Assembly (NCBI RefSeq): GCF_023156535.1
Contig: NZ_JALNMH010000016.1
Location: 1-64,000, forward strand
From: Pseudomarimonas salicorniae
Lineage (GTDB): Bacteria > Pseudomonadota > Gammaproteobacteria > Xanthomonadales > Xanthomonadaceae
DNA length: 64,000 nt
Direction: 5' to 3'
Part shown: positions 1-64,000 of the stretch, piece by piece
How positions within the stretch are numbered: position 1 is the first letter of the stretch
Layout: each line of letters opens with the position of its first letter
Program-made: the position numbers and the translations under genes
Notes under the pieces: generated by a model
What the model saw: only the letters and a program-made list of their open reading frames with translations
Told to the model about the DNA's origin: nothing
Database searches by the model: none

Positions 1-20
1 CCCCCCCTGGATGCCGCTGC

Positions 21-273
21 TCTCCTGTAGGAGCTGGCTTGCCTGCGACCGCAGCGCCTGGCCTGCCCCTGTCTCAAGGAAAACCGCACCGCCCCGGTCG
101 CGCCCAAGGGCACTCCCACAGAGAGGCGCATCCCCGTCGTGACCTCACGCTCAAAGCGCCCGCTCTCCTGTAGGAGCTGGCTTGCCTCCGACCGCAGCGC
201 CCGGCCCTGCCCCTGTCTCGAGGAAAACCGCACCGCCCCGCTCGCTCCCAAGCGGATTCCCACAGAACGGCGC
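21..273. repeat. Two imperfect direct repeats of about 105 bp
   Basis: A block starting TCTCCTGTAGGAGCTGGC at 21 recurs at 164 with an offset of 143 bp. Both copies run through a CGCACCGCCCC core to a CCCACAG end (about 121 and 264). They resemble the REP-like GTAGGAGC and CGCGCCCAAGGGC motifs seen again at 36.6 kb and 57.1 kb. No convincing gene lies in 1-385; the ORFs there look like shadows of the repeat. Confidence 0.75.
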
Positions 274-385
274 CGCCGTGACACCCGGCCGCCAGGGCCA
301 CGCAGGCCCGAGGCCGCGCGCCCGCCAATCCCCTGCACCCCGCCACCGCCCACGCGGAGCGCCCTGCCGACCGCCTTGCAAGCCG

Positions 386-414
386 TTGACAGCCTCTCGC
401 CGCGGGCGTACGGT
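386..414 (+). promoter_or_regulatory. Probable sigma-70 promoter of the nrdJ cluster
   Basis: A perfect TTGACA at 386-391 is followed after exactly 17 bp by TACGGT at 409-414, a weaker -10. Transcription would start near 420, just before the first NrdR-like box, with a leader of about 220 nt before the nrdJa ATG. Confidence 0.6.
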
Positions 415-427
415 TCGCGACGGCCCG

Positions 428-474
428 CCACAAGATGTAGTGGTTGCCGTGCACCGCAACACAACAGGTTGTGG
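428..474. promoter_or_regulatory. Two tandem NrdR-box-like operators, 31 bp apart
   Basis: Box 1 (428-443, CCACAAGATGTAGTGG) and box 2 (459-474, ACACAACAGGTTGTGG) both fit the 16-bp NrdR consensus acaCwAtATaTwGtgt at most positions, with the CAC/GTG ends kept. Start-to-start spacing is 31 bp, about three helical turns, the arrangement known for NrdR-repressed ribonucleotide reductase genes. They sit just downstream of the -10 element, a position suited to repression. The nrdR gene itself is not in the window. Confidence 0.8.
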
Positions 475-641
475 GTGCCGGAAAGGTCAACGGGGAGGCG
501 ACAGATACAGTCATACGCTTATCGCAGCCAGCGAAGGACTTGTTCCTAGGGGTTTTCCCGATGGGGCGCCGCGCTGCGATAGCCGTTTTTTTTGCCCAGC
601 GCGGCACGCCCGATCGCGCGGTCACGGAGGAAGACACAACA

Positions 642-2789
642 ATGAGCACGGTGCGCCTTGAGGCGGTGAAGAACGCAGTGGCCGAGATCCCCCTGCAGCC
701 GGCATCCCAGGACATCTGGGACAAGAAGTACCGACTGAAGAGCAAGCAGGGCGAGGCGATCGACCGCGACGTCGACGACACCTACAAGCGCGTCGCCCGC
801 GCCCTGGCCGATGCCGAAGCCACCCCGGAGAAGCGCAAGTACTGGTACGAGCGCTTCGTCTGGGCGCTGCGCCGCGGCGCCATCCCGGCCGGCCGGATCA
901 CCTCCAATGCCGGCGCGCTGGAGCACAAGCCCGCCACCAGCACGATCAACTGCACCGTCTCCGGCACCATCGAGGACTCGATGGACGGCATCCTCGAGAA
1001 GGTCCACGAGGCTGGCCTCACCCTGAAGGCCGGCTGCGGCATCGGCTACGAGTTCAGCACCCTGCGTCCGCGCGGGGCCTTCGTCGCCGGCGCCGGCGCC
1101 TACACCTCGGGCCCGATGTCCTTCATGGATATCTACGACAAGATGTGCTTCACCGTCAGCTCCGCCGGCGGCCGCCGCGGCGCGCAGATGGGCACCTTCG
1201 ATGTCGCCCATCCGGACGTGAAGGAGTTCATCCGCGCCAAGCGCGAGGACGGCCGCCTGCGCCAGTTCAACCTCTCGCTGCTGATCACCGACGGCTTCAT
1301 GCAGGCCGTGCGTGACGACGCCGACTGGCCGATGGTCTTCCCGGTGCACGTCAAGGAACGCGACGAACTCGACCTCGCCGACGCCGACAAGGTCGTCTGG
1401 CGCGAGTGGCCGACCACCCGCAACTACGTCACCCGCGACGATGGCCTGGTGGCCTGCAAGGTGTACGGGCACATCCGCGCCCGCCACCTGTGGGACATGA
1501 TCATGGTCTCCACCTATGACTTCGCCGAGCCGGGCTTCATCCTGATCGACAAGGTCAACGAGATGAACAACAACTGGTGGTGCGAGAACATCCGCGCCAC
1601 CAACCCCTGCGGCGAGCAGCCCCTGCCGCCCTACGGCGCCTGCCTGCTCGGCTCGGTCAACCTGACCAGCTTTGTCCGCGACCCGTTCACCGACCGCGCC
1701 CGCTTCGACTGGGAGGAATACGCCGAGGTCGTCCGCGTGTTCACCCGCATGCTCGACAACGTGGTCGAGATCAACGGCCTGCCGCTGGAGCAGCAGCGCA
1801 ACGAGATCGCCCGCAAGCGCCGCCACGGCATGGGCTTCCTGGGCCTTGGCAGCACCCTGACCATGCTGCGTATGCGCTACGGCAGCGAGGACAGCTGCGC
1901 CTTCACCGAGCGCGTGGCCCGCGAGATGGCCGTTGCCGGCTGGGAGATCGCCCTGTCGCTGGCCGAGGAGAAGGGCCCGGCGCCGATCATGGACGAGGAC
2001 TTCACCGTCACCGCCGAGATGCTGCGCAAGCGCCCGGAGATGGCCAAGGACGGCTGGAAGATCGGCCAGACCATCAAGGGCCGCCTGCTGCACGCCAAGT
2101 ACAGCCGCTACATGCAGAAGGTCGCCAGCGTCGCCCCCGAGCTGGTCGGCAAGCTGGCCGAGACCGGCGCCCGCTTCACCCACCACAGCTCGATCGCCCC
2201 CACCGGCACGATCTCGCTGTCGCTGGCCAACAACGCCTCCAACGGCATCGAGCCGAGCTTTGCCCACCACTACTCGCGCAACGTCATCCGCGAAGGCAAG
2301 AAGAGCAAGGAGAAGGTCGAGGTCTACAGCTACGAGCTGCTCGCCTACCGCACCCTGGTCAATGCCAAGGCCATGCCCTACGCCGAAGAGGCCGACGCCA
2401 AGCTGCCCGACTACTTCGTCGCCGCCGACGACATCACCCCCAAGGAGCACGTCGACATCCAGGCCGCCGCGCAGATCTGGGTCGACTCCTCCATTTCCAA
2501 GACCGCCAACGTTCCCACCGACTACGCCTACGAAGACTTCAAGGACATCTACCTCTACGCCCACGAGAAGGGTCTCAAGGGCTGCACCACGTTCCGCTTC
2601 AACCCGGCCGCCTTCCAGGGCGTGCTGGTCAAGGAGAAGGACCTCGAGAACACCACCTACCGCTTCGAGCTCGAAGATGGCAGCGTGGTCGAGGCCAAGG
2701 GCAATGAACAGATCGAATACGACGGCGAGATGCACACCGCCGCGAATCTTTTCGACGCGCTCAAGGAAGGGTATTACGGTAAGTTCTAG
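642..2789 (+). CDS. nrdJa: Class II (adenosylcobalamin-dependent) ribonucleotide reductase, catalytic subunit NrdJa
   Basis: Reduces ribonucleotides to deoxyribonucleotides using a cobalamin-derived thiyl radical; cytosolic, 715 aa. The expected cysteines are present: C104 in NCTVSG, and the finger loop N321-P-C323-G-E325 with C334 eleven residues later in YGACLLGS, the spacing of class II enzymes. The protein stops after the barrel and lacks the C-terminal redox cysteines, which are encoded by the third gene of the cluster (3830-4603). This is the split NrdJa/NrdJb layout known from Pseudomonas. The ATG at 642 was chosen over an in-frame start at 444 because CGGAGG lies 10-15 nt upstream and the longer N-terminus would overlap the NrdR boxes. 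Confidence 0.95.
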
Positions 2790-2790
2790 C

Positions 2791-2809
2791 GCGGGCGCGT
2801 AGCGCCCGC
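2791..2809. terminator. Short GC hairpin after nrdJa
   Basis: An 8-bp perfect stem, GCGGGCGC / GCGCCCGC, with a 3-nt loop begins one base after the stop codon region. There is no following T run, so it may stabilise the 3' end or separate nrdJa from the downstream gene rather than act as a strong terminator. Confidence 0.45.
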
Positions 2810-2811
2810 TG

Positions 2812-2911
2812 CGTGATGGGTGATTCGGGATGGGTGATTCGCGAAAGCAGCAGCCAACGAGCTTCCCGGCGCGGCTCTTGCGAATCACCAATCACCCATC
2901 ACGAATCACGG
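2812..2911. repeat. Long imperfect inverted repeat built of GTGATGGGTGATTCG units
   Basis: The left arm (2812-2844) contains the unit GGGTGATTCG twice. The right arm (2879-2911) contains its complement CGAATCACC/CGAATCACG, also twice, so the region can fold into a large cruciform or RNA hairpin. It fills the gap between nrdJa and the H1-like gene. Confidence 0.7.
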
Positions 2912-3043
2912 CTTCAAGAATGGCCACCACGGACGATGGCCGCAGGCGGTGCCCGTCGCACAGTCGCGGCGCACCATGAGGTCGAGGCAGGCAGGAGCCG
3001 GCTTCGCTCGCGTCAGCTCTCTATCGCCCGAACAGGAGGGGCT

Positions 3044-3637
3044 ATGAGCAATGGCAATGGTGTGGCGGCGACGATTTCCGAAGCCGTCGAACAGGTGACC
3101 GAAAAGGTCCAGGAAGTCGCGGCCGAGGCCAAGGCAGCCATCGACAAGCGCGCCAAGGTGGTCAGGAAGAAGGCCGCGGCCGTGGTCAAGGAGGCCAAGG
3201 CCAAGGTCAACCAGGCCAAGAAGGAAGTCGAGAAGGAAGTGAAGGCGGCCAAGGCCAAGGTCGACAAGGCCAAGAAGGACGTCGAGAAAGAGGTCAAGGC
3301 GGTCAAGAAGAAGTTCGACACGGCGAAGAAGAACGCCGCGAAGAAGACCGCCGCGGCCAAGAAGTCGACGGCCAAGAAGGCAAGCGCCAAGAAGGCCTCG
3401 GCCAAGAAGGCGGTGAAGAAGGTGGCCAAGAAGGCTTCGGCCAAGAAGGCCAGCGCCAAGAAGGCGGTGAAGAAAGTCGCCAAGAAAGCCACGGCCAAGA
3501 AGGCCGCCGCCAAGAAGTCGGTGAAGAAGGCGGTCGGCAAGAAGGCCCCGGCGAAGAAGGCGCCAGGCAAGAAGGCTCCCGCCAAGAAGGCCGCAGGCAA
3601 GAAAGGCGCTGCCAAGAAGGCGGCGAAGAAGAAGTAA
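3044..3637 (+). CDS. Histone H1-like lysine/alanine-rich DNA-binding protein
   Basis: A 197-aa very basic protein. Residues about 1-35 are non-repetitive; the rest is lysine/alanine/valine helix with KAK, KKA and AKKA repeats, ending in KKAAKKK. This composition is that of bacterial histone H1-like nucleoid proteins that bind DNA without sequence preference. The ATG at 3044 has AGGAGGGG just upstream; a longer in-frame ORF starts in the inverted repeat and has no ribosome site. It lies between the two halves of ribonucleotide reductase in the same orientation. The repetitive codons (AAG-AAG-GCC) make the gene prone to length change. Confidence 0.85.
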
Positions 3638-3829
3638 TCCAGTCAAGGGTTGCCCCGAGGGTCCCGTCCGCAGGCGCGCAGGAAGTGCGCCGCGGGCGGG
3701 TCACCCGCGCAACCGCCGGCAACGCGGGCCGGCCTCAACACAGCAGACCCGGGGCCTCGCGAACCCCGGCCCGCCGCCCAGCGCGGCGGGGTATGCCGGC
3801 CGTGCCGGCCATCGATCAGGAGTGGTGTC

Positions 3830-4603
3830 GTGGGTATCAAGATCAGCAAGAAAATCAAGGGCTTCAGCGTGCAGACCGCCGAGGACAAGGCCAAGGCCGA
3901 GCAGGCCGCCGCCGCGCCCGCCCCGGCCCCGGCCAAGGAGCCGCAGCGCGCCGAAGTCATCCAGATGCACGAGCAGATCGAGCGTCCGGACGTGCTGGTC
4001 GGCAGCACCTACAAGATCAAGTCGCCCCTGTTCGAGCACGCCCTGTACGTCACCATCAACGACATCGTGCTGAACCCCGGCACGAAGCACGAATCGCGTC
4101 GCCCCTTCGAGATCTTCATCAACTCGAAGAACATGGACCACTTCCAGTGGGTCGTCGCCATCACCCGCATCATGTCCGCCGTCTTCCGCAAGGGCGGTGA
4201 CGTGACCTTCATCGTCGAAGAGCTGAAGGCCGTCTTCGACCCCCGCGGCGGCTACTTCAAGTCCGGCGGCGTCTACATGCCCAGCATCGTCGCCGAGATC
4301 GGCGCCGTGGTCGAAGACCACCTCAAGCTGATCGGCATGATCGTCGACGACAACCTCAGCGACGAGCAGAAGCAGCTGATTGCCGAGAAGCGCGCCGCCT
4401 ATGAGGCCGGGCTAAAAAAAAACAGTGAGCCCGGCGACGCCGTAGCCACGGGTTCCACCGACGGCAAGGGCGAAGCCAAGAGCGCCGAGGCGGGGAGCTT
4501 TCCGCCCGGCGCGACGATGTGCCACAAGTGCAATACCCAGGCGATGATTGTTATGGATGGGTGTCAGACCTGTCTTAGCTGTGGGTATTCGAAGTGCGGG
4601 TGA
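3830..4603 (+). CDS. nrdJb: Class II ribonucleotide reductase, C-terminal subunit NrdJb (TSCPD domain and redox tail)
   Basis: A 257-aa protein. A TSCPD-type domain spans about residues 45-175 (RPFEIF ... DVTFIVEEL ... GGYFKSGG). After a short linker comes a cysteine-rich tail with CHKC, CQTC and a final CGYSKCG, the mobile thiol pair that re-reduces the active site of NrdJa. It is therefore required together with the gene at 642-2789. The GTG at 3830 was chosen because CAGGAG ends 7 nt upstream; an in-frame ORF opens earlier but is proline/arginine-rich intergenic sequence. An A9 run lies in the linker at 4414-4422. Confidence 0.92.
   Translation: MGIKISKKIKGFSVQTAEDKAKAEQAAAAPAPAPAKEPQRAEVIQMHEQIERPDVLVGSTYKIKSPLFEHALYVTINDIVLNPGTKHESRRPFEIFINSKNMDHFQWVVAITRIMSAVFRKGGDVTFIVEELKAVFDPRGGYFKSGGVYMPSIVAEIGAVVEDHLKLIGMIVDDNLSDEQKQLIAEKRAAYEAGLKKNSEPGDAVATGSTDGKGEAKSAEAGSFPPGATMCHKCNTQAMIVMDGCQTCLSCGYSKCG
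4406..4435. other. A9 homopolymer bracketed by a perfect 8-bp inverted repeat inside nrdJb
   Basis: GCCGGGCT (4406-4413) and AGCCCGGC (4428-4435) are perfect complements with A9 (4414-4422) in the 14-nt loop. Reading frame is CTA AAA AAA AAC. One extra A would give AAA AAA AAA CAG TGA, an immediate stop just before the cysteine tail. Confidence 0.7.
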
Positions 4604-4633
4604 GGTGCGCCTGCTTCCAACGGCCCGGACCAA

Positions 4634-6154
4634 GTGGCGGTGATACTCCAACAACCTAAAGTTGAGCGGATTGAGATCGACCAGCTCAAGAGCATCGTCG
4701 ACTTATCACTTGAGCTTGACCGATGTCCCTTGACCGGGATCATGGGGAGTAATCGAAGCGGGAAGACTACGGTGCTTCACGCTCTGGCGTGCGCTTTTTC
4801 CCCAGCCACTCCCGGGAGTTCAGACTACCGATTCCCGACATTCTTCCGACCGAACACAGAGTCACTGTGGAAGGACAGTCGTTTCCGCATCGCTTACGGG
4901 GGCAGGCTTGGCGAGGCTACCTTCGCTGGTCTCACTCAGGAGTACAAGAAGGAGGCCGACCGCTGGACTCCGCGATACGGAAACAGGCCACTTCGATTCG
5001 TAAAGTTTGTTGGGATCGCCGATTCTGCTCCAGATTTGGAGACAATCGCACTGAGCTCAATGATTCACTACACGAAAAAATCCAGAGAAGAGAAACACGA
5101 TATCGAAGTTAGAGAGCTTGCGGGGAAAGTCCTGAACGAAAACTACTCAGGCTATTTCGGCGTTAGCTACCAGTATCGAAACCGTCAGTCGATCGGGGTG
5201 TCTACGAAGCAAGCATCCTATTCGGCCTTGTCAATGAGCTCGGGCGAGCAGCGAGTATTCCGCGTCCTCGATACTGTCGTTAATTCTCCAGACTATGCGT
5301 TAGTGCTCATCGATGAGATTGACCTATTTCTTCATCAGGACGCACTCCAGCGCCTGCTTGCAATCCTGCATGATCACTGCAAGAAGCGGCATAAGCAACT
5401 CATCTTTACCACGCATTTCCCGCCTTCAGGTCGCCTCTACGACAGCATCGACCTACACAGCATCCATCGTGGCCCGACTCGCACGCTGTCGTGGAGGGGA
5501 TACTCGCTGGAAGCGTTGAGACACATCACGGGGGCTCAGGTTCGCCCGCTAACCGTCTATACAGAAGATGATCTCGGCGAGCGTGTAGTCGCTCAAGTGG
5601 CAAGCGAGTTGGGGCTAAGGAAGTATGTGGAGACCGCGACCTTCGGTCCTGCGGATAATGCTGCAACATTGGTCGCAGGCCTGCACGCCGCGATGCCAAC
5701 TGCAGACAATTATTTGGCGCTTACTGATGGTGATGTTCTAGGCGCCCGCGGCTCCATCAGGGCTCGAGTGAGGAAAATTTGGAGCGGCAACTCCGCCAAG
5801 CACGAGGACGAGCGAAAGCGAATCGTAAGTAAGATTCGTTCTTTCCGTTCTTTCATGCGCGAGGAATCGGGCAATGCGGCCTGTCCGGAGGTATGCATCC
5901 ACGCAATGGTCTGCGAGGTGGATCCCCTGAAAATACCCCCAACGCTTCGAGATTTTGCGGAGCTGTGTCGTTCAATCGTCCATCCGCTGGATCGCCATGG
6001 ATTTCTGAACGATGTCGTAGACCTCTCTGGCGAGAACCGTAGTGTTGCGATATCCAAGCTGGTCGATATTGCGGCGGCCTCCCCTCTATGGAGCCGATAC
6101 ACCCGCGTATTGAGAGCGTGGCTTCGGAAGAAGAAGGTTCAGCTGGCGCTTTGA
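4634..6154 (+). CDS. OLD-like ABC-type ATPase with C-terminal TOPRIM-like region
   Basis: A 506-aa cytosolic protein. It has a P-loop GSNRSGKTT at residues 38-46, an SSGEQ signature (LSMSSGEQ, about 200) and Walker B with the catalytic pair D227-E228 in LVLIDEIDLFLH, followed by IFTTHFPP. This is the AAA_21/AAA_15 core of OLD-family proteins. The C-terminal half has E311-D-D in VYTEDDLGE and D365-G-D367 in LALTDGD, the acidic pattern of a TOPRIM nuclease centre. Gene is clearly lower in GC than its neighbours, suggesting transfer. It stands alone: no UvrD-like helicase (Gabija) or HNH partner (Septu) is adjacent. The GTG start at 4634 has no strong ribosome site. A defence role is inferred. 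Confidence 0.75.
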   Translation: MAVILQQPKVERIEIDQLKSIVDLSLELDRCPLTGIMGSNRSGKTTVLHALACAFSPATPGSSDYRFPTFFRPNTESLWKDSRFRIAYGGRLGEATFAGLTQEYKKEADRWTPRYGNRPLRFVKFVGIADSAPDLETIALSSMIHYTKKSREEKHDIEVRELAGKVLNENYSGYFGVSYQYRNRQSIGVSTKQASYSALSMSSGEQRVFRVLDTVVNSPDYALVLIDEIDLFLHQDALQRLLAILHDHCKKRHKQLIFTTHFPPSGRLYDSIDLHSIHRGPTRTLSWRGYSLEALRHITGAQVRPLTVYTEDDLGERVVAQVASELGLRKYVETATFGPADNAATLVAGLHAAMPTADNYLALTDGDVLGARGSIRARVRKIWSGNSAKHEDERKRIVSKIRSFRSFMREESGNAACPEVCIHAMVCEVDPLKIPPTLRDFAELCRSIVHPLDRHGFLNDVVDLSGENRSVAISKLVDIAAASPLWSRYTRVLRAWLRKKKVQLAL

Positions 6155-6188
6155 TTTGGTGGATCCCGCAAGAAGGGAAAGAGGGTCG

Positions 6189-6274
6189 AAACAGGGGTCA
6201 AGCGAAACAGGGGTCAGAGTGCACTTTCAGGAAAACAGGGGTCAGAGGAAAAACAGGGGTCAGAGTGCACTTTC
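6189..6274 (+). repeat. Cluster of GGGGTCAGAGTGCACTTTC repeats (two full, two partial)
   Basis: Full copies lie at about 6205-6228 and 6251-6274, each preceded by AAACA. Partial copies stop after GGGGTCA (6189-6200) and GGGGTCAGAGG (6231-6250). They fill the gap between the ATPase gene and the lipoprotein gene. Confidence 0.9.
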
Positions 6275-6381
6275 GCTTGGAGAGTTTTTGCGGTAGAGGA
6301 CTCTGACTGCCGTTCCGGTGGCTGACTAGTTGAACGCCCCTTTTTCGCCATTGGCCGCGGTCTTCGAATCCGGAGGAAAGA

Positions 6382-7134
6382 ATGAAGCCGTTAGCTGCGA
6401 TTGCTCTTGTTGCGTTTCTCGTGGGCTGCTCTCCTGTCCAGCCCGTTAAGCCGGTCGTCTATGAGCCAGCGAGCGCAACCTCAGAACGTAGGCTGGACGC
6501 AACGTACGAGATTGGGGTGCCGAAGGAGGTGTTCGTCGGCGACCAGATGCTAAGAGTTCAGGATTATCACGTGGTCACGCGGGATACCGGCTCCCACTCA
6601 ACGCGACTCACGCCGACGCAGGATTTCAAGGTCAGACTCCCACCTTTCGCAACTGCTACGGTCGACAAGGGGGACATCGTTAGGGTGGAGGGAGTGACGG
6701 AGCGCGATGGCCGTAGCTATCGTTTAGTCGAGTTGCCTGACCCGACAGCCGGTCTGCTGCGCTTTCTGATCGATGAGGAAGGGGGGTTCGAGGGAAGCGC
6801 TCTGAACAATCAGGGTGCGCGTATGGGCTGGAGTTACAAGCCAGAGCCATCGACCGTTCGCCTCGTCCCTGCCCCTTCAAGTGTGCGGATAGATACCACC
6901 AAGGGGTTCACCAACTTTGAGTTGGTGTACGGCGGAACTACGCGGGATTCGTTCCAGATTCTCTATCGCGAGTACTCGCGCGACGATTTAGCCCGTCCCG
7001 CGTTCACCCAGAACCTCGTTTACGAGAAGGGCGGCGAGCCCGTGATCCGATTTCGCAACCTCAAGATTGAGGTGCAAGAGGCATCAAACGACAGGATCCG
7101 ATTCGTTGTGATCGAAGACGGAGGCAGGGGGTAG
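6382..7134 (+). CDS. Putative lipoprotein of unknown function
   Basis: A 250-aa protein. An N-terminal signal ends in the lipobox FLVGC with acylation at C16, so it should be membrane-anchored and face the periplasm. The mature part is polar, rich in threonine and valine, with no recognised domain. GGAGG lies a few bases before the ATG. Like the upstream ATPase gene it is lower in GC than the rest of the window, and both are bracketed by copies of the 19-bp repeat, so the two may have arrived together. Confidence 0.65.
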   Translation: MKPLAAIALVAFLVGCSPVQPVKPVVYEPASATSERRLDATYEIGVPKEVFVGDQMLRVQDYHVVTRDTGSHSTRLTPTQDFKVRLPPFATATVDKGDIVRVEGVTERDGRSYRLVELPDPTAGLLRFLIDEEGGFEGSALNNQGARMGWSYKPEPSTVRLVPAPSSVRIDTTKGFTNFELVYGGTTRDSFQILYREYSRDDLARPAFTQNLVYEKGGEPVIRFRNLKIEVQEASNDRIRFVVIEDGGRG

Positions 7135-7160
7135 ATCCCTGAGGAGCAGGGGTAAGGAGA

Positions 7161-7182
7161 ACATGGGTCAGAGTGCACTTTC
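7161..7182 (+). repeat. GGGTCAGAGTGCACTTTC repeat copy
   Basis: One near-full forward copy starting ACATGGGTCAG, about 27 bp after the lipoprotein stop codon. A degenerate GCAGGGGTAAGG piece precedes it. Confidence 0.85.
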
Positions 7183-7275
7183 TGCTAGCCGCTTCTCAGA
7201 AGGCCCGGGCTCTAGATCCGACTGCTACTGAAAGCCGGAGGGAGGTCGTACCGTCGGCTACAAGTCGCCCGCGCC

Positions 7276-8244
7276 TCAGGGGGCCGTCGCGGCGTCGAGC
7301 GCGGGCATCTCGAACTTTAGTTCGATGTAGGCGCCTTTGAGCTGCGGTCCGCTCGGCTCGGGGGTGGCAAGTGAGCCGCTCAGACGCATGGTGTCAACGG
7401 ACAAATCGAGCCGCAGTTGCGTCGGCTGAATTGAATAGGTCCTCGCGCCGTCTACGATCTGCGCGGAGATGGGCGAGCCGGCCGGGTCGAGACTTACACG
7501 CAGATGCCGCGATGCCAACTCATGCTCGCTCCCCTGCTGCCGTGCAATCAGCTCTGGCGAGAAGAGCAGGTCCATGCCGTGAGACCCGGCTTCAGGGAGG
7601 GCATCGATGATGACCCAGCGTTCCAGAGGGCCGAAAGGACTGTCAGGTTCGTCGGGGATTGGCTGAAACACGACGATGCCTTCGGCATAGGGCATGCCGG
7701 GATTGCCGAGACGCCATCGGGATGCGCGGCGCTTCAGCTCGGCCTCGTAATCGGGCTCGCCTGTTCCCACGGGGTGGACTGGCTGCGTCTCGCCGGCAGA
7801 TAACGCCACCTCGCCCCAGAACTTCGCTGCGTACGCGTGCTGCGGCACGCCTACGCCATCCAGATAGGCATTCGCCAAAGCGCGCTGCGCCTTGGCCAGT
7901 CCTCCCATCGCCGCCCGTCGCAACCAGATGGCGGACTCCTTCGTATCCGCCGGCCCCAGCGAGCCATCGGTGAGGCTGCGTGCGAAGTCGAACTGAAGTG
8001 CTGCGTCTCCCCGCTCCGCTGCGCGGCGCAGCAGCTGCCGCGCGGTATCGAAGTCGCCTCGCTCCGCGGCGTCGATGCCAAGCTGCAGCAATGCAGACTC
8101 CACGGCGATGTCTGCCGCGTGCTGCAGGCGGTCGGGCGATTCCTCGCTTCGCGGCGTCTCCGCGTCGTCGGGTGCCTGCGCGAGGCAAGGCCCGGCTGGC
8201 GGAGCAAGGAGTAGCAGCGTGATCAACAAGCCCGTGCAGCGCAT
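7276..8244 (-). CDS. Secreted Sel1/TPR-like repeat protein
   Basis: A 322-aa protein. Signal peptide is LLITLLLLAPPAGPCLAQA. Residues about 45-150 form Sel1-like helical repeats (AAERGDFDTARQLLRRAAERGD; ESAIWLRRAAMGGLAKAQRALANAYLDGVGVPQ), scaffolds for protein-protein contacts in the periplasm. The C-terminal half has no recognised domain. The ATG at 8244 was preferred to one at 8298 because only it places the hydrophobic segment directly after a short basic start. Repeat copies lie just upstream of the start. Confidence 0.75.
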   Translation of the reverse strand: MRCTGLLITLLLLAPPAGPCLAQAPDDAETPRSEESPDRLQHAADIAVESALLQLGIDAAERGDFDTARQLLRRAAERGDAALQFDFARSLTDGSLGPADTKESAIWLRRAAMGGLAKAQRALANAYLDGVGVPQHAYAAKFWGEVALSAGETQPVHPVGTGEPDYEAELKRRASRWRLGNPGMPYAEGIVVFQPIPDEPDSPFGPLERWVIIDALPEAGSHGMDLLFSPELIARQQGSEHELASRHLRVSLDPAGSPISAQIVDGARTYSIQPTQLRLDLSVDTMRLSGSLATPEPSGPQLKGAYIELKFEMPALDAATAP

Positions 8245-8304
8245 GTCGCGTGCCCTCGGAGCGACTCGCGGCAAGTATGCCAGCAGCCAAGGCGGCAACA
8301 GGGG

Positions 8305-8373
8305 AAACAGGGGTCAGAGTGCGCTTTCCGCTGGGGGAAACAGAGGGTAAAACAGGGGTCAGAGTGCACTTTC
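8305..8373 (+). repeat. Two GGGGTCAGAGTGCACTTTC repeat copies
   Basis: Copies at 8305-8328 (one mismatch, GCGCTTT) and 8350-8373, both forward, in the 5' region of the minus-strand Sel1 gene. Confidence 0.9.
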
Positions 8374-8497
8374 CGCGAGGCCGGATCACAGCCGCGAGTC
8401 GCCCTTCATCATGAGCTGGCCCGGTGGACTGGCCGGATGCAGCCCGCATCGTCATTCGGCAGAAGCACACGGCCTCCAGCGGCGCTCCGGCCGGGGA

Positions 8498-8567
8498 CTA
8501 GCTGAACGCTCCCGCTTCCGCCGGCGCAGGGTCGCGGGGCTCGATGCAGATGCGGTCGCGTCCTGCG
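8498..8567 (-). pseudogene. Duplicate remnant of the 3' end of the diguanylate cyclase gene
   Basis: Read on the minus strand this encodes GRDRICIEPRDPAPAEAGAF then S and a TAG stop. That is almost identical to the last residues of the diguanylate cyclase 1073 bp away (stop at 9571). The similarity continues past the stop to about 8410 with gaps. The remnant ends exactly where a 19-bp repeat begins (8568). Confidence 0.8.
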
Positions 8568-8684
8568 AAACAGGGGTCAGAGTGCACTTTTCGCCGGGTT
8601 CTTTTGAACGCAAACGTAAGCAAAGGTGCAGGCACGCGTGGACACTGACTTTCTGATCCACTCCCGTGGTCACAGCATGGGCGA

Positions 8685-8714
8685 TTGGCACTGTAGCGTC
8701 ATGACGCTATAGTG
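8685..8714 (+). promoter_or_regulatory. Duplicate copy of the antitoxin promoter-operator
   Basis: TTGGCA (8685-8690) and TATAGT (8708-8713) are 17 bp apart. The 26-bp palindrome at 8689-8714 carries one mismatch relative to copy 2 (CACTGTAG instead of CACTATAG). Confidence 0.75.
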
Positions 8715-8731
8715 TTCCCTGGAGGTGCCCC

Positions 8732-8842
8732 ATGACTGAGCTGTCCAAGCGCTCGACAACGAAACAGGGGTCAGAGTGCACTTTTCGCCGGGTTCTTTTG
8801 AACGCAAACGTAAGCAAAGGTGCAGGCACGCGTGGACACTGA
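8732..8842 (+). pseudogene. Truncated duplicate of the antitoxin start
   Basis: The first nine codons (MTELSKRST) match the antitoxin at 8926, then the frame runs into the second repeat copy and stops after 36 residues. It keeps the GGAGG site and promoter, so a short chimeric peptide could be made, but it lacks the rest of the ribbon-helix-helix fold. Confidence 0.7.
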
Positions 8843-8878
8843 CTTTCTGATCCACTCCCGTGGTCACAGCATGGGCGA

Positions 8879-8908
8879 TTGGCACTATAGCGTCATGACG
8901 CTATAGTG
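8879..8908 (+). promoter_or_regulatory. Antitoxin-toxin promoter overlapping a perfect 26-bp palindrome
   Basis: TTGGCA (8879-8884) and TATAGT (8902-8907) with a 17-bp spacer form a near-ideal promoter. A perfect palindrome at 8883-8908 (half-site CACTATAGCGTCA) covers the space between and including the -10. This is the expected site for autorepression by a ribbon-helix-helix antitoxin. Confidence 0.8.
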
Positions 8909-8925
8909 TTCCCTGGAGGTGCCCC

Positions 8926-9159
8926 ATGACTGAGCTGTCCAAGCGCTCGACCATCTATTTCGATCCCGACCTGCACCAGGCCTTGCGCCTGAAGGCGGCG
9001 AGCACCCACCAGTCCGTTTCCGAGATCGTGAACGCCGCGCTGCGCGAGGCCCTGCGCGAGGATCAGCAGGACCTGGCTGAGTTTGCGTCGCGCGTGGAGG
9101 AGCCCACGATGTCCTACGAGGCGCTGCTCAACGACCTCAAGGCTCATGGCAAGTTATAG
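8926..9159 (+). CDS. Antitoxin, ribbon-helix-helix (CopG/RelB-like)
   Basis: A 77-aa protein. The N-terminal part RSTIYFDPDLHQALRLKA followed by SVSEIVNAALREAL is a ribbon-helix-helix DNA-binding domain. The C-terminal part MSYEALLNDLKAHGKL is the tail that would wrap the toxin. GGAGG sits at the usual distance. The last 14 nt overlap the toxin gene, giving translational coupling. It should neutralise the toxin at 9146-9403 and repress its own promoter through the palindrome at 8883-8908; this role follows from the family and layout. Confidence 0.88.
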   Translation: MTELSKRSTIYFDPDLHQALRLKAASTHQSVSEIVNAALREALREDQQDLAEFASRVEEPTMSYEALLNDLKAHGKL

Positions 9160-9403
9160 GCTGGTCTTCAAGCAATCAGTCGCCGAGGATCTGCGTGCCA
9201 TCCCCAAGGCGGATGTCGCGCGCATTCTCAAGCGGATCGAAGCGCTCGCCGATGACCCCACACCGCCGGGCAGCGAGAAGCTGTCCGCCCAGGCCCGCTA
9301 CCGGATCCGCCAGGGCGTGTACCGCATTCTCTACGAGATCGAGAACGATCAGCTGGTGATCGTGGTCGTCAAGGTCGGGCATCGGCGCGAGGTGTACCGA
9401 TGA
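9146..9403 (+). CDS. RelE/ParE-superfamily toxin
   Basis: An 85-aa protein. It has the family pattern: an N-terminal YRLVFKQSVAEDLRAI, a central KRIEALADDPTPPGSEKL, RYRIRQGVYRILYEI and a C-terminal IVVVKVGHRREVY. RelE members cleave mRNA at the ribosome and ParE members poison gyrase; the sequence alone does not decide which. Start at 9146 overlaps the antitoxin stop. A degraded copy of the 19-bp repeat begins within the stop codon. Confidence 0.88.
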   Translation: MASYRLVFKQSVAEDLRAIPKADVARILKRIEALADDPTPPGSEKLSAQARYRIRQGVYRILYEIENDQLVIVVVKVGHRREVYR

Positions 9404-9428
9404 AAATAGCGGTCAGGGTGCACTTTCC
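9402..9428 (+). repeat. Divergent copy of the 19-bp repeat at the toxin stop codon
   Basis: GAAAATAGCGGTCAGGGTG then CACTTTCC matches the repeat with several changes. It starts at the toxin stop codon. Confidence 0.65.
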
Positions 9429-9570
9429 CTAAGCCGCACCGCAGCCGCGACGGGTGCTGCAGCGATAAGCCGGCCCGGTGGGCCGGGCGGTTGTGGCCCG
9501 CATTGTCATTCGGCAGAGGCCCCTGCGCTACCGGACCGTCCACGGCATCCAGCAGCGCACCGACCGGGGA

Positions 9571-10638
9571 TCAGCTGAACGCTTGCGCTTCCGCCGGCGC
9601 GGGGTCGCGGGGTTCGATGCAGATGCGGTCGCGTCCTGCGGCCTTCGCTGCATACAACCTGCGGTCGGCGCGTGACAGCCATTGGCTGGGGTCGTCCTTG
9701 GCGCCCAGCGAGGCGACGCCGATCGACACGGTCACGGGTGTTCCGTCGGCGGTGCGCAGCCGTGCACGGATGGCCGCCTGCAGCTTGTCGAGCGCGGCCG
9801 AGATCCCGTCGGGCGTGGTGCCGGGCATCACCAGGACGAACTCCTCGCCTCCATACCGGTAGAAGCTGTCAGTGGCGCGCATGGTGTCGCCCACGATCCG
9901 GGCAAGATCGATCAGCACCTGGTCGCCGGCATCGTGGCCGTGACGGTCGTTGACGTCCTTGAAGTGGTCCAGATCGATGACCGCCAGGCCAGCCGGCTCG
10001 CCCTCGCGCCGGGCGGCTTCGGCACGCATGGAAATCTCCCGCTCCAGGGCGCGGCGGTTGCCGACATGGGTGAGCGGATCGCGATTGGCCATGACGTCAA
10101 GCTGACGATGCTGGCGCGACGTACGCCACGCAAAGACGAACGAGAACAATGCGACCTGGGCAGCGACCGCGAAGAAGGTCGTCCGTTCGAGCGGGTCGGC
10201 GAAGTTATCGGGAGCAAGACCGATGCCCGCGATCAGCACCACCGAGAGCAGCAGGGCCACCCGGCTGGTGGCCATCAGGAAGATGCCGATCATCAACGAG
10301 AACGCCCACAGAAAGGACAAGCCGTAGACTGGAATCACCACCAGAAGGCCCGCCGTCAGCAGCGAGGCAATGACATTGCCGGCCATCACGCTGCGTCCGG
10401 TTTTCCAGGCGTAGGCCATGCCGCCGAGCATTACCAACACGACCATGGCGTCGAACAGGGCGACCGCCACGGCCCCCTGCATAAGGCGATAGACGGCGAA
10501 CGACCCGATGGCCAGGGAGGCGACGGTGCTGAACACGCAAACGATGGCCAGCTGCGTGTCGGTCCTCAGCCGACCCATGGCATCAACGCCGATGATGGCC
10601 TGACGACGCTCGGGTCGATTGTCGACTCCTGGACTCAC
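9571..10638 (-). CDS. Membrane-bound diguanylate cyclase (GGDEF)
   Basis: A 355-aa protein making the second messenger cyclic di-GMP. Hydrophobic segments between residues about 25 and 180 form a multi-pass N-terminal sensor; the GGDEF domain follows, with DPLTHVGNRRALE near its start. The active motif is intact (GGEEF, 263-267), and an RxxD inhibitory site (RATD, 254-257) lies five residues before it, so the enzyme should be active and feedback-regulated. The GTG at 10638 was chosen because GGGGGAT lies just upstream; a TTG one codon earlier is possible. The 3' end is duplicated at 8498-8567. Confidence 0.88.
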   Translation of the reverse strand: MSPGVDNRPERRQAIIGVDAMGRLRTDTQLAIVCVFSTVASLAIGSFAVYRLMQGAVAVALFDAMVVLVMLGGMAYAWKTGRSVMAGNVIASLLTAGLLVVIPVYGLSFLWAFSLMIGIFLMATSRVALLLSVVLIAGIGLAPDNFADPLERTTFFAVAAQVALFSFVFAWRTSRQHRQLDVMANRDPLTHVGNRRALEREISMRAEAARREGEPAGLAVIDLDHFKDVNDRHGHDAGDQVLIDLARIVGDTMRATDSFYRYGGEEFVLVMPGTTPDGISAALDKLQAAIRARLRTADGTPVTVSIGVASLGAKDDPSQWLSRADRRLYAAKAAGRDRICIEPRDPAPAEAQAFS

Positions 10639-10694
10639 CAACCTATCCCCCGGAAGCTTGCAGAGGCGAGCAGGAAGAGTACAGCGCGCGGACG

Positions 10695-10770
10695 TCTGGG
10701 GTCAGAGTGCACTTTCCCCCGAAACGCATCGGAAACACTACTCTGACCCTGATTCGCCCCTGACCCTGAT
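10695..10770. repeat. Forward 19-bp repeat followed by two partial reverse copies
   Basis: A forward GGGGTCAGAGTGCACTTTCC lies at 10698-10717. Reverse pieces CTCTGACCCTGATTCG and CCCTGACCCTGATTCG follow at about 10740-10772, just before the beta-helix gene. Confidence 0.8.
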
Positions 10771-10797
10771 TCGACCACCCGTGATCCGGGAGAGTCC

Positions 10798-12114
10798 GTG
10801 TTGACTGCCGCCGCCTTGCCTCGCCTCCTGCCTGCTGTTTGTTGTCTCGGACTGTGCAGCGTGTTGATTTCGGCCGCGTCGGCCCAGGGTGCGCGGCCGC
10901 GCACTGCGCCGCCGTTGCCGGCGCCGGATCCGATGAGCTACCAGATCATCCATGTCGACACGGCGCAGGCGTTGGCCGATGCCGCCTGGAATCTGCGAAG
11001 CAACCAGGCCATCGTGATTGCGCCGGGTACCTATGACCTGGCGAGCGTCAATTTTCCGAACGGGGTGGACGGACGGATCACGGTAGGGCGCTTCGGCGCG
11101 CCGATCATTTCGAACATCCAGGTTCGTGGTGCCACCGACGATCCCGCCGATGTGGTGCTGCGCGGCGCCGGCATGCTCAATCCGATCGTGCCGTATGGCG
11201 TGCAGATCTTCACCGCGCGCGAGGTGACCCTGGCCAACTTCAGCGTGGGCGAGGTCTATTACCACGCGATCGGCGTACAGGGCGGTCAGGGTGCCGGTGA
11301 TATCCGCATCTACAACGTGCGCGCCTATGACGCGGGCCAGCAGATCATCAAGGGCTCCGGCGCAGGCGCCGATGACGTCACGATCGAGTACTCGCAGGTC
11401 GACTACAGCGTGGGCGCCATCGTGCACCCCGAAGGCAGCCCGCCTAACAGCTGCTACACCAACGGCATCGACGTCACCGGAGGTGATCGCTGGATCATTC
11501 GCGACACCCGCATCGAGCGCATCCGCTGTCAGAACAATACCCTGGCCGGACCTGCGATCCTGGTCTGGCAGGGCTCGGCCGATACGCTGATCGAACGCAA
11601 CCTTATTCTCGACTCATCGCGCGGAATCAGCCTGGGCCTGGTGGCCAGCAGCGACCACAGTGGCGGCATGGTGCGCAACAACCTGATCCGCTGGAATCCC
11701 GCGGCCACCTACGCCGTGGATGTGCCGATCTACTCCACCTCACCCAACTCGCGAATCCTCCACAACACGGCGCTGACGCGAGGGCGATACCCGAACGCCA
11801 TTGAAGTCCGCTTCGCGGGTGCGACCGGGGTCGAGGTAGCCGGCAACCTGCTGGACGCCGCAATACAGCCGAGGCAGGGCGCAGCCCCGGTGCTCAGCAA
11901 CAACCGTAGTGATGCGCAAACGGCCTGGTTTCGTGATGAGGCCCATGGCGATCTCAGACTGTCGGTGGCGGGCGAAGCGCAGCTGAGCGGCGCGCTCCCG
12001 CGGCATCCCCAGGTGTTGCTGGACTGTCTAGCTGAGAGCCGGCCCGCCTCCACCGAGGCCGGTGCCTGCGGGCGAGACCCGCAGCGGGTGTTTGCCGATG
12101 GGTTCGAGCTCTGA
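10798..12114 (+). CDS. Secreted right-handed beta-helix protein with C-terminal FADGFE motif
   Basis: A 438-aa protein. The signal peptide ends near SAASAQG. The rest has parallel beta-helix character: repeated short strands with asparagine turns (IVIAPGTYDL, VVLRGAGM, ILDSSRGISL, NNLIRWNP, HNTALTR, VAGNLLD), as in pectate-lyase-like surface proteins. Catalytic residues cannot be assigned. It ends RVFADGFEL, similar to the ends of two other secreted proteins here (14454 and 40746). The start is GTG with GGGAG upstream. Confidence 0.7.
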   Translation: MLTAAALPRLLPAVCCLGLCSVLISAASAQGARPRTAPPLPAPDPMSYQIIHVDTAQALADAAWNLRSNQAIVIAPGTYDLASVNFPNGVDGRITVGRFGAPIISNIQVRGATDDPADVVLRGAGMLNPIVPYGVQIFTAREVTLANFSVGEVYYHAIGVQGGQGAGDIRIYNVRAYDAGQQIIKGSGAGADDVTIEYSQVDYSVGAIVHPEGSPPNSCYTNGIDVTGGDRWIIRDTRIERIRCQNNTLAGPAILVWQGSADTLIERNLILDSSRGISLGLVASSDHSGGMVRNNLIRWNPAATYAVDVPIYSTSPNSRILHNTALTRGRYPNAIEVRFAGATGVEVAGNLLDAAIQPRQGAAPVLSNNRSDAQTAWFRDEAHGDLRLSVAGEAQLSGALPRHPQVLLDCLAESRPASTEAGACGRDPQRVFADGFEL

Positions 12115-12125
12115 GGCGGAAGCCC

Positions 12126-12167
12126 GGGGTCAGATGCAGCGATAACAGGGGGCAGAGTGAACTCTTT
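12126..12167 (+). repeat. Degenerate 19-bp repeat copies after the beta-helix gene
   Basis: A partial GGGGTCAGATGC (12126-12137) and a diverged full-length copy AACAGGGGGCAGAGTGAAC at 12143-12167, both forward, directly downstream of the stop codon. Confidence 0.7.
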
Positions 12168-12282
12168 CAAGGAATTCCACTCGGCCTTGGTCTGACCGCC
12201 GAGGCGACCGAATCGGCCTTTCCCATTGCCACCAATCTGCGGGTTACACTTCGCGACCTTTCGGGCCCCGGAGCTGCGCGTT

Positions 12283-14454
12283 GTGAATAGGTTCCTTCTT
12301 GGGACTCGGCGTAAACGGTCGATGTGGCTGTCGTGGCTGGTGCTTCTCCTTTCAGCCGAGTTTGTTCTGGCTGAGCAGTTTGATCTTGCCGGCCCGCCGG
12401 GCAGCGTCGGATTCGGCGCCCAGATCGCCGTGCTCCCCAACGGCAACCTCGTTGTAACCGATCCCCGACGTCCCCCGGATGGGGCTGCCTACCTCTACTC
12501 CCGTGATCTTCAGCTGCTCAGCACAGTGACGAACGTGTCGCCCTTCGCGGCACCTGGTACGTCGCTGGATACCGTTCGGATTGTGGTTCTTCGGAACGGG
12601 AACTATCTGCTTGTCAATGAGACCTGGAGCAATGGAGGTCTTTTCAGACTGGGAATGGTCGCCTGGGCGAACGGAGAAACCGGCATCAGTGGGAGCATCT
12701 CATCATCGAACGCCCTGATCGGAGCAAGGGCGGATGACAGCGTAGGGTTTCCGGCGGTGCATCCGCTGGCTAACGGAAACTACGTCGTGGAGTCGTTTCG
12801 CTGGAGCAACGGGGCCTCTCGTGTGGGCGCCATCACCTGGGGCTCCGGCACCTCGGGCGTCTCCGGCCCGGTTTCGGCGGAGAACTCGGTAATCGGAAGC
12901 TCGATTGGCGATTCTCCGAGTTTCGGCACGGCGCTGAGCAACGGCAACTACGTCCTCCTCAATACCGGGTGGGGAACGCCTGAGCGCCCTTACCTGGGCG
13001 CCGCCATGTGGGTTGACGGAACTGTGGGGGCGACAGGCTTCATGACGGCCGAGAATTCGCTCGTAGGATCTGCCGCGGAAGACTTCATCCTCCGCAGGGT
13101 CTACCCACTGGTAAACGGCAACTTCGTCCTGGCGTTGCCCTATTGGGACAACGGTGACCAGGTCAATGCCGGCGCAGCGGTGTGGGGCGATGGCACGAGG
13201 CCAATGGTGGGGACGGTGTCTGCGGCCAATGCGCTCGTGGGCACGCGGACCGGGAGCTATGTCAGCTATGACGAGGTGCAGGCCCTGAGCAATGGACACT
13301 ATGTTGTAGCTTCCTCGGACTGGGACAGTCCGACAGGAACCAACAACGGTGCGGTGACCTGGGGCAACGGGGCGGTCGGGACAACGGGCGAGGTGTCGGC
13401 GGCGAATTCCCTGGTGGGTGGCGCTGACTTCCAGTTCGTGGGAGGCGACCCCGAGTATCTGGTCGATAGCGTGATCCCGCTTGCGAATGGGCACTACGTG
13501 ACAGCCTCTCCGTACTGGGGAGGGCAGAAGGGCGCGGTTACATGGGGTGATGGCACGAAGGCGACTGTGGGAGTCGTTTCTCCACGCAATTCCATCGTGG
13601 GCAATTCCGTTGGCGATCGGGTGGGTAGCTCGGGCGTGACGGCCCTCACCAATGGACACTACGTCATTGCCTCCGCCGGATGGAAGGGCGTGGGAGGCGT
13701 CCCAGTTGGCGCGGCTACCTGGGTAAACGGCACTGGTCCGCGCACGGGTTCCGTGGGCATGGGCAATTCGCTGGTGGGCAACACGCCTATGAGCGCGGGG
13801 ATGGCCGTGACGGCGCTGGCGAACGGCCACTATGTGGTGGCGTTTCCAGGCTGGGATCGAGGATCTGTCTCTCAAGCCGGTGCGGTGGTCTGGGGAAACG
13901 GAGAACTCGGCAGCAAGGGCTCTCCTTCGCCGCAGAGTGCCTTGGTCGGTTCACGAGAGCGGGATTTTGTCGGCTGGCCGATAGCGCTGAGCGACGGCAA
14001 CTACGTGGTCTGCAGCGGGAACTATTCGAGCGACTCGGCGACTCGGGTCGGCGCAGTGACCTGGGCGAGTGGATGGGGCGGGCGTGTTGGCGAAATCAAC
14101 GCCTCGAACTCGCTCATCGGATCGTCGCGGGATGACCAGGTCTGCAGCGGCCATTTGGATTCCCGGACGCGCCCGCTGCCCGATGGCCAGTATCTGGTCG
14201 CCAGTCCGTTTTTCGACGACGGAGAGGTGTTCGACGCCGGTGCGTTCACCCTTGCCGAAACCGCCGTGACCGGGCACCTCAACTATCAGAACAGCGTGAT
14301 CGGATCGGTCAGTGAGGGCGGAGAGACTGGCGGTCGACCCGGTGTGTTCGCGGCCTATGATGAGGTTCACCGTCGACTCTTTGTCGGCCGAGGCGCCAGC
14401 AATCTGGTTACGGTAGTGACCGGTGCGCGCGTGTTTCGGTCGAGCTTCGAGTAG
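12283..14454 (+). CDS. Secreted repeat protein (about ten NGNYVV...W..GAVTWGNG..NSLVG repeats)
   Basis: A 723-aa exported protein. After a basic start and hydrophobic signal (LSWLVLLLSAEFVLA) it is almost entirely about ten repeats of 55-65 residues. Each has NGNYVV (or HYVV), a W, GAxTWGNG and a terminal N-S-L/V-V/I-G. I recall this repeat as the unit described in Pfam as DUF5650; function unknown. It ends GARVFRSSFE, a variant of the FADGFE ending. GTG 12283 has GGAG nearby; ATG 12322 is an alternative. The repeat DNA is well diverged between units, so the array is old. Confidence 0.7.
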   Translation: MNRFLLGTRRKRSMWLSWLVLLLSAEFVLAEQFDLAGPPGSVGFGAQIAVLPNGNLVVTDPRRPPDGAAYLYSRDLQLLSTVTNVSPFAAPGTSLDTVRIVVLRNGNYLLVNETWSNGGLFRLGMVAWANGETGISGSISSSNALIGARADDSVGFPAVHPLANGNYVVESFRWSNGASRVGAITWGSGTSGVSGPVSAENSVIGSSIGDSPSFGTALSNGNYVLLNTGWGTPERPYLGAAMWVDGTVGATGFMTAENSLVGSAAEDFILRRVYPLVNGNFVLALPYWDNGDQVNAGAAVWGDGTRPMVGTVSAANALVGTRTGSYVSYDEVQALSNGHYVVASSDWDSPTGTNNGAVTWGNGAVGTTGEVSAANSLVGGADFQFVGGDPEYLVDSVIPLANGHYVTASPYWGGQKGAVTWGDGTKATVGVVSPRNSIVGNSVGDRVGSSGVTALTNGHYVIASAGWKGVGGVPVGAATWVNGTGPRTGSVGMGNSLVGNTPMSAGMAVTALANGHYVVAFPGWDRGSVSQAGAVVWGNGELGSKGSPSPQSALVGSRERDFVGWPIALSDGNYVVCSGNYSSDSATRVGAVTWASGWGGRVGEINASNSLIGSSRDDQVCSGHLDSRTRPLPDGQYLVASPFFDDGEVFDAGAFTLAETAVTGHLNYQNSVIGSVSEGGETGGRPGVFAAYDEVHRRLFVGRGASNLVTVVTGARVFRSSFE

Positions 14455-14514
14455 GGGTTTGACGGGTAGAAGCAGGCAAACAGAGGGGCAGAGAAGAGGC
14501 AGGAGTCAGGAAGT

Positions 14515-14537
14515 TCTGGGGTCAGAGCCCACTTTCC
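14515..14537 (+). repeat. 19-bp repeat copy (GGGGTCAGAGCCCACTTTCC)
   Basis: Forward copy with two changes, about 60 bp after the repeat-protein stop codon. Confidence 0.8.
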
Positions 14538-14728
14538 ACTGACTTCATTCTGGGGTCCTAGGCTGAACACTGGATCACACCGCATCTGAAGGCGGGGGGC
14601 TCGGCGAGTGGCCGTTGGGTTGGCCGACCGGAAGCTCGCCCTGAGCGGGCCGAGTGCTGTACACCTCTCTCACCGCCCTCGCCGTCCTCCGATCAGGGCG
14701 CTACGCTAGGGCTCGGGAGGAGGCGCCC

Positions 14729-15097
14729 ATGAAGCCCATCGATTCTGCCAAGCTCGATGCGATCATCGCCGCCGCGCACCGCAGCGCGCGGGAGCGCAAC
14801 CAGGGCTATCGGGAACGCGCGCTGGCGCTGTACCCGTGGATCTGCGGCCGCTGCGGACGGGAGTTCAACCGCAGCAACCTGCGTGAGCTGACCGTGCACC
14901 ACCGCAACCACAACCACCAGGACAACCCGGCGGACGGTTCGAACTGGGAGCTGCTCTGCCTGTACTGCCACGACAACGAGCACCAGCGGCAGATCGAGGC
15001 CGGCAACAGCATGGGGTTGGACGATGCCGTGGCCCCGGCCACCTCCAACCCGTTCGCCGGGCTGGGGGATCTGCTCAAGAACAAACCCAAGGCCTGA
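14729..15097 (+). CDS. yajD: YajD-family HNH nuclease
   Basis: A 122-aa cytosolic protein. Two zinc-binding CxxC pairs (C39/C42 and C77/C80) frame the HNH core TVHHRNHNHQDNP ... HDNEH, a betabetaalpha-metal nuclease fold. Length and the ending (NPFAGLGDLLKNK) match YajD. ATG 14729 follows GGGAGGAGG; an earlier in-frame start at 14654 has no such site. Its cellular role is not established. It is not next to an ATPase gene, so a Septu-type pair is not indicated. Confidence 0.88.
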   Translation: MKPIDSAKLDAIIAAAHRSARERNQGYRERALALYPWICGRCGREFNRSNLRELTVHHRNHNHQDNPADGSNWELLCLYCHDNEHQRQIEAGNSMGLDDAVAPATSNPFAGLGDLLKNKPKA

Positions 15098-15103
15098 TCC
15101 AGA

Positions 15104-15126
15104 GGAAGGGTCAGAGTGCACTTTCT
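15104..15126 (+). repeat. 19-bp repeat copy after yajD
   Basis: GGGTCAGAGTGCACTTTC lies at 15108-15125, ten bases after the yajD stop codon, forward. The rest of the gap to 15547 shows no gene or remnant I can recognise. Confidence 0.88.
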
Positions 15127-15547
15127 CCCGCCTCATGCCCCCATCGGCAATGGCGCGAGGGCCCGAAGCCTGATTGGTCGCCGCGGAAGCATGGCCATTC
15201 GCCCTGTCGCCTGCAGGGTGACAAGAGGTAAGGGGCGATATGAGGGCCCGACGCCAGATGCGTCCGGGGTGAGCGACCAGGCAGGCGTGGTCTCCGGGGA
15301 GTTGGGGCAGGACGTACTGTCCCGACAGGCACGCGCGGGTCCGGCAATGGGTCTGCCTGCCATCCCTCGGGTCGATCACGCTGTAGGCCCTTTCTGACAC
15401 GCCTCGGCGGAAGTGTCCGATTCCCATGCGGCCGGGCAGCGCCGAACATCAGGGTCGTAGTCCGCAGCACTCGGTGGCCTGCACCGTCATGTCCTGCTGG
15501 CAAGGGGCGCCAGCGAACCATCAACTCCAATTCGGGGGAGAGCAATC

Positions 15548-16504
15548 GTGAGCAGTACCGTGGTGCGGAGCGAGAGGTTCAGCTTGTCTGTCTGGGACTG
15601 GCTGCTGGTAATCGTGATCGGCGCGATCATCTGGCTGGTGTTTGCGGCGGCTGGCGGGTCTTTCGCTGCCGCACTGGGTGAAGCGACGGTCTATCTGGGT
15701 TTCGTGGTGGGATTGTCCTACTCGTTCGGGCGCGGTCGATGGACGAAGGCGGCGGGCAGGGCGAAGGCAGGCAGATGGGCCTTTCGCATCCTCTTCCTGT
15801 TGCTTGCCTGCGCGGTGCTGTTCGTCTCGATGGTCAGGTTGGTCGGATACGCCTCGGGAAAGGCGGGCGCCCAGCAGCTGATGGAAACCACCTCGGCCCT
15901 TCGCGCTGCGCTGGATGCCGACGCCGATTCCGGACAGATCCGAAGCGCGTTCCATCAAATCGCCACGGAGAAGCTGGAGGCGGCCGCTTCATCCCCGGTG
16001 ATCGAGCGGCCGTTCAGAATGATCGCCACGGAACTTGCCGTGGAAACACTGCGTCCGCAGCTGGAGCTGGCCGAGGTGACATCGAGGCTGGTGGAGCTGG
16101 GTCCGCTTGCACCTGCCACGCTTGCCAGTGAGCAGAGTCGAAGGGAGGTGCTGACCAGCGCCGAGGCAATGCTGGTGGCCATCGAGGCCTCGCGCGAGGC
16201 GGTGTTCTCCATTGAGAAGAGGGCGGAAGCGGCCATCGTGGACCAACCTTCAAGCCGCGCTGCCCGCGAGGCTTTCCTGGATCCCATCCGGATCTTCCGC
16301 CAGCACGCAGAGGCGACCTTTCCAGCCCCTGAACTGGTCAACTGGGCAAACGCCATCATCGCGCTCCATGCGTACCTCGACGCTCACGTCGATGCCTGGC
16401 GCATCGACTCCGAGGGCGTGTTGCATGCCTCTGCCGCCGAGCGACAGGAGATCACCAAGCTGCTCGAGGGGGTCAAGCTGGCCTCGGCACGCTTGGCGGA
16501 CTGA
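15548..16504 (+). CDS. Membrane protein of unknown function
   Basis: A 318-aa protein. Three hydrophobic segments at about residues 15-36, 44-60 and 76-95 are followed by a long helical soluble region rich in glutamate and alanine. No catalytic motif was recognised. GTG start with GGGGGAG upstream. A repeat copy lies directly downstream. Confidence 0.6.
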   Translation: MSSTVVRSERFSLSVWDWLLVIVIGAIIWLVFAAAGGSFAAALGEATVYLGFVVGLSYSFGRGRWTKAAGRAKAGRWAFRILFLLLACAVLFVSMVRLVGYASGKAGAQQLMETTSALRAALDADADSGQIRSAFHQIATEKLEAAASSPVIERPFRMIATELAVETLRPQLELAEVTSRLVELGPLAPATLASEQSRREVLTSAEAMLVAIEASREAVFSIEKRAEAAIVDQPSSRAAREAFLDPIRIFRQHAEATFPAPELVNWANAIIALHAYLDAHVDAWRIDSEGVLHASAAERQEITKLLEGVKLASARLAD

Positions 16505-16517
16505 GCCCGCGAAGCAG

Positions 16518-16535
16518 CCCTCAGAGTGCACTTCC
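16518..16535 (+). repeat. Truncated 19-bp repeat copy
   Basis: CCTCAGAGTGCACTTCCC, missing the GGGG start, 14 bp after the preceding stop codon. Confidence 0.7.
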
Positions 16536-16668
16536 CGAGCATGCGGCGCGCGCTCGAAGCAGGGATGAGAGTGGACAGGGACCAATTGGTTTCCTGAACG
16601 ACCGCTTCGATCCAGGTTCTCGGATTTACTGTTGGCGGCCGCGCGGTTGAGTTTGCGAGAATCGGCAG

Positions 16669-17424
16669 ATGGCTGGCGATTCATCGAGCGCGAAGGCTGT
16701 AGACGAGGGCTCCCTGGCCGCAATGCCAGTCGGCGTCTCGCGCCTCAGTCTGCGCGATGCCTGGTCCGAGTTGCTCGACGAATGGGTGCGTCCCGACCGC
16801 GGATTGCCCCGAACGATGTGGCGATTGACGGTGAGCCCACAACGCGGATTGGCGGATTGGATCGAGCGCCGCGATCCTCGGGTGACGCGTCCGTTCCGCT
16901 ACCTGCTGGTGGCCGCGGCCGTGGCGGCGCTGGTCTGGATGGGGGATGGTCGAGTCATTGACTGGGACGTCTGGCTGACCGAACTGGGCGCGAAGCTGGA
17001 AGCGCGGAACGCCGGCTCCAAAGGACAGTTCGGATTTGTGGTGGGCTATCTGCTCGCCACCTTGAGCCGCTCGCAACCCGAGGTGCTGCTGCTTCTGGGG
17101 GCGCCCTTGCTGGCTCTGGCGATCTGGGCAGGCAGCCTGCGGCGGCTCAATGCCGCTGAAGCGTGGGCCGTCTCGCTGTATGCCTCCGCGCAAGCCCTGT
17201 GGCTGGTCACCGTTGTCGGTTGGATGTTGCCGCAGAGCATGCCCGGAGGGATGGGACTGAAATGGGGCGTGGCACTGCTCGCATGGGCATGGACAGTGTC
17301 CGGCTCAGCCAGAGGTGGTGTCCTGTATCGCCTCGCTGTGCCATCGCTCGCGCTGTTTGCGGCGCTCTGGCTCGTAGGCGCCATGGTGGTGGTTCCCGCG
17401 GTGGTGGTCTGGTTGAGCAGCTAG
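16669..17424 (+). CDS. Multi-pass membrane protein, possibly DUF3667-like
   Basis: A 251-aa protein. The N-terminal cytosolic part contains DEWVRPDRGLPRTMWRLTVSP and DPRVTRPFRYLLVAAAVAAL, which recalls the start of DUF3667 proteins. Four to five hydrophobic segments follow (about 82-100, 120-135, 140-155, 170-190 and 205-250). No catalytic residues seen. A repeat copy begins 7 bp after the stop. Family assignment is tentative. Confidence 0.55.
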   Translation: MAGDSSSAKAVDEGSLAAMPVGVSRLSLRDAWSELLDEWVRPDRGLPRTMWRLTVSPQRGLADWIERRDPRVTRPFRYLLVAAAVAALVWMGDGRVIDWDVWLTELGAKLEARNAGSKGQFGFVVGYLLATLSRSQPEVLLLLGAPLLALAIWAGSLRRLNAAEAWAVSLYASAQALWLVTVVGWMLPQSMPGGMGLKWGVALLAWAWTVSGSARGGVLYRLAVPSLALFAALWLVGAMVVVPAVVVWLSS

Positions 17425-17430
17425 GAAACT

Positions 17431-17449
17431 GGGGTCAGAGTGCACTTCC
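17431..17449 (+). repeat. 19-bp repeat copy
   Basis: GGGGTCAGAGTGCACTTCC, one change from consensus, forward, seven bases after a stop codon. Confidence 0.9.
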
Positions 17450-17497
17450 CCGCCTGTCCCCTATCGTCGCGCCCTGCAGCTCGCTTCGGCCCCGCTC

Positions 17498-17896
17498 TCA
17501 GCCGGACGGTGCGGCGGGAAACTTGTCCAGGGTCGGCATCCAGCGGCCGCTGATGCGGTTGGCGAGTTTCGGGCCGGACTTGTCGGCGCAGGCCGCCGAG
17601 GCCTTCTTCGCCGCCTTGTGCGGTACCTGCCACAGCTCGCGGGTTGAATAGTACGAGTGACCGCGGACGAACTCGGGAAAGCCGGTCTTGTTGTCTTCGG
17701 GAATCGGTTCGCGATCCTGCCCACGGGTGCGATGAAGCGGGGTCCACAGTCCGCCGCTGGCGTCCGATTCGAGACAGAGGAAATACGTTTCGGACTCGAC
17801 CGGGTCGCCGTCGCTGCCGAGGCAGGTGGCGCCATAGGCGAGCAACTCGGCGGGGTACATGGTGAGCACAAGTCCGGCGCCGAAGACGAAGGCCAT
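17498..17896 (-). CDS. Small exported protein of unknown function
   Basis: A 132-aa protein. ATG 17896 gives a hydrophobic start (FVFGAGLVLTMYPAELLAYG) fitting a signal peptide. The mature part has two cysteines and ends in KFPAAPSG. An in-frame upstream ORF to 18049 is arginine/serine-rich and looks non-coding. No family recognised. Confidence 0.5.
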   Translation of the reverse strand: MAFVFGAGLVLTMYPAELLAYGATCLGSDGDPVESETYFLCLESDASGGLWTPLHRTRGQDREPIPEDNKTGFPEFVRGHSYYSTRELWQVPHKAAKKASAACADKSGPKLANRISGRWMPTLDKFPAAPSG

Positions 17897-18005
17897 GGGT
17901 TTCCTGATCTGACAGGACAGGGATGTCCGACGCCATCGTAGCCGTGAAACCGGGCCCGCGGTGGATTCTCCGGCTGCGATGTTTCCGGCGCCAGTCCGCG
18001 AGGCT

Positions 18006-18776
18006 CTACTCCGAGGCCGGCTCAGGCTCGGTTTCCGAGAGCACGCCACGCGTTGGCAGGACGGTCCGTGCGAAGGGCCTGAGCTCGATCAGCTTGACGC
18101 GTGGCGGCCGAAGACGTTCGTACAGCGCGTCCTGCCATGCCCAGTACTCGGTGGGCTGCCAGAACTTCGGGTCCTGCCAGTTGCGGGTGTCGACCCCTGT
18201 CGCGGCGCTGATGCCGGTGCCCGGCATGCCGCCGTTGAAGGGCCTGGCGAAGCTGCGGGAGCGCGTCCGGCTACCGTCGCGGCGCGCGTGGGAGCTCTGC
18301 AGTGCGGCCTCCATTCGCGGCTTGGCGACCGCGTCGCCGAAGGTGTCCAGCAGTTGCGCGTGCCGGGCCACCGCAGCGGCTTGTTCGGCTTCGCCCAGCT
18401 CGTCCCAGTAGCGGTCACGAAACGCAGCGTAGCGCGGGTAGCCGCGCTCGGCGGCAAGCGCCATGAAGGCATGGCCCTCGACGCGCTCCGCCTTCGTGAC
18501 GCGTCCGGTCCAGTACAGCTCCGCAAGCAGTGCCTGGGCGGCCTTGTCCGCATGCTGGGCGGCCTGCAGCAGGTGTTCGATGGCTTCGGCGGACTCGCCG
18601 CGCTCGAGACTCTCCAGTCCACGCATGCGCCAGCGAAGATCAGGGTGGGTGGCGAGGTAGACCGGCGTTTCCATGACGGCGAGGTCCGAGTCGGAATAGC
18701 GCGGCAGAAGCGATGCGGCCATCGCCGGGGCATAGAGGATCCACGGAAGTATCGACAACAGCAGTGCGCGACCCAT
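18006..18776 (-). CDS. Exported Sel1-like repeat protein
   Basis: A 256-aa protein. The signal peptide is LLLSILPWILYAPAMAAS. Two or three Sel1-like helical repeats follow (GESAEAIEHLLQAAQHADKAAQALLAELYWTGRVTKAERVEGHAFMALAAERGY). The C-terminus carries DPKFWQPTEYWAWQDALYERLRPPRVKLIEL, tryptophan-rich and not assigned. ATG 18776 has AAGGAGG six bases upstream and was preferred to ATG 18797. It is one of three Sel1 proteins in the window. Confidence 0.7.
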   Translation of the reverse strand: MGRALLLSILPWILYAPAMAASLLPRYSDSDLAVMETPVYLATHPDLRWRMRGLESLERGESAEAIEHLLQAAQHADKAAQALLAELYWTGRVTKAERVEGHAFMALAAERGYPRYAAFRDRYWDELGEAEQAAAVARHAQLLDTFGDAVAKPRMEAALQSSHARRDGSRTRSRSFARPFNGGMPGTGISAATGVDTRNWQDPKFWQPTEYWAWQDALYERLRPPRVKLIELRPFARTVLPTRGVLSETEPEPASE

Positions 18777-18957
18777 GAACGACCTCCTTGAAGTCATCGA
18801 GAACAGCTGTCTCAGCAGCAGCGGCGCATCCCCGCCGGGCTCAACCCGCTCCCTGCCCGCAGGGATGCAAACCGGCGGTGCGCGAGCCACTGATCATGTG
18901 AGACGCGTGAAGCGTGCCAACCGTCGCACGCGGTGGGGAATTGGGGGATGGGGTCGG

Positions 18958-19000
18958 GGAATTGGGGTCAGAGGGGGAATTGGGGTCAGAGTGCAATTTC
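18958..19000 (+). repeat. Left end of the RAYT element: partial and full repeat copies
   Basis: A partial GGAATTGGGGTCAGAG (18958-18973) and a full GGGGTCAGAGTGCAATTTC (18982-19000). The stop codon of the transposase (18986-18988, minus strand) is inside the full copy. Confidence 0.88.
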
Positions 19001-19690
19001 GGGTGCGCGCTTCCTCGACCGACCGATCCTCGCGGGCCCCGCTCGCCGCTTGAGCTGGGCCTCGATGGCGGCGCGGAAGCGCTCGGGGCCCAGGGCGTGC
19101 TGGCGCTGCAGATGCAGACGGATGCTGTCGAGTTCCTCATCGCTCGGGCGCTGTTCGAACAGCTCGCGGTAGCGGCTGCGGCGCTCGTGGTCACCGGCGG
19201 CCAGTTGCAGGTAGCAGGGGTGCGGGCGCAGCAGCGGGTCGGCGAAGCCAAGCGCATTCGACGGGTGGCTGGACCAGGGATACTCAGCCGGGCTCTCGAC
19301 CATTCCGGCGCGGACCGGGTTCATCTCGATGTAGCGATGGCAGCGCAGCAGATAGCTTTCGGAGTCAACCAGACAGGCCTTGAAGCGGCCCTCCCACAGC
19401 GTGCCGGTGCGGTGGTGGCGCAGGGTCACGTATCTCACGTTGCGCCGGCCCAGTGACTGCATCAAGGAGGAGATCTGCCCGACCCCGCTCGGCGTGACCA
19501 GCAGATGCACGTGATTGGTCATCAGCACGCAGGCGTGCACTGCGCAGCCGAGCTTCAGTGCCGCTTCGCGCAGGTCGTCGAGGTAGCGACGGCGGTCCGC
19601 GTCCTCGAAGAAGCACGGTTGGCGATCGTTCCCGCGCTGGATGATGTGCTGGGCGACGCCGGGAAGATCAAGGCGCGGCTGGCGGAACAT
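18986..19690 (-). CDS. REP-associated tyrosine transposase (RAYT, IS200-like Y1 family)
   Basis: A 234-aa protein. Single-strand DNA transposase with the HUH motif H60-V-H62 ([11 protein letters not shown]) and the candidate nucleophile Y119 in [22 protein letters not shown] is also typical. It is bounded by opposed copies of the 19-bp motif: GGGGTCAGAGTGCAATTTC overlaps its 3' end and the reverse copy lies 92 bp upstream of its start. Its last residues EIAL and stop are encoded by the repeat. It is probably the enzyme that spread or maintains the repeats in 6-21 kb; this is inferred from position and family. Confidence 0.88.
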
Positions 19691-19781
19691 GACGGGGCCG
19701 TGTCATCGAGGTTCCCGCAGCTTGAAGCGGCCGCTACGGGGCGTCAGTCGGCGTCAGTCTCATTCCGCCTAGGACAGTTCC

Positions 19782-19820
19782 GAAAGTGCACTCCGACCCC
19801 TGATTTGGGACCCCTGATTT
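19782..19820 (-). repeat. Right end of the RAYT element: reverse repeat copies
   Basis: GAAAGTGCACTCCGACCCC (19782-19800, one change) followed by TGATTT and a partial reverse GGGACCCCTGATTT to 19820. Opposed to the copy at 18982-19000. Confidence 0.85.
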
Positions 19821-19822
19821 GC

Positions 19823-19999
19823 GGCCGCGGCATTGCCACCGCCCTGATCCAGCGACTGCGGGAATGGGCCGTGCAGCGGGGCATCTACGTGATCTTCGTC
19901 CAGGCCGACTACGGCGATGAGCCGGCCATCGCCCTCTACAGCACGCTGGGCCTCTGCGAGGCGGTGCTGCATTTCGACATCGCGCCGGCTTCTGCTTAG
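19823..19999 (+). pseudogene. C-terminal fragment of an AAC(3)-I-like GNAT acetyltransferase
   Basis: The frame reads [20 protein letters not shown], then [18 protein letters not shown] and [17 protein letters not shown] to the stop. This closely recalls the C-terminal third of aminoglycoside 3-N-acetyltransferases of class I ([30 protein letters not shown], MHFDI). The N-terminal two thirds are absent and the homology starts three bases after a repeat copy, so the gene was cut at the element boundary. Family match is from memory. Confidence 0.75.
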
Positions 20000-20312
20000 C
20001 TGGCCCGGCTCAGCCCCGGCGCCGCGGCCACTTCCGTATCGGCGCTTTGTGGACGTCCGCCCTAATCGCTGCTTTCGGACTTCAGGCCCCGCTGGTCGCC
20101 TGCTAGGCTCGGAGATCAATTGCTGGAGACGGTGCATTGATTCCTGACCTCGCCGACGGCAACGGGCCGCTCTGGACGTCCATCACACGCCAGTGGAAGC
20201 CGGTATCGCGTGCGACGGACTCGCGTTGTCGAGGCGCGGCGCGTAGGGCTCGAAGCGAGTTGCCGTGCCGGTCTGCCTTCGTGAGTGCACACCATAGTTC
20301 GAGTGCCGAAGT
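20000..20312. other. Gap without a clear gene; possible lost 5' end of the next gene
   Basis: A TTG at 20137, preceded by GGAGA, opens a 59-codon frame (IPDLADGNGPLWTSITRQWK...) that ends at 20316, overlapping the CPBP frame in a different phase. It may be the displaced N-terminus of that protease, separated by a frameshift or deletion. Nothing else was recognised. Confidence 0.4.
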
Positions 20313-21020
20313 TTGATCGGCCCCGTACTGATCGCCGTCTCCTGGCTGCTGCTGCGCCTGCAGGGCCGGCCGCTCTCCGAGCTTGGATTCAACAAGCCTG
20401 TGCAGCGCCTGGTCGAGTTCGTCAGCGGGTTGGCGCTTGCGGGCCTGTTCGCCTCGCTCCAGTTCGTCCTGATCGCGCATTTCGCCAGATTCCGTTGGAT
20501 GCCCAACCCGGACGCGGGCCTGGCCCTGGTGATGGAAAGCCTGCGCTGGAACATCAACTCGGTGCTCTATGAAGAGCTGGTGTTCCGCGGCTACCTTCTC
20601 TACAAGGCGATCGAGTGGCTCGGCGTGAGAAGGGCGTGCTTCCTGTCCGCCGCAGCCTTCGGCGTCTATCACTGGTTCTCCTATGGCGTCATTGGAAGCC
20701 TCGTGCCGATGGTCTACGTCTTCCTGCTGACGGGATCCTTCGGCTTGATGCTCGCCTACTCCTTCGCCATGTCCCGTTCGGTCGTGCTTCCGATTGCCCT
20801 GCATCTTGGCTGGAACCTGGCAACGATCCTTGTCTTCTCCAACGGTCCGCTGGGTGCACAGCTCCTGGTGCCCAGTTCAGTCGAGTCGATGCCGTTGAGC
20901 GTGGGCGAGCAGCTGCTCACCAGCCTGGTCATTCCCATCGGCTTCGTCGTGCTGGTGCTTTGGGGGGTGACGAGAGGGATCGGGCGGTATGGCGACTCGA
21001 AAGTGCACTCTGACCCCTGA
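20313..21020 (+). CDS. CPBP-family intramembrane metalloprotease, ends replaced
   Basis: A 235-aa membrane protein. CPBP motifs are intact: EELVFRGY with E87-E88 and R92, FGVYH with H120, and HLGWN with H164 and N168, in a multi-spanning protein. The first codon is a TTG at 20313, eighteen bases after an in-frame stop, without a ribosome site; the N-terminus begins inside a membrane segment and is probably truncated. The last residues KVHSDP and the stop codon come from the reverse 19-bp repeat at 20999-21022. Activity is plausible but expression is uncertain. Confidence 0.7.
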   Translation: MIGPVLIAVSWLLLRLQGRPLSELGFNKPVQRLVEFVSGLALAGLFASLQFVLIAHFARFRWMPNPDAGLALVMESLRWNINSVLYEELVFRGYLLYKAIEWLGVRRACFLSAAAFGVYHWFSYGVIGSLVPMVYVFLLTGSFGLMLAYSFAMSRSVVLPIALHLGWNLATILVFSNGPLGAQLLVPSSVESMPLSVGEQLLTSLVIPIGFVVLVLWGVTRGIGRYGDSKVHSDP

Positions 21021-21022
21021 TT
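20999..21022 (-). repeat. Reverse 19-bp repeat copy supplying the CPBP stop codon
   Basis: GAAAGTGCACTCTGACCCC then TGATT. A perfect copy in reverse orientation; its TGA at 21018-21020 ends the upstream gene. Confidence 0.92.
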
Positions 21023-21057
21023 CCTGGTGTATCTTCCAGTTCAACTCTGCGTTGGGG

Positions 21058-21528
21058 ATGAATATGTCTGCACTACACGTTCGTTCGGTTCTTGCTCTGT
21101 GCCTGGTTTCTGCCCTGGCGGCTCCCGTTGCCGCTGAAGTGGGCGATGGTGCTTCGGTGCTTGGCAGATTCGACGAGGCGGCTCAGCGCTTTGATCGCGC
21201 GCAGCTCGCCAAGGTGCTCGCAGCGGATGCGCGCATTTCCGTGGTCACGTGCAGTGCTCCAGAGGACGTGAGTTCAGGCGAGGAGTTCATTGCATCCACC
21301 GTTTCGATGGCGCCGGCGATCAAGACGTATGTCCGGTCCAGGGAAGCGATCTCTCGCGAGGATGGCGTCGGTCAGGGCGCGATGATTTTGCGCAGCCGGG
21401 TCCACGAAGCGATCGAGGCGCAGGGTGGATACTCCAAGCAGGGTTGGTCCTCGGAGAGAACAACACTCGCTGAGCGCGGTGGCCGGCTGGTCATCACCGC
21501 CATCGAGTCGAAGATGGATTGCTCCTGA
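21058..21528 (+). CDS. Exported protein, possibly NTF2/SnoaL-like
   Basis: A 156-aa protein. Signal peptide VLALCLVSALAAPVAAE. The mature part (FDEAAQRFDRAQLAKVLAADARISVVTC ... RGGRLVITAIES) has the helix-then-curved-sheet pattern of NTF2/SnoaL-like proteins, but no active-site residue can be named. ATG 21058 has GGGG before it; ATG 21064 is also possible. It lies 38 bp after the repeat copy. Confidence 0.55.
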   Translation: MNMSALHVRSVLALCLVSALAAPVAAEVGDGASVLGRFDEAAQRFDRAQLAKVLAADARISVVTCSAPEDVSSGEEFIASTVSMAPAIKTYVRSREAISREDGVGQGAMILRSRVHEAIEAQGGYSKQGWSSERTTLAERGGRLVITAIESKMDCS

Positions 21529-21814
21529 GGGTATGGCGAACAGAGGCGGGGTGCACCTCCAGTCGCAGGCCGTGTGAGGCAGCCAATCCAGGTCGCACCC
21601 GCATGGCGGTTGAGTCGGGATCTGGCGGGGGTGCGGAGGCGGCGGGACGAAGCGTGCGCTGGTATCGCGGTCCGCGCAGACCGACCCGGGCGCCTCAGCG
21701 CACTGGTGACGACGACCGCCATTCGACCCGTGCGAATCCTAATGTCCAGTCTGAGCCCGGTCGAGAGCGCCCCGGTCATCCGCCGGGGCGCCCGTCCGCA
21801 CCGGGCCGGCGCGA

Positions 21815-22141
21815 TTACTCGATGACGAAATCCTCGCCATCAATCTCGCAGATATCGATCTCGTACTCCTCGTACGGCTCCTTGCCCTCGACCTCGTAGC
21901 GGAAATCGAACTCGCAGACGGTGGCGTTGCTGATGGTGATGGTCACCGACTCGCCGTTCTCGATGGACTCGCCCAGCAGGTTGTCGCCCCAGTCGTCCCG
22001 TGAGGACGGACCGCCGTACAGCCCGTCCAGCGTGGAGCCGGTCTTGTTGACCACGGTGAATCCGATATCGCGGGCCGCGGCGCTGTCGATCGTCGCGCAC
22101 ATGAGGATCGCCGTCGCGGCGGCGAAGAGGGTGAAACGCAT
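21815..22141 (-). CDS. Small acidic periplasmic protein of unknown function
   Basis: A 108-aa protein. Signal peptide LFAAATAILMCATIDSAAA. The mature domain (GFTVVNKTGSTLDGLYGG ... DDWGDNLLG ... CEFDFRYEVEG ... IDICEIDGEDF) has two cysteines and many acidic residues. I recall similar short hypothetical proteins with a DWGxNLLG motif and a paired cysteine; function unknown. ATG 22141 gives a proper signal peptide; the longer ORF upstream is low-complexity. Confidence 0.6.
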   Translation of the reverse strand: MRFTLFAAATAILMCATIDSAAARDIGFTVVNKTGSTLDGLYGGPSSRDDWGDNLLGESIENGESVTITISNATVCEFDFRYEVEGKEPYEEYEIDICEIDGEDFVIE

Positions 22142-22655
22142 GGGATGGGTCCTTTGAGATTGGCGGGATGCCGAGAGCAAGCTAGCACGCGGCGATGCGG
22201 TGCTAGGTGGGGGAAGCGGGGAGAGAGGCCCTCCCCAGCCCGGGAGGGACAGGCGACAGGGGCGGGACGAGTCCCCCTGAGAGAACCGGGTCCATGGGAA
22301 CGGGGTCGGTTTCACCTTCAGGCAGCTGCATCCGTTGGCGGCAGCGCCCCGGCCATCGTCGCCCGTCGTAAGCCTGCGTTCCGTCCCGCCCCCCCGAAGG
22401 TCACCGAGAGCGTTGGGAGCATGGGTCCGCAGCATGACGGAGCGCCGTGACCGGTGTGGCCACTGCGATGGGCTTCGCGCGGCGCGTGGTTGCGCCCAGC
22501 GTGTCCGGCCACGACCGGGTAGCGGCGTGCCAGGCCAGCCAGGCATAGGTGTCGCAACGCACCGACCCCGACGGCAACAGCAGGCAAGGTGCACTCGCCA
22601 CCACGAATTGCATCGAAGGCATGTCGCCTTCGCCAGATTCGGCACCGAGGTCACC
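22142..22655. other. 514-bp gap without a recognised gene
   Basis: No convincing ORF, repeat or RNA. It contains short G-rich tracts (GGGGAAGCGGGGAGAGAGG near 22210, also near 22260) but no clear hairpin. Confidence 0.5.
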
Positions 22656-22865
22656 ATGAGCGCAAATGATCGCAACACCCATCAGCAGTCATCCAAGTCC
22701 GACACCATCAAGCCCACCGCCCCTGCGAACGACAGCAACCAGAAGTCGGGCGGGCCGAGTTCGCGGCAGCAGTCGGCCGAGGCCAAACCGGGCAGGGCGC
22801 CCGACGCCGGAGCGCCGGCAGCTGGCAAGGATTCGGCAGGTTTGAAGTCACAGCCCAGCAAGTAG
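22656..22865 (+). CDS. Short disordered hydrophilic protein
   Basis: A 69-aa protein made mostly of S, K, P, A, D and Q with no hydrophobic segment, ending GLKSQPSK. CGAGG lies eight bases before ATG 22656. The composition suggests an intrinsically disordered, perhaps stress-related, cytosolic protein; function unknown. It precedes the BON-domain gene in the same direction by 123 bp. Confidence 0.55.
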   Translation: MSANDRNTHQQSSKSDTIKPTAPANDSNQKSGGPSSRQQSAEAKPGRAPDAGAPAAGKDSAGLKSQPSK

Positions 22866-22988
22866 GGCCACCGTCTGGTCCTGGCTGACCGGCTTCGGGA
22901 GCCAAGGCCGATCCCGTGAACGCGGCGCAATTGCGGCGCGTTCCTTTCTCCGGCGGAGCCTTCAGGCTTCGCCATCGAGGAGCTATTC

Positions 22989-23843
22989 ATGAACACCCGA
23001 ACCCGCAGCATCGCGCTCGCCAGCGCGATCTACTTCGCCCTGTCCCTCTCCGCGCCGCTGGCGCTCGCCGCGGATGCCAGCGTCGGCATCACCAACGCCC
23101 GGATGGAAAGCCAGATCTGGACAACCTACATGTTGAGCCCCTACCTGCGCTCCCACGACCTCCGGGTCAGCGTGGTCGACGGCATCGCCACCCTGGAGGG
23201 CGTCGTCGAGGAGGATGTCAACAAGGACCTTGCCGAGCAGATCGCGCGGGGCGTCGACGGCATCAGCAAGGTCGACAATCGCATTGCGGTGAAAGCGGAC
23301 TATCGCCCCAGCGCGAAGGGCGCGTCGCGGAAATATGGTGACAAGGTGGACGACGCCACCACCACGGCGGTAGTGCGGGCCAAGCTGTCCTGGAGTCGTC
23401 AGGCTGACGCCAAGCCGGTCGAGGTCACCACTCGCGACGGCAAGGTGACCCTGAAGGGCGAGGCAGACTCTGCGGCTGCCAAGTCACATATGACCCAGCT
23501 GGCTCGCAACACCGACGGCGTCACCGGCGTGGACGACCGGCTGCTGACCGTGCAGTCAACGAAGTCCCCGGCGGCGGAGCCCACGATGGGCGAGGCCATG
23601 GCCGACACCTGGATCACCACCAAGGTCAAATCAACGTTCATGTACTCAAGCAACGTCGACGGCGCGGACATCTCGGTCAGCACGCTCGCTGGCGTTGTTA
23701 CGCTGACCGGCAGGGTCGACAGTGGCGCGGAACGTGCCCTGGCCATCGAGCTGGCCCGGAACATTCGCGGTGTGAAGCGGGTTGACGCGTCGACGCTTGC
23801 CTTCGTGCCCCTGGATGCGGTCAGTGCGGTAGGCGAGCGCTGA
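22989..23843 (+). CDS. Periplasmic protein with three BON domains (OsmY-like)
   Basis: A 284-aa protein. Signal peptide FALSLSAPLALA. Three BON domains at about residues 35-105, 115-190 and 205-278 each show V-x-V-x-x-G-x-V-x-L-x-G (VSVVDGIATLEG, VTTRDGKVTLKG, VSTLAGVVTLTG) and a later GV..V(D/N). BON domains bind phospholipid or surfaces and OsmY-type proteins protect the envelope in osmotic stress. CGAGGAG upstream of the start. Confidence 0.85.
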   Translation: MNTRTRSIALASAIYFALSLSAPLALAADASVGITNARMESQIWTTYMLSPYLRSHDLRVSVVDGIATLEGVVEEDVNKDLAEQIARGVDGISKVDNRIAVKADYRPSAKGASRKYGDKVDDATTTAVVRAKLSWSRQADAKPVEVTTRDGKVTLKGEADSAAAKSHMTQLARNTDGVTGVDDRLLTVQSTKSPAAEPTMGEAMADTWITTKVKSTFMYSSNVDGADISVSTLAGVVTLTGRVDSGAERALAIELARNIRGVKRVDASTLAFVPLDAVSAVGER

Positions 23844-24042
23844 GCGAAAACGTCGGCGGAGAAGACCGAGTCATGTCGTACAGCACCGCAAGAACCACTG
23901 CACGGGCCGGGGATGGGGAAGCGCAGCTCTGGGCCGCGATCTTCACTGCCTTTGCCGAGCTGTCGTACGCCGTGCGGGAGGCCGGACCCCGCACGCGCCC
24001 GGGTCCGCCATCACGTGGACAGTGCGAAGGTGTTCGGGTCGC

Positions 24043-24765
24043 TCATCCCGCCCCGTTGCGCGGCAGTACCGCCTTCATCTCCGCAAACGTGTAGACCGTG
24101 CCGAGCCCGGGAGCAGAGACGGAGATCGCCAGCATCGCCCGCGCGATGTCAGCGGCGGCGATGGGACGGAGCTTCATTGGCAGCAGGGGCGAGAGCAGCG
24201 ACAGGCTGACCGCCAGTGCCTTCGGGGTGTGCCGGGACCCGACGATGACCGAGGGCCGGAAGATGCTCACCACTTCCGGCCCCTGATGGATGACCGCCTG
24301 CTCGGACTCGCCCTTGACCCGGGCATAGCGCGGCATGCCTGCTGCGCCCGATCCGCGGGTGCTGGCTTCGGGATCGGCGCCGATGGCCGACATGAAGGCC
24401 AGGTGGCGCACCTTGCCCGAGTCCTTAAGACCGGCGGCAAATGCGGCGTTGAGTTCGACATCGACGGCGCGGTGCTCGTCGATCGACAGCGCGGCGGTAC
24501 CGGCGCCGATGCCGAGCACGCTGAAGCCGAGCACGGGGTGGTCGAATGGCTCCAGTGCCTCGACCACCGCTGCACGCAGCTGTTCGGGCCACATGTCGGG
24601 TACGACCCGTTCCACGACGGCGGTGCCGGATCGCTTGGCGATGTCGGTCGCCCGCCTCGAGATCACCACGATCCTCGAGAACCGTGCCGAGCGCACGGCC
24701 TCCTCGAGCAGGGCCTCGCCGACGGAGCCTGAGGCCCCAAGAATGATGGCGGACACGTCGGGCAT
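24043..24765 (-). CDS. NAD(P)-binding Rossmann-fold protein (atypical SDR)
   Basis: A 240-aa protein. The dinucleotide motif is G10-ASG-SV-G16, then a basic patch (ISRRATD) that could prefer NADP. It continues HLAFMSAIGADP, YARVKGESE with Y and K spaced as in SDR enzymes, and SIFRPSVIVG. This resembles the HTATIP2/NmrA-like group of NAD(P)-binding proteins. Substrate unknown. ATG 24765 puts the glycine motif at the expected place. Confidence 0.75.
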   Translation of the reverse strand: MPDVSAIILGASGSVGEALLEEAVRSARFSRIVVISRRATDIAKRSGTAVVERVVPDMWPEQLRAAVVEALEPFDHPVLGFSVLGIGAGTAALSIDEHRAVDVELNAAFAAGLKDSGKVRHLAFMSAIGADPEASTRGSGAAGMPRYARVKGESEQAVIHQGPEVVSIFRPSVIVGSRHTPKALAVSLSLLSPLLPMKLRPIAAADIARAMLAISVSAPGLGTVYTFAEMKAVLPRNGAG

Positions 24766-25072
24766 GAAGGTCGGTCCTGCGGCAGCGATGGGGCGGGATG
24801 CAGGCACTGTATCCCGGTCGGCGGATCAGCGGGCCGAGGATCCCTCGCCGCGTGCTCGGCGGGAGCAAGGCGGCCCTTTGGCCAAGCCCCCGACATGCCA
24901 AGCCGCAACGCGCCACGGCCGCGCGCGCCGGATGCGTGGCACATTCCGACCCCGCCCTCGGCGTGAGTCAGGAATGTTCCGCCCTGCGCCGGCAGGGCGA
25001 GGCAGCCTGCTCGGGCCTGCCAGCCGGGCCAACCGGTAAACTGCGCGCCCTGTCCGACCCTTGAGACCCCCG

Positions 25073-25318
25073 ATGAGCACCGAGCTTCCCGACCGCCTGT
25101 CCAACGACCCCCGCAGCCCCTACTACAACGCCGAGCTGCTGGAGCGCGGCGTCGGCATCCGCTTCAACGGCGAAGAGCGCCGCAATATCGAGGAGTACTG
25201 CGTGAGCGAGGGCTGGGTTCGGGTCGCCGCCGGCAAGGCCCTCGACCGCCGCGGCCAGCCGATGACCATCAAGCTCAAGGGCGCAGTGGAGCCCTACCTG
25301 CTGCCTGCCGCCGAGTAG
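25073..25318 (+). CDS. DUF3297-family small protein
   Basis: An 81-aa protein with ERGVGIRFNGEER, VEEYC-like (IEEYCVSEGWVRVAAGKA) and TIKLKGAVEPYL, the hallmark of DUF3297. Function unknown. ATG 25073 chosen; the ORF opens four codons earlier without support. Confidence 0.85.
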   Translation: MSTELPDRLSNDPRSPYYNAELLERGVGIRFNGEERRNIEEYCVSEGWVRVAAGKALDRRGQPMTIKLKGAVEPYLLPAAE

Positions 25319-25413
25319 GGGCGGGCGGAGATCGTGGTCGTCCCGCAGGCCGCATGCCGGGGCCTGTGGTCCCGTCGGTGGCCGCGCGCGGATTGAGCAG
25401 GGCGGTTTCCTGC

Positions 25414-26649
25414 TCAGGACAGCAAGCGCCAGGCCTCGCCCGGAACCAGCTCGCACCGGTTACTGCGTGCGCGGCCGCCGAGCCGATAGCGCCACCGCCC
25501 CACCAGGTCGTAGGCGGCATCGCAGGCGCCTTGTGGAAGTGATCGCAGCGCCCAGGCGGCGATCAGCCAGAGACCGCCGAGTCGTTCGAGCACGGCAATC
25601 ACCGCGCGTGACTTCAGCGCCTGGTGGCCGGACTCGTCGACCACGACGATGCTCTCGCCATCAAAGGGTCGCGGCCCGGCGCCCAGCAGCTGGCGTGCGG
25701 TGCTACCGGACAGGGGCGCGAACTGCAGGCGTTGCTGCGCATCCTCGTGGGTGGCAAGTCGCACCGTGGCGTGGCAGAACGCGCAATCGCCGTCGAAAAG
25801 CATCACCGCGCGGCTGCGTCGGCTCCACCTGCTGAGCCAGGCGGGATCGAAGGTCAGCAGGTGCACCAGCAGCATCGGAAAGGTGAGGTCGGCGAAGTTG
25901 AGGAAGGTCAGGAAGCCGACCTGGGCGCCCAGCATCGCCGCCCACAGCCAGGGCCGCAGCCGGGGCACAAGCACCAGCGGCGCGAACAGCAGCTCAATGA
26001 GCAGAACGGCCCAGGTCAGCGCCTGCAGAACGATCGGCGGTGTGGCCAGCACCAGGCTGCGAAGCGCGTGGTCGCGGGCCAGCGGATTCTCCAGCACCAG
26101 GCGGATCGTCTCACCCTCGACCCAGCTGGGACTGGACAGCTTGGTCCAGCCGCTGTGCGAATAGCTGAGTGCGAGAATGACCCAGGCGGCGAGGAACAGA
26201 TGCCGAGGCAGTCGCCATTGGGGGCGGACCCCGCGCAGCCGGCCCGCCAGCGAGCCATAGGGGCGCGAGGGCACGAAGGCGTGCAGCAAGAGCAGCCAGC
26301 CGAACAGTGGCAGGCTGGGGTTGGCGATCAGTGGGTTGCGCTGGAACAGCCAGCCCAATACCAGGGCTGCAATCAACGCGCCGGCCCGATCGCCCCATCC
26401 CACCAGCACCGCCAGGCTGCTGGCGCAGCCCAGCGCGAACAGGGTGTTCAGGACGAGCGCGCCGTCGTCGACGAACAGCGGGTTTGGAAGCAGTCCGAAG
26501 TACGGACTCAGCTGCGCCGCAGCGACCGCGCCACCGGCCCCGAACACCTCGCCCGCCCAGGGCCAGAGCATGCCGAAGTGGACGATCAGGTAGACCCCCA
26601 GCAGGGCGCGATACAGGCTGTACTGGGCACCGGTCCAGCGCTCAGTCAT
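25414..26649 (-). CDS. HTTM-like membrane domain fused to a DCC (DUF393) thiol domain
   Basis: A 411-aa protein. About residues 1-275 contain several membrane segments of the HTTM (vitamin-K-carboxylase-like) type. About 280-400 is a DUF393 domain with the redox-type motif FDGDCAFCH that names the DCC family. Last gene of a tight three-gene operon: its ATG overlaps the stop of the preceding gene in ATGACTGA. The pairing of HTTM and DCC is known; substrate is not. Confidence 0.8.
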   Translation of the reverse strand: MTERWTGAQYSLYRALLGVYLIVHFGMLWPWAGEVFGAGGAVAAAQLSPYFGLLPNPLFVDDGALVLNTLFALGCASSLAVLVGWGDRAGALIAALVLGWLFQRNPLIANPSLPLFGWLLLLHAFVPSRPYGSLAGRLRGVRPQWRLPRHLFLAAWVILALSYSHSGWTKLSSPSWVEGETIRLVLENPLARDHALRSLVLATPPIVLQALTWAVLLIELLFAPLVLVPRLRPWLWAAMLGAQVGFLTFLNFADLTFPMLLVHLLTFDPAWLSRWSRRSRAVMLFDGDCAFCHATVRLATHEDAQQRLQFAPLSGSTARQLLGAGPRPFDGESIVVVDESGHQALKSRAVIAVLERLGGLWLIAAWALRSLPQGACDAAYDLVGRWRYRLGGRARSNRCELVPGEAWRLLS

Positions 26650-27139
26650 GGCAGCCGGCCTCCCAGGCCAGTTGAAGGTCGCGGCGGGCGTCATCGCGCA
26701 CCGGGTGCACGCTGACGCGCAGATCCCGGGCGCCGGCCGGCAGGCCGAGCTCCGCGTGCAGCGGTCCCGGTTCGCAGAACGCGTAGCGCATGACGCTCTC
26801 CTGCATCGGGCGCAGGCGCGGGTCGTGGCGCAGCAGCGGCCCGTAGGCGAGCGCTGCGCCGTAGACATTGCGCCGGTTGTAGGGGCCCTGGATGCGCCGG
26901 TAGCGGGACGGCTCCAGGGTCAGGCTTGCCGGCGCGCCGTCGGCGCCGCGCCAGTGCAGCGCGAAGCGGGCAGCGTGGGTCTCGTAGCCCTGGTGGGCGG
27001 TGAACACCTTCATCGCGGGGGCGACCTGGGTGGCCGCGGCAAGGCCCTTCAGACCGGCCAGCCCGAGCACGTCACCGACCATCTGCGCCGAGCCCACCCC
27101 GACGAGCAGGATGAACTCGCAGGCATGGCGCGGCTTCAT
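26642..27139 (-). CDS. Unknown protein between desaturase and HTTM-DCC genes
   Basis: A 165-aa protein. The N-terminal hydrophobic stretch FILLVGVGSAQMVGDVLGLAGL may be a signal anchor. The rest (YRRIQGPYNRRNVYGAALAYGPLL, MQESVMRYAFC, LRVSVHPVRDD) matches no family I can name, though I would expect it to partner the HTTM protein. AAGGAGG lies just before ATG. It overlaps both neighbours by 4 and 8 nt, showing translational coupling. Confidence 0.7.
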   Translation of the reverse strand: MKPRHACEFILLVGVGSAQMVGDVLGLAGLKGLAAATQVAPAMKVFTAHQGYETHAARFALHWRGADGAPASLTLEPSRYRRIQGPYNRRNVYGAALAYGPLLRHDPRLRPMQESVMRYAFCEPGPLHAELGLPAGARDLRVSVHPVRDDARRDLQLAWEAGCHD

Positions 27140-27852
27140 TGCGGCCTCCTTCCAATCAGCATGGAGAGCAGTCGACGCTCGGCGCCGTCGGCGAAGCCGC
27201 AGTGCCGGGGCGTCGCGCGCGGGTTGTCGAAGGTGCCGAACAACATGTCCCATAGCGGCAGGTCGGAGTAGTTGCTGCGATGCCAGCCGCGCTGGTGATG
27301 ACGCCGGTGCATCTCGGGGCGCTGGAACAGAAAACCGAGCAGGTAGGGCGTGCGCACGTTCCAGTGGTAGAACAGCTCGGCGAGGCCGGTAAGGGTGACC
27401 ACCGCGGCGACCGAGGCGACCGGCAGCCCAAGCAGCACGTAGAGCACGAAACTCGACAGCATGCCGTTGAGCAGAATCTCGAGCGGATGTTTGTAGAAGC
27501 TCATCGCGCACTCGATGCGAACCGGGCTGTGGTGTACCTGATGCAGCCAGCGCCACAGCCAGGGGATCTCGTGCCGCGCGCGATGCCACCAGTAGTAGAC
27601 GAAGGTGATCAGCAGATAGCCGATCGCGATGCCTACCGGCGCCGGCCACTCCGACAGGCTGTCCGCGCGCCAGCTCGACAGCCAGGCATCCCAGCTGACC
27701 GCGCCCAGATAGACCACGCCGATCTGCACCGCGTTGATCGCCACCAGGCGGGCGATCCAGCCGGCCACGCGTGGCTGGCGGACATTGGGGGCCAGCTGTT
27801 CGAGCACGATCATCAGGGCAGCGGTGCCGGCCACGACAAGGACGGGTTCCAT
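27136..27852 (-). CDS. Fatty-acid hydroxylase / sterol desaturase family membrane protein
   Basis: A 238-aa protein. Di-iron histidine clusters are present: HRARH (90-94), HQVHH (104-108) and MHRRHH (182-186), with four hydrophobic segments. Such enzymes hydroxylate or desaturate lipids in the membrane. First gene of a three-gene operon with an unknown protein and an HTTM-DCC protein. ATG 27852 is listed; a GTG ten codons upstream (27882) is possible. The divergent regulator at 27972 could control it. Confidence 0.85.
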   Translation of the reverse strand: MEPVLVVAGTAALMIVLEQLAPNVRQPRVAGWIARLVAINAVQIGVVYLGAVSWDAWLSSWRADSLSEWPAPVGIAIGYLLITFVYYWWHRARHEIPWLWRWLHQVHHSPVRIECAMSFYKHPLEILLNGMLSSFVLYVLLGLPVASVAAVVTLTGLAELFYHWNVRTPYLLGFLFQRPEMHRRHHQRGWHRSNYSDLPLWDMLFGTFDNPRATPRHCGFADGAERRLLSMLIGRRPQ

Positions 27853-27935
27853 GGGCAAGCTCGGCCGATTCGGTGAGATCACCCTGCGCCTCGGGAATCA
27901 CTGCAGACAACCAAAGCCTGGGAAAAAGCGGAATA

Positions 27936-27963
27936 TGGACTAAGTGGTAGCGTCAGGTAATAC
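27936..27963 (+). promoter_or_regulatory. Promoter placed for a nearly leaderless mRNA
   Basis: TGGACT (27936-27941), 16 bp, then TAATAC (27958-27963). The ATG of the regulator starts nine bases after the -10, so transcription should begin at or near the start codon; no Shine-Dalgarno sequence is visible. Confidence 0.5.
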
Positions 27964-27971
27964 TTTCGGTC

Positions 27972-28724
27972 ATGCGCCAGACCACGGCCATCCACCTCGC
28001 CCTGAAGAAGCTGCTGAAGGCGCACGGCAAGACCTATGCCGAGGCCGCCGTCGTACTCGAGCTGAGCGAGGCCAGCGTCAAGCGGCTGTTCGCCCGCGCC
28101 GAGCTGTCGCTAGAGCGGCTGGAGCGACTCTGCGACTGGATCCACGTCGATCTCGCCGATCTGGTCGAACAGGCGCAGGCCGTGCAGCCCCTGGTGACCC
28201 AGCTCACCCCCGAGCAGGAGCGCGAACTGCTGAAGGATCCGGCCCTGCTGCTGACCACGTTCCTGGTGCTGAACCGCTGGAAGGAGAGCGAGATCCTCGC
28301 GGTCTATGCCTTTTCCAAGCCGCAGCTGACCCTGATGCTCATCCGCCTCGAAAAGATCGGCCTGATCGAGCTGATGCCGTTCGACCGCATCAAGCTACGC
28401 ACCGCCCGCAACTTTGCCTGGCGCAAGGATGGACCGATCCAGCGCTACTTCGCCGAGCGCGTGCTGCCCGAGTTTCTCGGCACCCGCTTCGCTGATCCCG
28501 GAGAGCGCATGCACTTCGTCGGCGGCATGCTCTCCCGCGCCTCGGTGCACAAGCTACACGAGGCCATGGAAGCGCTGGCAAGGCAGCTCGATGCCCTGGT
28601 CGAGGCCGACCTGGGGCTGCCGGTCGAAGAGCGCCACGGCGTCAGCCTGCTGGCGGCGCTGCGGCCGTGGGAGTTCACCGAGTTCACCAAGCTGCGCCGC
28701 GGGCCTCGACAGAAGTATTTCTGA
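27972..28724 (+). CDS. XRE-like helix-turn-helix regulator with a C-terminal sensor-like region
   Basis: A 250-aa protein. A Cro/C1-type helix-turn-helix spans about residues 8-62 (KTYAEAAVVLELSEASVKRLFARAELSLERLERLC). A second winged-helix-like part follows (LTTFLVLNRWKESEILAVYAFSKPQLTLMLIRLEKIGLIEL). The C-terminal 110 residues include RMHFVGGMLSRASVHKLHEAMEAL. I know this architecture only as an uncharacterised regulator. It is divergent from the desaturase operon across about 120 bp, so local control is likely. Confidence 0.75.
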   Translation: MRQTTAIHLALKKLLKAHGKTYAEAAVVLELSEASVKRLFARAELSLERLERLCDWIHVDLADLVEQAQAVQPLVTQLTPEQERELLKDPALLLTTFLVLNRWKESEILAVYAFSKPQLTLMLIRLEKIGLIELMPFDRIKLRTARNFAWRKDGPIQRYFAERVLPEFLGTRFADPGERMHFVGGMLSRASVHKLHEAMEALARQLDALVEADLGLPVEERHGVSLLAALRPWEFTEFTKLRRGPRQKYF

Positions 28725-29120
28725 GCGGACGGGGCGCCGGCTGCGCTGAAAGCAGTACAAGCCTGCCCGCGGCGCGACGCCAGGTCGCAGCTTTCGCGAT
28801 CGGTGCAGGCACCGATGTGACGCTGCGGACAGCTGCAGTCCTCGGGCAATCCGACACGCGGCGGTCGTCGTCCAACCGCTCAGTATAGGTAGTAGACAAC
28901 CGGGCGCCGAAGCCACCAGAAACCATCATTTACGCTCGCCCGCTGACGCCCGCATGGCCCGAAGCATTGCCCTCCCGTTGCCACCCGCTGGCCTTCCCGT
29001 TGATACAGAGTGTCGGAGTTCGGCCGTATTTCTCGTAGTAGGGGAATGAAGGGCTACGGTATGGGGCGGTGCTGCGCTGCGAATGGCCCGGTCCGGCAAC
29101 TACCCGAGCGGAGGTGTGCA
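28725..29120. other. 396-bp gap without a recognised gene
   Basis: No ORF with coding character, no repeat of the families seen elsewhere, and no clear terminator. GGAGG for the next gene lies at its right end. Confidence 0.5.
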
Positions 29121-30362
29121 ATGAAAAGGTCAGCACGGTGGGTGTGGATGGGAATGGCGGCGCTCTGGCCGCTTTCGGCTGCGGGGCAGGGCTTGCGGAC
29201 CCTGTCCGTGGACCCGCAGGGGGAACGTGTCGCGCTGGCCGGCGAGCCCTCGTTCTGGGCCGGAGGCAAAAGCCAGTACCGCCTGTTTCGCCTGGCTGAA
29301 GAAGGCTGGACCGAGGTCGAGTCGATATCGACACCCGTCGCGCAGACGCTTGAGTTCATCGGCGACGACCTGCTGATCGGCGGGCGCCGAATGCATGCAG
29401 TCGAGGAGGACGACGCCCTCGAGGAGGTAGGCTCCAGCGACCGATCCGGACTCTCTGCCCTGGATGCGATGAATCCGATCATCCGTGGCGAACGGGTGCT
29501 GGCCGGCCTTCACAGCTTTCCAAGTTCGCCGCTGCACTTGCTGCAGAGCAGCCAGACGGGCTGGGAAACCCTTGCCGAGCTGCAGGCCCCCGAAGCGCTG
29601 AGTTGGATGATGGGTGGGGTCTACGCGGACTTCGACGCAAACATGGTCGCCGTCCTGCTGATGCCGATGGGGGAGCGATGCGGCCTGCTGGTCTACGAGG
29701 CCGGCGGCAGCGCTTGGCAGGCCTCGGGTCCCCTCTTTCCCGACCTGTGTCGTGAGGGAAGCCTGGCGGGCGGCGGGTCGATCTCGATCGAGGGCGGGCG
29801 GATCCTGATCGGGGCTTATCCGGACGCGGGACCCGAAGGCGCGCCCGGCGAGGCGGCACTTCTGGAGCGACGGGAGGGCGAGTGGGTCGAGACCGCCCGC
29901 TTCCAGCGGATGACGATCGAAGGGGACTACACCGAGGGTGGCATGCGTCCCTACGCCTTCGGTCATCGGGTGAGGCTGGTCGATAGCCGGGCGCATATCG
30001 GGAGCGGCTATCAGATCACCCATTCACACACCGCCTCCAGCACACGTAGCACGGTGATCCACAACGGAATCTTCGTCTTCGTCGAGCGCGACGGCGGCTG
30101 GATGATCGAGCGGCATCACGTCCATGCTCATCCCACCGCCACCTTTGGCCTTGACTTCGAGGTGCGCGGGAACCGCATGTTCGTGGGCTCGCCTGACGAG
30201 GAGGCCGCCTACGTGTTCATCCGCGGCGAGGATGGCTACCAGCTGGAGTCGCGCCTGCCGAAGGAGCAGGAAGCCTCGCAACCGACGCAGCAAGCCGGTT
30301 CGGACGGCCCTGAAACCGTGGAAGAGCCAGAGCCAGAGCCAGAGGCCGCGAGGGGATCTTAG
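29121..30362 (+). CDS. Exported beta-propeller-like protein of unknown function
   Basis: A 413-aa protein. The signal peptide is VWMGMAALWPLSAAGQG. Repeating short segments of the type GERVLAG, GGRILIGAYPDAG, DSRAHIGSGY and GNRMFVGSPDEEAAYVF suggest an FG-GAP-like propeller. The C-terminus is an acidic proline-glutamate tail (EEPEPEPEPEAARGS). CGGAGG upstream of ATG. Confidence 0.6.
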   Translation: MKRSARWVWMGMAALWPLSAAGQGLRTLSVDPQGERVALAGEPSFWAGGKSQYRLFRLAEEGWTEVESISTPVAQTLEFIGDDLLIGGRRMHAVEEDDALEEVGSSDRSGLSALDAMNPIIRGERVLAGLHSFPSSPLHLLQSSQTGWETLAELQAPEALSWMMGGVYADFDANMVAVLLMPMGERCGLLVYEAGGSAWQASGPLFPDLCREGSLAGGGSISIEGGRILIGAYPDAGPEGAPGEAALLERREGEWVETARFQRMTIEGDYTEGGMRPYAFGHRVRLVDSRAHIGSGYQITHSHTASSTRSTVIHNGIFVFVERDGGWMIERHHVHAHPTATFGLDFEVRGNRMFVGSPDEEAAYVFIRGEDGYQLESRLPKEQEASQPTQQAGSDGPETVEEPEPEPEAARGS

Positions 30363-30511
30363 CGCGCCAGCCGGAAGTCGCCGGGTAGCCAGGTGCGCGC
30401 CTCCTACCCAGTGACAAGGGCTGGAGTGGGACATGGCTGACGTCATCGGCGACGACCTGTCCGCCCCACGAACCAGAGCATGAGACCCTGCGCGCTCGCC
30501 AGGGTGGCAGC

Positions 30512-30860
30512 TTGCCGGTGCAGACCTCAGCCGCCCGGCTCGCCTTCTGGCTGGTCGGCCTGCCCGACTACTCCCGACAGTACCCCAACGCCGCGATGGG
30601 CGTCGCCTGCGTGCTGTTGTCGACGCTGATCTCCCTGCTTTGCGTCGCCATCCTGCTGCAGACGCGGCCCGAGCGAGATCGCGGCATAGCCGCGTGGCTG
30701 TCGATCTACTTCAGCCTGCCTTCGCGGTGCTCGACACCTTCTACTGCGGCGTCCATCTAGGCCATGGTGGGTCCTGCCAGTTTGAGTACTGGTACCTGAT
30801 CGTGTCCTACGTATCGGCCTGGACGACCCTGCAGCCCCACGGCGCCCTGCAGCGCGGGCG
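30512..30860 (+). pseudogene. Frameshifted small membrane protein
   Basis: A frame from GTG 30512 encodes a membrane segment (MGVACVLLSTLISLLCVAILL) and reaches WLSIYFSLP near 30720, then runs to a stop at about 30759. The +1 frame continues coherently as AFAVLDTFYCGVHLGHGGSC then QFEYWYLIVSYVSAWTTL, with hydrophobic and aromatic character. Together they look like one gene with a single-base change near 30720. The 3' end fades after about 30860. Confidence 0.6.
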
Positions 30861-30967
30861 GAGCCATAGCGGCCGAGCCGGGCCACGCGGTGCTTCCCGG
30901 CAAGTCCGACGGGGGCGCCTCCGGAGCGCTGATCCCACCCTGATTCGAGGGCGTCCAAGAGACCGGC

Positions 30968-31462
30968 CTACAGCCTGAGCAACAGGGTCATGAGCAACAG
31001 GCAGGTGAGGGTCGCGAGGACCGTCCGCGTGACATTCGAGCGGTTCCATCGGGCCTCGAACGCCTGCCGTGCGGCCTCGGCCTCGGCGGGCTGGAGCTCG
31101 CTGATCGACAGGCGCTTCAACGTGTTGTTCAGCGGGAGATTGATCAGCGCAGTCGGAAGCTGGACGCCGCCAAGGTAGAGGCATGCGGCGCCGACCAGCA
31201 GCGCCCGGTCGAGCGGCCCGGTCTGGGCGAAGCCAAGCACCGCGGCCGCCAGCAGGGCCAGCACCGAGCCGACCCAGACCATCATGAAGACCGGCTGGTT
31301 GTTCTGGATCACCCGGTCCATCACCTGAAAAGCCCGCAGAAAGCCGGCATCGCCGAGCGTGCCGATGCCGGGCATCACCACCACCGCGAAGGCGAGCAGG
31401 AATCCGGCGACCAGGCTGCACAGCAGGGTGGCGACGAGGAGCGATGTTTCGAACAGCGGCAT
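30968..31462 (-). CDS. DUF1772 membrane protein
   Basis: A 164-aa protein. Four hydrophobic segments (about 5-30, 62-82, 85-105 and 145-163) and the DUF1772 signature around LPLNNTLKRLSI. The fold is named after fungal anthrone oxygenase-like proteins, but the bacterial role is unknown. A decayed paralogue lies 10 kb away at 40878-41062. It precedes no obvious partner; the thioredoxin-like gene lies 61 bp upstream on the same strand. Confidence 0.82.
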   Translation of the reverse strand: MPLFETSLLVATLLCSLVAGFLLAFAVVVMPGIGTLGDAGFLRAFQVMDRVIQNNQPVFMMVWVGSVLALLAAAVLGFAQTGPLDRALLVGAACLYLGGVQLPTALINLPLNNTLKRLSISELQPAEAEAARQAFEARWNRSNVTRTVLATLTCLLLMTLLLRL

Positions 31463-31523
31463 GTCAGATCCTCCCGGGGACGGGCCCTGTGGAACGGGCG
31501 ACGGATTGCGTCCTCTCCACCGC

Positions 31524-31949
31524 TCAGCCTTCGGCGGAGGTCGCCTTGATCGCGGCGAGCAGCGCTTCGGCCGGCACCAGTCCCTGCATTCGTTGCAGCT
31601 CGCGGCCGTCGGCCGAGAACAGCAGCAGCTGGATCGGCCTCGCCTGGTGCCGGGTCAAGAAGTGCCGGGTGTCGGGGTGGCCGACATCGGCAACCAGAAA
31701 GTGCAGCGCATCGCCGTGCAGCTCCCTTACCTCGTCCATGACGCGGGTCTGCTGGTTGCTGACCACGAGATTTGGGTCGTAGACGAAAACCAGGGCCTGC
31801 TTGCCCGAGCCGATCTTGCCCAGATCGGTATCGAAGGCGCGGGGCAGGCTGAGCAGGGCCACGCCGACCAGGGCGACCAGGACCGCGGCGACGCCCAGGC
31901 GCTTGAACAGACGGTTTCGTCGAACTTCGTGCCGGGTGGGGTCTTGCAT
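31524..31949 (-). CDS. Thioredoxin-like protein without the CxxC pair
   Basis: A 141-aa protein. It has an N-terminal basic segment and one membrane anchor (LGVAAVLVALVGVALLSLP), then a thioredoxin-like fold (QALVFVYDPNLVVSNQQT ... LHFLVADVGHPDTRHFL ... PIQLLLFSADGRELQRMQG). The place where CxxC is expected reads YDPNLVVSNQQ with no cysteine, so it cannot act as a disulfide oxidoreductase. Probably faces the periplasm. Confidence 0.65.
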   Translation of the reverse strand: MQDPTRHEVRRNRLFKRLGVAAVLVALVGVALLSLPRAFDTDLGKIGSGKQALVFVYDPNLVVSNQQTRVMDEVRELHGDALHFLVADVGHPDTRHFLTRHQARPIQLLLFSADGRELQRMQGLVPAEALLAAIKATSAEG

Positions 31950-32259
31950 AACTGAGCCTTGGCCTGGATGGACGGGCGAGTGCCCACTTTACCGATGCGC
32001 TGCCTGCGGTGTCGCGGATGCGGAGAGCAGGACAGGCACTGAGGGCAGCGAAGCTGGAGCGGGTGAAAGCGGTCGGGTTTGCGCGTTCGTGCTTTCGCGG
32101 GGAGGATCAGTCACTGCATCTTCTTTCGACCCGGGCCCCGCCCGGCCGGACCTGCGCTCCGGGTACGCATTCCGGAGCGATCGCTGGCGGGTTGGCCCTG
32201 CTTTCTGCGTATGGGTAATGGAGGGGCTGCCTGCTGGATGAGCCCGAGGGAGTGGTGAC
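31950..32259. other. 310-bp gap without a recognised gene
   Basis: Nothing recognised except GGGAG before the next start codon. Confidence 0.5.
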
Positions 32260-35200
32260 ATGACAGCGTTGAATGGGATGGTTCTCGCATTTGCACTGTT
32301 GTTCACCGGTGCAGCCCTGGCCGCGGACGAGGGATCGGCGGCAGGCAGCGAGGCGCTGCGACAGGCCGCGGAGGCGGGCGATCCCCGTGCCGCCACCGCG
32401 CTTGCCGAGGCGCTGGTGGTCGAGGCGGGTGGGCGTGCCGGTCCGGAGGTCATCGCCCTGCTGGAACAGGGTGCGAAGGCCGAGGTGCCGCGGGCGCTCG
32501 CCCTGCTCGGCGCGGTGTACCTGTTCGGTGCCGGCGTGCCCGCGGACGCCGCGCGGGCGATTCCGCTGCTCGAGTCGGCTGCGGCCTCGGGCGACAACGA
32601 GGCACGCGTGAACCTTGCCGTCGCGCTGGAGCACGGCGCCGGCGTGGAGCGGGACCTCGAGCGCGCGCTGTCCCTGCTGCGCGAGGCTGCGGAGGACGGC
32701 TTCCCGCCAGGCATGCATGGCGTGGGCGTCTACCATCTCAAGGGGCTCGGAGTAGCCCAGGACCGCGCGGAGGCGCAGCGCTGGTTCGAGCGTGGCGCCG
32801 AGGCCGGCCATGCAGACTCGAGTGCCCAGCTGGCCGAGCTGCTGCTCGATGGCGAGCACCTCGAGCGCGATGTGGAGCGCGCGCTCGCTTTGCTGGAACG
32901 CGCGGTCGCTGGCGGCAGCGAGGGGGCGTTGATGCGCCTGGTGCTGGTGCTGGTCGAGGGCGAACACGTTCCGCCCGACCCGGCGCGCGCCCGCGCCCTG
33001 CTGCAGCGCTTCGCCGAAACCGGCCATGCCCGATCGGCCGTGGTCCTCGGGCAGATGCTGCTGGAGGGGCAGTACGTGCCGGCGGAGCCGGAGGTGGGTG
33101 CGGCCTGGATCAGGCAGGCGGCAGAGACGGGGCTGCCGAACGCTCAGTACCTGCTGGCGCGCGCCTATGAGTCCGGCAGCGGTGTCGAGCGCGATCTCGC
33201 GCAGTATGAGCAGTGGATGCGCCGCGCCGCCGCAGGAGGCTATGCGGCTGCTCGCCTGGCGCTGACCTCCATCGAGTTCGAGCGCGCCCAGCGCGAATCG
33301 CTTCCGCCCGAGCTGGTGGCGCGGATTCGCGAGGCCGCCGAGGCCGGCGAGGCGGGCGCCGCCTTCGAGCTGGGCATGCTCGCGCGCTACGGTCGCGGAC
33401 TGGCGCGCGATCGCGATGCCGCGCGTCGCTGGCTGCTGCGCGCGGCGGAGGCCGGCGTGGTGGCCGCGCAGCGCGAACTGGGCGAGATGGATCTGCGCGA
33501 CAAGGATCCCGAGCGTCAGCGGGATGCTGTGCGGCAACTGCAGCGGGCCGCCGATGCCGGAGACGCCGGGGCGCAGTATCTGCTGGGCAGGGCGCTGCAG
33601 TTTGGCCATGGGCTGCGCGCCCGGCCGGGGAAGGCACGCAAGCACTTCCAGCAGGCCGCACTGCAGGGACACGACGAGGCGGGCATTGCGCTCGCGCAAA
33701 CGCTGTGGAACGGCTCGCCCAGCGACCGCGATCTGGCCCTCGCCTGGCTGCTGCTACCCCCAGGCGATGAGGGGGCGGAGTCGCTCGAACATCGCGCCCT
33801 TGAGTACGCCCGGGGGGAGACTGGCGAAACGCCGGCCGATCCCGCCTTCGGGCTGCTGCTGGCCGCGATCGCGACGGAGCTCGGCCGGCCGGATGCCGGC
33901 AAGCGCTACGAGGACATTGCGGCCCGTCTGGATGCAGGTCAGCGTCGCCGGGTCGCCGAGGCAAGGTCACGCTGGCATGCGCTGCGTGCGAAGCCCCATG
34001 CCCAGTGGGTGTGGCGCGAGGCGATGGTCGAGGCCAGGGCGCTGCGCTGGGACGATGCCCAGCGCGCTGCCCCGCATGCTGCGCGAGCGGTCGAGGCGGC
34101 CCGCAAAGCCTTCGGCGCGCGCTCGCTGCCGCACGCCGAGGCGCTCGAGCTGGTGGCCTCCCTGGCTGACATGCAGGAGGAGGACGCTCTCGCACTTCGG
34201 TCCTACGATCGTGCGCTGGACATCCGCCTCGCCCTGCAGCCCGCAGATCACCCCGACATCCTCGACAATCGTCGCGCCCGCGCCTGGCTCGCTGACCCCG
34301 ATGATCTCTGGGCCGCTCGGGCCGAGGCGCTGGCGGCGCTGCTGCCTCGCGCCGAGCGCCGTCACGGCGCAGGCTCGGCATGGCTCAGGCGGCTGTACGA
34401 GGGGCTCGGCAACGCGCTGTACTTCGCCGACCGGTCCGAAGAGGCCGTGCCGCACCTGCGCCGCGCCCTCGCACTGGCTCTGCGCGACCCCGATGCGCAG
34501 GATGCGGTCAAGCTCGCCGAGGCACGCGAGGATCTGGCGCGCGCGCTTGCCGAGACAGGCGCAGTGGCAGAAGCGATCAGTCTGCTGCACGAAGGGCTCT
34601 CCGGATTGCGCGAGGCGGGGCCCGAGTTCGCCGGGGAGCTGAAGTCGCCGCTTGAACGGCTGGCGTTGACGCTCTGGCAGGCCGATCGCCATGAAGAGGC
34701 CGCCGAGGCGCAGTCCGAACTCATCGCCCTGCTCGAGGCCGAGCAGCCCGAGGCGCTGGGGGAGCTTGGCGAGGCGCGTCGCCTGCTCGAGGTCATTCGC
34801 GCCAGCGCCTACGCCAGTGACCCGGATGTCCCGCCGGACCGGCAGGCGCTCGAGGCCGCTGCCGAGACCGGCGACGGGTTCGCCCAGCTGCGCCTGGCCG
34901 ACCTGCTGCTGCGCGGCGATTTCGGCAGCGTGGACGCCAAGGCCGCTGCGCACTGGTACCGGCGCAGCGCCGAGAATGGCGAGGCGATTGCCCAGTACAA
35001 CCTGGCCATCCTGCTGGGCGAGGGTCGCGGCGTTGCCCCGGATCGCGCCGAGGCGGTCGAATGGCTGAAGCGATCGGCGGCGCAAGGCTTTGCCGAAGCA
35101 CAGGCGACGCTCGGCTTCTACCTCACCGACGGCGAGGGCGAGGACGACGTCGCCGAAGCGGTGCGCCTGTTCGAACAGGCTGCGGGCCAGGGGTCGGCGG

Positions 35201-35565
35201 TCGGCAAGTTCAACCTGTCCAATCACCTGATCGATGGCGAAGGCGTGGCCCAGGACATCGAACGCGGCCTTGGCCTGCTTCGGGCGGCCGCCGATCAGGG
35301 GCTGCCCGAGGCGATCCGCGCGCTCGGCCTGCTGCAGATCACCGGTGAGCACGTGCCCAAGGATGCCGAGCAGGGCCGCGGCAGGCTGCTGCAGGCCGCA
35401 AGGTTGGGCGACGGGCTCGCGACCTCACTGGCCTGCTCGCTGGCCCGGCACCGTAAGGTCGACTGGATGGGCAGCCTCATCGAGGCGCCCGAGAGGGAAG
35501 CTTTTGATCCGGAGTTGTTGGCGCGCTGCGAGCCGGCCGAAAGGGCCACCGCGGCTGGCCGATGA
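32260..35565 (+). CDS. Very large exported Sel1-repeat protein with an internal TPR block
   Basis: A 1101-aa protein. Signal peptide LAFALLFTGAALA. Residues about 25-490 contain roughly a dozen Sel1 repeats (for example EGFPPG-type AEDGFPPGMHGVGVYHLKGLGVAQDRAEAQRWFERGAEAG units). About 560-860 is a different helical region of TPR/kinesin-light-chain type (ALDIRLALQPADHPDILDN ... HLRRALALALRDPDAQD). Sel1 repeats resume from about 870 to 1080. Such proteins are scaffolds in the periplasm. It is the third and largest Sel1 protein of the window; a small anchored protein follows 66 bp later. Confidence 0.82.
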   Translation: MTALNGMVLAFALLFTGAALAADEGSAAGSEALRQAAEAGDPRAATALAEALVVEAGGRAGPEVIALLEQGAKAEVPRALALLGAVYLFGAGVPADAARAIPLLESAAASGDNEARVNLAVALEHGAGVERDLERALSLLREAAEDGFPPGMHGVGVYHLKGLGVAQDRAEAQRWFERGAEAGHADSSAQLAELLLDGEHLERDVERALALLERAVAGGSEGALMRLVLVLVEGEHVPPDPARARALLQRFAETGHARSAVVLGQMLLEGQYVPAEPEVGAAWIRQAAETGLPNAQYLLARAYESGSGVERDLAQYEQWMRRAAAGGYAAARLALTSIEFERAQRESLPPELVARIREAAEAGEAGAAFELGMLARYGRGLARDRDAARRWLLRAAEAGVVAAQRELGEMDLRDKDPERQRDAVRQLQRAADAGDAGAQYLLGRALQFGHGLRARPGKARKHFQQAALQGHDEAGIALAQTLWNGSPSDRDLALAWLLLPPGDEGAESLEHRALEYARGETGETPADPAFGLLLAAIATELGRPDAGKRYEDIAARLDAGQRRRVAEARSRWHALRAKPHAQWVWREAMVEARALRWDDAQRAAPHAARAVEAARKAFGARSLPHAEALELVASLADMQEEDALALRSYDRALDIRLALQPADHPDILDNRRARAWLADPDDLWAARAEALAALLPRAERRHGAGSAWLRRLYEGLGNALYFADRSEEAVPHLRRALALALRDPDAQDAVKLAEAREDLARALAETGAVAEAISLLHEGLSGLREAGPEFAGELKSPLERLALTLWQADRHEEAAEAQSELIALLEAEQPEALGELGEARRLLEVIRASAYASDPDVPPDRQALEAAAETGDGFAQLRLADLLLRGDFGSVDAKAAAHWYRRSAENGEAIAQYNLAILLGEGRGVAPDRAEAVEWLKRSAAQGFAEAQATLGFYLTDGEGEDDVAEAVRLFEQAAGQGSAVGKFNLSNHLIDGEGVAQDIERGLGLLRAAADQGLPEAIRALGLLQITGEHVPKDAEQGRGRLLQAARLGDGLATSLACSLARHRKVDWMGSLIEAPEREAFDPELLARCEPAERATAAGR

Positions 35566-35631
35566 ACGTGGCCCCGACCGCGCGTCGACGCTTCGTCCAG
35601 GCAGTGAACATCCGTAGGGGAGGCAATCGCC

Positions 35632-36414
35632 ATGAGCAAGGGCATCAAGATCGCGTTGGGCATCCTGTTGGGGATAGGCGCGCTGGTCGGCGTGGTCCTC
35701 TATGCCACCGCGGACCTGCCGCGGGTGACCGAGGACTTTCTCGGCGCCGTCCGCGACGGCGACCGCGAGCGTGCGAATGCGTTGCTTTCGGCTGGGTTCC
35801 GGGCCAACACCGCGCCCGAAGTGCTTGAGCGGTTCCTGCAGCAGCGCGGGCTCGATGACTTCCGCGAGGCAAGCTGGGGCTCGCGCTCGATCAGCGGCCA
35901 GCGCGGCGAGCTCAGCGGCACGGTGACCACCCACGCGGGTCTTGTCGTTCCCCTGACCGTCCACCTGGTGCGCGAGGCTGACGGCTGGAAGATCCACGGC
36001 CTCAACGCCGACACGCCGGGGCTGCGCTCCGATGCGAATGCCAAAAGCCCGCCTCCGGCACCGGATGACCAGGCGGCGCGGGCGCTGGTCGCGGAGACCA
36101 CCCGCGCCTTTGCCGGGTCGGTGATGGCCGGCAGCATGGAGCAGTTGCACCAGCACGGGTCCGAGCGTTGGCGGATCCAGCACAGCGTGGAGGACCTCAA
36201 CCGGGCCTTCGAGTCCTGGTTCAAGGCCAATGCGGACATGCGTGTCCTGTATGACATGGAGCCCGTCCTCGACGCGGGCTCTGGCGTCGATGAGCACGGC
36301 GTGCTGACGCTCAAGGGCCGCTATCCCACCACGCCCAACCCCGTGGTATTCAAACAGCAGTACGTGTACGAGGGCTTGGAGTGGAGGTTGGTCGGGCTGT
36401 CGGTGGAGGTGTAG
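35632..36414 (+). CDS. Membrane-anchored protein with two similar alpha+beta domains
   Basis: A 260-aa protein. N-terminal anchor at residues 6-27 (IALGILLGIGALVGVVLYAT). Two NTF2-like-looking halves follow: 30-130 (FLGAVRDGDRERANALLSAGF ... TVHLVREADGWKIHGLN) and 145-260 (FAGSVMAGSMEQLHQHGS ... VYEGLEWRLVGLSVEV), each ending in a tryptophan strand. GGGAGG upstream of ATG. Likely periplasmic; function unknown. It may form an operon with the large Sel1 gene. Confidence 0.6.
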   Translation: MSKGIKIALGILLGIGALVGVVLYATADLPRVTEDFLGAVRDGDRERANALLSAGFRANTAPEVLERFLQQRGLDDFREASWGSRSISGQRGELSGTVTTHAGLVVPLTVHLVREADGWKIHGLNADTPGLRSDANAKSPPPAPDDQAARALVAETTRAFAGSVMAGSMEQLHQHGSERWRIQHSVEDLNRAFESWFKANADMRVLYDMEPVLDAGSGVDEHGVLTLKGRYPTTPNPVVFKQQYVYEGLEWRLVGLSVEV

Positions 36415-36617
36415 CAGGCTGCAAGTCGCGCGCTCCGGCTGAAGGTGGACACCCGATGCAGCGCGCGGTGCAGCCCTTCCGTGCAGCATCGGACACCTGT
36501 TCCGGTGACCCGGGGCAGCGACGGAGCGCTGTAGGCCGCAAGGAGTGAGTCCGGTCGGGACTGGGCGATACGGAGCGTTAAGTCCGTGCACAACGCTTCG
36601 GTTCGCCTCGGTGCCAT

Positions 36618-36715
36618 GGCAGGAGCGCCCCGGGGCGCGACCGGAGGGTCTTGCTCCCACCGCCGACCGCGGTCAGCGCGGATCTCCGCGGTCGCGTCCA
36701 AGGGCCCTGCCACAG
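36618..36715. repeat. Inverted pair of GGAGCGCC..GGGCGCGACCG repeats
   Basis: GCAGGAGCGCCCCGGGGCGC GACCG at 36618-36643 and its rough complement TCCGCGGTCGCGTCCAAGGG at 36684-36703 continuing CCCTGCCACAG. The same family occurs at 57209-57305 and, partly, at 92-120. The 368-bp gap around it shows no gene. Confidence 0.7.
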
Positions 36716-36782
36716 AAGGCGCGCGCGGGCGGCAGGCGCAGCACAGCCGGGGTGGCCGATCCACGCGGGCGATATCGCTGGC

Positions 36783-37460
36783 CTAGTCCAGCACCAGCTT
36801 GTAGCCCACCCCGTAGACCCCTTCGATGCCGACCGCCTCGCCGCCGGCCTCCTGCAGCTTGCGGCGCAAGTTCTTCAGGTGGCTGTCCATGGTGCGCTCG
36901 CTGACGATGCGATGGTCGGCGTAGGCGGCATCGATCAGCTGGGCGCGACTGAGCACGCTGCCGGGCCGCGCAGCCAGCGCCTTCAGCAGGCGAAACTCGA
37001 CCGGGGTCAGGGCCAGCGGTGAGCCGTTGAGCAGCGCCTCGTGGGCGGCCGCGTCGATGCGCAGCGGGCCGGCGGCTGCGCGCTCGCCCGGCATGCCCTG
37101 GCTGCGGCGCAGCTGGGCGCGCACCCGGGCCACCACCTCGCGCGGCGAGAACGGTTTGCAGACGTAGTCGTCCGCACCGAGTTCGAGGCCGAGCACGCGA
37201 TCGATCTCCTCGACGCGGGCGGTCAGCATCAGGATCGGCAGGTCGCTTGCCGCGCGCAGCTCGCGGCAGATCGTGAAGCCATCCTTGCCCGGCAGGTTGA
37301 CGTCGAGTACGACCATGTCCGCCGGCCAGCCGAGCGTCTGGCTAACGGCGTCGACGCCCTCGGCGCAGACGCGCACCGCGTAGCCGGCGGCTTCCAGATA
37401 GTCGCGCAGCAGGGCGGCGATCTTCGCCTCGTCCTCGATCACCATGACCCTGGCGCTCAT
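36783..37460 (-). CDS. baeR: OmpR-family response regulator, BaeR-like
   Basis: A 225-aa protein. The receiver domain has D10-E11, the phosphorylation site D53 (VVLDVNLPGKDG), T80 and K102; the winged helix follows, with LTPVEFRLLKAL and SERTMDSHLKNLRRKL. It activates genes after phosphorylation by the adjacent kinase. Its start overlaps the end of the kinase gene by 4 nt. The BaeR label rests on order with the kinase and the divergent Spy-like gene. Confidence 0.85.
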   Translation of the reverse strand: MSARVMVIEDEAKIAALLRDYLEAAGYAVRVCAEGVDAVSQTLGWPADMVVLDVNLPGKDGFTICRELRAASDLPILMLTARVEEIDRVLGLELGADDYVCKPFSPREVVARVRAQLRRSQGMPGERAAAGPLRIDAAAHEALLNGSPLALTPVEFRLLKALAARPGSVLSRAQLIDAAYADHRIVSERTMDSHLKNLRRKLQEAGGEAVGIEGVYGVGYKLVLD

Positions 37461-38896
37461 GTCGAGGGCACCACCGGCAGTTCCACCGTGACCCGCAAGC
37501 CGCCGAGCGGCGAGGCCGCGACCTCGATCCTGCCGCCGTGCGCCTCGACGATATTGCGGCAGATGGCCAGCCCGAGGCCGGCGCCGCCGACGCGGGGCTC
37601 TCCGCTGCCGGCGCGGAAGTGGCGCTCAAGAAGGTGCGGCAGCTCATCCGTCGACACGCCGGGCGCGCTGTCATCACACTGCAGGCGTGCGAGGCCAGCA
37701 TCGGCCCGCAGCTGCAGCCGCACCTCGCCCGGCGCATCGGTGTAGCGCAGGGCATTGCCGAGCAGGTTCTCGACCAGCTGCTCGAGGCGGGCGGCGTCCC
37801 CGCGCAGCGGCGGCGTGTCGGGCTCGGTCTGGCAGCTGAGCTGCAGGCCGGCCTGCTGGAACAGTCCGCGTCGGGACTCGGCCACCGCTGCGACCAGCGC
37901 TGCGAGATCTACCTCCGCAAACCGGTAGCGCAGGCCGCCACTGTCGGACAGGGCCAGCGCGTAGAGATCATCGATCCGCTGCGACAGGCGCTCGGCTTCG
38001 GCCAGCAGCGAACCCAGTGCGGCGCCATCCAGCGGGCGGATGCCGTCCTGCAGGGCCTGCAGCTCACCGCGCAGGATGGTCAGCGGCGTGCGCAGCTCGT
38101 GCGAGATGTCGGCAATCCAGCGGTCGCGGGCCTGCTGCGCCTGCTGCAGCGACGCCGCCATGCGGTCGAAGTCGCTTGCCAGCTCGCCGAGTTCGTCCCG
38201 ACCCTGGGCGCCGACGCGGACGCCGTAGTCGCCGCCGGCGAGGCGCCGGCTGGCCAGCGCCAGGGTGTCGAGGCGGCGCAGCATGCGGCGCGACAGCGCC
38301 CAGGAGGCCAGCACCGCGAGCAGCAGCACCGGCAGCGCAATCCACAGCGCGCGCTCGCGCTGCGCCTTGGCGAAATCGAGGGCGGCGGACTCGTAGAGCT
38401 CGGGCATCGGCATCAGGGCCAGCTCGCCGATGCGCACGCCATCGAGTTCGATCGGCCAGCGCAGCGCGTCGGGGCCGGGGACCGGGCCGTTCAGCAGGCG
38501 ACCGTCGGCGTCGAGCAGGCTGAGCCGCTGCAGCAGATCCAGCGCCCCTCCGCGCGGGCCCCGGCCCGGGGGCGGCTCCGCTCGCGGCTCGCTCCCCGGG
38601 GCCCGCAGCCCGCGCTCGCGGGGCGGAGGCGGGAGGGGCGGGCCGTCTTCCCCCGGCCGCACGATACGCAGCCAGCGCCGCGGCTGGCGTTCCAGCCGCC
38701 GCCAGCTGCCGACCTCCCGGTATTCGCCGGCGAGACGCTCGGCGATCGCGGGCAGGCGGGCCGCCTCCAGCGTGCGCGCATAGCCCAGCAGTCCCTGCTC
38801 GAAGCCGCGCGACTGGGCCCAGAGCAGGGCGACAAGCGCCAGCAGCACCAGTCCGGCGGACAGCAGCAACCAGCGGTGCCAGAGGCGGGGGCGCAT
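37457..38896 (-). CDS. baeS: Sensor histidine kinase, BaeS-like
   Basis: A 479-aa inner-membrane protein. TM1 at residues 8-27, a periplasmic sensor part with an unusual proline/arginine-rich insert (PPLPPPPRERG ... RAEPPPGRGPRGG, about 85-117), TM2 about 186-203, then HAMP, a dimerisation domain with the phospho-accepting H266 (DISHELRTPLTIL) and the ATP-binding domain (NLLGNALRYTD, GGAGLGLAICRNIV). In other bacteria BaeSR senses envelope stress. It is first in the operon. Confidence 0.87.
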   Translation of the reverse strand: MRPRLWHRWLLLSAGLVLLALVALLWAQSRGFEQGLLGYARTLEAARLPAIAERLAGEYREVGSWRRLERQPRRWLRIVRPGEDGPPLPPPPRERGLRAPGSEPRAEPPPGRGPRGGALDLLQRLSLLDADGRLLNGPVPGPDALRWPIELDGVRIGELALMPMPELYESAALDFAKAQRERALWIALPVLLLAVLASWALSRRMLRRLDTLALASRRLAGGDYGVRVGAQGRDELGELASDFDRMAASLQQAQQARDRWIADISHELRTPLTILRGELQALQDGIRPLDGAALGSLLAEAERLSQRIDDLYALALSDSGGLRYRFAEVDLAALVAAVAESRRGLFQQAGLQLSCQTEPDTPPLRGDAARLEQLVENLLGNALRYTDAPGEVRLQLRADAGLARLQCDDSAPGVSTDELPHLLERHFRAGSGEPRVGGAGLGLAICRNIVEAHGGRIEVAASPLGGLRVTVELPVVPST

Positions 38897-38964
38897 GGGG
38901 GCTCCTTTAGATGGTTCGGCCGCAGTATCGCCGCTGCGTCGGCGCGCTCGCCAAGCTCAAAGCC

Positions 38965-38993
38965 GATTCTCCATCGAATCTCCACGATTCCTG
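38965..38993. promoter_or_regulatory. Candidate BaeR-type site between baeS and the Spy-like gene
   Basis: Tandem 11-bp units GATTCTCCATC / GAATCTCCACG / GATTCCTGCCC at 38965-38997. OmpR-family regulators bind such head-to-tail repeats, and the E. coli BaeR box contains TTCTCCAT. Location between two divergent genes fits control of both. Confidence 0.55.
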
Positions 38994-39064
38994 CCCGGGT
39001 TCTGCGCGTCGCGCGGCGAAGCTGATCCTGCCGCGAACAGCGCGGCCCGACCCAGGAGCCAGCC

Positions 39065-39457
39065 ATGAAACGCACGACCTTGATCAGCCTCGTCATCGCA
39101 AGCACTGTCGCCTGCGGCTGGGCCCTCGCCCAGCCCGCACCCCGTGAGCGTCCCGACCCGGAGGCCCACCTGCAGAACCTCAGCGTGATTCTGGAACTCT
39201 CGCCACAGCAGCAGGCGCAGCTGCGCAACATGCTGGAGGCCAAGCGTGAGGAGCTGGAGGCCCGGCGCGAGATCGGTCGGGAAGCGCGCGAGCAGCGGCG
39301 CGAGGCGCGCAGGGCCGACAGGGAAGCCTTCGAGGAGCAGATCGCGGCGATCCTCGATGCCGAGCAGCAGGCCAAGTTCGACGCCATGAAGGCCGAGCGC
39401 AGGGCCCAGCGCGAGCGGCGGCCTGCCGGCCGCGGAGCGCAGCGCGGCGAGGGCTGA
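39065..39457 (+). CDS. Spy/CpxP-like periplasmic stress protein
   Basis: A 130-aa protein. Signal peptide ISLVIASTVACGWALAQ. The mature part is highly charged helix with LSPQQQAQL and LDAEQQAKFDAM, the two LTxxQ-type motifs of Spy/CpxP, and arginine/glutamate-rich coiled segments between them. Spy is a periplasmic chaperone and a classic BaeSR target; the divergent position supports that link. Confidence 0.8.
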   Translation: MKRTTLISLVIASTVACGWALAQPAPRERPDPEAHLQNLSVILELSPQQQAQLRNMLEAKREELEARREIGREAREQRREARRADREAFEEQIAAILDAEQQAKFDAMKAERRAQRERRPAGRGAQRGEG

Positions 39458-39528
39458 TGCCCGCGATGTGCACGGCGGGCGATCCAATGGATGGCCCGCC
39501 GTCCGTGACACCGACACCCGGAGCGACA

Positions 39529-40746
39529 ATGAATATGCGCCCTGCTTCTTCGCAACGTGATCCGCGCGCCGCCGCCGCGCTGCTGGCCGGACTCGCGCTC
39601 AGCCCGCCGGTCTTCGCCGACATCTTCAGCGAGCGGCATCCCGACCTGATTCCCACCGCCGTGCAGCCGGCCGCCGTCGCGCCAAACAGCTGGCGTGGCA
39701 TCTTCCGCATCAACTGCGATTTCTCGCATGCCGCCTATGACGACCCGCTGGTCTTTCCCGGCCAGCCGGACCGCGCGCATTACCACAACTTCTACGGCTT
39801 CTTCGACGCCGATGCGCATACACGCGCGGAAGATCTGTATGTCGCGCTTCCGTCCGGGCAGCGGGTGTCCAGCTGCCAGGGCAACCAGCTCAACCGCAGC
39901 GCCTACTGGGTGCCCGCGCTGCTGGCGCCGCTGTATGACAGCCAGGGCATCCGCCAGCTGGACGCCGATGGCGAACCGGCCTGGAAGGTCGTCGACGCGG
40001 TGGTCGGCAATGACGACGTGGCCCATGAGGTCTTCTACTACTCGGCGGGCGTCGACAACCTGCAGAGCATCCAGGCGCCGCCGCCCGGCCTGTCGATCAT
40101 CGCCGGCACCGGCAGCACCCTGCCCGGTGCGCCGCAGCCGACCACGGTGGCGCGCTGGCACTGCCAGTCATGGAACGCCAATGACGCCACCAATCCGGAT
40201 TTTCGCGGCTTCATTCCCGAGTGCCGGGCGCCCGACCGGCTGCGCTTCGACCTGTTCTTCCCCAGCTGCTGGAACGGCGTCGACCTCGACTCGCCCGACC
40301 ACAAGTCGCACATGGCCTACCCGGAAACGGTCGCCGGTGTGACCCGCTGCCCGGCAAGCCATCCGGTGGCCCTGCCGCGGGTCAGCTACCACTACGCGTT
40401 CGGCGTGCGCCCGGACAACTACGACCCGGTCACCCGAAGCAGTCGCGGCTGGCGGCTTGCTGCCGATGGCTACACGGTCAATGACCAGAACCCCGGCGGC
40501 TATTCGCTGCACGGCGACTGGATCAATGGCTGGCACGTCGAAGCCATGCAGGCGCTGATCGATAGCTGCATCAAGGCAGCCAAGGACTGCCACGACGGCA
40601 ACCTGGCCAACGGCTTCCGGCTCTCGGGCACCGCTCCGGGCAACCAGCTGGCGCAGCCGATCATCAACCAGGGCCGCGGCGCAATGCACGACCCCGACCA
40701 CCTTTTCGCGCACGGGTTCGAAGCCGGCAGCGCCCACTCGCGCTGA
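39529..40746 (+). CDS. Exported DUF1996 protein with FAHGFE C-terminal motif
   Basis: A 405-aa protein. Signal sequence AAAALLAGLALSPPVFAD. DUF1996 features include DPLVFPGQPDRAHYHNFYG near the N-terminus, CPASHPVALPRVSYHYAF and GYSLHGDWINGW. Fungal relatives are found among secreted proteins; the activity is unknown. It ends DPDHLFAHGFEAGSAHSR, containing the FAxGFE motif of other secreted proteins here. ATG 39529 follows GGAG; the upstream in-frame start lies in the preceding gene's end. Confidence 0.8.
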   Translation: MNMRPASSQRDPRAAAALLAGLALSPPVFADIFSERHPDLIPTAVQPAAVAPNSWRGIFRINCDFSHAAYDDPLVFPGQPDRAHYHNFYGFFDADAHTRAEDLYVALPSGQRVSSCQGNQLNRSAYWVPALLAPLYDSQGIRQLDADGEPAWKVVDAVVGNDDVAHEVFYYSAGVDNLQSIQAPPPGLSIIAGTGSTLPGAPQPTTVARWHCQSWNANDATNPDFRGFIPECRAPDRLRFDLFFPSCWNGVDLDSPDHKSHMAYPETVAGVTRCPASHPVALPRVSYHYAFGVRPDNYDPVTRSSRGWRLAADGYTVNDQNPGGYSLHGDWINGWHVEAMQALIDSCIKAAKDCHDGNLANGFRLSGTAPGNQLAQPIINQGRGAMHDPDHLFAHGFEAGSAHSR

Positions 40747-40877
40747 CCCGCCTGCGGGTTCAGGGGGGGCTGGCCTGCCGCTCCCCCCTGCCATTCGCGC
40801 CAGGCTGGCCGGGCGGATGGATCTGCCGTCGTGCGGCGCGCCCGCCCAGGTGTCGATGCGCACTTCCGCCCCGGGGA

Positions 40878-41062
40878 CTACGGCCTCCGCAGCGGGGTCA
40901 GCAGCAGCGCGGACGCCAGGCAGGCCAACATGGTGCGCACGCGGTTGGAGGCATTCCATCGCCGCTCGAACATCCTTCGCTCCGCTTCGGCTTCGCTGAC
41001 CTGAGGCTCGCTGATCGACAGCCGCTTCAACGCCTTGTTCAGCGGGATCCTGGTCACCGCGG
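40878..41062 (-). pseudogene. Decayed DUF1772 paralogue (C-terminal half)
   Basis: Read on the minus strand: IPLNKALKRLSISEPQVSEA, then EAERRMFERRWNASNRVRTM and LACLASALLLTPLRRP with a stop. This aligns along its length with the end of the intact DUF1772 protein at 30968-31462 (LPLNNTLKRLSISELQPAEA ...). No start codon or N-terminal half is present. The rest of 40747-41295 shows no gene. Confidence 0.82.
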
Positions 41063-41295
41063 TCGACGAAAGGAAGGAAGCTGTTCATGGCTCGCGAAGT
41101 CTGTCCGCCCCTGCAACCCAAACGTCTTGCAGCCTTCGATGAAGAACGGGCCCGGATATCACAGACCGGGCAAGCCCCCCCGTGGAGGCGAACTTGCTCG
41201 CCTGACCGCCGAGGAGGGGCAGGTGCAGCAGCCCGAAGCCCTGATCTTCCTGCCCGGCCGCCGGAATCAGTCGCGTTGCCCAACGGTTGTCCGGG

Positions 41296-41736
41296 CTAGT
41301 TGTCCGAGCTTCGCCACAGCACATGTTCTTCGTGGCGGGACCAGCGCAGGCGTCCGGTAAGTCCGGCCAGGCCCAGGCAGGCGAGCACGACCGGCAACAG
41401 CCAGTCAAAGAGCAGGCTGTCCTCCCGCGCCGCGTCGGCCTCGTCCGGCAGGTAGCGGACACGCACGCGCTCACCCGGCTCATGGCCGCCCAGCAGCGGA
41501 GTGGCCCAGTGGAACTCCAGCGTACGCGCCGGCCCGCCGTTGCTCGGCGTGTAGCGGACCACGGCCCGTTCGCTGTAGCTGAGGCTTGAGCCGTCCCGGG
41601 TGACCCGGGCATCCACCTTCACCACCTCGCCCTCGACCACCACGCCGTGGCGCCGGTACTCGAGTGAGCGCTGCGAGGCCCAGGCGGCCCCGACCAGAAA
41701 GCCGATGCCGAACAGAAGTGACCATCCCCTGCCCAT
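41296..41736 (-). CDS. DUF3592-like membrane protein
   Basis: A 146-aa protein. N-terminal membrane segment (LLFGIGFLVGAAWAS), a beta-rich middle with VVVEGEVVKVDARV, YSERAVVRYTPSNG and GERVRVRYLPDEADAAR, and a C-terminal segment (LLPVVLACLGLAGLTG). This matches DUF3592 (strand-rich domain between two TMs). AAGG before ATG 41736. A second protein of similar type is at 49465. Confidence 0.7.
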   Translation of the reverse strand: MGRGWSLLFGIGFLVGAAWASQRSLEYRRHGVVVEGEVVKVDARVTRDGSSLSYSERAVVRYTPSNGGPARTLEFHWATPLLGGHEPGERVRVRYLPDEADAAREDSLLFDWLLPVVLACLGLAGLTGRLRWSRHEEHVLWRSSDN

Positions 41737-42166
41737 CGCACCTTCCCCGTGGAGTGGCGTGCACCGACAGTGTAGGCGGCACTGGCGCTCGGCGCAGCAC
41801 CACGGGGTTCGAAGGGGGTTTTCTTGGCCGCGGCCAGCTGCGGCCCATGTACCGGTCCGGATGTCTCCCGAGCCGCACCGCCGCGGAGTGCAGGATGGTT
41901 GGTCCATGGCTGGAATGGGCGCCGCCAGCGATCAACTCAGATGGCGCAGCGCAAGGGCTGAGCGATCCAATCCCTGGGTGGGTCTGCGCCCCGCCGTGGT
42001 GTGGGCGTCGTCGCGATGCTCCTGTTGCCGCATCGCCAGAGTGCCTGCGGCAGCCAACCCGGACGACCCGGCGGTGAAGTGATATGTTTCGGCTCCGCAC
42101 TTGGGGATATCACCGCGCCCCAGCTGCCGGCATCTCCAAGTGCGCCGTCAACACCTGGAGCCCATC
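41737..42166. other. 430-bp gap without a recognised gene
   Basis: Only an imperfect inverted repeat (ACTTGGGGAT at about 42100 and ATCTCCAAGT at about 42131) just before the next gene, which may form an mRNA hairpin. Confidence 0.45.
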
Positions 42167-43522
42167 ATGAAGCCAGGCATCGGGATCTTCGCCCTCGCGT
42201 TTGCGCTGCTGCCAAGCACCGCGCTCGCCGAGATGATCCGTGCGTCGGATGGCCGGGGCGATGCGCTGTATCTGCCCTACTACACCGTCGAGGGCGGGGC
42301 GGCCAGCCTGCTGACGGTGCGCAATCACGCGGATCACCCGGCGCTGGCCCAGGTCCGCTTTGTCGAGTCGCTCAACGGCCAGAGCGTGCTGAGCCTGAAC
42401 CTTGCGTTGCCGGCCCAGGGCACCTGGACCGCCGCCGTCATCGAGTCCGCCGAAGGCGGCGCCGAGCTGGTCAGCGCATCATCTGTCTGCACCGTGCCGA
42501 TCCTGGCCGGCAGCGCGCCGGGCTTTGCCCGCTTCCGTGTCTTCGACTATGACGTCCGCTATCCCGATGGGGGACCGGGCGACGTCGGGCGCACCCGCGC
42601 TGGTGCGGTCGAGGTGCTTGGGTTTGCAGCGCCCCTCGGCCCTTTTGCCGACGAGGTCGACGAGCTGGAGTGCCGTTCGATCCAGGAGCGTTATCTCGGC
42701 GAGCGGGCGAGCGTCATCTCGGCGCTGCAGCCCTTGCACGGACCGCCGAGCGCTGCGCTGTCGGCGTCGATGCAGATCGTGGAGGTGTCGGCGGGCACCG
42801 TGCTCTCCTATGAGGGCACTGCGATCCGCGGCTTCTTCAATCGGGTGAGCGTGGTGCTTCCCGACGACCCTCTGCCACGCTTCTCCACGCCCCTCGCCGA
42901 AACGCCCGGTGGAGAGCTTCTGTTGGCGACGCCGAGCGCGCGCTACGCAGTATCCGAGGCGCGCGGGCCGGACGCGGTGAGCGCGCTGTTCATGGCGACG
43001 GGGCTGGAGGGTGATGTCGCCAACGACCCGTCGATTGGCGCCGCGACCGATTGGCTGATCGCGTTTCCGACCCGGCATGCCTACGTCGCCGCGCTTCCGG
43101 GATCGCTGTTCGACGGTGGAGGGCCGGTTGCACCATTCAGCGAGGCGTTCACCCCGGAAGGCGCCTGCCAGAAGCTGAAGCTCTCGCGCCGGCGCGCGGA
43201 CGGACAGCCGCTGTTCGATCCACAAAGCGATCCGCCGCCGCCGCCGCAGCGCACCGAGGCGGCCGTCTGTCCTCAGGTGGGCCTGCTGCCCTTTGTCGCC
43301 ATCGATGGCCTTGATGAGACTGCGGCGCGTGTCCGCTTCGCCGGCGACGCACTGCCCGGCCTGCCCCTGCGCAGGGCGGATGACGGGCAGCAGGTGATCC
43401 TGCCGGGGCTGCCGGTGATCGGGCTGCGACTCAGCCGCTTCGTCAATGGCAACCTGGGTGGTGGGGTGCTGGCCAACTACTCGTTCGCCGAACCGCTCAA
43501 ACCGCTCGTGCAGGCGCCGTAG
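42167..43522 (+). CDS. Exported protein of unknown function
   Basis: A 451-aa protein. Signal peptide IFALAFALLPSTALAE. It opens with DALYLPYYTVEGGAASLLTVRNHADHPALAQVRFVESLNGQSVLSLNL, which I recall from hypothetical exported proteins of gammaproteobacteria that share this fibronectin-like first domain. A proline run (PPPPPQ) precedes the last part. ATG 42167 has GGAG upstream. Confidence 0.65.
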   Translation: MKPGIGIFALAFALLPSTALAEMIRASDGRGDALYLPYYTVEGGAASLLTVRNHADHPALAQVRFVESLNGQSVLSLNLALPAQGTWTAAVIESAEGGAELVSASSVCTVPILAGSAPGFARFRVFDYDVRYPDGGPGDVGRTRAGAVEVLGFAAPLGPFADEVDELECRSIQERYLGERASVISALQPLHGPPSAALSASMQIVEVSAGTVLSYEGTAIRGFFNRVSVVLPDDPLPRFSTPLAETPGGELLLATPSARYAVSEARGPDAVSALFMATGLEGDVANDPSIGAATDWLIAFPTRHAYVAALPGSLFDGGGPVAPFSEAFTPEGACQKLKLSRRRADGQPLFDPQSDPPPPPQRTEAAVCPQVGLLPFVAIDGLDETAARVRFAGDALPGLPLRRADDGQQVILPGLPVIGLRLSRFVNGNLGGGVLANYSFAEPLKPLVQAP

Positions 43523-43622
43523 GCGCAAGCGTCGGCATCCTCGCAGGTTGTCGGCGCAGTGATTCGAGTGCCGGCGATCTGGGCGCGGTACGAGCCTCCC
43601 CGCTACCTGCGCCGGCCGCGGC

Positions 43623-44894
43623 CTAGGCCCGCTTTCCCTTCCGACCCCTTGCTGCCTGCCGCTGTCGGCCGGCGGGGACCATGTCGTCCTCGATCAGGTC
43701 GAACAGGGCGGCCAGGGCGTCGGCTTCCTCAAGATCGGCCTGCCTCTGCCGCTCGCTCAGTTCAACGAGTAGGACGCGCAGCCCGCCGGGGCTGGCGAGG
43801 AGCTCGCGTTCGCGCAGGTGCGCCTGCTCGATCCGGCGCAGATCGGCCAGCTGCTCGTTGAGGCTGTGGTCCAGGCTGCGGGTGTCGAAGCGACGCAGGG
43901 CGGCATACGGCATGTCGAACACGTCGAGCAGGGCGGACTGCAGGTTGGCGATCTCCGCCCTGATCGTCGCCAGCTGCTCCTTGAGCAGCAGGCTGTATCC
44001 ACGAAGCCGCTCCTCGGGGACAGCGGCAAGCCGCTCGGGGTCGAGCTGGTCGGCCTCGACCTGCAGGCGGAACAGGGCCATCAGGTCCTTCGCTTCATAG
44101 GCCCGGTTGGCCTGCTGCATCAGCTCGGTCTTGCGTGCGCGCTCGGCGGGATCGGTCTCGCGGTCGGGATGCAGGGCGCTGGCCAGGCGGCGGAACACAT
44201 CGCGCAGCGACTGCCCGGCATCGTGCAGCGCCTGCTCGCGGCGCGCTGCGGCGGCCCGCTCTTTCGCCGGTCTGCTCTGCCGCCGCTTCTCGGCGCGCTG
44301 CGTGGCTTCGGCGGCCTCGGCGGCCGCGCGTGCGCGAAGGGCCTCCTCGATGTGCTCGCGCAGCGCGTCTTCGTCGCTGTCTTCCTCGACCTCGATGCCC
44401 AGCTCTTCGGCGAAGGACTCGAGCTCGTCGCGCAGGCCGGCCTCGTGCTCTTCGCGCAAGTCGGACAGGGAGACCTCGCTGTGGCGGTCGTAGATCGCCT
44501 CGAGCAGGTCCCGGTCGCGGCCATCGCCACGCTCCAGGCGCTCCTCGATCAGTTCGAGCAGATAGTCGGTCAGGGCTTGCCGACCGCGTTTCCTGAGCGC
44601 GGCGCCCGGCGGCGGACGGCGCAGGGTCGCGTCGAGATCGGCGATCAGGGCGCGGATTGCCCGGTCCAGCGCGGCCAGCCGGGGCGCGGACTCGTCCAGC
44701 CAGCGCTGCCGCAGCCGCTCGTTCTCGCCCTGCAGGGTTTCGAGCTCCCTCCGTGCGGACTCGAGGCCGGCACTCAGGCGATTGAACTCCTTCTGCGCCT
44801 TGCTCAGCTGACGGGGCGAGCCGGATACGGCCACGGGCAGCGCGCTCGCATCCTCGAGGCCGAACAGGGAAGGCTGCGCAGTGGCTTCAGGCAT
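43623..44894 (-). CDS. Coiled-coil protein with an internal J domain
   Basis: A 423-aa cytosolic protein. Long charged helices flank a J domain: SLRDVFRRLASALHPDRETD with H242-P243-D244, then ELMQQANRAYEAKDLMAL. J domains stimulate DnaK-type ATPases. There is no zinc-finger or client-binding domain of DnaJ, so this is a class C J protein with an unknown client. It ends in a basic tail (RQAARGRKGKRA). Confidence 0.8.
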   Translation of the reverse strand: MPEATAQPSLFGLEDASALPVAVSGSPRQLSKAQKEFNRLSAGLESARRELETLQGENERLRQRWLDESAPRLAALDRAIRALIADLDATLRRPPPGAALRKRGRQALTDYLLELIEERLERGDGRDRDLLEAIYDRHSEVSLSDLREEHEAGLRDELESFAEELGIEVEEDSDEDALREHIEEALRARAAAEAAEATQRAEKRRQSRPAKERAAAARREQALHDAGQSLRDVFRRLASALHPDRETDPAERARKTELMQQANRAYEAKDLMALFRLQVEADQLDPERLAAVPEERLRGYSLLLKEQLATIRAEIANLQSALLDVFDMPYAALRRFDTRSLDHSLNEQLADLRRIEQAHLRERELLASPGGLRVLLVELSERQRQADLEEADALAALFDLIEDDMVPAGRQRQAARGRKGKRA

Positions 44895-44991
44895 GGGATT
44901 CCGGAAAGGGGTGGAGAGGCGGCTTCAGCCTGGCCAAGCGACAAGGGTGCGACGGCTTCAGCCGCCGATCAAGCTGCAGGATGCCGGGCGC

Positions 44992-46320
44992 CTACGGTTC
45001 GGACGCTCCGCCGGGCGCGAACCGACTGCCCGGCAGCGGGATCCGCAGCGAGGCGGGTCCGTACGGCCGGGGCTGCAGCAGGTCGAGGATCAGCGTGTCC
45101 TGTTCAAGGCGCACCGGCTGCTCGAAATTGCTCAGCCATTCCGGGTGATTGGTCAATGCCTCGCCCGGATCCGGCTGCCTGGCCAGCTGGTCTGCCAGCG
45201 AGAGCAGACGCAGGTGGCCTTCAAGGTCGCGCTCGCGGCGCAGGTAGTCGCGGTAGCTCGGGCCGCTGATCCGTGCGACGTAGCAGCCGACAGGGTTGAA
45301 CACCAGGTGCGTCAGCGGGCAGACGAGATCGGTGGGGGCTTCGGACCAGGCTTTGACCGGGCGCGGAAGGTTCTCGCAGGCGTCGCGATAGCTGCCGACG
45401 ATCAGGGCGAGGCTCGCCTCGCGATTCATGCTCCACTCGGTGATCGTCTCGACCAGGCTGCCCTCGGGTCCAAGCATCCCCGATGGTCCCCGCTCAAGCG
45501 TGTGCTCGAGGGCCTGGAATTCGGTGCGGAACACGTCGCAGCTCATGCGTTCTTCTGGGCGCGGCGGAGCGAATGCGTGCTCGCAGGAACTGGGCAGCGG
45601 AAAGTCGACCGGAAGCTCGGCGCGGATATCGGCAAAGAGCTGGATCCCGCGGCGCAGCCAGGCGAGATTGATCATCTCTCCAATCATTGAATCGCTGCGG
45701 CCGCGCAGGGCGCGCCAGTCCGCGGTGCCCTGGCAGAGTGACTGCAGCGCGCCGGCGGCGTCGCCCTCGACATAGCGCAGCGCCGCGGCAGCCACCTGCA
45801 GGCTGCCGGTCTCCTGATAGGGGGGAATCGGCGATGCAAGGGTCAAGCGGTAGGGCAGGCGCTGGTGGTCGTACTCGGACAGTGACGTCAGCGCTTCGAG
45901 TCGCGAGGTGCGGGCCGCAACCGCGGCGCGCCAGGCCTCGGGATCAGCGCGCACCGCCTCGAGGCAGTCCAGGTCGCAGGCAGGCAGTTTCGGGGCGTCA
46001 GCGGGCTCGCGGCGCGGATAGCGCTCCGCGGCGACGCTGGTCGGCATGTCGCCGTCCTCGGGTTGCCAGGCGTCCAGCGCGGCGGCGTCCTCGCGCATCA
46101 CCTCGGCGCGCTGCGCGGGCGGTACCTCGTAGGACAGCGACCAGATCAGTTCCAGCGCGTTGCGCTCGCCCACGGCGTCCTGCGGCGGCAATCGCAGGTC
46201 GGAAAGCTCGCCCGCCTGCTCGGCGCTGAGCCGCGGCAGCAATCCGCTGAGGCTGATCGCCAGCCAGAGCAGGACGAGAGCCAAGAGCAGCAGCAGGATC
46301 CGCTTCAGCCAGCGCCACAT
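44992..46320 (-). CDS. Membrane-anchored periplasmic protein of unknown function
   Basis: A 442-aa protein. One N-terminal membrane segment (ILLLLLALVLLWLAISLSG, residues 8-26), then a soluble mostly helical domain with several cysteines (PACDLDCLEAV, SLCQGT, SSCEH, MSCDVF, LVCPL), suggesting disulfides. It contains LPYRLTLASPIPPYQETGSL. Family not recognised. Confidence 0.6.
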   Translation of the reverse strand: MWRWLKRILLLLLALVLLWLAISLSGLLPRLSAEQAGELSDLRLPPQDAVGERNALELIWSLSYEVPPAQRAEVMREDAAALDAWQPEDGDMPTSVAAERYPRREPADAPKLPACDLDCLEAVRADPEAWRAAVAARTSRLEALTSLSEYDHQRLPYRLTLASPIPPYQETGSLQVAAAALRYVEGDAAGALQSLCQGTADWRALRGRSDSMIGEMINLAWLRRGIQLFADIRAELPVDFPLPSSCEHAFAPPRPEERMSCDVFRTEFQALEHTLERGPSGMLGPEGSLVETITEWSMNREASLALIVGSYRDACENLPRPVKAWSEAPTDLVCPLTHLVFNPVGCYVARISGPSYRDYLRRERDLEGHLRLLSLADQLARQPDPGEALTNHPEWLSNFEQPVRLEQDTLILDLLQPRPYGPASLRIPLPGSRFAPGGASEP

Positions 46321-46521
46321 GCGATCAAGCTCCTTGCCCGGGTGACCCCCGGAGCCATGCTAACGGCTTCGCGCACTCGTCGTCATGGCATCGCGGCAGC
46401 CGCAGCGGGGCTCGAACCCTGCGCCAGGCTGCGGCGCCGCAGGGCGGAGCGCCCCCCTGACCCAGGCGGGGCCACGCAGGTCAGGGGGCGCCGGGCCGCG
46501 GCAGCCGAAGCTGCCGCGTGT

Positions 46522-47454
46522 TCAGCCGCCGGAGGCGCTCGTGATCGAGGCGACTTCGCGGGATGCGGACTTTGCGGCGAAAAGATCCTGCAGCCAGGCC
46601 TTGTAGCGCGCCTGGGTGCCGGCATCGGCCATGGCATTACCGTGGCCGGCGCCCTTCACCACCAGCAGTTCCGCCGGTCGGCCGGCTTGCTGCGCGGCCT
46701 CGAACAGCTGCTCCGACAGGATAGGACGGGTCTGCTTGTCACGGCTGCCGACGATGACCAGCAGGGGGGCAGGCTGACGCTTGACCGCGTACAGGGCGCC
46801 CTGGCCGCGCAGGTTGTCGGCCAGCTCGACCCTGACGAAGGGGGCGGCATACCAAGGCATCAGGCTGTCGGCCCAGGCCTCGGCGGTGCTGACGCTGCCT
46901 TCCAGCACCAGGCCCGCGACGGGGCGGTGCAGGGCGACATAGCTGGCCTTCATGCTGCCCATCGAGAAGCCATGCACTACCAGGCGTTCCGACGGAATGC
47001 CCAGGACATCGCGGGCGTAGTCGTGCGCGGCAAGCGCGTCGTGGAACCAGGTCGCCAGGCTGGCCTCGCCGCCCGAGCGGCCATTGCCGCGGTGCTCGAT
47101 GGCCAGCAGGTTGAGCTCCATGTCCCCGGTTTCCCCGAGCAGGAAGGGCAGGTCACGGCTCAGTCGGCTGACATTGCCGCCGAAGTACAGCAGGGTCGGG
47201 AAGTCGGCACCGCGCAGCACCTGGACGGCGTGCAGCGGGGTGCCGTCATGGGCGCGTATCTCGTGGACCTTGAAGGGCAGGGGCTGGGACGCCAGGGTGA
47301 CCTCGATGGGCGTGGTGCCCTCGGGGTCCGGCGTCTTGCGCAGGATGTTCTTCTCGCCGACCGTCATGGTCTTGCAGCCGGCAAGCATCAGCAGGAGGGC
47401 GAACAGCAGGACGCCGCGCAGCGCGACGGCAGGAACTCGAAGCGGGGTGTTCAA
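46522..47454 (-). CDS. Alpha/beta hydrolase lipoprotein
   Basis: A 310-aa protein. Starts with LRGVLLFALLLMLAGC, lipobox LAGC with acylation at about C27. The hydrolase core shows NLLAIEHRGNGRSGGEASLATW, the nucleophile elbow GFSMGS and a late GAGHGN histidine, so a Ser-Asp-His triad is likely. Substrate unknown; related to BEM46/YfhR-type hydrolases. TTG 47454 was chosen because it gives a proper lipoprotein signal; no better start is visible and the larger ORF upstream overlaps the receptor gene. Confidence 0.8.
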   Translation of the reverse strand: MNTPLRVPAVALRGVLLFALLLMLAGCKTMTVGEKNILRKTPDPEGTTPIEVTLASQPLPFKVHEIRAHDGTPLHAVQVLRGADFPTLLYFGGNVSRLSRDLPFLLGETGDMELNLLAIEHRGNGRSGGEASLATWFHDALAAHDYARDVLGIPSERLVVHGFSMGSMKASYVALHRPVAGLVLEGSVSTAEAWADSLMPWYAAPFVRVELADNLRGQGALYAVKRQPAPLLVIVGSRDKQTRPILSEQLFEAAQQAGRPAELLVVKGAGHGNAMADAGTQARYKAWLQDLFAAKSASREVASITSASGG

Positions 47455-47638
47455 GCGGAAGGGTCCGGTAAGCCGCTCAGGCGGCGGGACGATATTCCCC
47501 GAACGCCCGGGTGCTCGGCAATCGGCATCCGATGGGGGCTTCAGCAGCCGGTAGGCGTGACGAGGGGGCGACGGTGCCATGCCGACGGTCGCGTCGTTTC
47601 TTCGACCGCGGCGCGACCGCGGCGCTTCGAAGCGCGCC

Positions 47639-48748
47639 CTACGATTCGTCGGTGCCCAGCTCGCGTGCCATGCGCCGGCGCCAGGTCTCGCGGTCGATCT
47701 CTTCCAGCAGGCTGCGGTTGAGCACCTCGCGCAGCGGGCTGTGTGGCGCCAGGGCGATGGCGTAGTGCTGCTTGTCGAAGCGCCCGGGGAGCAGGCGCAG
47801 GGCGGCGTCCTGCTGGGCCCCGAGGTGGTAGGCAAGGATCGGCGCGTCGTAGACCACGGCGTCGACGCGGTTATCCGCCAGATCGCGGAGCAGCGGGTCG
47901 AGACTGGCGGCTTCGACGGCGTCTACGCCGCGCTGTTCGAGCCACTCGGCGCTGGTGCTGGAGGCGATGGTCGCGACGCGGACCTGGGGCAGGTCGTCGG
48001 CGCCCTGCACGCGGCCGTCCAGCGCGCCCACGGTCAGTGCGGCGGTGATGCTTGCGGTGAAGCTCGCCACCAGCAGGATGGCGGCGAACATCCAGATCAG
48101 ACCGAGGATGCGTCCGGCCAGGGTCACCGGGGCCTTGTCGCCATAGCCGACCGTGGCCATGGTCACCGCCGCCCACCAGAAGCCGTTGCCGATGCCGTTG
48201 ATCGCGCGCCCGCCGAACTGCTCGGGGTTGGCCCGGCGCTCGAACCACCAGGCCAGAACGCCGATGGCCGCGAGGGTGGCGCAGAGGCTGGCGATCACCG
48301 CGAAGAACTGCCAGGAGAAGAACCGACGCAGGATCTCCCATACGCCACCGCCCTGTGTCTGGTTGACCGCGATGGCCAGCCCGTCGGCATGGAAGCTGTG
48401 CGAGAAGTCCACGCGCTGCTCGCGCTCGGCGGTCACCGTCAGCGCGCCGAGGCCGACGTCGATCTCGCCGGCCTCGAGCGAAACGAAGAGTTCATCGAGG
48501 CCAACCGGCCGGTAGCGGTACTGCCAGCCATTGGCCCGGGCGATGCCCTCCCAGAGCGCCACCGCGATGCCGCCATAGCGGCCCTCGCCCTGGTCGATGA
48601 CAAAGGGCGGCGCAACGCGCACGCCGACTTCGAGCGGCGTATCGGCATCGGGGGGATGCGCTGCGTCCTGCCCCATCGCGGCCAAAGGCAGAAGAGCCAG
48701 CAGCAGGTAGAGGAGGACGCGTCGCGGGGCGATCAGGTGCACGCTCAT
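47639..48748 (-). CDS. Potassium-selective ionotropic glutamate-receptor-like channel (GluR0-like)
   Basis: A 369-aa membrane protein. A signal peptide (LLYLLLALLPLAAMG) leads to a solute-binding type 3 lobe (about 38-135, with GLGALTVTAEREQRVDFSHS). A two-TM channel with a pore loop follows: TM1 FFAVIASLCATLAAIGVLAWW, filter TVGYGD at 199-204, TM2 ILGLIWMFAAILLVASF. The second lobe covers about 238-360. This inserted-channel layout and filter are those of Synechocystis GluR0. Ligand likely an amino acid, gating potassium flow; inferred from family. Confidence 0.88.
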   Translation of the reverse strand: MSVHLIAPRRVLLYLLLALLPLAAMGQDAAHPPDADTPLEVGVRVAPPFVIDQGEGRYGGIAVALWEGIARANGWQYRYRPVGLDELFVSLEAGEIDVGLGALTVTAEREQRVDFSHSFHADGLAIAVNQTQGGGVWEILRRFFSWQFFAVIASLCATLAAIGVLAWWFERRANPEQFGGRAINGIGNGFWWAAVTMATVGYGDKAPVTLAGRILGLIWMFAAILLVASFTASITAALTVGALDGRVQGADDLPQVRVATIASSTSAEWLEQRGVDAVEAASLDPLLRDLADNRVDAVVYDAPILAYHLGAQQDAALRLLPGRFDKQHYAIALAPHSPLREVLNRSLLEEIDRETWRRRMARELGTDES

Positions 48749-48977
48749 GGGGTCTACGCTGCCGCAGCGGCCGGTGGGGCGCAAGTCGCGCGGCTCGCAT
48801 CGCGGTCTTGCACAGCGCATGCAGGGGCCGGGAGAGGACTGCAAGTCGCACGTCGTAGAAGCCGGTATCGACTGCCGTCGCCGCGCTCCGGATGCGGATC
48901 CGCGGATGGCACAGCGGTTGCTAGCATGGGTAAAGGGCCGGTACCGGCCCGTGTCCTCACTGCCGTGGAGTGCCCTC

Positions 48978-49421
48978 ATGAAACGATCGCTCGTTCCCTC
49001 ACTCGTCCTCTGCGCCGCCTGCGCGCTGCTCCCGGCCGCGCCGACCTCGGCCAAGGACATCGACTGCGAGATGCGCTTCGACCTCAGCAGCTGGTCGGTG
49101 TTCTACAAGTCGTCAAGCGGCGAGGGCGTGATCCGCTGCAACAACGGGCAGAGCATGGCCGTGCGCCTGGAAGCCCGCGGCGGCGGCCTGGCGATCGGCA
49201 AGTCGACCCTGACCGATGGCGTGGGTGAGTTTTCCGGCGTGAAGGACATCAACGAACTGCTGGGCACCTACATCAGTGCCGAGGCCAGCGCCGGCGCCGG
49301 CGCCGCGGCCAAGGGCCAGGTGGTGACCAAGGGCGAGGTGTCGCTTGCACTGAGCGGCACCGGCAAGGGCTGGGACCTCGGCATCGCCTTCGGCAAGTTC
49401 ACGATCTCGCGCGGGCGCTGA
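48978..49421 (+). CDS. Exported conserved protein of unknown function
   Basis: A 147-aa protein. Signal peptide VLCAACALLPAAPTSAK. The mature protein begins DIDCEMRFDLSSWSVFYKSS and contains GEGVIRCNNGQSM, GGGLAIGKS and GKGWDLGIAFGKFTI, glycine-rich with strong beta character. I recall a conserved gammaproteobacterial family of this shape without a known role. GTGGAG upstream of ATG. Confidence 0.65.
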   Translation: MKRSLVPSLVLCAACALLPAAPTSAKDIDCEMRFDLSSWSVFYKSSSGEGVIRCNNGQSMAVRLEARGGGLAIGKSTLTDGVGEFSGVKDINELLGTYISAEASAGAGAAAKGQVVTKGEVSLALSGTGKGWDLGIAFGKFTISRGR

Positions 49422-49464
49422 GGCGGCGCGCCGGCGGCCTGCAGCTCCGGTATAGTCCGCCGCC

Positions 49465-49944
49465 ATGAAAACCCCCGTGTCGCGCTATGTCTCGCTGACC
49501 CTCCTTGCCATCGGCGCCCTGTTGCTTGCCATGGGCCTGTGGCTTTTCTACGAGCATCATGTCCTGCTTTCCGAAGGCGTCGAGGTGCAGGCAAGGGTCC
49601 ATCACAAGGAAGCCAAGGGCCGCGCTGGGCAGGAGTCCTTTAGCGCGCAGTTGGTGCCCGCGGATCAGCCCGAGCAGTCGATCAAGGTAAGGATGACGGC
49701 TGAGCAGTTCGCCAGCCTGGCCGAGGGCGATAGCGTGACCCTGGCCTATGTGCCGGACGATCCCGCGATCTACACGCTGGGCGGGCTCGGACAGGTGCGA
49801 GCCTTGGACGGGCGGGATCAGGCGACGGTGGTCGGTGGTGTGCTCTGCCTGCTGCTGGGTGCGGCGCTGTATGCGTATTCCCTGCGGCGTCCCAAGCCGC
49901 GGCGACGCCCCCCGCCGCAGGGGAAAGGTCCGCAGGTCGTCTAG
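49465..49944 (+). CDS. DUF3592-like membrane protein
   Basis: A 159-aa protein. Membrane segments at about residues 9-28 and 122-140 enclose a beta-rich part (EVQARVHHKEAKG, SFSAQLVPAD, DSVTLAYVPDDPAIYTLGG). The tail is basic and proline-rich (RRPKPRRRPPPQGK). Similar plan to the protein at 41296. It is 43 bp after the previous gene, same strand. Confidence 0.65.
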   Translation: MKTPVSRYVSLTLLAIGALLLAMGLWLFYEHHVLLSEGVEVQARVHHKEAKGRAGQESFSAQLVPADQPEQSIKVRMTAEQFASLAEGDSVTLAYVPDDPAIYTLGGLGQVRALDGRDQATVVGGVLCLLLGAALYAYSLRRPKPRRRPPPQGKGPQVV

Positions 49945-50211
49945 GAGCGTCTGACAGGACCGGGGAGCATCCAAGGTCGCGCCTGCTGCGGCCGTCGGCA
50001 TGGACCCATGATGCGGCCGGCTCAACATCCGCGGGCGGGATGGTCGCCCGCGAACCGGGCGGCAAGGAACAGCCATCCGCCAGGGGCGGCGTGGCTTGAA
50101 AGATAGTCGTCGAACCGCGTCCGCGGTATCGGCGACACCGCTCTTGTGGTCAGTCGCGGCGCACGCGGCGCGGGAGTGGCCGCAACCTCGAAGAAGCTCG
50201 ACGGCGCGTCG

Positions 50212-50659
50212 GTGCGGTGAACCGCACCCTATGGCGTGCGGCGGACCGCACCGTTGTTGAATCGGCCCGGCAATCTGGCGAGCGGGATGTTGTCGCTGGT
50301 CGTGGTTCGCATGAGGGATTGCCGTTCGGTCAAGAAGGCTCGCCAAGCGCACCGGTGTCTCCGGCTGGATGCCATGGGGTGCGGCTGGCCGCACCCTCGT
50401 TCAGCCGCGCCGGCGGCCCTGGCGACAACGCTCTATGGTTAGTCGCGACGCACGAGGGACGGGCTTGGCCGCAACGTCGAGGCAGCTCGGCAGGTACGTC
50501 GGTGCGGTGAACCGCACCCTATGGCGTGCGGTGGACGGTTGTTGAACCGGACCGGCCGGATTGGCAAGCGCGTTCTCGTCGCGGGACGCGGTGGGCGTGG
50601 GCGGGGAGTGGCTTGTCGTCGATGTAGCTCGACATGCGCGTCGGTGCGGCGAGCCGCAC
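50212..50659. repeat. REP palindromes left of the second RAYT (five copies)
   Basis: Units of the form GTGCGG(tgaa)CCGCAC: 50212-50227, 50236-50251, 50379-50394, 50502-50517 and 50644-50659. Several are followed by CCTATGG and preceded by CGTCG. They occupy the gene-free stretch 49945-50739. Confidence 0.88.
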
Positions 50660-50739
50660 CCTATGGTGGGGCTGAATCCTACGGCGGGACGCGGCGGTTT
50701 CCGATGGTGGGCCTCGGGGGCGGTCGGCAGGCTGGATGG

Positions 50740-51282
50740 ATGCCGAACTATCGACGCGCGAGGGTGCCGGGAGGCACCTACTTCTTCACCGTCAACCTGG
50801 TGGATCGGGACAGCCGGCTGCTGGTTGAACATGTCGATGCGCTGCGTGGGGCATTCCGCGACGCGCGCGCCGTTCGGCCGTTCGGGCTGATCGCGGCCGT
50901 GGTTCTGCCCAACCACCTTCACTGCATCTGGAAGCTGCCGGAAGGGGATGCCGACAACGCCCGTCGCTGGGGCGCGATCAAGGCCGGATTCTCCCGGGCG
51001 CTGCCCATGGAGGCGGCGCGCTCGCGATCGAGGGGGCACCGAGGCGAGCGCAGCATCTGGCAGCGGCGATTCTGGGAACGCTGGATCACCGATGAGCGCG
51101 ACTTGCAGGCACATGTCGATTACGTACACGGCAATCCGGTCAGACATGGGCTGGTCGACCGGGCTAACGACTGGCCGTACTCGTCGTTCCACCGACACGT
51201 GCGCCAGGGCTTGCTGGCCCCGGACTGGGCGGCGCCGGCGTCCACAGCGCCGCAGAATGCCCCAGTTCCCAAAGGCGAATAG
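50740..51282 (+). CDS. REP-associated tyrosine transposase (RAYT), second family
   Basis: A 180-aa protein. HUH motif H59-L-H61 in VLPNHLHCIWKLP, candidate nucleophile Y128 in HVDYVHGNPVRHGLV, and IWQRRFWERWI, all typical of the RAYT group near the REP-linked transposases of Pseudomonas and Xanthomonas. It is enclosed by GTGCGG..CCGCAC palindromes on both sides (about nine in 1.4 kb), the expected partner DNA. Not closely similar to the RAYT at 18986. Confidence 0.88.
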   Translation: MPNYRRARVPGGTYFFTVNLVDRDSRLLVEHVDALRGAFRDARAVRPFGLIAAVVLPNHLHCIWKLPEGDADNARRWGAIKAGFSRALPMEAARSRSRGHRGERSIWQRRFWERWITDERDLQAHVDYVHGNPVRHGLVDRANDWPYSSFHRHVRQGLLAPDWAAPASTAPQNAPVPKGE

Positions 51283-51283
51283 G

Positions 51284-51601
51284 GTGCGGTTGGCCGCACC
51301 GTCGTTGAACTGCGCCGTTCGGTTTGGCGGGCGCGTTGTTGTCGCAGGTCGCTGTGCGCGGGGCGGGGCTTGCCGCAGCGTCGAGGCAGTTCGACAGGGG
51401 CGTCGGTGCGGCTAGCCGCACCCTATGGGAATGATCGGGGTGGGGTTCCTCAGGCATAGGGTGCGGTTCACCGCACCGTCGTTGAACCGAGGTAGTGAGC
51501 GTGTCGACGGCGATCTTGTGATTGGCCTTGGCGCGTGTGGGGTCCGGGTTTGGCGCGACGTCGAGGCAGTTCGACAGGGGCGTCGGTGCGGCGAGCCGCA
51601 C
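51284..51601. repeat. REP palindromes right of the second RAYT (four copies)
   Basis: Copies at 51284-51299, 51406-51421, 51461-51476 and 51586-51601. Copies alternate in flank (AGGGTGCGG..CCGCACCGTCG versus CGGTGCGG..CCGCACCCTAT), so they are in opposed pairs, as in BIME mosaics. Confidence 0.88.
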
Positions 51602-51625
51602 CCTATGGGCATGCTGGGGGGCGCT

Positions 51626-52330
51626 TCAGCAACCGCAGGCGGGGTGGTCGCCTGCGAACCGGGCGGCAAGGCCGAGCCATTCGCCTGGGGCAGCGAGACT
51701 GGACAGGTACAGGCGCTGATCGAAGCTGCAACTGTCGTCGGGCAGGCTGAGCAGCAGGTCGAGGCGGCCGTCGCCATCGATGTCGCCGATCCAGTTCAGG
51801 GCTGGTGTGCTGGTATCGCCGCCGTAGTGGCCCTCGGCCGGAAGCTCGAAGAGGACCTGGCTGCGCTCACCGTCGGTCAGGCGGTGCTGGAACTGGTGGC
51901 CGTCCTCGCTGCGCTGCCATTCCCAGTGCAGGCCCTTCTCCCCCAGCGGCAGGTCGAATCGACCCTGTGCCTCGCCGCCCGCATACGGCGAGGCGAGGAC
52001 CGGGTCGCGGCCCCAGGTGGCGACCGGATTGCGCAGCGCAGGCAGCCCGCTGAACACCGCGATCACCGGGCCGTGGACGTGGACGACATCGGTGGGCTCG
52101 TCCTCATCGAGGATATTGCGCATTGCACCCCGACCGATGGCCGGGTAGACCTGATTCAGCGAGCAGCCGTTCCCGTCGCACTCAAGACCCAGCCAGTCAT
52201 CTGTCTTCGGAAAGCTGCCGGCGGCGAACTGTCCGCCATTGCCTAGGGCCATGAAGGCGCCGGTGGGCGCCTCGGCAAGGCAGCCGCCGGCGGCCGCAAG
52301 ACAGAGCAGGGCGAGAATCGGGCGGTGCAT
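51626..52330 (-). CDS. Exported FG-GAP/EF-hand-like protein
   Basis: A 234-aa protein. Signal peptide LALLCLAAAGGCLAEA. Near the C-terminus DIDGDGRLDLLLSLPDD is a calcium-binding loop of the FG-GAP type, and cysteines late in the protein (DDSC, HPACGC) may pair. Start ATG 52330 follows GGAG. It is downstream of the acyltransferase gene by about 150 bp. Confidence 0.65.
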   Translation of the reverse strand: MHRPILALLCLAAAGGCLAEAPTGAFMALGNGGQFAAGSFPKTDDWLGLECDGNGCSLNQVYPAIGRGAMRNILDEDEPTDVVHVHGPVIAVFSGLPALRNPVATWGRDPVLASPYAGGEAQGRFDLPLGEKGLHWEWQRSEDGHQFQHRLTDGERSQVLFELPAEGHYGGDTSTPALNWIGDIDGDGRLDLLLSLPDDSCSFDQRLYLSSLAAPGEWLGLAARFAGDHPACGC

Positions 52331-52479
52331 GGTCAGGCTCCGGAGAAGGGTGAGCTGATCTTGAGTATCGATTGTGGCGATTCGCGGGCGGCGCCGTGGC
52401 GCGGGCCTGACTGGCGCTCCAAGCGCAGCGGTGGGTTCCGTGCGGCACCTGTCCGATGGCGCGCCCTCGTGCTCCAGCC

Positions 52480-53616
52480 TCAGCCGACGAAGCGCGCCAT
52501 CCGGGTCGGCTGGACCAGCCAGCGGTAGCTGAGAAAGCACAGGGCCAGCGTTGCGCAGCTGGCGAAGCCGAACTTGGCCCACCACGGCGCATCGAGGTTC
52601 ATCAGCGGGTACTGGATGGCGAACAGCAGGGGCAGGTGGATCAGATAGGTCCAGTAGGCGCTGCGCGACAGAGGGCGAAGCCATGTGTTGGGTCGGTCGA
52701 GCAGGGCCTTGCCGAGCAGCAGGCAACACAGGGTCAGCCAGACGCTGAGCACGGCCTGCAGCAGGGCCATCGGCCAGGAGGCGGTCTCCGGCTGCAGCGG
52801 ATTGATCGCCGCCGGCAGCTGCCAGTAGAACAGCGCGTAGCCGAGCGCGCTGGCGATCAGCAGCGGGGCGAGCAAGGGCCGAAGGCGATCGAGCAGGCCG
52901 GGCTCATCGTGCAGGTGCATGCCCAGCAGGTAGAAGGCACCGTAGTAGCCGAGCGCCCAGAACTGCGGCAGCAGGCCCTCGGGCGCCGGGTGCGGCGTGC
53001 TGACCGAAGCCAGCGCCGGGCAGATCAGCAGGGGCAGGACGAGCAACAGGCCCGGACGGCTGCGGAACAGCTGCGCGCTCCAGGCGAGTTTTGCGCCGAG
53101 AGTGCGGGCGATCCAGTGCAGCAGGCCGAACCAGATCAGATAGTAGAGGAACCACAGGTGGGCCGTGCCGGGCGGCAGCGGCGGCGCATCCTCGCGGGCC
53201 TCCCAGTCCCGCAGGAAGATCAGCAGGGCCGACGGATGCTCGACGTGGCGCATCGCCCAGGCGGTGGAGGCATCCAGCGCCCAGATCACGATCGGCCAGG
53301 CGATCAGGAAGGGCAGCGCGATCCGGCGGACCCGCTGGCGGGCGGTGGCCGCGCCGCCCAGTCGCTCGACCAGCAGGGCGGCGAAGAACCCCGACACGGC
53401 AAAGAACAGCGGCATGCGGAACAGATGCAGCAGCCACAGTGGAGCATCGATCCAGGCCGAGGTCTCACGGTCGGCGGTCGGGAACAGCGGCTGCATCAGC
53501 GGGCTGTAGGCGAGGGCCGCGTGGAACAGCACTCCGGCCAGCATGGCCAGCGCGCGCAGATGGTCGAAGTAGTGCAGGCGCGGCGAGCTGGCCATGTCCG
53601 GCGATGTCCCGGCCAC
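52480..53616 (-). CDS. Acyltransferase 3 family membrane protein (OpgC-like)
   Basis: A 378-aa multi-pass protein. The first segment HYFDHLRALAMLAGVLFHAAL with an H and D at the membrane edge is typical of acyltransferase-3 enzymes, which transfer acyl groups to periplasmic glucans or sugars. About ten hydrophobic segments. GTG start directly abuts the stop of the permease gene, so it is the last member of the GntR-ABC operon. Confidence 0.8.
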   Translation of the reverse strand: MAGTSPDMASSPRLHYFDHLRALAMLAGVLFHAALAYSPLMQPLFPTADRETSAWIDAPLWLLHLFRMPLFFAVSGFFAALLVERLGGAATARQRVRRIALPFLIAWPIVIWALDASTAWAMRHVEHPSALLIFLRDWEAREDAPPLPPGTAHLWFLYYLIWFGLLHWIARTLGAKLAWSAQLFRSRPGLLLVLPLLICPALASVSTPHPAPEGLLPQFWALGYYGAFYLLGMHLHDEPGLLDRLRPLLAPLLIASALGYALFYWQLPAAINPLQPETASWPMALLQAVLSVWLTLCCLLLGKALLDRPNTWLRPLSRSAYWTYLIHLPLLFAIQYPLMNLDAPWWAKFGFASCATLALCFLSYRWLVQPTRMARFVG

Positions 53617-54297
53617 TCAGTAGAAGGCCGGCTTGCGCGCGTGATGCCAGGCGGTGGCCACGAAGATCACCAGCGTGGCGGCCAGCAGCCCGAACAGGAT
53701 GCCGAGCGCTGCCGGGCTCCAGCTCACCACAGCCTCGCGGTAGCCGCCACCGCTGATCGCCTCGATCTGCGACAGGCCCATCAGGAAGGGGTTGATCATC
53801 ACCATGCTGACGATCATGGTGAAGATGTTCCAGCCTTCCGATTCCACCGACATCGCCACCGCCAGCGACAGGCTGTAGGCGAACAGCACGTAGGCGAACA
53901 GCAGGCAGGCCAGCACCACCAGGCCGTTCGGCAGCGGCGTCTGCAGGATGCAGGCCAGCGTGCCGGTGAGCAGCACGGCGAACGGCACGCCGAAGGTCAG
54001 CAGGTTGGCTCCCAGCTTGGCCGCGGTGAAGTCGATCGGTGCCACCGGCAGGCTCATCACGAAGGCCAGCGTCTGCTGCTTGCGCTCGTCGACCAGGGCG
54101 GTGGAGATCGAGAAGCAGGCCGCCGCCACCACGACCACGATCAGCAGCAGCGAACCGAGGTAGAACGACCAGGGCCGGGCAAGGCCGATCAGAGCCAGCG
54201 CGACGATGCCGCCCAGCACGAACAGCGCCAGCTGCTTCTGGAACAGCTGCCAGTCCTTCTGGATCAGCAGGCGGACCACCGGCAGATTGAGTTTCAT
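53617..54297 (-). CDS. ABC-2 type permease
   Basis: A 226-aa inner-membrane protein with six hydrophobic segments and a soluble loop (DERKQQTLAFVMSLPVAPIDF) typical of ABC-2 permeases. It starts within the last 4 nt of the ATPase gene. It should pair with that ATPase to export an unknown compound. Confidence 0.82.
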   Translation of the reverse strand: MKLNLPVVRLLIQKDWQLFQKQLALFVLGGIVALALIGLARPWSFYLGSLLLIVVVVAAACFSISTALVDERKQQTLAFVMSLPVAPIDFTAAKLGANLLTFGVPFAVLLTGTLACILQTPLPNGLVVLACLLFAYVLFAYSLSLAVAMSVESEGWNIFTMIVSMVMINPFLMGLSQIEAISGGGYREAVVSWSPAALGILFGLLAATLVIFVATAWHHARKPAFY

Positions 54298-55178
54298 GCG
54301 GCACCTCCCGAGCGGACTGCGGTGACGAAGATGTCTTCCAGCGCCATGCGGTCGACGCGCTGGACCTTGAGACCCGCCTCGTCGAGCCGCGCCGGGAACT
54401 GCGCGTCCCAGGCGCGCGTCTTGATCTCGATCAGGCTTCCGCTGTGGCGCACCATGGCCACCTCGGGCCAGTCGGAAAGTCCTTCGGGCGCGTGTCCCTC
54501 GCAGCTGACCCGGCGCCAGCTGTCGAGGAAGCGCTCCTTGTCGGAGGAGGCGATCATCCGCCCGGCGTGCAGGAAGGTGATGGTGTCGGCCAACTGCTCC
54601 ACGTCCTGGGTGTTGTGGGACGAGAACAGCACGCTGCGGGCGGCGTCGCGGAGCACGTCGGACAGGGCTTCGAGGACCTCGGCGCGGGCCACCGGATCGA
54701 GCCCGGTGGTGGGCTCGTCGAGGAGCAGCAGTCGCGGGCGACGGGCCAGGCTCAGCAGCAGCATGGCCTTGACGCGCTGCCCGTGGGAGTAGCCGCCTAG
54801 ACGCTGGTCCACGCGGAGGTCGAAGCGCCTGAGCAGGTGGTCGGCGTAGGCGGAATCCCAGTCCGGATAGATGGCCCGGATCAGGTCCATGTGCCAGCGC
54901 AGCGTCTGGCTGCGGTACAGGCGCATGTCCTCGGAGGCAAAGCCCATGTCGCGCTTGGCCTCGACCTGGGCCTCGGGCAGGCGGTGCCCCAACACGGTCA
55001 CCTCGCCGGCATCCGCAGCGGCAAGCCCCGAGAGCAGGCGCAGCAGGGTGGTCTTGCCGGCACCATTGACGCCGACCAGGCCCATCACCTCGCCCGCCGG
55101 CAGGTCCAGGTTGATGTCGCGCAGGGAGAACTCGGGATAGTGCTTGGCAACGCCGGATAGCGAGAAGGCGACGGTCAT
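54294..55178 (-). CDS. ABC transporter ATPase
   Basis: A 294-aa protein. Walker A GVNGAGKTT (36-44), Q-loop region (GFASEDMRLY), signature YSHGQRVK in place of the usual LSGGQ, Walker B LLLLDEPTTGLD and switch SSHNTQDVE. The C-terminal 70 residues form an extra domain. It overlaps the gntR stop and the permease start by 4 nt, so all are translated together. Confidence 0.88.
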   Translation of the reverse strand: MTVAFSLSGVAKHYPEFSLRDINLDLPAGEVMGLVGVNGAGKTTLLRLLSGLAAADAGEVTVLGHRLPEAQVEAKRDMGFASEDMRLYRSQTLRWHMDLIRAIYPDWDSAYADHLLRRFDLRVDQRLGGYSHGQRVKAMLLLSLARRPRLLLLDEPTTGLDPVARAEVLEALSDVLRDAARSVLFSSHNTQDVEQLADTITFLHAGRMIASSDKERFLDSWRRVSCEGHAPEGLSDWPEVAMVRHSGSLIEIKTRAWDAQFPARLDEAGLKVQRVDRMALEDIFVTAVRSGGAA

Positions 55179-55597
55179 CGGGAATCTCCGGTGGAACGGT
55201 GGGTGGGGGCGGGGGGCTTTCCGCCCTCCTCAAGCGCCTGCGCGACCTGCTGCAGCACGGCCTCGGGCGACAGGCCGAGGCGCCCCGCGCAGACCAGCAG
55301 GGCCTCGATGGCGCGGGCCAGCTCTTCCTGCATCAGCCGGGTGGGCAGGGCACGCTGTTCCGCCACCACCGATCCGCGGCCCTGTCGCGTGGCGATCACC
55401 CCGGCGCGCTCCAGCTCCTCGTAGGCGCGGCGGACGGTGATCACGCTGACCTGGCTGTCCGCGGCCAGCTCGCGGATCGAGGGCAGGCTGCTGCCCGGCG
55501 CCCAGTCGCCGGCCATGACCCGGGCGGTGATCTGGTCGACGATCTGCTGGTACATCGGCCGCGGATCATCGGGAGAAAGCAGCAGCTGCGAACTCAT
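55175..55597 (-). CDS. GntR-family (YtrA-like) repressor
   Basis: A 140-aa protein. A winged helix of GntR type (PMYQQIVDQITARVMAGDWAPGSSLPSIRELAADSQVSVITVRRAYEELERAGVIATRQGRGSVV) and a short C-terminal domain, as in the YtrA group that controls ABC exporters. First gene of the operon; ATG 55597 lies just after the palindrome at 55604-55628, so autoregulation is likely. Upstream start at 55654 rejected because it would cross the operator. Confidence 0.88.
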   Translation of the reverse strand: MSSQLLLSPDDPRPMYQQIVDQITARVMAGDWAPGSSLPSIRELAADSQVSVITVRRAYEELERAGVIATRQGRGSVVAEQRALPTRLMQEELARAIEALLVCAGRLGLSPEAVLQQVAQALEEGGKPPAPTHRSTGDSR

Positions 55598-55603
55598 GCA
55601 CTC

Positions 55604-55628
55604 ACTGTGTATATTGCACATACACAGT
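55604..55628. promoter_or_regulatory. Operator palindrome of the GntR-ABC operon
   Basis: ACTGTGTAT (55604-55612) and ATACACAGT (55620-55628), perfect 9-bp arms, 7-bp spacer. The sequence is AT-rich and sits immediately upstream of the start codon, the usual site for YtrA-type repressors. Confidence 0.8.
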
Positions 55629-55747
55629 ATGCACAGTGGCCGACGGCCGTGCAAGCTCGCCCCGCCGTCGCGGTGGGCGACAGGGTCGACGAAGCGAACG
55701 AATCGGACCCGGCGCCTCGGCCCGGAACAGCGGCGCGCAGCGCCGGA

Positions 55748-56818
55748 TCAGGCGGCCGGGTGCCTGCGGGCGTTGCGCGTCAGGCTGACCACCAGGGTGA
55801 CCACGGTCAGCGGCACCACGAAGCCGAGCATGACCCCGCTGTACTCGTCGAGGGCGTCATGATCGCGGGCGGCGAGGATCAGGTAGGCGGTGTAGGCGAC
55901 GAAGTAGAACAGGAACAGGGCGCCTTCCCAGCGGGCGATGGTGCGGCCGACGATGAAAACCGGCAGGCAGGCGAAGGCGACCGCGATCATCACCCAGAGG
56001 TCAAAGTTCAGTACCGAGGGCGCCATTGGCAGGCCGTCGCCGGAGACGAGGCCGGCGAGGCCGAGGCAGCCGAGGATGTTGAAGATATTGCTGCCGACCA
56101 CGTTGCCGATGGCGATATCGCGCTCGCCGCGGATGGCCGCGGTGATCGAGGTGGCGACCTCGGGCATCGAGGTGCCCGCGGCGACGATGGTCAGGCCGAT
56201 GATGACGTCGCTGACGCCGAGCGCGCGGGCGAACTGGGTCGAGGCATCGACCAGCCAGCCCGAGCCGACGACGAGAAGTCCAAGCCCGGCGGCGATCAGC
56301 AGCAGCTGCAGCCAGAGGCGACCGGGCGGAGGCTCGGCCGACGATTCGGCCTTCGCCCGCTGCGCCTTGCCCTCGCGGCGCGACTGGATCACCACGTAAC
56401 TGGTGTAGACGATCAGCAGCAACAGCAGGAGGCCGGCGTCGAGGTTGCTGATTGTGCCGTCGATGCCGAAGGAGAGGAGCAGGATTGAGGCGCCGATCAT
56501 GATCGGCACCTCCTGGCGGATGATCTGGGTATCGACCACCAGCGGCACGATCAGGGCGGAGACGCCGAGAATGAACAGCACGTTGAAGATGTTGCTGCCG
56601 ACCACGTTGCCGACCGCGATATCAACCTGTCCGCCCATCGCGGCGCCCACCGAGACCGCGACCTCGGGCGCACTGGTGCCCATGGCGACGATGGTCAGCC
56701 CGACCACCAGCGGCGAAATGCCGAGCGACAGCGCCATCCGCGAGGCGCCGCGTACCAGCAGTTCGGCGCCAGCGACCAGGGCGGCCAGGCCGGCGATGAA
56801 GATCAGGACATTGCTCAC
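55748..56818 (-). CDS. Calcium/sodium antiporter (CaCA family, YrbG-like)
   Basis: A 356-aa membrane protein with ten hydrophobic segments. The two inverted alpha repeats show GTSAPEVAVSV with GNVVGSNIFN and GTSMPEVATSI with GNVVGSNIFN. A hydrophilic loop (RREGKAQRAKAESSAEPPPGR) lies between halves. It moves calcium out against sodium or protons. Confidence 0.9.
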   Translation of the reverse strand: MSNVLIFIAGLAALVAGAELLVRGASRMALSLGISPLVVGLTIVAMGTSAPEVAVSVGAAMGGQVDIAVGNVVGSNIFNVLFILGVSALIVPLVVDTQIIRQEVPIMIGASILLLSFGIDGTISNLDAGLLLLLLIVYTSYVVIQSRREGKAQRAKAESSAEPPPGRLWLQLLLIAAGLGLLVVGSGWLVDASTQFARALGVSDVIIGLTIVAAGTSMPEVATSITAAIRGERDIAIGNVVGSNIFNILGCLGLAGLVSGDGLPMAPSVLNFDLWVMIAVAFACLPVFIVGRTIARWEGALFLFYFVAYTAYLILAARDHDALDEYSGVMLGFVVPLTVVTLVVSLTRNARRHPAA

Positions 56819-57080
56819 GCCAGAAGCCTCGTTTAGAGGGCAGAACGCCCCGGAGGATAGCGCCGCGGGCGGATTGACCCCAGCCCGTTCGGGTGCGCAC
56901 GCATTGGATCCATCAAGGCCTCGGACATCACCGCCACGGCCGATAGCGATTCTCGGCGACCCTGACGGGACCTGCCTGCAAAGGCTCTGGACACCCTGCC
57001 GCAGCAGCCCGGCAGCGCCTCGAAGGGGCTTTTCCGGAAGGCAAGAACGGGCGCAAAACGGACGTACCGCAGAGTCCGAA

Positions 57081-57146
57081 TGTAGGAGCCAGCTTGCTGG
57101 CGATAGGCGCCCCGGAAGGGACGATCGCCAGCAAGCTGGCTCCTAC
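57081..57146. repeat. Perfect 24-bp inverted repeat (REP-type)
   Basis: TGTAGGAGCCAGCTTGCTGG then CGAT (57081-57104) and its exact complement at 57123-57146, loop 18 bp. It shares GTAGGAGC with the start of the window. Confidence 0.9.
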
Positions 57147-57208
57147 ACACGCAACGGCGCTGTCACGTCCGGTTGGCGCCGCAAAACAGACCTCGCCGCA
57201 GTCAAATT

Positions 57209-57305
57209 GTCGGAGCGCCTTTGGGCGCGACCGCGGCGCTATGGATTCACCACAGACCGAGGCTGGACCGTAACTCCGCGGTCGCGCCCAAGGGCACTCC
57301 CACAG
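57209..57305. repeat. Inverted pair of GGAGCGCCTTTGGGCGCGACCGCGG repeats
   Basis: Arms at 57209-57236 and 57276-57305, nearly complementary (CGCGCCCAAGGGC ... CCCACAG). Same family as 36618-36715. A further palindrome GTGCGGCCAGCCGCACC at about 57387-57403 belongs to the second-RAYT REP family. No gene is seen in 56819-57458. Confidence 0.82.
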
Positions 57306-57458
57306 TCGGGCTTCGTTGGGCGTCAGCGAAGCTCCATAGGGCGCGCCTTGGGCGCACCGATACGCGCGTTCGGACGGTACGCCCGGTGCGGCCAGCCGCA
57401 CCCTATGAATGTCTTCTTTGCGCCCGTTGCGCGCCTTCAACCGTGGCGAGGCGGCGGC

Positions 57459-57833
57459 TCAGCGCAGCACGTAGCTGGCGAGCACCTGCTGCACCTCGTA
57501 GATCGAGAGCTTCTTGTTGAAGGTCTTCTGGATCAGGATGCCGCCGCTTAGGACGATCTTCAGCTCCGCGTCGAGGTCGAAGGTGCCGGCGGTCTCGATG
57601 CTGAAGGTCACGATGGAGCGGTAGGGGATCGAGCGGTACTCGACCTTGGAGCCGGTCAGGCCCTGCTTGTCGACCAGGATCAGCCGCCGGTTGGTGAAGA
57701 TGAACTGGTCGCGGATCAGCACGTAGGCGTGCTCGATCGACTCGCCCTCGCACATGATCCGGGCGAATTCTTCCTGCACCTTGGATGCGTCGACCTTCGA
57801 CGCGTTGCCCATCAGTCCATCCAGCAGTCCCAT
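57459..57833 (-). CDS. Bacterial PH-domain protein
   Basis: A 124-aa cytosolic protein. Features: EHAYVLIRDQFIFTNRRLILVDKQGLTGSKVEYRSIPYRSIVTFSIETAGTFDLDAELKIVLSG, the bacterial PH-like fold. Such proteins are often annotated as PH domain-containing and have no firm role. GGAGCG precedes ATG. Confidence 0.82.
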   Translation of the reverse strand: MGLLDGLMGNASKVDASKVQEEFARIMCEGESIEHAYVLIRDQFIFTNRRLILVDKQGLTGSKVEYRSIPYRSIVTFSIETAGTFDLDAELKIVLSGGILIQKTFNKKLSIYEVQQVLASYVLR

Positions 57834-57960
57834 CCCGCGCTCCTTTCCTGGGTGATCGGGGCATGAGCGCCCCGGCGAAGATCATGACGCCGACGCGGAC
57901 GAAATGGGACGCGAGGGGCGCGGGGCCGTTCGCCCGGACCCGCGCGGGCCCTTGAAGGCG

Positions 57961-58785
57961 CTATTGCATCGAGGTCGAGGTGGCCATCCAGAGCGGCCCC
58001 TGGCGCTCCATGGTGACCTCGCCCTTGACCGCCTCGCCCTCCATCTTGCCCTCGATGTGCAGGATGGCGGTCTTTCCGTCGCTGGAGCCCTTGACGATGC
58101 GCACGTCGGTGGGCGTCAGCAGGGCCATGAACTCCAGCTCCTCCGCGGCCTCCGGCGAATCCAGCATGGCCGCCATGTCCGGGCTGACCAGGGCCTTCAA
58201 GGCCTTGAGGTCCTTGGCGTGGACAGCGCGGGTCCAGGCGATGTAGGCCGCGCCCGGTTCGCCGCCGCCCTCGGGCAGCGCGTCGCCGATCGGCGCATCG
58301 GGATCGACCACTACGGCATGGAAGCGCAGGTCATAGAAGTAGGTCTTGTCGAAGAACTCCTGCTTCTCCGGCAGGAACATCCGGCCGGAGAACACCTCCG
58401 GGCCGTTCTGCTCCAGCGCCAGCGTCGGATACTCGCCGCCGGACAGGCTGAACCCGTCGATGTACATGTTCTGCGAGAGCACCTGCAGGCTCGGTGCGTC
58501 GCCGAACTCCGAGGTCAGGGTCAGGCCGATTCGCAGCGAGGGGTCGATGCCGCTGCCGTCGACTTCGCGCGGGGCCAGCGGCTTGCCGCTGAACACTACG
58601 GTCCACGTAGGATCCGCTGGATCGTAGAAGCCTTCGGCTTCGCGGTAGACGTAGGCGTGGCGCAGGGCTACCGGATTGTCGTTGAGGGTGAACGTTCCAC
58701 TCGCGCTGCCCGGCGGCGGCGATTCGGCGGTGGCGTTCGCGCAGGCCAGCAGGAGGCCGGCAGCAAGGCAGCAGAAAGTCTTCAT
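57961..58785 (-). CDS. Exported or lipid-anchored protein of unknown function
   Basis: A 274-aa protein. Start FCCLAAGLLLACANATAE has a possible lipobox LLAC. The N-terminal half (TFTLNDNPVALRHAYVYREAEGF ... LTSEFGDAP) and the C-terminal half (VHAKDLKALKALVSPDMAAML ... AILHIEGKM) look like separate domains. ATG 58785 with GAGCG upstream. Function unknown. 58786-59088 shows nothing else. Confidence 0.65.
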   Translation of the reverse strand: MKTFCCLAAGLLLACANATAESPPPGSASGTFTLNDNPVALRHAYVYREAEGFYDPADPTWTVVFSGKPLAPREVDGSGIDPSLRIGLTLTSEFGDAPSLQVLSQNMYIDGFSLSGGEYPTLALEQNGPEVFSGRMFLPEKQEFFDKTYFYDLRFHAVVVDPDAPIGDALPEGGGEPGAAYIAWTRAVHAKDLKALKALVSPDMAAMLDSPEAAEELEFMALLTPTDVRIVKGSSDGKTAILHIEGKMEGEAVKGEVTMERQGPLWMATSTSMQ

Positions 58786-59090
58786 GGCGCGCTCCTCGTG
58801 CGGGATGGACCCGGAATGCCGAGGCAAGGCGAAGCGGACACCGCCCACTGTGCAGCGCCGCATTCCCCCGCGGCCGGCGCACAGGCCCCGGACGACTGGG
58901 CTGTGCCGGTCACTAGGCTACGCCGACCGGGCCGGGGCTGCGAGCCGGGTGCGCAGGGCGATCGGACGAGGGCTCGGAGTTGCGGCGACGCGGGACGGGC
59001 GCGCCAAGGACTGGGCGCCGACAATCAGGTCGTTTCCCCGCGCGGCGGGGCGAGCGGACCCGGCGCGGTCGCGCAGTCCGCGCAAAACGT

Positions 59091-59115
59091 CCCCGCCCGG
59101 CGTGACCGGGCGGGG
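59091..59115 (-). terminator. Rho-independent terminator after the HU-like gene
   Basis: Perfect 10-bp stem CCCCGCCCGG / CCGGGCGGGG with a 5-nt loop; on the minus strand it is followed by ACGTTTT. Located 11-35 bp after the HU-like stop codon. Confidence 0.75.
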
Positions 59116-59125
59116 GCGGCGCAGC

Positions 59126-59512
59126 TTAGACCGCGGCGTCCTTCAGGCGCTTGAGCGGGCGGACCTTGGTCTTGACCGTGGCCGGCTTGGCCTTGAACGT
59201 GGTCTCTTCGCCGGTGAACGGGTTGATGCCCTTGCGGGCCTTCGTCGCCGGGACGTGCTGGGTGGTGATCTTGAGCACGCCGGGAAGCACGAAGGCGCCA
59301 GCGCCCTTCTTGTTCACCGAGGCGAGGATGGCGCCGTCGAGAGCGGCCATTACCGCCTTGACGTCCTTGCTGGCCACGCCGGAAGTTTCGGCGAGGTGCT
59401 GGACCAGGGCGCTCTTGGTCATCACTTCCTTGATCGGCTTCGGCGCCTTCGGGGCAGCCTTCTCGGCCTTCGGCTTCGCAGCCTTCGGCGCAACCTTCTT
59501 TGCTTTTGCCAT
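59126..59512 (-). CDS. HU/IHF-family DNA-binding protein with a lysine/proline-rich N-terminal tail
   Basis: A 128-aa protein. Residues 1-30 are a histone-like basic tail (KKVAPKAAKPKAEKAAPKAP). The HU fold follows: MTKSALVQHLAETSGV, VKAVMAALDGAIL, GVLKITTQHVPATKARKGINPFTGEETTFKAKPATVKTKVRPLKRLK with the DNA-binding arm. It compacts or bends DNA. Start at 59512 gives the tail directly after Met. Confidence 0.87.
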   Translation of the reverse strand: MAKAKKVAPKAAKPKAEKAAPKAPKPIKEVMTKSALVQHLAETSGVASKDVKAVMAALDGAILASVNKKGAGAFVLPGVLKITTQHVPATKARKGINPFTGEETTFKAKPATVKTKVRPLKRLKDAAV

Positions 59513-59649
59513 GGTTTCGATCTCTGCAGTCATGAGGGGCAGTGCGCGGATGCGCGGTGCCAACCCTAGCGTGACTTGAGCCTTTCGACCATGGGTCGGA
59601 CGCCTTCGAGGCGAAATTTTCCCTGAAAAAGCGCCCTCCGGACGTGCGA

Positions 59650-59673
59650 ACGGCGCCCGTAGGCGCCGTTCTG
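59650..59673. terminator. Perfect hairpin between HU-like gene and basic peptide gene
   Basis: GAACGGCGCC / GGCGCCGTTC, 10-bp stem with a 4-nt loop (CGTA), at about 59649-59672. It lies between the two minus-strand genes, just past the stop of the peptide gene, and could end that transcript. Confidence 0.65.
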
Positions 59674-59701
59674 GGTGTCCCGGTCGGGGACGCCGCGCGG
59701 C

Positions 59702-59773
59702 TTACAGGCGGCTGCGCGACTGGAAGTTGCGGCGGAGGCGGGCCTTGCGGCGGCGCATGCGGGCCTTCTTCAT
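59702..59773 (-). CDS. 23-residue very basic peptide
   Basis: A 72-nt frame with ATG, 23 codons and TAA. It starts MKKARMRRRKARLRR and continues NFQSRSRL; 12 of 23 residues are Arg or Lys. GAGAG lies upstream and a strong hairpin downstream. It is flanked by genes on the same strand and uses strongly biased CGC/AAG codons. Function unknown; an RNA- or ribosome-binding role would suit the composition. Confidence 0.65.
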   Translation of the reverse strand: MKKARMRRRKARLRRNFQSRSRL

Positions 59774-59866
59774 CGGTGTGCTCTCAGGGTGGGGATGACC
59801 TTGCATTGTCGCACGGAAGTGTGGTCCGGCCGGAACTCCGACCCTTGACCCCGTGGTCACGCAGCC

Positions 59867-60628
59867 TCAGCCCGGGCGGTCCTTGCCCTTGGAAAATGCT
59901 TCGATCAGGTCCATCGGCATCGGGAAAACGATGGTCGAGGTCTTCTCGCCGGCGATCTCGGTCAGGGTCTGCATGTAGCGCAGCTGGATCGCGCGCGGGT
60001 CGCCTCCGAGCAGGGTGCCGGCCTGAACCAGCTTCTCGGCTGCCTGCAGTTCGCCTTCGGCGTGGATCACCTTGGCCCGGCGCTGGCGCTCGGCCTCGGC
60101 CTGCCGCGCGATGGCCCGGACCATGCTCTCGTCGATGTCGACGTGCTTGATCTCGACATTGGCCACCTTGATGCCCCAGGCCTCGGTCTGGACATCGAGG
60201 ATCCTCTGGATGTCGTCGTTGAGCCGGTCGCGCTCGGAGAGCATCTCATCCAACTCGTGCTGGCCCAGCACCGAGCGCAGGGTGGTCTGGGCCAGCTGGC
60301 TGGTCGCCTCGAGGTAGCGCTCGACGTTGATGATCGCCTTCTCGGGATCGATCACCCGGAAGTAGAGCACCGCATTGACCTTCACCGAGACGTTGTCGCG
60401 CGAGATCACGTCCTGGCTGGGGACATCCATGACCAGGGTGCGCAGGTCGACGCGCTCCATGCTCTGAACCACAGGGATGATGATGATCAGGCCCGGGCCC
60501 TTGACCTTCCAGAAGCGGCCCAGAGTGAACACGACCGCGCGTTCGTACTCGCGCAGCACCTTCACCGCGCTGGCCAGCAGCGCGAAGACGAATACCGCGA
60601 CGGTCAACCACATCGAGAACATTTCCAT
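59867..60628 (-). CDS. Slipin (stomatin-like SPFH protein)
   Basis: A 253-aa protein. One N-terminal membrane segment, then an SPFH domain ([48 protein letters not shown]) and a coiled C-terminal part ([19 protein letters not shown]). Forms membrane rings; partner of NfeD, encoded 13 bp upstream on the same strand. Confidence 0.9.
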
Positions 60629-60641
60629 GGCGCTCCTCCCT

Positions 60642-62069
60642 TCAGTCCTTGCCGGCTTCGACCTTCAGTACCAGCCCGTCCATGCCGAGTACGCGGACGG
60701 TCTGACCGGCGCGCACCGGACCGCGGCTCATGGCCTGCCAGACCTCGCCGCGGGCGCGGACCCGGCCGTGGCCGTCGAAGTCGGACAGGGCGACCGCGTG
60801 GCTGGCGCCGGCATCGGCGGCTTCCTCATCCAGCACGCCGGGCACCGGGCGCTTCCGGGCGCGGGCCAGCAGGTGCAGGCCGAGCAGCATCAGCGCGCCG
60901 GTGGACAGCGCGATGCCGCCGATCAGCCCGCGCGAGACACCGAAGCCGGGAATGTCGGCATCGAAGAGCACTACCGAGCCGAACACCAGCGCCGCCAGCC
61001 CGCCGATGCCGAGCACGCCGAAACTGGGCGTCAGCAGCTCTCCGACCATCAGCAGCAGGCCGAGCAGGATCAGGGCCAGCCCGGCGTAGTTCACCGGCAG
61101 CATCTGCAAAGCATAGGCAGCGAGCAACAGGCAGATCACGCCGACGACACCGGGCACCAGCACGCCGGGGTTGTAGCCCTCCAGCAGCAGACCGTAGAGC
61201 CCGGCCAGCAGGAGCAGATAGGCCACGTTCGGATGGGTGATCAGGGCGAGAAGCCGGTAACGCCAGCCCGCCTCGACCTCGACAATCTCGGCGCCGGCGG
61301 TGCGCAGGACCACTCTGTCCTCGCCGAGCCTGACCTCACGGCCGTCCAGTGCGGCCAGCAGGGCGTCCAGATCGGCGGCCAGAACTTCCACCACGCCCTG
61401 TTCCAGCGCCTCGCTGGCGGTCAGGCTGACGCCCTCGCGCACGGCGCGCTCGGCCCACTCGGCATTGCGGCCGCGCAGCTCGGCCATCGAGCGCAGGTGG
61501 GCCGCGGTGTCGTTGATCGCCTTGCGTTCCAGCGCCGTGGCGGGGCCAGGCGCCGAGCCCTTCCCGCTGGCCTCGTCGGCGCCCGGCTCGGACTCCGGCG
61601 CGCTCTCATCGGCTGTCGGGCCAGGGGCCTTGCCGGGACCGCCGGGCGATCCACCGCCGAGCGCCACCGGCGTGGCCGCACCAAGATGGGTGCCGGGGGC
61701 CATGGCCGCCACATGGCTGGCGTAGACGATGAAGGTGCCGGCGCTGGCCGCGCGCGCCCCGGCAGGCGCAACCCAGACGACCACCGGCAGCGGCGCCGAG
61801 AGGATCGCCTGGTCGATGTCGCGGGTGGCAGCTTCCAGCCCGCCGGGGGTGTCGATGCGCAGCACCAGGGCCGCGGCCGACGCCGCCTCGGCCTCACGCA
61901 GCGCGCGCTGCAGCAGCTCGGTGGTGGCCGGGCCGATGGCGCCGTCAATCTCCACCGTGTACACCTTCGGTGCTGAGCCCGGCTGTGCCGGCGCAGCGGC
62001 CGGGGCCATGGCCTGCAGGCCGGCCCAGGCGGTGAGCAGAACGGCGATGGCGAGCCACCGGTACCTCAT
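60642..62069 (-). CDS. NfeD-type membrane serine protease (NfeD1b)
   Basis: A 475-aa protein. Signal peptide, then a ClpP-like S49 domain with the nucleophile in [10 protein letters not shown] and a later catalytic lysine in ERKAIND. Four to six membrane segments (about 285-400) follow, then a C-terminal NfeD OB-fold ([18 protein letters not shown]). Long glycine/proline/glutamate linker (about 140-185) lies inside the protease domain. Works with the adjacent slipin in membrane quality control. Confidence 0.88.
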
Positions 62070-62181
62070 GACGCCAGTGTACTCCCGGTCGGTGAAGCGG
62101 CCCGTCAAGGCCGCAATCGGGGACAGGCGTGCTGCCGCGGGGATTGCTAGCATCGGCCACCGCCCTGATCGACGAGCCGCC

Positions 62182-62784
62182 ATGATCACTGCGCCGCCTA
62201 CCGTTTCCGATCACGATCCGGACCGCCTGCGCGTGGCCGTGGCCGACTCTCCGGCGCGTATCGCGCAGATCCTCGATCTGCAGCGGCGCAACCATTTCAG
62301 TCAGCTCAGCGAGGCCGACCAGGACCGCGACGGTTTCGTCTTTGTCCGCCATACAGTGGAGCAGCTGGCGGCGATGGCGCAGCGCCTGCCGCAGGCGGTG
62401 CTGCTGGATGACGATGAGGTGGTCGGCTACAGCCTGTGCATGGGCCCGGACATGCGTGCCGAGATCCCCAGCCTGGTGCCGATGTTCGAGGCCTTCGACC
62501 GCATGCCGTTCCGCGGTCGGCGGCTGGCCGACTGGGAGTATGTCGTGGGCGGCCAGGTCTGCGTGGCTGCGGGCTGGCGCGGCCGTGGCCTGATCGGTCG
62601 GCTCTATAGGGCGACGCGCGACCTGCTGCCTTCCTCGGTGGAGCTCTGTGTAACCGAGATCGCCCTGCGCAACGAGATCTCCCGCCGGGCACACTACCGG
62701 ATCGGCTTCGAGCCGGTGGATCGCTATCGCGACGACGCCGAGCTTTGGGAGGTTGTCGCCTGGCCCTGGCGCGCGCCCGGGTAG
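62182..62784 (+). CDS. GNAT-family N-acetyltransferase
   Basis: A 200-aa cytosolic protein. Acetyl-CoA loop is in GQVCVAAGWRGRGLIGRLYR (R/Q-x-x-G-x-G/A pattern), then EIALRNEISRRAHYRIGF near the C-terminus. Substrate unknown. The ATG at 62182 was preferred because the larger ORF lies in the NfeD promoter region and antisense to its start. Confidence 0.8.
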   Translation: MITAPPTVSDHDPDRLRVAVADSPARIAQILDLQRRNHFSQLSEADQDRDGFVFVRHTVEQLAAMAQRLPQAVLLDDDEVVGYSLCMGPDMRAEIPSLVPMFEAFDRMPFRGRRLADWEYVVGGQVCVAAGWRGRGLIGRLYRATRDLLPSSVELCVTEIALRNEISRRAHYRIGFEPVDRYRDDAELWEVVAWPWRAPG

Positions 62785-62872
62785 TACGCCGGAGTGGCCG
62801 AGTTCGGGCAATGCCGGGCAAACCGGCGTATGCTGGCCGCCTGTTCGAATCCCGCAGGGTCTGGGGGGAACG

Positions 62873-64000
62873 ATGGGTGGTGTTTGGCGCAGGCGCCTGC
62901 TGGGCGTCGCTCTCGCGGGGCTGGCGTGCAACGCGCCGGCACAGGTTCCGGTCTCCGAGGTCGAACAGTTCTACGCCAACAGCGGCGTGTTCAGCGCGGT
63001 CGAACCCTCGGCGCATGCCCATGCGACGCGCTTTCCCAGCCTGTCGGCGGACGGCGTGCGCATTGCCTTCGCCCGCGACGGCGAGGGCCAGCTGGTGATC
63101 CGCGACCTGTCGCAGTCGAGCTCCGAAGTGGTGCCGGCGCCAGGGCTGCGCAGCTCCGGCCGCGACTTCACCCTGAGTTCCGATGGCCGGGTGCTGGCCT
63201 TCGACTCGGAAGCCGTGCCGGGCAAGGCCGGCTGCAACCGTGTTCTGAACCTGCGCAACGCGCTGACCGGCACGCAGACAAGCGTCGGCGGCGCGGCCTG
63301 CCTTGACCGTCCGAGCAAGCCGATCATCGCCCAGTTCGGCAAGCCCTACGGTTTTGCCTCGAACATCCTTCGCAGCGGGGCGCCGAGCCCCAGCAACAGC
63401 TATGACATCTACTTCCGCCGGGTGCCCCCCTTCCTCGGCAAGGGCGATTCGACCGAGTGCCTTTCCTGCGCGCAGGACGACAGCGACAGCGGCAGCCTGG
63501 GCGTCGGCGCCTTCTCCGCCGAGCCGGTCAGCAACGTCGCGCATCGCGAGAACAAGGACCTGTGGATCAGCAACGGAGGCAGCCGGCTGTCCTTCGTCTA
63601 CAGCATCGCCTACGAGCGCTGCGAGATGGGCAACCCGGACTGCGGCGAGTCGGGCCTGGTGATCGCGGATGCCAGCGACGCCGGGATCACGGTGCGGCGC
63701 AGCCTGCGTCTGGCCGAACGCAATCGCTTCCTCGAGGCCGAGGCCGCGGCCGATGGCAACCGTTTCGTGTTCTCGACCAGTGCGCCGATGGTGCCGGGGG
63801 AGGACGCCGACGACGACCTTGATGTCTATCTCTACGACGTGATCGAGGACCGGGTGATCCTGCTATCGGGCGGCCTGACCGGCTCGGCCAACGACGTGCG
63901 CATCTCGGGCAACGGGCGCTTTGCGATCTTCACCCGCGAGAGCATTCCCCGGCGCATCCCGATCCCTCCCGATGTGCAGGGTACAGCCTGTGGACTGGTG
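62873..64000 (+). CDS. Exported propeller-like protein, 5' part (truncated by window end)
   Basis: The frame is open to the end (376 codons visible). Signal sequence RRLLGVALAGLACNAPAQ. The mature part contains repeated PD40/TolB-like strands (RFPSLSADGVRIAFARDG, DFTLSSDGRVLAFDSE, AAADGNRFVFSTSA, DVRISGNGRFAIFTRES), blades of a beta-propeller. GGGGGGAA lies upstream of ATG. Confidence 0.75.
   Translation, partial: MGGVWRRRLLGVALAGLACNAPAQVPVSEVEQFYANSGVFSAVEPSAHAHATRFPSLSADGVRIAFARDGEGQLVIRDLSQSSSEVVPAPGLRSSGRDFTLSSDGRVLAFDSEAVPGKAGCNRVLNLRNALTGTQTSVGGAACLDRPSKPIIAQFGKPYGFASNILRSGAPSPSNSYDIYFRRVPPFLGKGDSTECLSCAQDDSDSGSLGVGAFSAEPVSNVAHRENKDLWISNGGSRLSFVYSIAYERCEMGNPDCGESGLVIADASDAGITVRRSLRLAERNRFLEAEAAADGNRFVFSTSAPMVPGEDADDDLDVYLYDVIEDRVILLSGGLTGSANDVRISGNGRFAIFTRESIPRRIPIPPDVQGTACGLV

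Follow-up and report, generated by a model that had tools for sequence, protein, structure and literature searches.

The gene examined here lies at positions 4634 to 6154 on the forward strand of the window, by which we mean the whole stretch of 64,000 nucleotides that was analyzed. It had been predicted from the sequence to be a single gene for an OLD-like ATPase with a TOPRIM center, and thus a candidate defense gene. The list of open reading frames (ORFs) and the sequence itself gave exactly this frame, with 506 codons and no internal stop. The features of the locus are as follows.

444 to 2789, forward strand: B12-dependent ribonucleotide reductase gene, presumably nrdJ-like as named from its sequence, upstream of the TSCPD gene
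3650 to 4603, forward strand: TSCPD gene (Pfam TSCPD, 3.5e-8), 5' border of a variable site
4634 to 6154, forward strand: predicted ATPase-TOPRIM gene of the IbfA/HEC-04 family, 506 aa, with a GTG start at 4634 (GTG at 4640 possible)
4649 to 5539, forward strand: ABC/SMC-type ATPase domain, about residues 6 to 302 (Pfam AAA_21, 1.2e-15, and fold matches)
4745 to 4771, forward strand: Walker A, residues 38 to 46 (GSNRSGKTT), K44 in 51/51 aligned rows
5234 to 5251, forward strand: ABC signature, residues 201 to 206 (MSSGEQ), M201, G204, and E205 in 51/51
5312 to 5317, forward strand: end of Walker B, D227-E228, in 50/51 and 51/51
5534 to 6151, forward strand: predicted TOPRIM-like domain and helical C-terminal part, residues 301 to 506 (AlphaFold2 model and matches to OLD C-terminal regions)
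5564 to 5569, forward strand: E311-D312, in 51/51, after a strand predicted at 306 to 310 (AlphaFold2 model)
5726 to 5734, forward strand: D365-G366-D367, in 51/51, after a strand predicted at 360 to 364 (AlphaFold2 model)
6203 to 9444, forward strand: cluster of GGGGTCAGAGTGCACTTTC-type repeats 3' of the gene, with 8 copies of a 43-nt unit

The compositional contrast claimed between the gene and its surroundings was evident. The GC content of the gene was 0.544, compared with 0.673 for the window, and was equally low in only 2 of 625 windows of the gene's length; the third-position GC was 0.605, compared with 0.919 for the upstream reductase gene. When its own genome was searched (E ≤ 1e-3), the gene matched only itself, and no match was found in the three other genomes of the genus that were searched. 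Within the taxonomic family, 18 of 297 genomes, its own included, gave a match (E ≤ 1e-3). Most of these were partial matches to the ATPase, and matches over nearly the full query were limited to the gene itself, genome G025 (55% identity), and genome G300 (34%). A sample of the class also gave matches in 18 genomes, its own included, out of 369, and apart from the gene itself none extended past query residue 322. Because of the GC and third-position GC values, the lack of a match in the three congeners, and this patchy presence in the family, the gene was probably acquired by horizontal transfer.

Repeats had been reported on the 3' side of the gene, and the searches agreed with this. An 18-mer of the GGGGTCAGAGTGCACTTTC-type repeats, with up to three mismatches allowed, gave 16 matches in the window, compared with 0.04 expected. 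The short repeat GGGGTCAGAGTGCACTTT (up to one mismatch) had 18 copies in the genome, 13 of them at positions 6210 to 21017 of the window, 4 on contig C29, and 1 on contig C23. The repeat cluster also contained a 192-bp tandem duplication with 99% identity (8566 to 8757 and 8760 to 8951). Two overlapping small ORFs within the repeats (8926 to 9403), 2.8 kb from the gene, resemble a CopG/ParD-like antitoxin and a RelE-type toxin and may form a toxin-antitoxin pair.

Relatives were also sought in collections of genomes and viruses. A scan with the single protein gave no relative in either collection, and no match to the 506-aa protein was found in the phage records. When an alignment served as the query instead, 75 loci were recovered from the genome collection and 3 from the viral one. 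Of these 78 loci, 65 were taken as members of the protein family, the rest being short ATPase matches. A frame was obtained for 64 of the 65 (L141, which gave none, is still counted among them), and 55 of the frames were at least 450 aa long. Five of the 55 were left out of the alignment: L095, L107, L112, and L114, which have N-terminal extensions, and L143, which is identical to L117. The N-terminal extension of L118 was considered as an EcoRII-type DNA reader, an assignment that was dropped as it had no support in Pfam.

The motifs that the original prediction had named were all present, namely K44, S202-S203-G204-E205-Q206, D227-E228, E311-D312-D313, and D365-G366-D367. In the resulting 51-row alignment, K44, E205, E228, E311, D312, D365, G366, D367, and P418 were identical in every row, D227 was kept in 50 rows, and position 313 was D in 30. 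This near-universal identity, together with the Pfam match to AAA_21 (E of 1.2e-15), places the motifs far from chance. Position 41 of Walker A was G in 48 rows, C in 2, and R in 1, the last being the protein studied here; since the G025 protein likewise has R, the substitution is common to two sister proteins. Pfam gave no TOPRIM- or OLD-named model at E ≤ 1 on the 506-aa protein, and no match to DUF4435, which we take to be the domain of AriB. The best match of a C-terminal profile to PDB sequences was at chance level (E of 0.41). The invariant E311, D365, and D367 suggest that the TOPRIM-like domain may have metal-dependent nuclease activity.

The fold of the protein was then predicted with AlphaFold2. 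The model of the whole protein, made with 51 sequences, had a pLDDT of 91.4 and a pTM of 0.77, and residues 301 to 506 alone gave 94.9 and 0.91, respectively. For the whole model, the best Foldseek match was the OLD nuclease of Thermus scotoductus (6p74), with an E value of 2.6e-14 and a TM of only 0.35. The ATPase half resembled SMC, Rad50, PtuA, and AriA-type chains with Z scores of 16.6 to 19.3 among the 50 matches listed. Since VIA-align on the whole model gave the ATPase part alone among the matches listed, the C-terminal half was modeled separately. Its closest matches were the C-terminal regions of the Xanthomonas and Burkholderia OLD proteins, with Foldseek E values of 9.7e-4 to 2.6e-3 and Z scores of 9.1 to 9.3 over 162 to 170 aligned residues. 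For 6njx the Z score was 9.3 (rmsd of 4.2, 165 residues aligned), and for 6p74 it was 7.9 (rmsd of 3.3, 127 aligned). Next were the PARIS chains 8ux9_A and 8v46_D (Z scores of 7.4 and 7.0), which have 305 to 306 residues each and were taken to be AriB. The first unrelated fold was a response regulator, with a Z score of 6.4; GajA (8j4t, 6.1) and retron Eco8 (9lpa, 5.1) ranked below it, and no conclusion was drawn from them. A Z score of 9.3 is modest, as the tool's usual top score for models that lack a clear match is 7 to 8. The assignment of the modeled C-terminal half to the OLD-type TOPRIM fold is nevertheless firm, because the top seven matches were all ATPase-TOPRIM defense proteins. In the model, the acidic residues follow strands in the layout expected of TOPRIM, with E311 after residues 306 to 310 and D365-x-D367 after residues 360 to 364. 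The claim of a C-terminal TOPRIM domain was therefore upheld by the predicted fold.

A profile search of the kind proposed with the original prediction was run with the PADLOC models. The best model was HEC-04, with an E value of 1.2e-32 over model positions 27 to 379 of 494; the AriA models matched more weakly, and Old matched at 1.1e-9 through the ATPase part. All 51 aligned rows matched HEC-04 at 1e-5 or better. The match to the protein of genome G215 covered nearly the whole model (2.5e-50 over positions 7 to 489), and that to an ibfA-type plasmid protein, P0001, was partial too (9.2e-42 over positions 16 to 386). Judged by these matches, the G215 protein is closer to HEC-04 in the narrow sense than is either the 506-aa protein or P0001. 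P0001, which was taken as ibfA by its length, gene order, and family, aligned end to end with the 506-aa protein at 30% identity, and all the motifs were kept.

In PLSDB, 896 plasmid records had a relative, 830 of them with at least 80% query coverage in one place. Escherichia accounted for 576 of the records and Salmonella for 217; all relatives were below 60% identity, and the ibfA-like genes had about 30% identity across 96% of the query. In the two clear cases that were opened, the gene was flanked by two short genes on one side and a ProQ/FinO gene on the other, which is the order ydfA-ydeA-ibfA-proQ given for ibfA in an IncI1 plasmid operon (PMC12111858). According to the same report, IbfA of the IncI1 plasmids R64 and pUA1135 causes abortive infection of UAB_Phi20, a phage similar to P22. 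Plating of this phage is restored when ibfA is deleted and falls to 0.05 with cloned ibfA, the complementation being incomplete (PMC12111858). IbfA alters phage transcription, both early and late, without stopping the replication of phage DNA, and it is equated there with HEC-04, an ABC ATPase fused to TOPRIM that is active against T4 and T5 and not against T7 and lambda (PMC12111858).

Like IbfA, the protein studied here is encoded by a single gene, has the same two domains, and is of similar length (506 compared with 518 aa). It differs in that it belongs to another clade and lies behind a chromosomal TSCPD gene, whereas ibfA lies in a plasmid operon. With HEC-04 it shares an ABC ATPase and a TOPRIM half, the latter assigned here by the predicted fold, in one polypeptide of about 500 aa, although its match covers only positions 27 to 379 of the 494 in the model. 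We conclude from these sequence comparisons that the gene is a new chromosomal member of a described family rather than an example of an unknown kind, since a stand-alone ATPase-TOPRIM defense protein had already been reported (PMC12111858). The suggestion of a stand-alone variant thus held insofar as no partner is adjacent to the gene, but not insofar as it implied a novel kind.

The class 1 OLD nucleases, such as 6p74 and P2 Old, are likewise encoded by single genes, and the C-terminal half studied here matches OLD C-terminal regions with Z scores of 9.1 to 9.3; the 506-aa protein differs from them in having no TOPRIM- or OLD-named Pfam match. Class 1 OLD genes are described as lying away from defense genes (PMC10568477), whereas genes of the IbfA/HEC-04 family are often linked to restriction-modification (RM) genes. 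The gene studied here resembles class 1 OLD in this respect, with the TSCPD gene and an ORF without a Pfam match as its neighbors and no adjoining defense gene. As for PARIS, the ATPase half resembles 8v46_B (Z score of 16.6) and the C-terminal half resembles the two PARIS chains named above, but AriA and AriB are two proteins, whereas a single protein without a DUF4435 match is encoded here. No GajB, reverse transcriptase, or HNH-type partner was found next to the gene, by Pfam for both neighbors and by eye for the wider ORFs, in agreement with the predicted absence of the partners of OLD-like systems.

We next considered the genomic site behind the nrdJ-TSCPD genes. The reductase was a conserved neighbor in most of the loci compared by tblastx, and the TSCPD gene was found in 52 of 60 genomes of the taxonomic family, including its own. 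Among 30 loci (two with less than 1 kb of downstream DNA), only its own and that of G025 carried the ATPase-TOPRIM gene behind TSCPD, with gaps of 30 and 22 bp in the two genera. Elsewhere, the DNA behind TSCPD held a type II methyltransferase and a restriction enzyme (G030; another such pair in G082), HEC-07 (G077, 4.1e-101), an FRG/PDC-S15 protein (G064), a TIR-effector-like protein as the second gene (G029), DUF2971 (G016), DUF1828 (G061), a short UvrD helicase (G005), or a phage-type integrase (G028); in many other genomes the genes looked ordinary. PADLOC matches (E ≤ 1e-6) among the first two called genes were found in 8, perhaps 9, of 20 genomes. Four of the eight were strong (below 1e-20; G030, G082, G077, and G064) and four were weak (2.2e-12 to 4.8e-7); the possible ninth, PDC-S42 (2.2e-50), came from family tallies and has no locus assignment. 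Random stretches of the same genomes, used in place of a control with another gene of the window that gave only 11 good relatives besides its own, yielded 1 match in 20, to an amino acid transporter. The sample of 20 is likely to be somewhat favorable, because it was picked from 32 loci with longer DNA behind TSCPD after the first genes had been seen, and because 12 loci were left out (L071 of G025 and 11 others) and, among the 11 others, the four from which a protein was scanned (L174, L183, L184, and L186) had no PADLOC match. The actual frequency is perhaps lower, closer to 8 or 9 of 31. These modest numbers suggest that the site is a defense hotspot, which we did not find in print in a limited search that included part of PMC11680222. 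The idea that the cargo borrows the promoter of the nrdJ operon was rejected, as the first called gene was codirectional in only 20 of 32 loci.

Mobile-element genes were also seen at the site, which lies 3' of position 4603 in the window and 3' of the same TSCPD gene in L070 to L083 and L167 to L186. Integrase genes were present there in some genomes, as were genes that we take to be RAYT-like. In G025, what are presumably IS3-like and IS66-like transposase genes lie about 1.5 kb past the ATPase-TOPRIM gene (L071:7573-10476). In G028, the phage-type integrase (Pfam, 1.7e-6) is followed by two large ORFs, an arrangement like that of a three-gene mobile element (L186:1089-6065).

The neighbors of the relatives suggest how the gene may work. 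RM genes were found in the flanks of 23 of the 65 family loci, compared with 0 of 27 control loci, although the RM profiles were built from these same family loci and are biased toward finding RM genes there; the other 42 loci had no such gene in the flanks examined. Ten of the 23 were type I, 3 were type III, 7 had a C5 methyltransferase (4 of them fused), 2 were Mrr-type, and 1 was Eco57I-type. Pfam searches on representative neighbors confirmed HsdM, HsdS, type III Mod and Res, the C5 methyltransferase, Mrr, and Eco57I, and the HsdR profile was checked through one member only (L094). The order hsdM-hsdS-gene-hsdR was found in L084, L085 (with hsdM in two frames), L086, and L120, and in L135 with one extra ORF between. 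A second test of the RM linkage was attempted in a sample of the phylum, where 3 of 398 genomes matched, its own included, which was too few. In the genome of the gene studied here, the profile search found no match to HsdS or to a C5 methyltransferase and one N6-methylase match above the cutoff, on another contig (3.5e-14); G025 also had no HsdS but had N6- and C5-methylase matches.

The 506-aa protein, G025, and L084 to L088 grouped in one clade (100/100) of a 60-protein tree, L084 to L086 being the closest relatives found after G025, and the plasmid protein fell in another clade. Since the clade of the 506-aa protein includes type I-linked genes, its ancestor may have been located within a type I restriction operon. 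The type I label taken alone was unclustered on the tree (6 changes, compared with a shuffled mean of 7.6, and as low in 88 of 500 shuffles), whereas all labels together were clustered (as low in 0 of 200 shuffles). A limited search of the literature did not find the embedding of relatives in type I operons or with other RM genes in print, and the paper naming the HEC systems may have it.

In four proteins from Lachnospiraceae, a C5 methyltransferase domain (PF00145, with an E value of 8.4e-19 or better) was joined to the N-terminal side of the ATPase-TOPRIM protein (L106:5008-7458, L107:1245-3743, L112:2471-4873, and L114:5005-7446). The motifs that we take to be named PCQ and ENV in C5 methyltransferases were missing from the fused domain in all four, whereas both were kept in four separate C5 methyltransferases of family loci. 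The fused domain is possibly an integrated decoy or a DNA reader. These fusions, too, were not found in print in a limited search.

Taken together, the gene at 4634 to 6154 is best explained as a member of the IbfA/HEC-04 family that acts alone in abortive infection and was gained horizontally by the chromosome at the variable nrdJ-TSCPD site, a reading to which we give a probability of about 0.7. This defense role is read from the family and the predicted fold, at about 30% identity to IbfA-type proteins. Against it, the HEC-04 match stops at position 379 of 494, and R41 in Walker A is unusual. The missing TOPRIM match in Pfam, the chance-level PDB match, the modest Z score, and the phenotype that YbjD shows when its TOPRIM domain is removed (PMC13261556) also count against it. 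The product is most likely an ATPase-gated TOPRIM nuclease acting in abortive infection, with a trigger and a substrate that we infer. By analogy with OLD, PARIS, and IbfA, ATP-bound dimers of the ATPase would restrain the TOPRIM domain, and a phage-made signal would alter the state of the ATPase and release it. The acidic residues, with metal ions, would then cut nucleic acid, and the infected cell would yield few phages; the present copy would do so without a restriction operon. The substrate might be host tRNA, as for AriB (PMC12409363) and as reported for activated P2 Old (cited in PMC13261556), or DNA, which the T. scotoductus OLD cuts in vitro (PMC10568477). We lean toward tRNA or another host nucleic acid, since phage DNA still replicates in ibfA cells (PMC12111858).

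PARIS senses anti-restriction proteins, and the protein studied here could similarly sense the inhibition or absence of an RM complex, for which it would need an RM partner. The RM genes in 23/65 family loci compared with 0/27 control loci, the gene order in L084 to L086 and L120, and the fusions without PCQ and ENV in L106, L107, L112, and L114 are in line with this. We consider it unlikely, as its own genome has no HsdS or C5 methyltransferase match and its one N6-methylase match lies on another contig, cloned ibfA protects (PMC12111858), 42/65 loci have no such RM gene in the flanks examined, and the type I label is unclustered on the tree. That the ATPase half is the effector, disturbing phage gene expression or DNA topology without cutting while TOPRIM is regulatory or idle, would agree with YbjD, whose phage phenotype persists when TOPRIM is absent (PMC13261556), and with the effect of IbfA on early and late phage transcription but not on the continued replication of phage DNA (PMC12111858). 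We regard this reading as improbable, since E311, D312, D365, and D367 are identical in 51/51 homologues, which is hardly to be expected of an idle domain.

The same place behind TSCPD in two genera, with gaps of 30 and 22 bp, could point to a housekeeping role tied to the adjoining ribonucleotide reductase operon. The gene lies there in only 2 of the 30 loci and is foreign in composition, which makes such a role very improbable. Its homologues are not always in housekeeping contexts either, as 746 of the 896 plasmid records were typed conjugative, 23 of 65 loci had RM genes, and presence is patchy; with the predicted TOPRIM fold of the C-terminal half, this supports the candidate-defense reading of the original prediction. 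The chance that the gene is an inactive relic is slighter still: R41, found in 1/51 rows, would fit, but the frame is full-length, all other motifs are kept, and the G025 sister protein shares the R. We therefore retain the abortive-infection reading, and the earlier reader was right on the structure and likely role of the protein.

A wider and doubtful possibility concerns the whole family. The IbfA/HEC-04 proteins might serve type I, II, and III RM systems as a mobile second line, shutting the cell down when phages attack restriction. The Lachnospiraceae fusions would then carry a catalytically dead C5 methyltransferase as a decoy or DNA reader, and orphans such as the present gene would now be independent, in an nrdJ-TSCPD defense hotspot.

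A 2023 review asked for cellular cases in which an OLD-type protein alone drives defense (PMC10568477). The gene studied here, the G025 copy, and the RM-embedded relatives span a natural range between RM-linked genes and orphans, so that sensing by the ATPase and the need for a restriction partner are directly testable. The results of greater interest are the siting of relatives among RM genes, the fusions to a dead methyltransferase, and the site behind nrdJ-TSCPD. The C5 methyltransferase fusions suggest a decoy-type sensor, which, if confirmed, would bring a striking new element into restriction biology.
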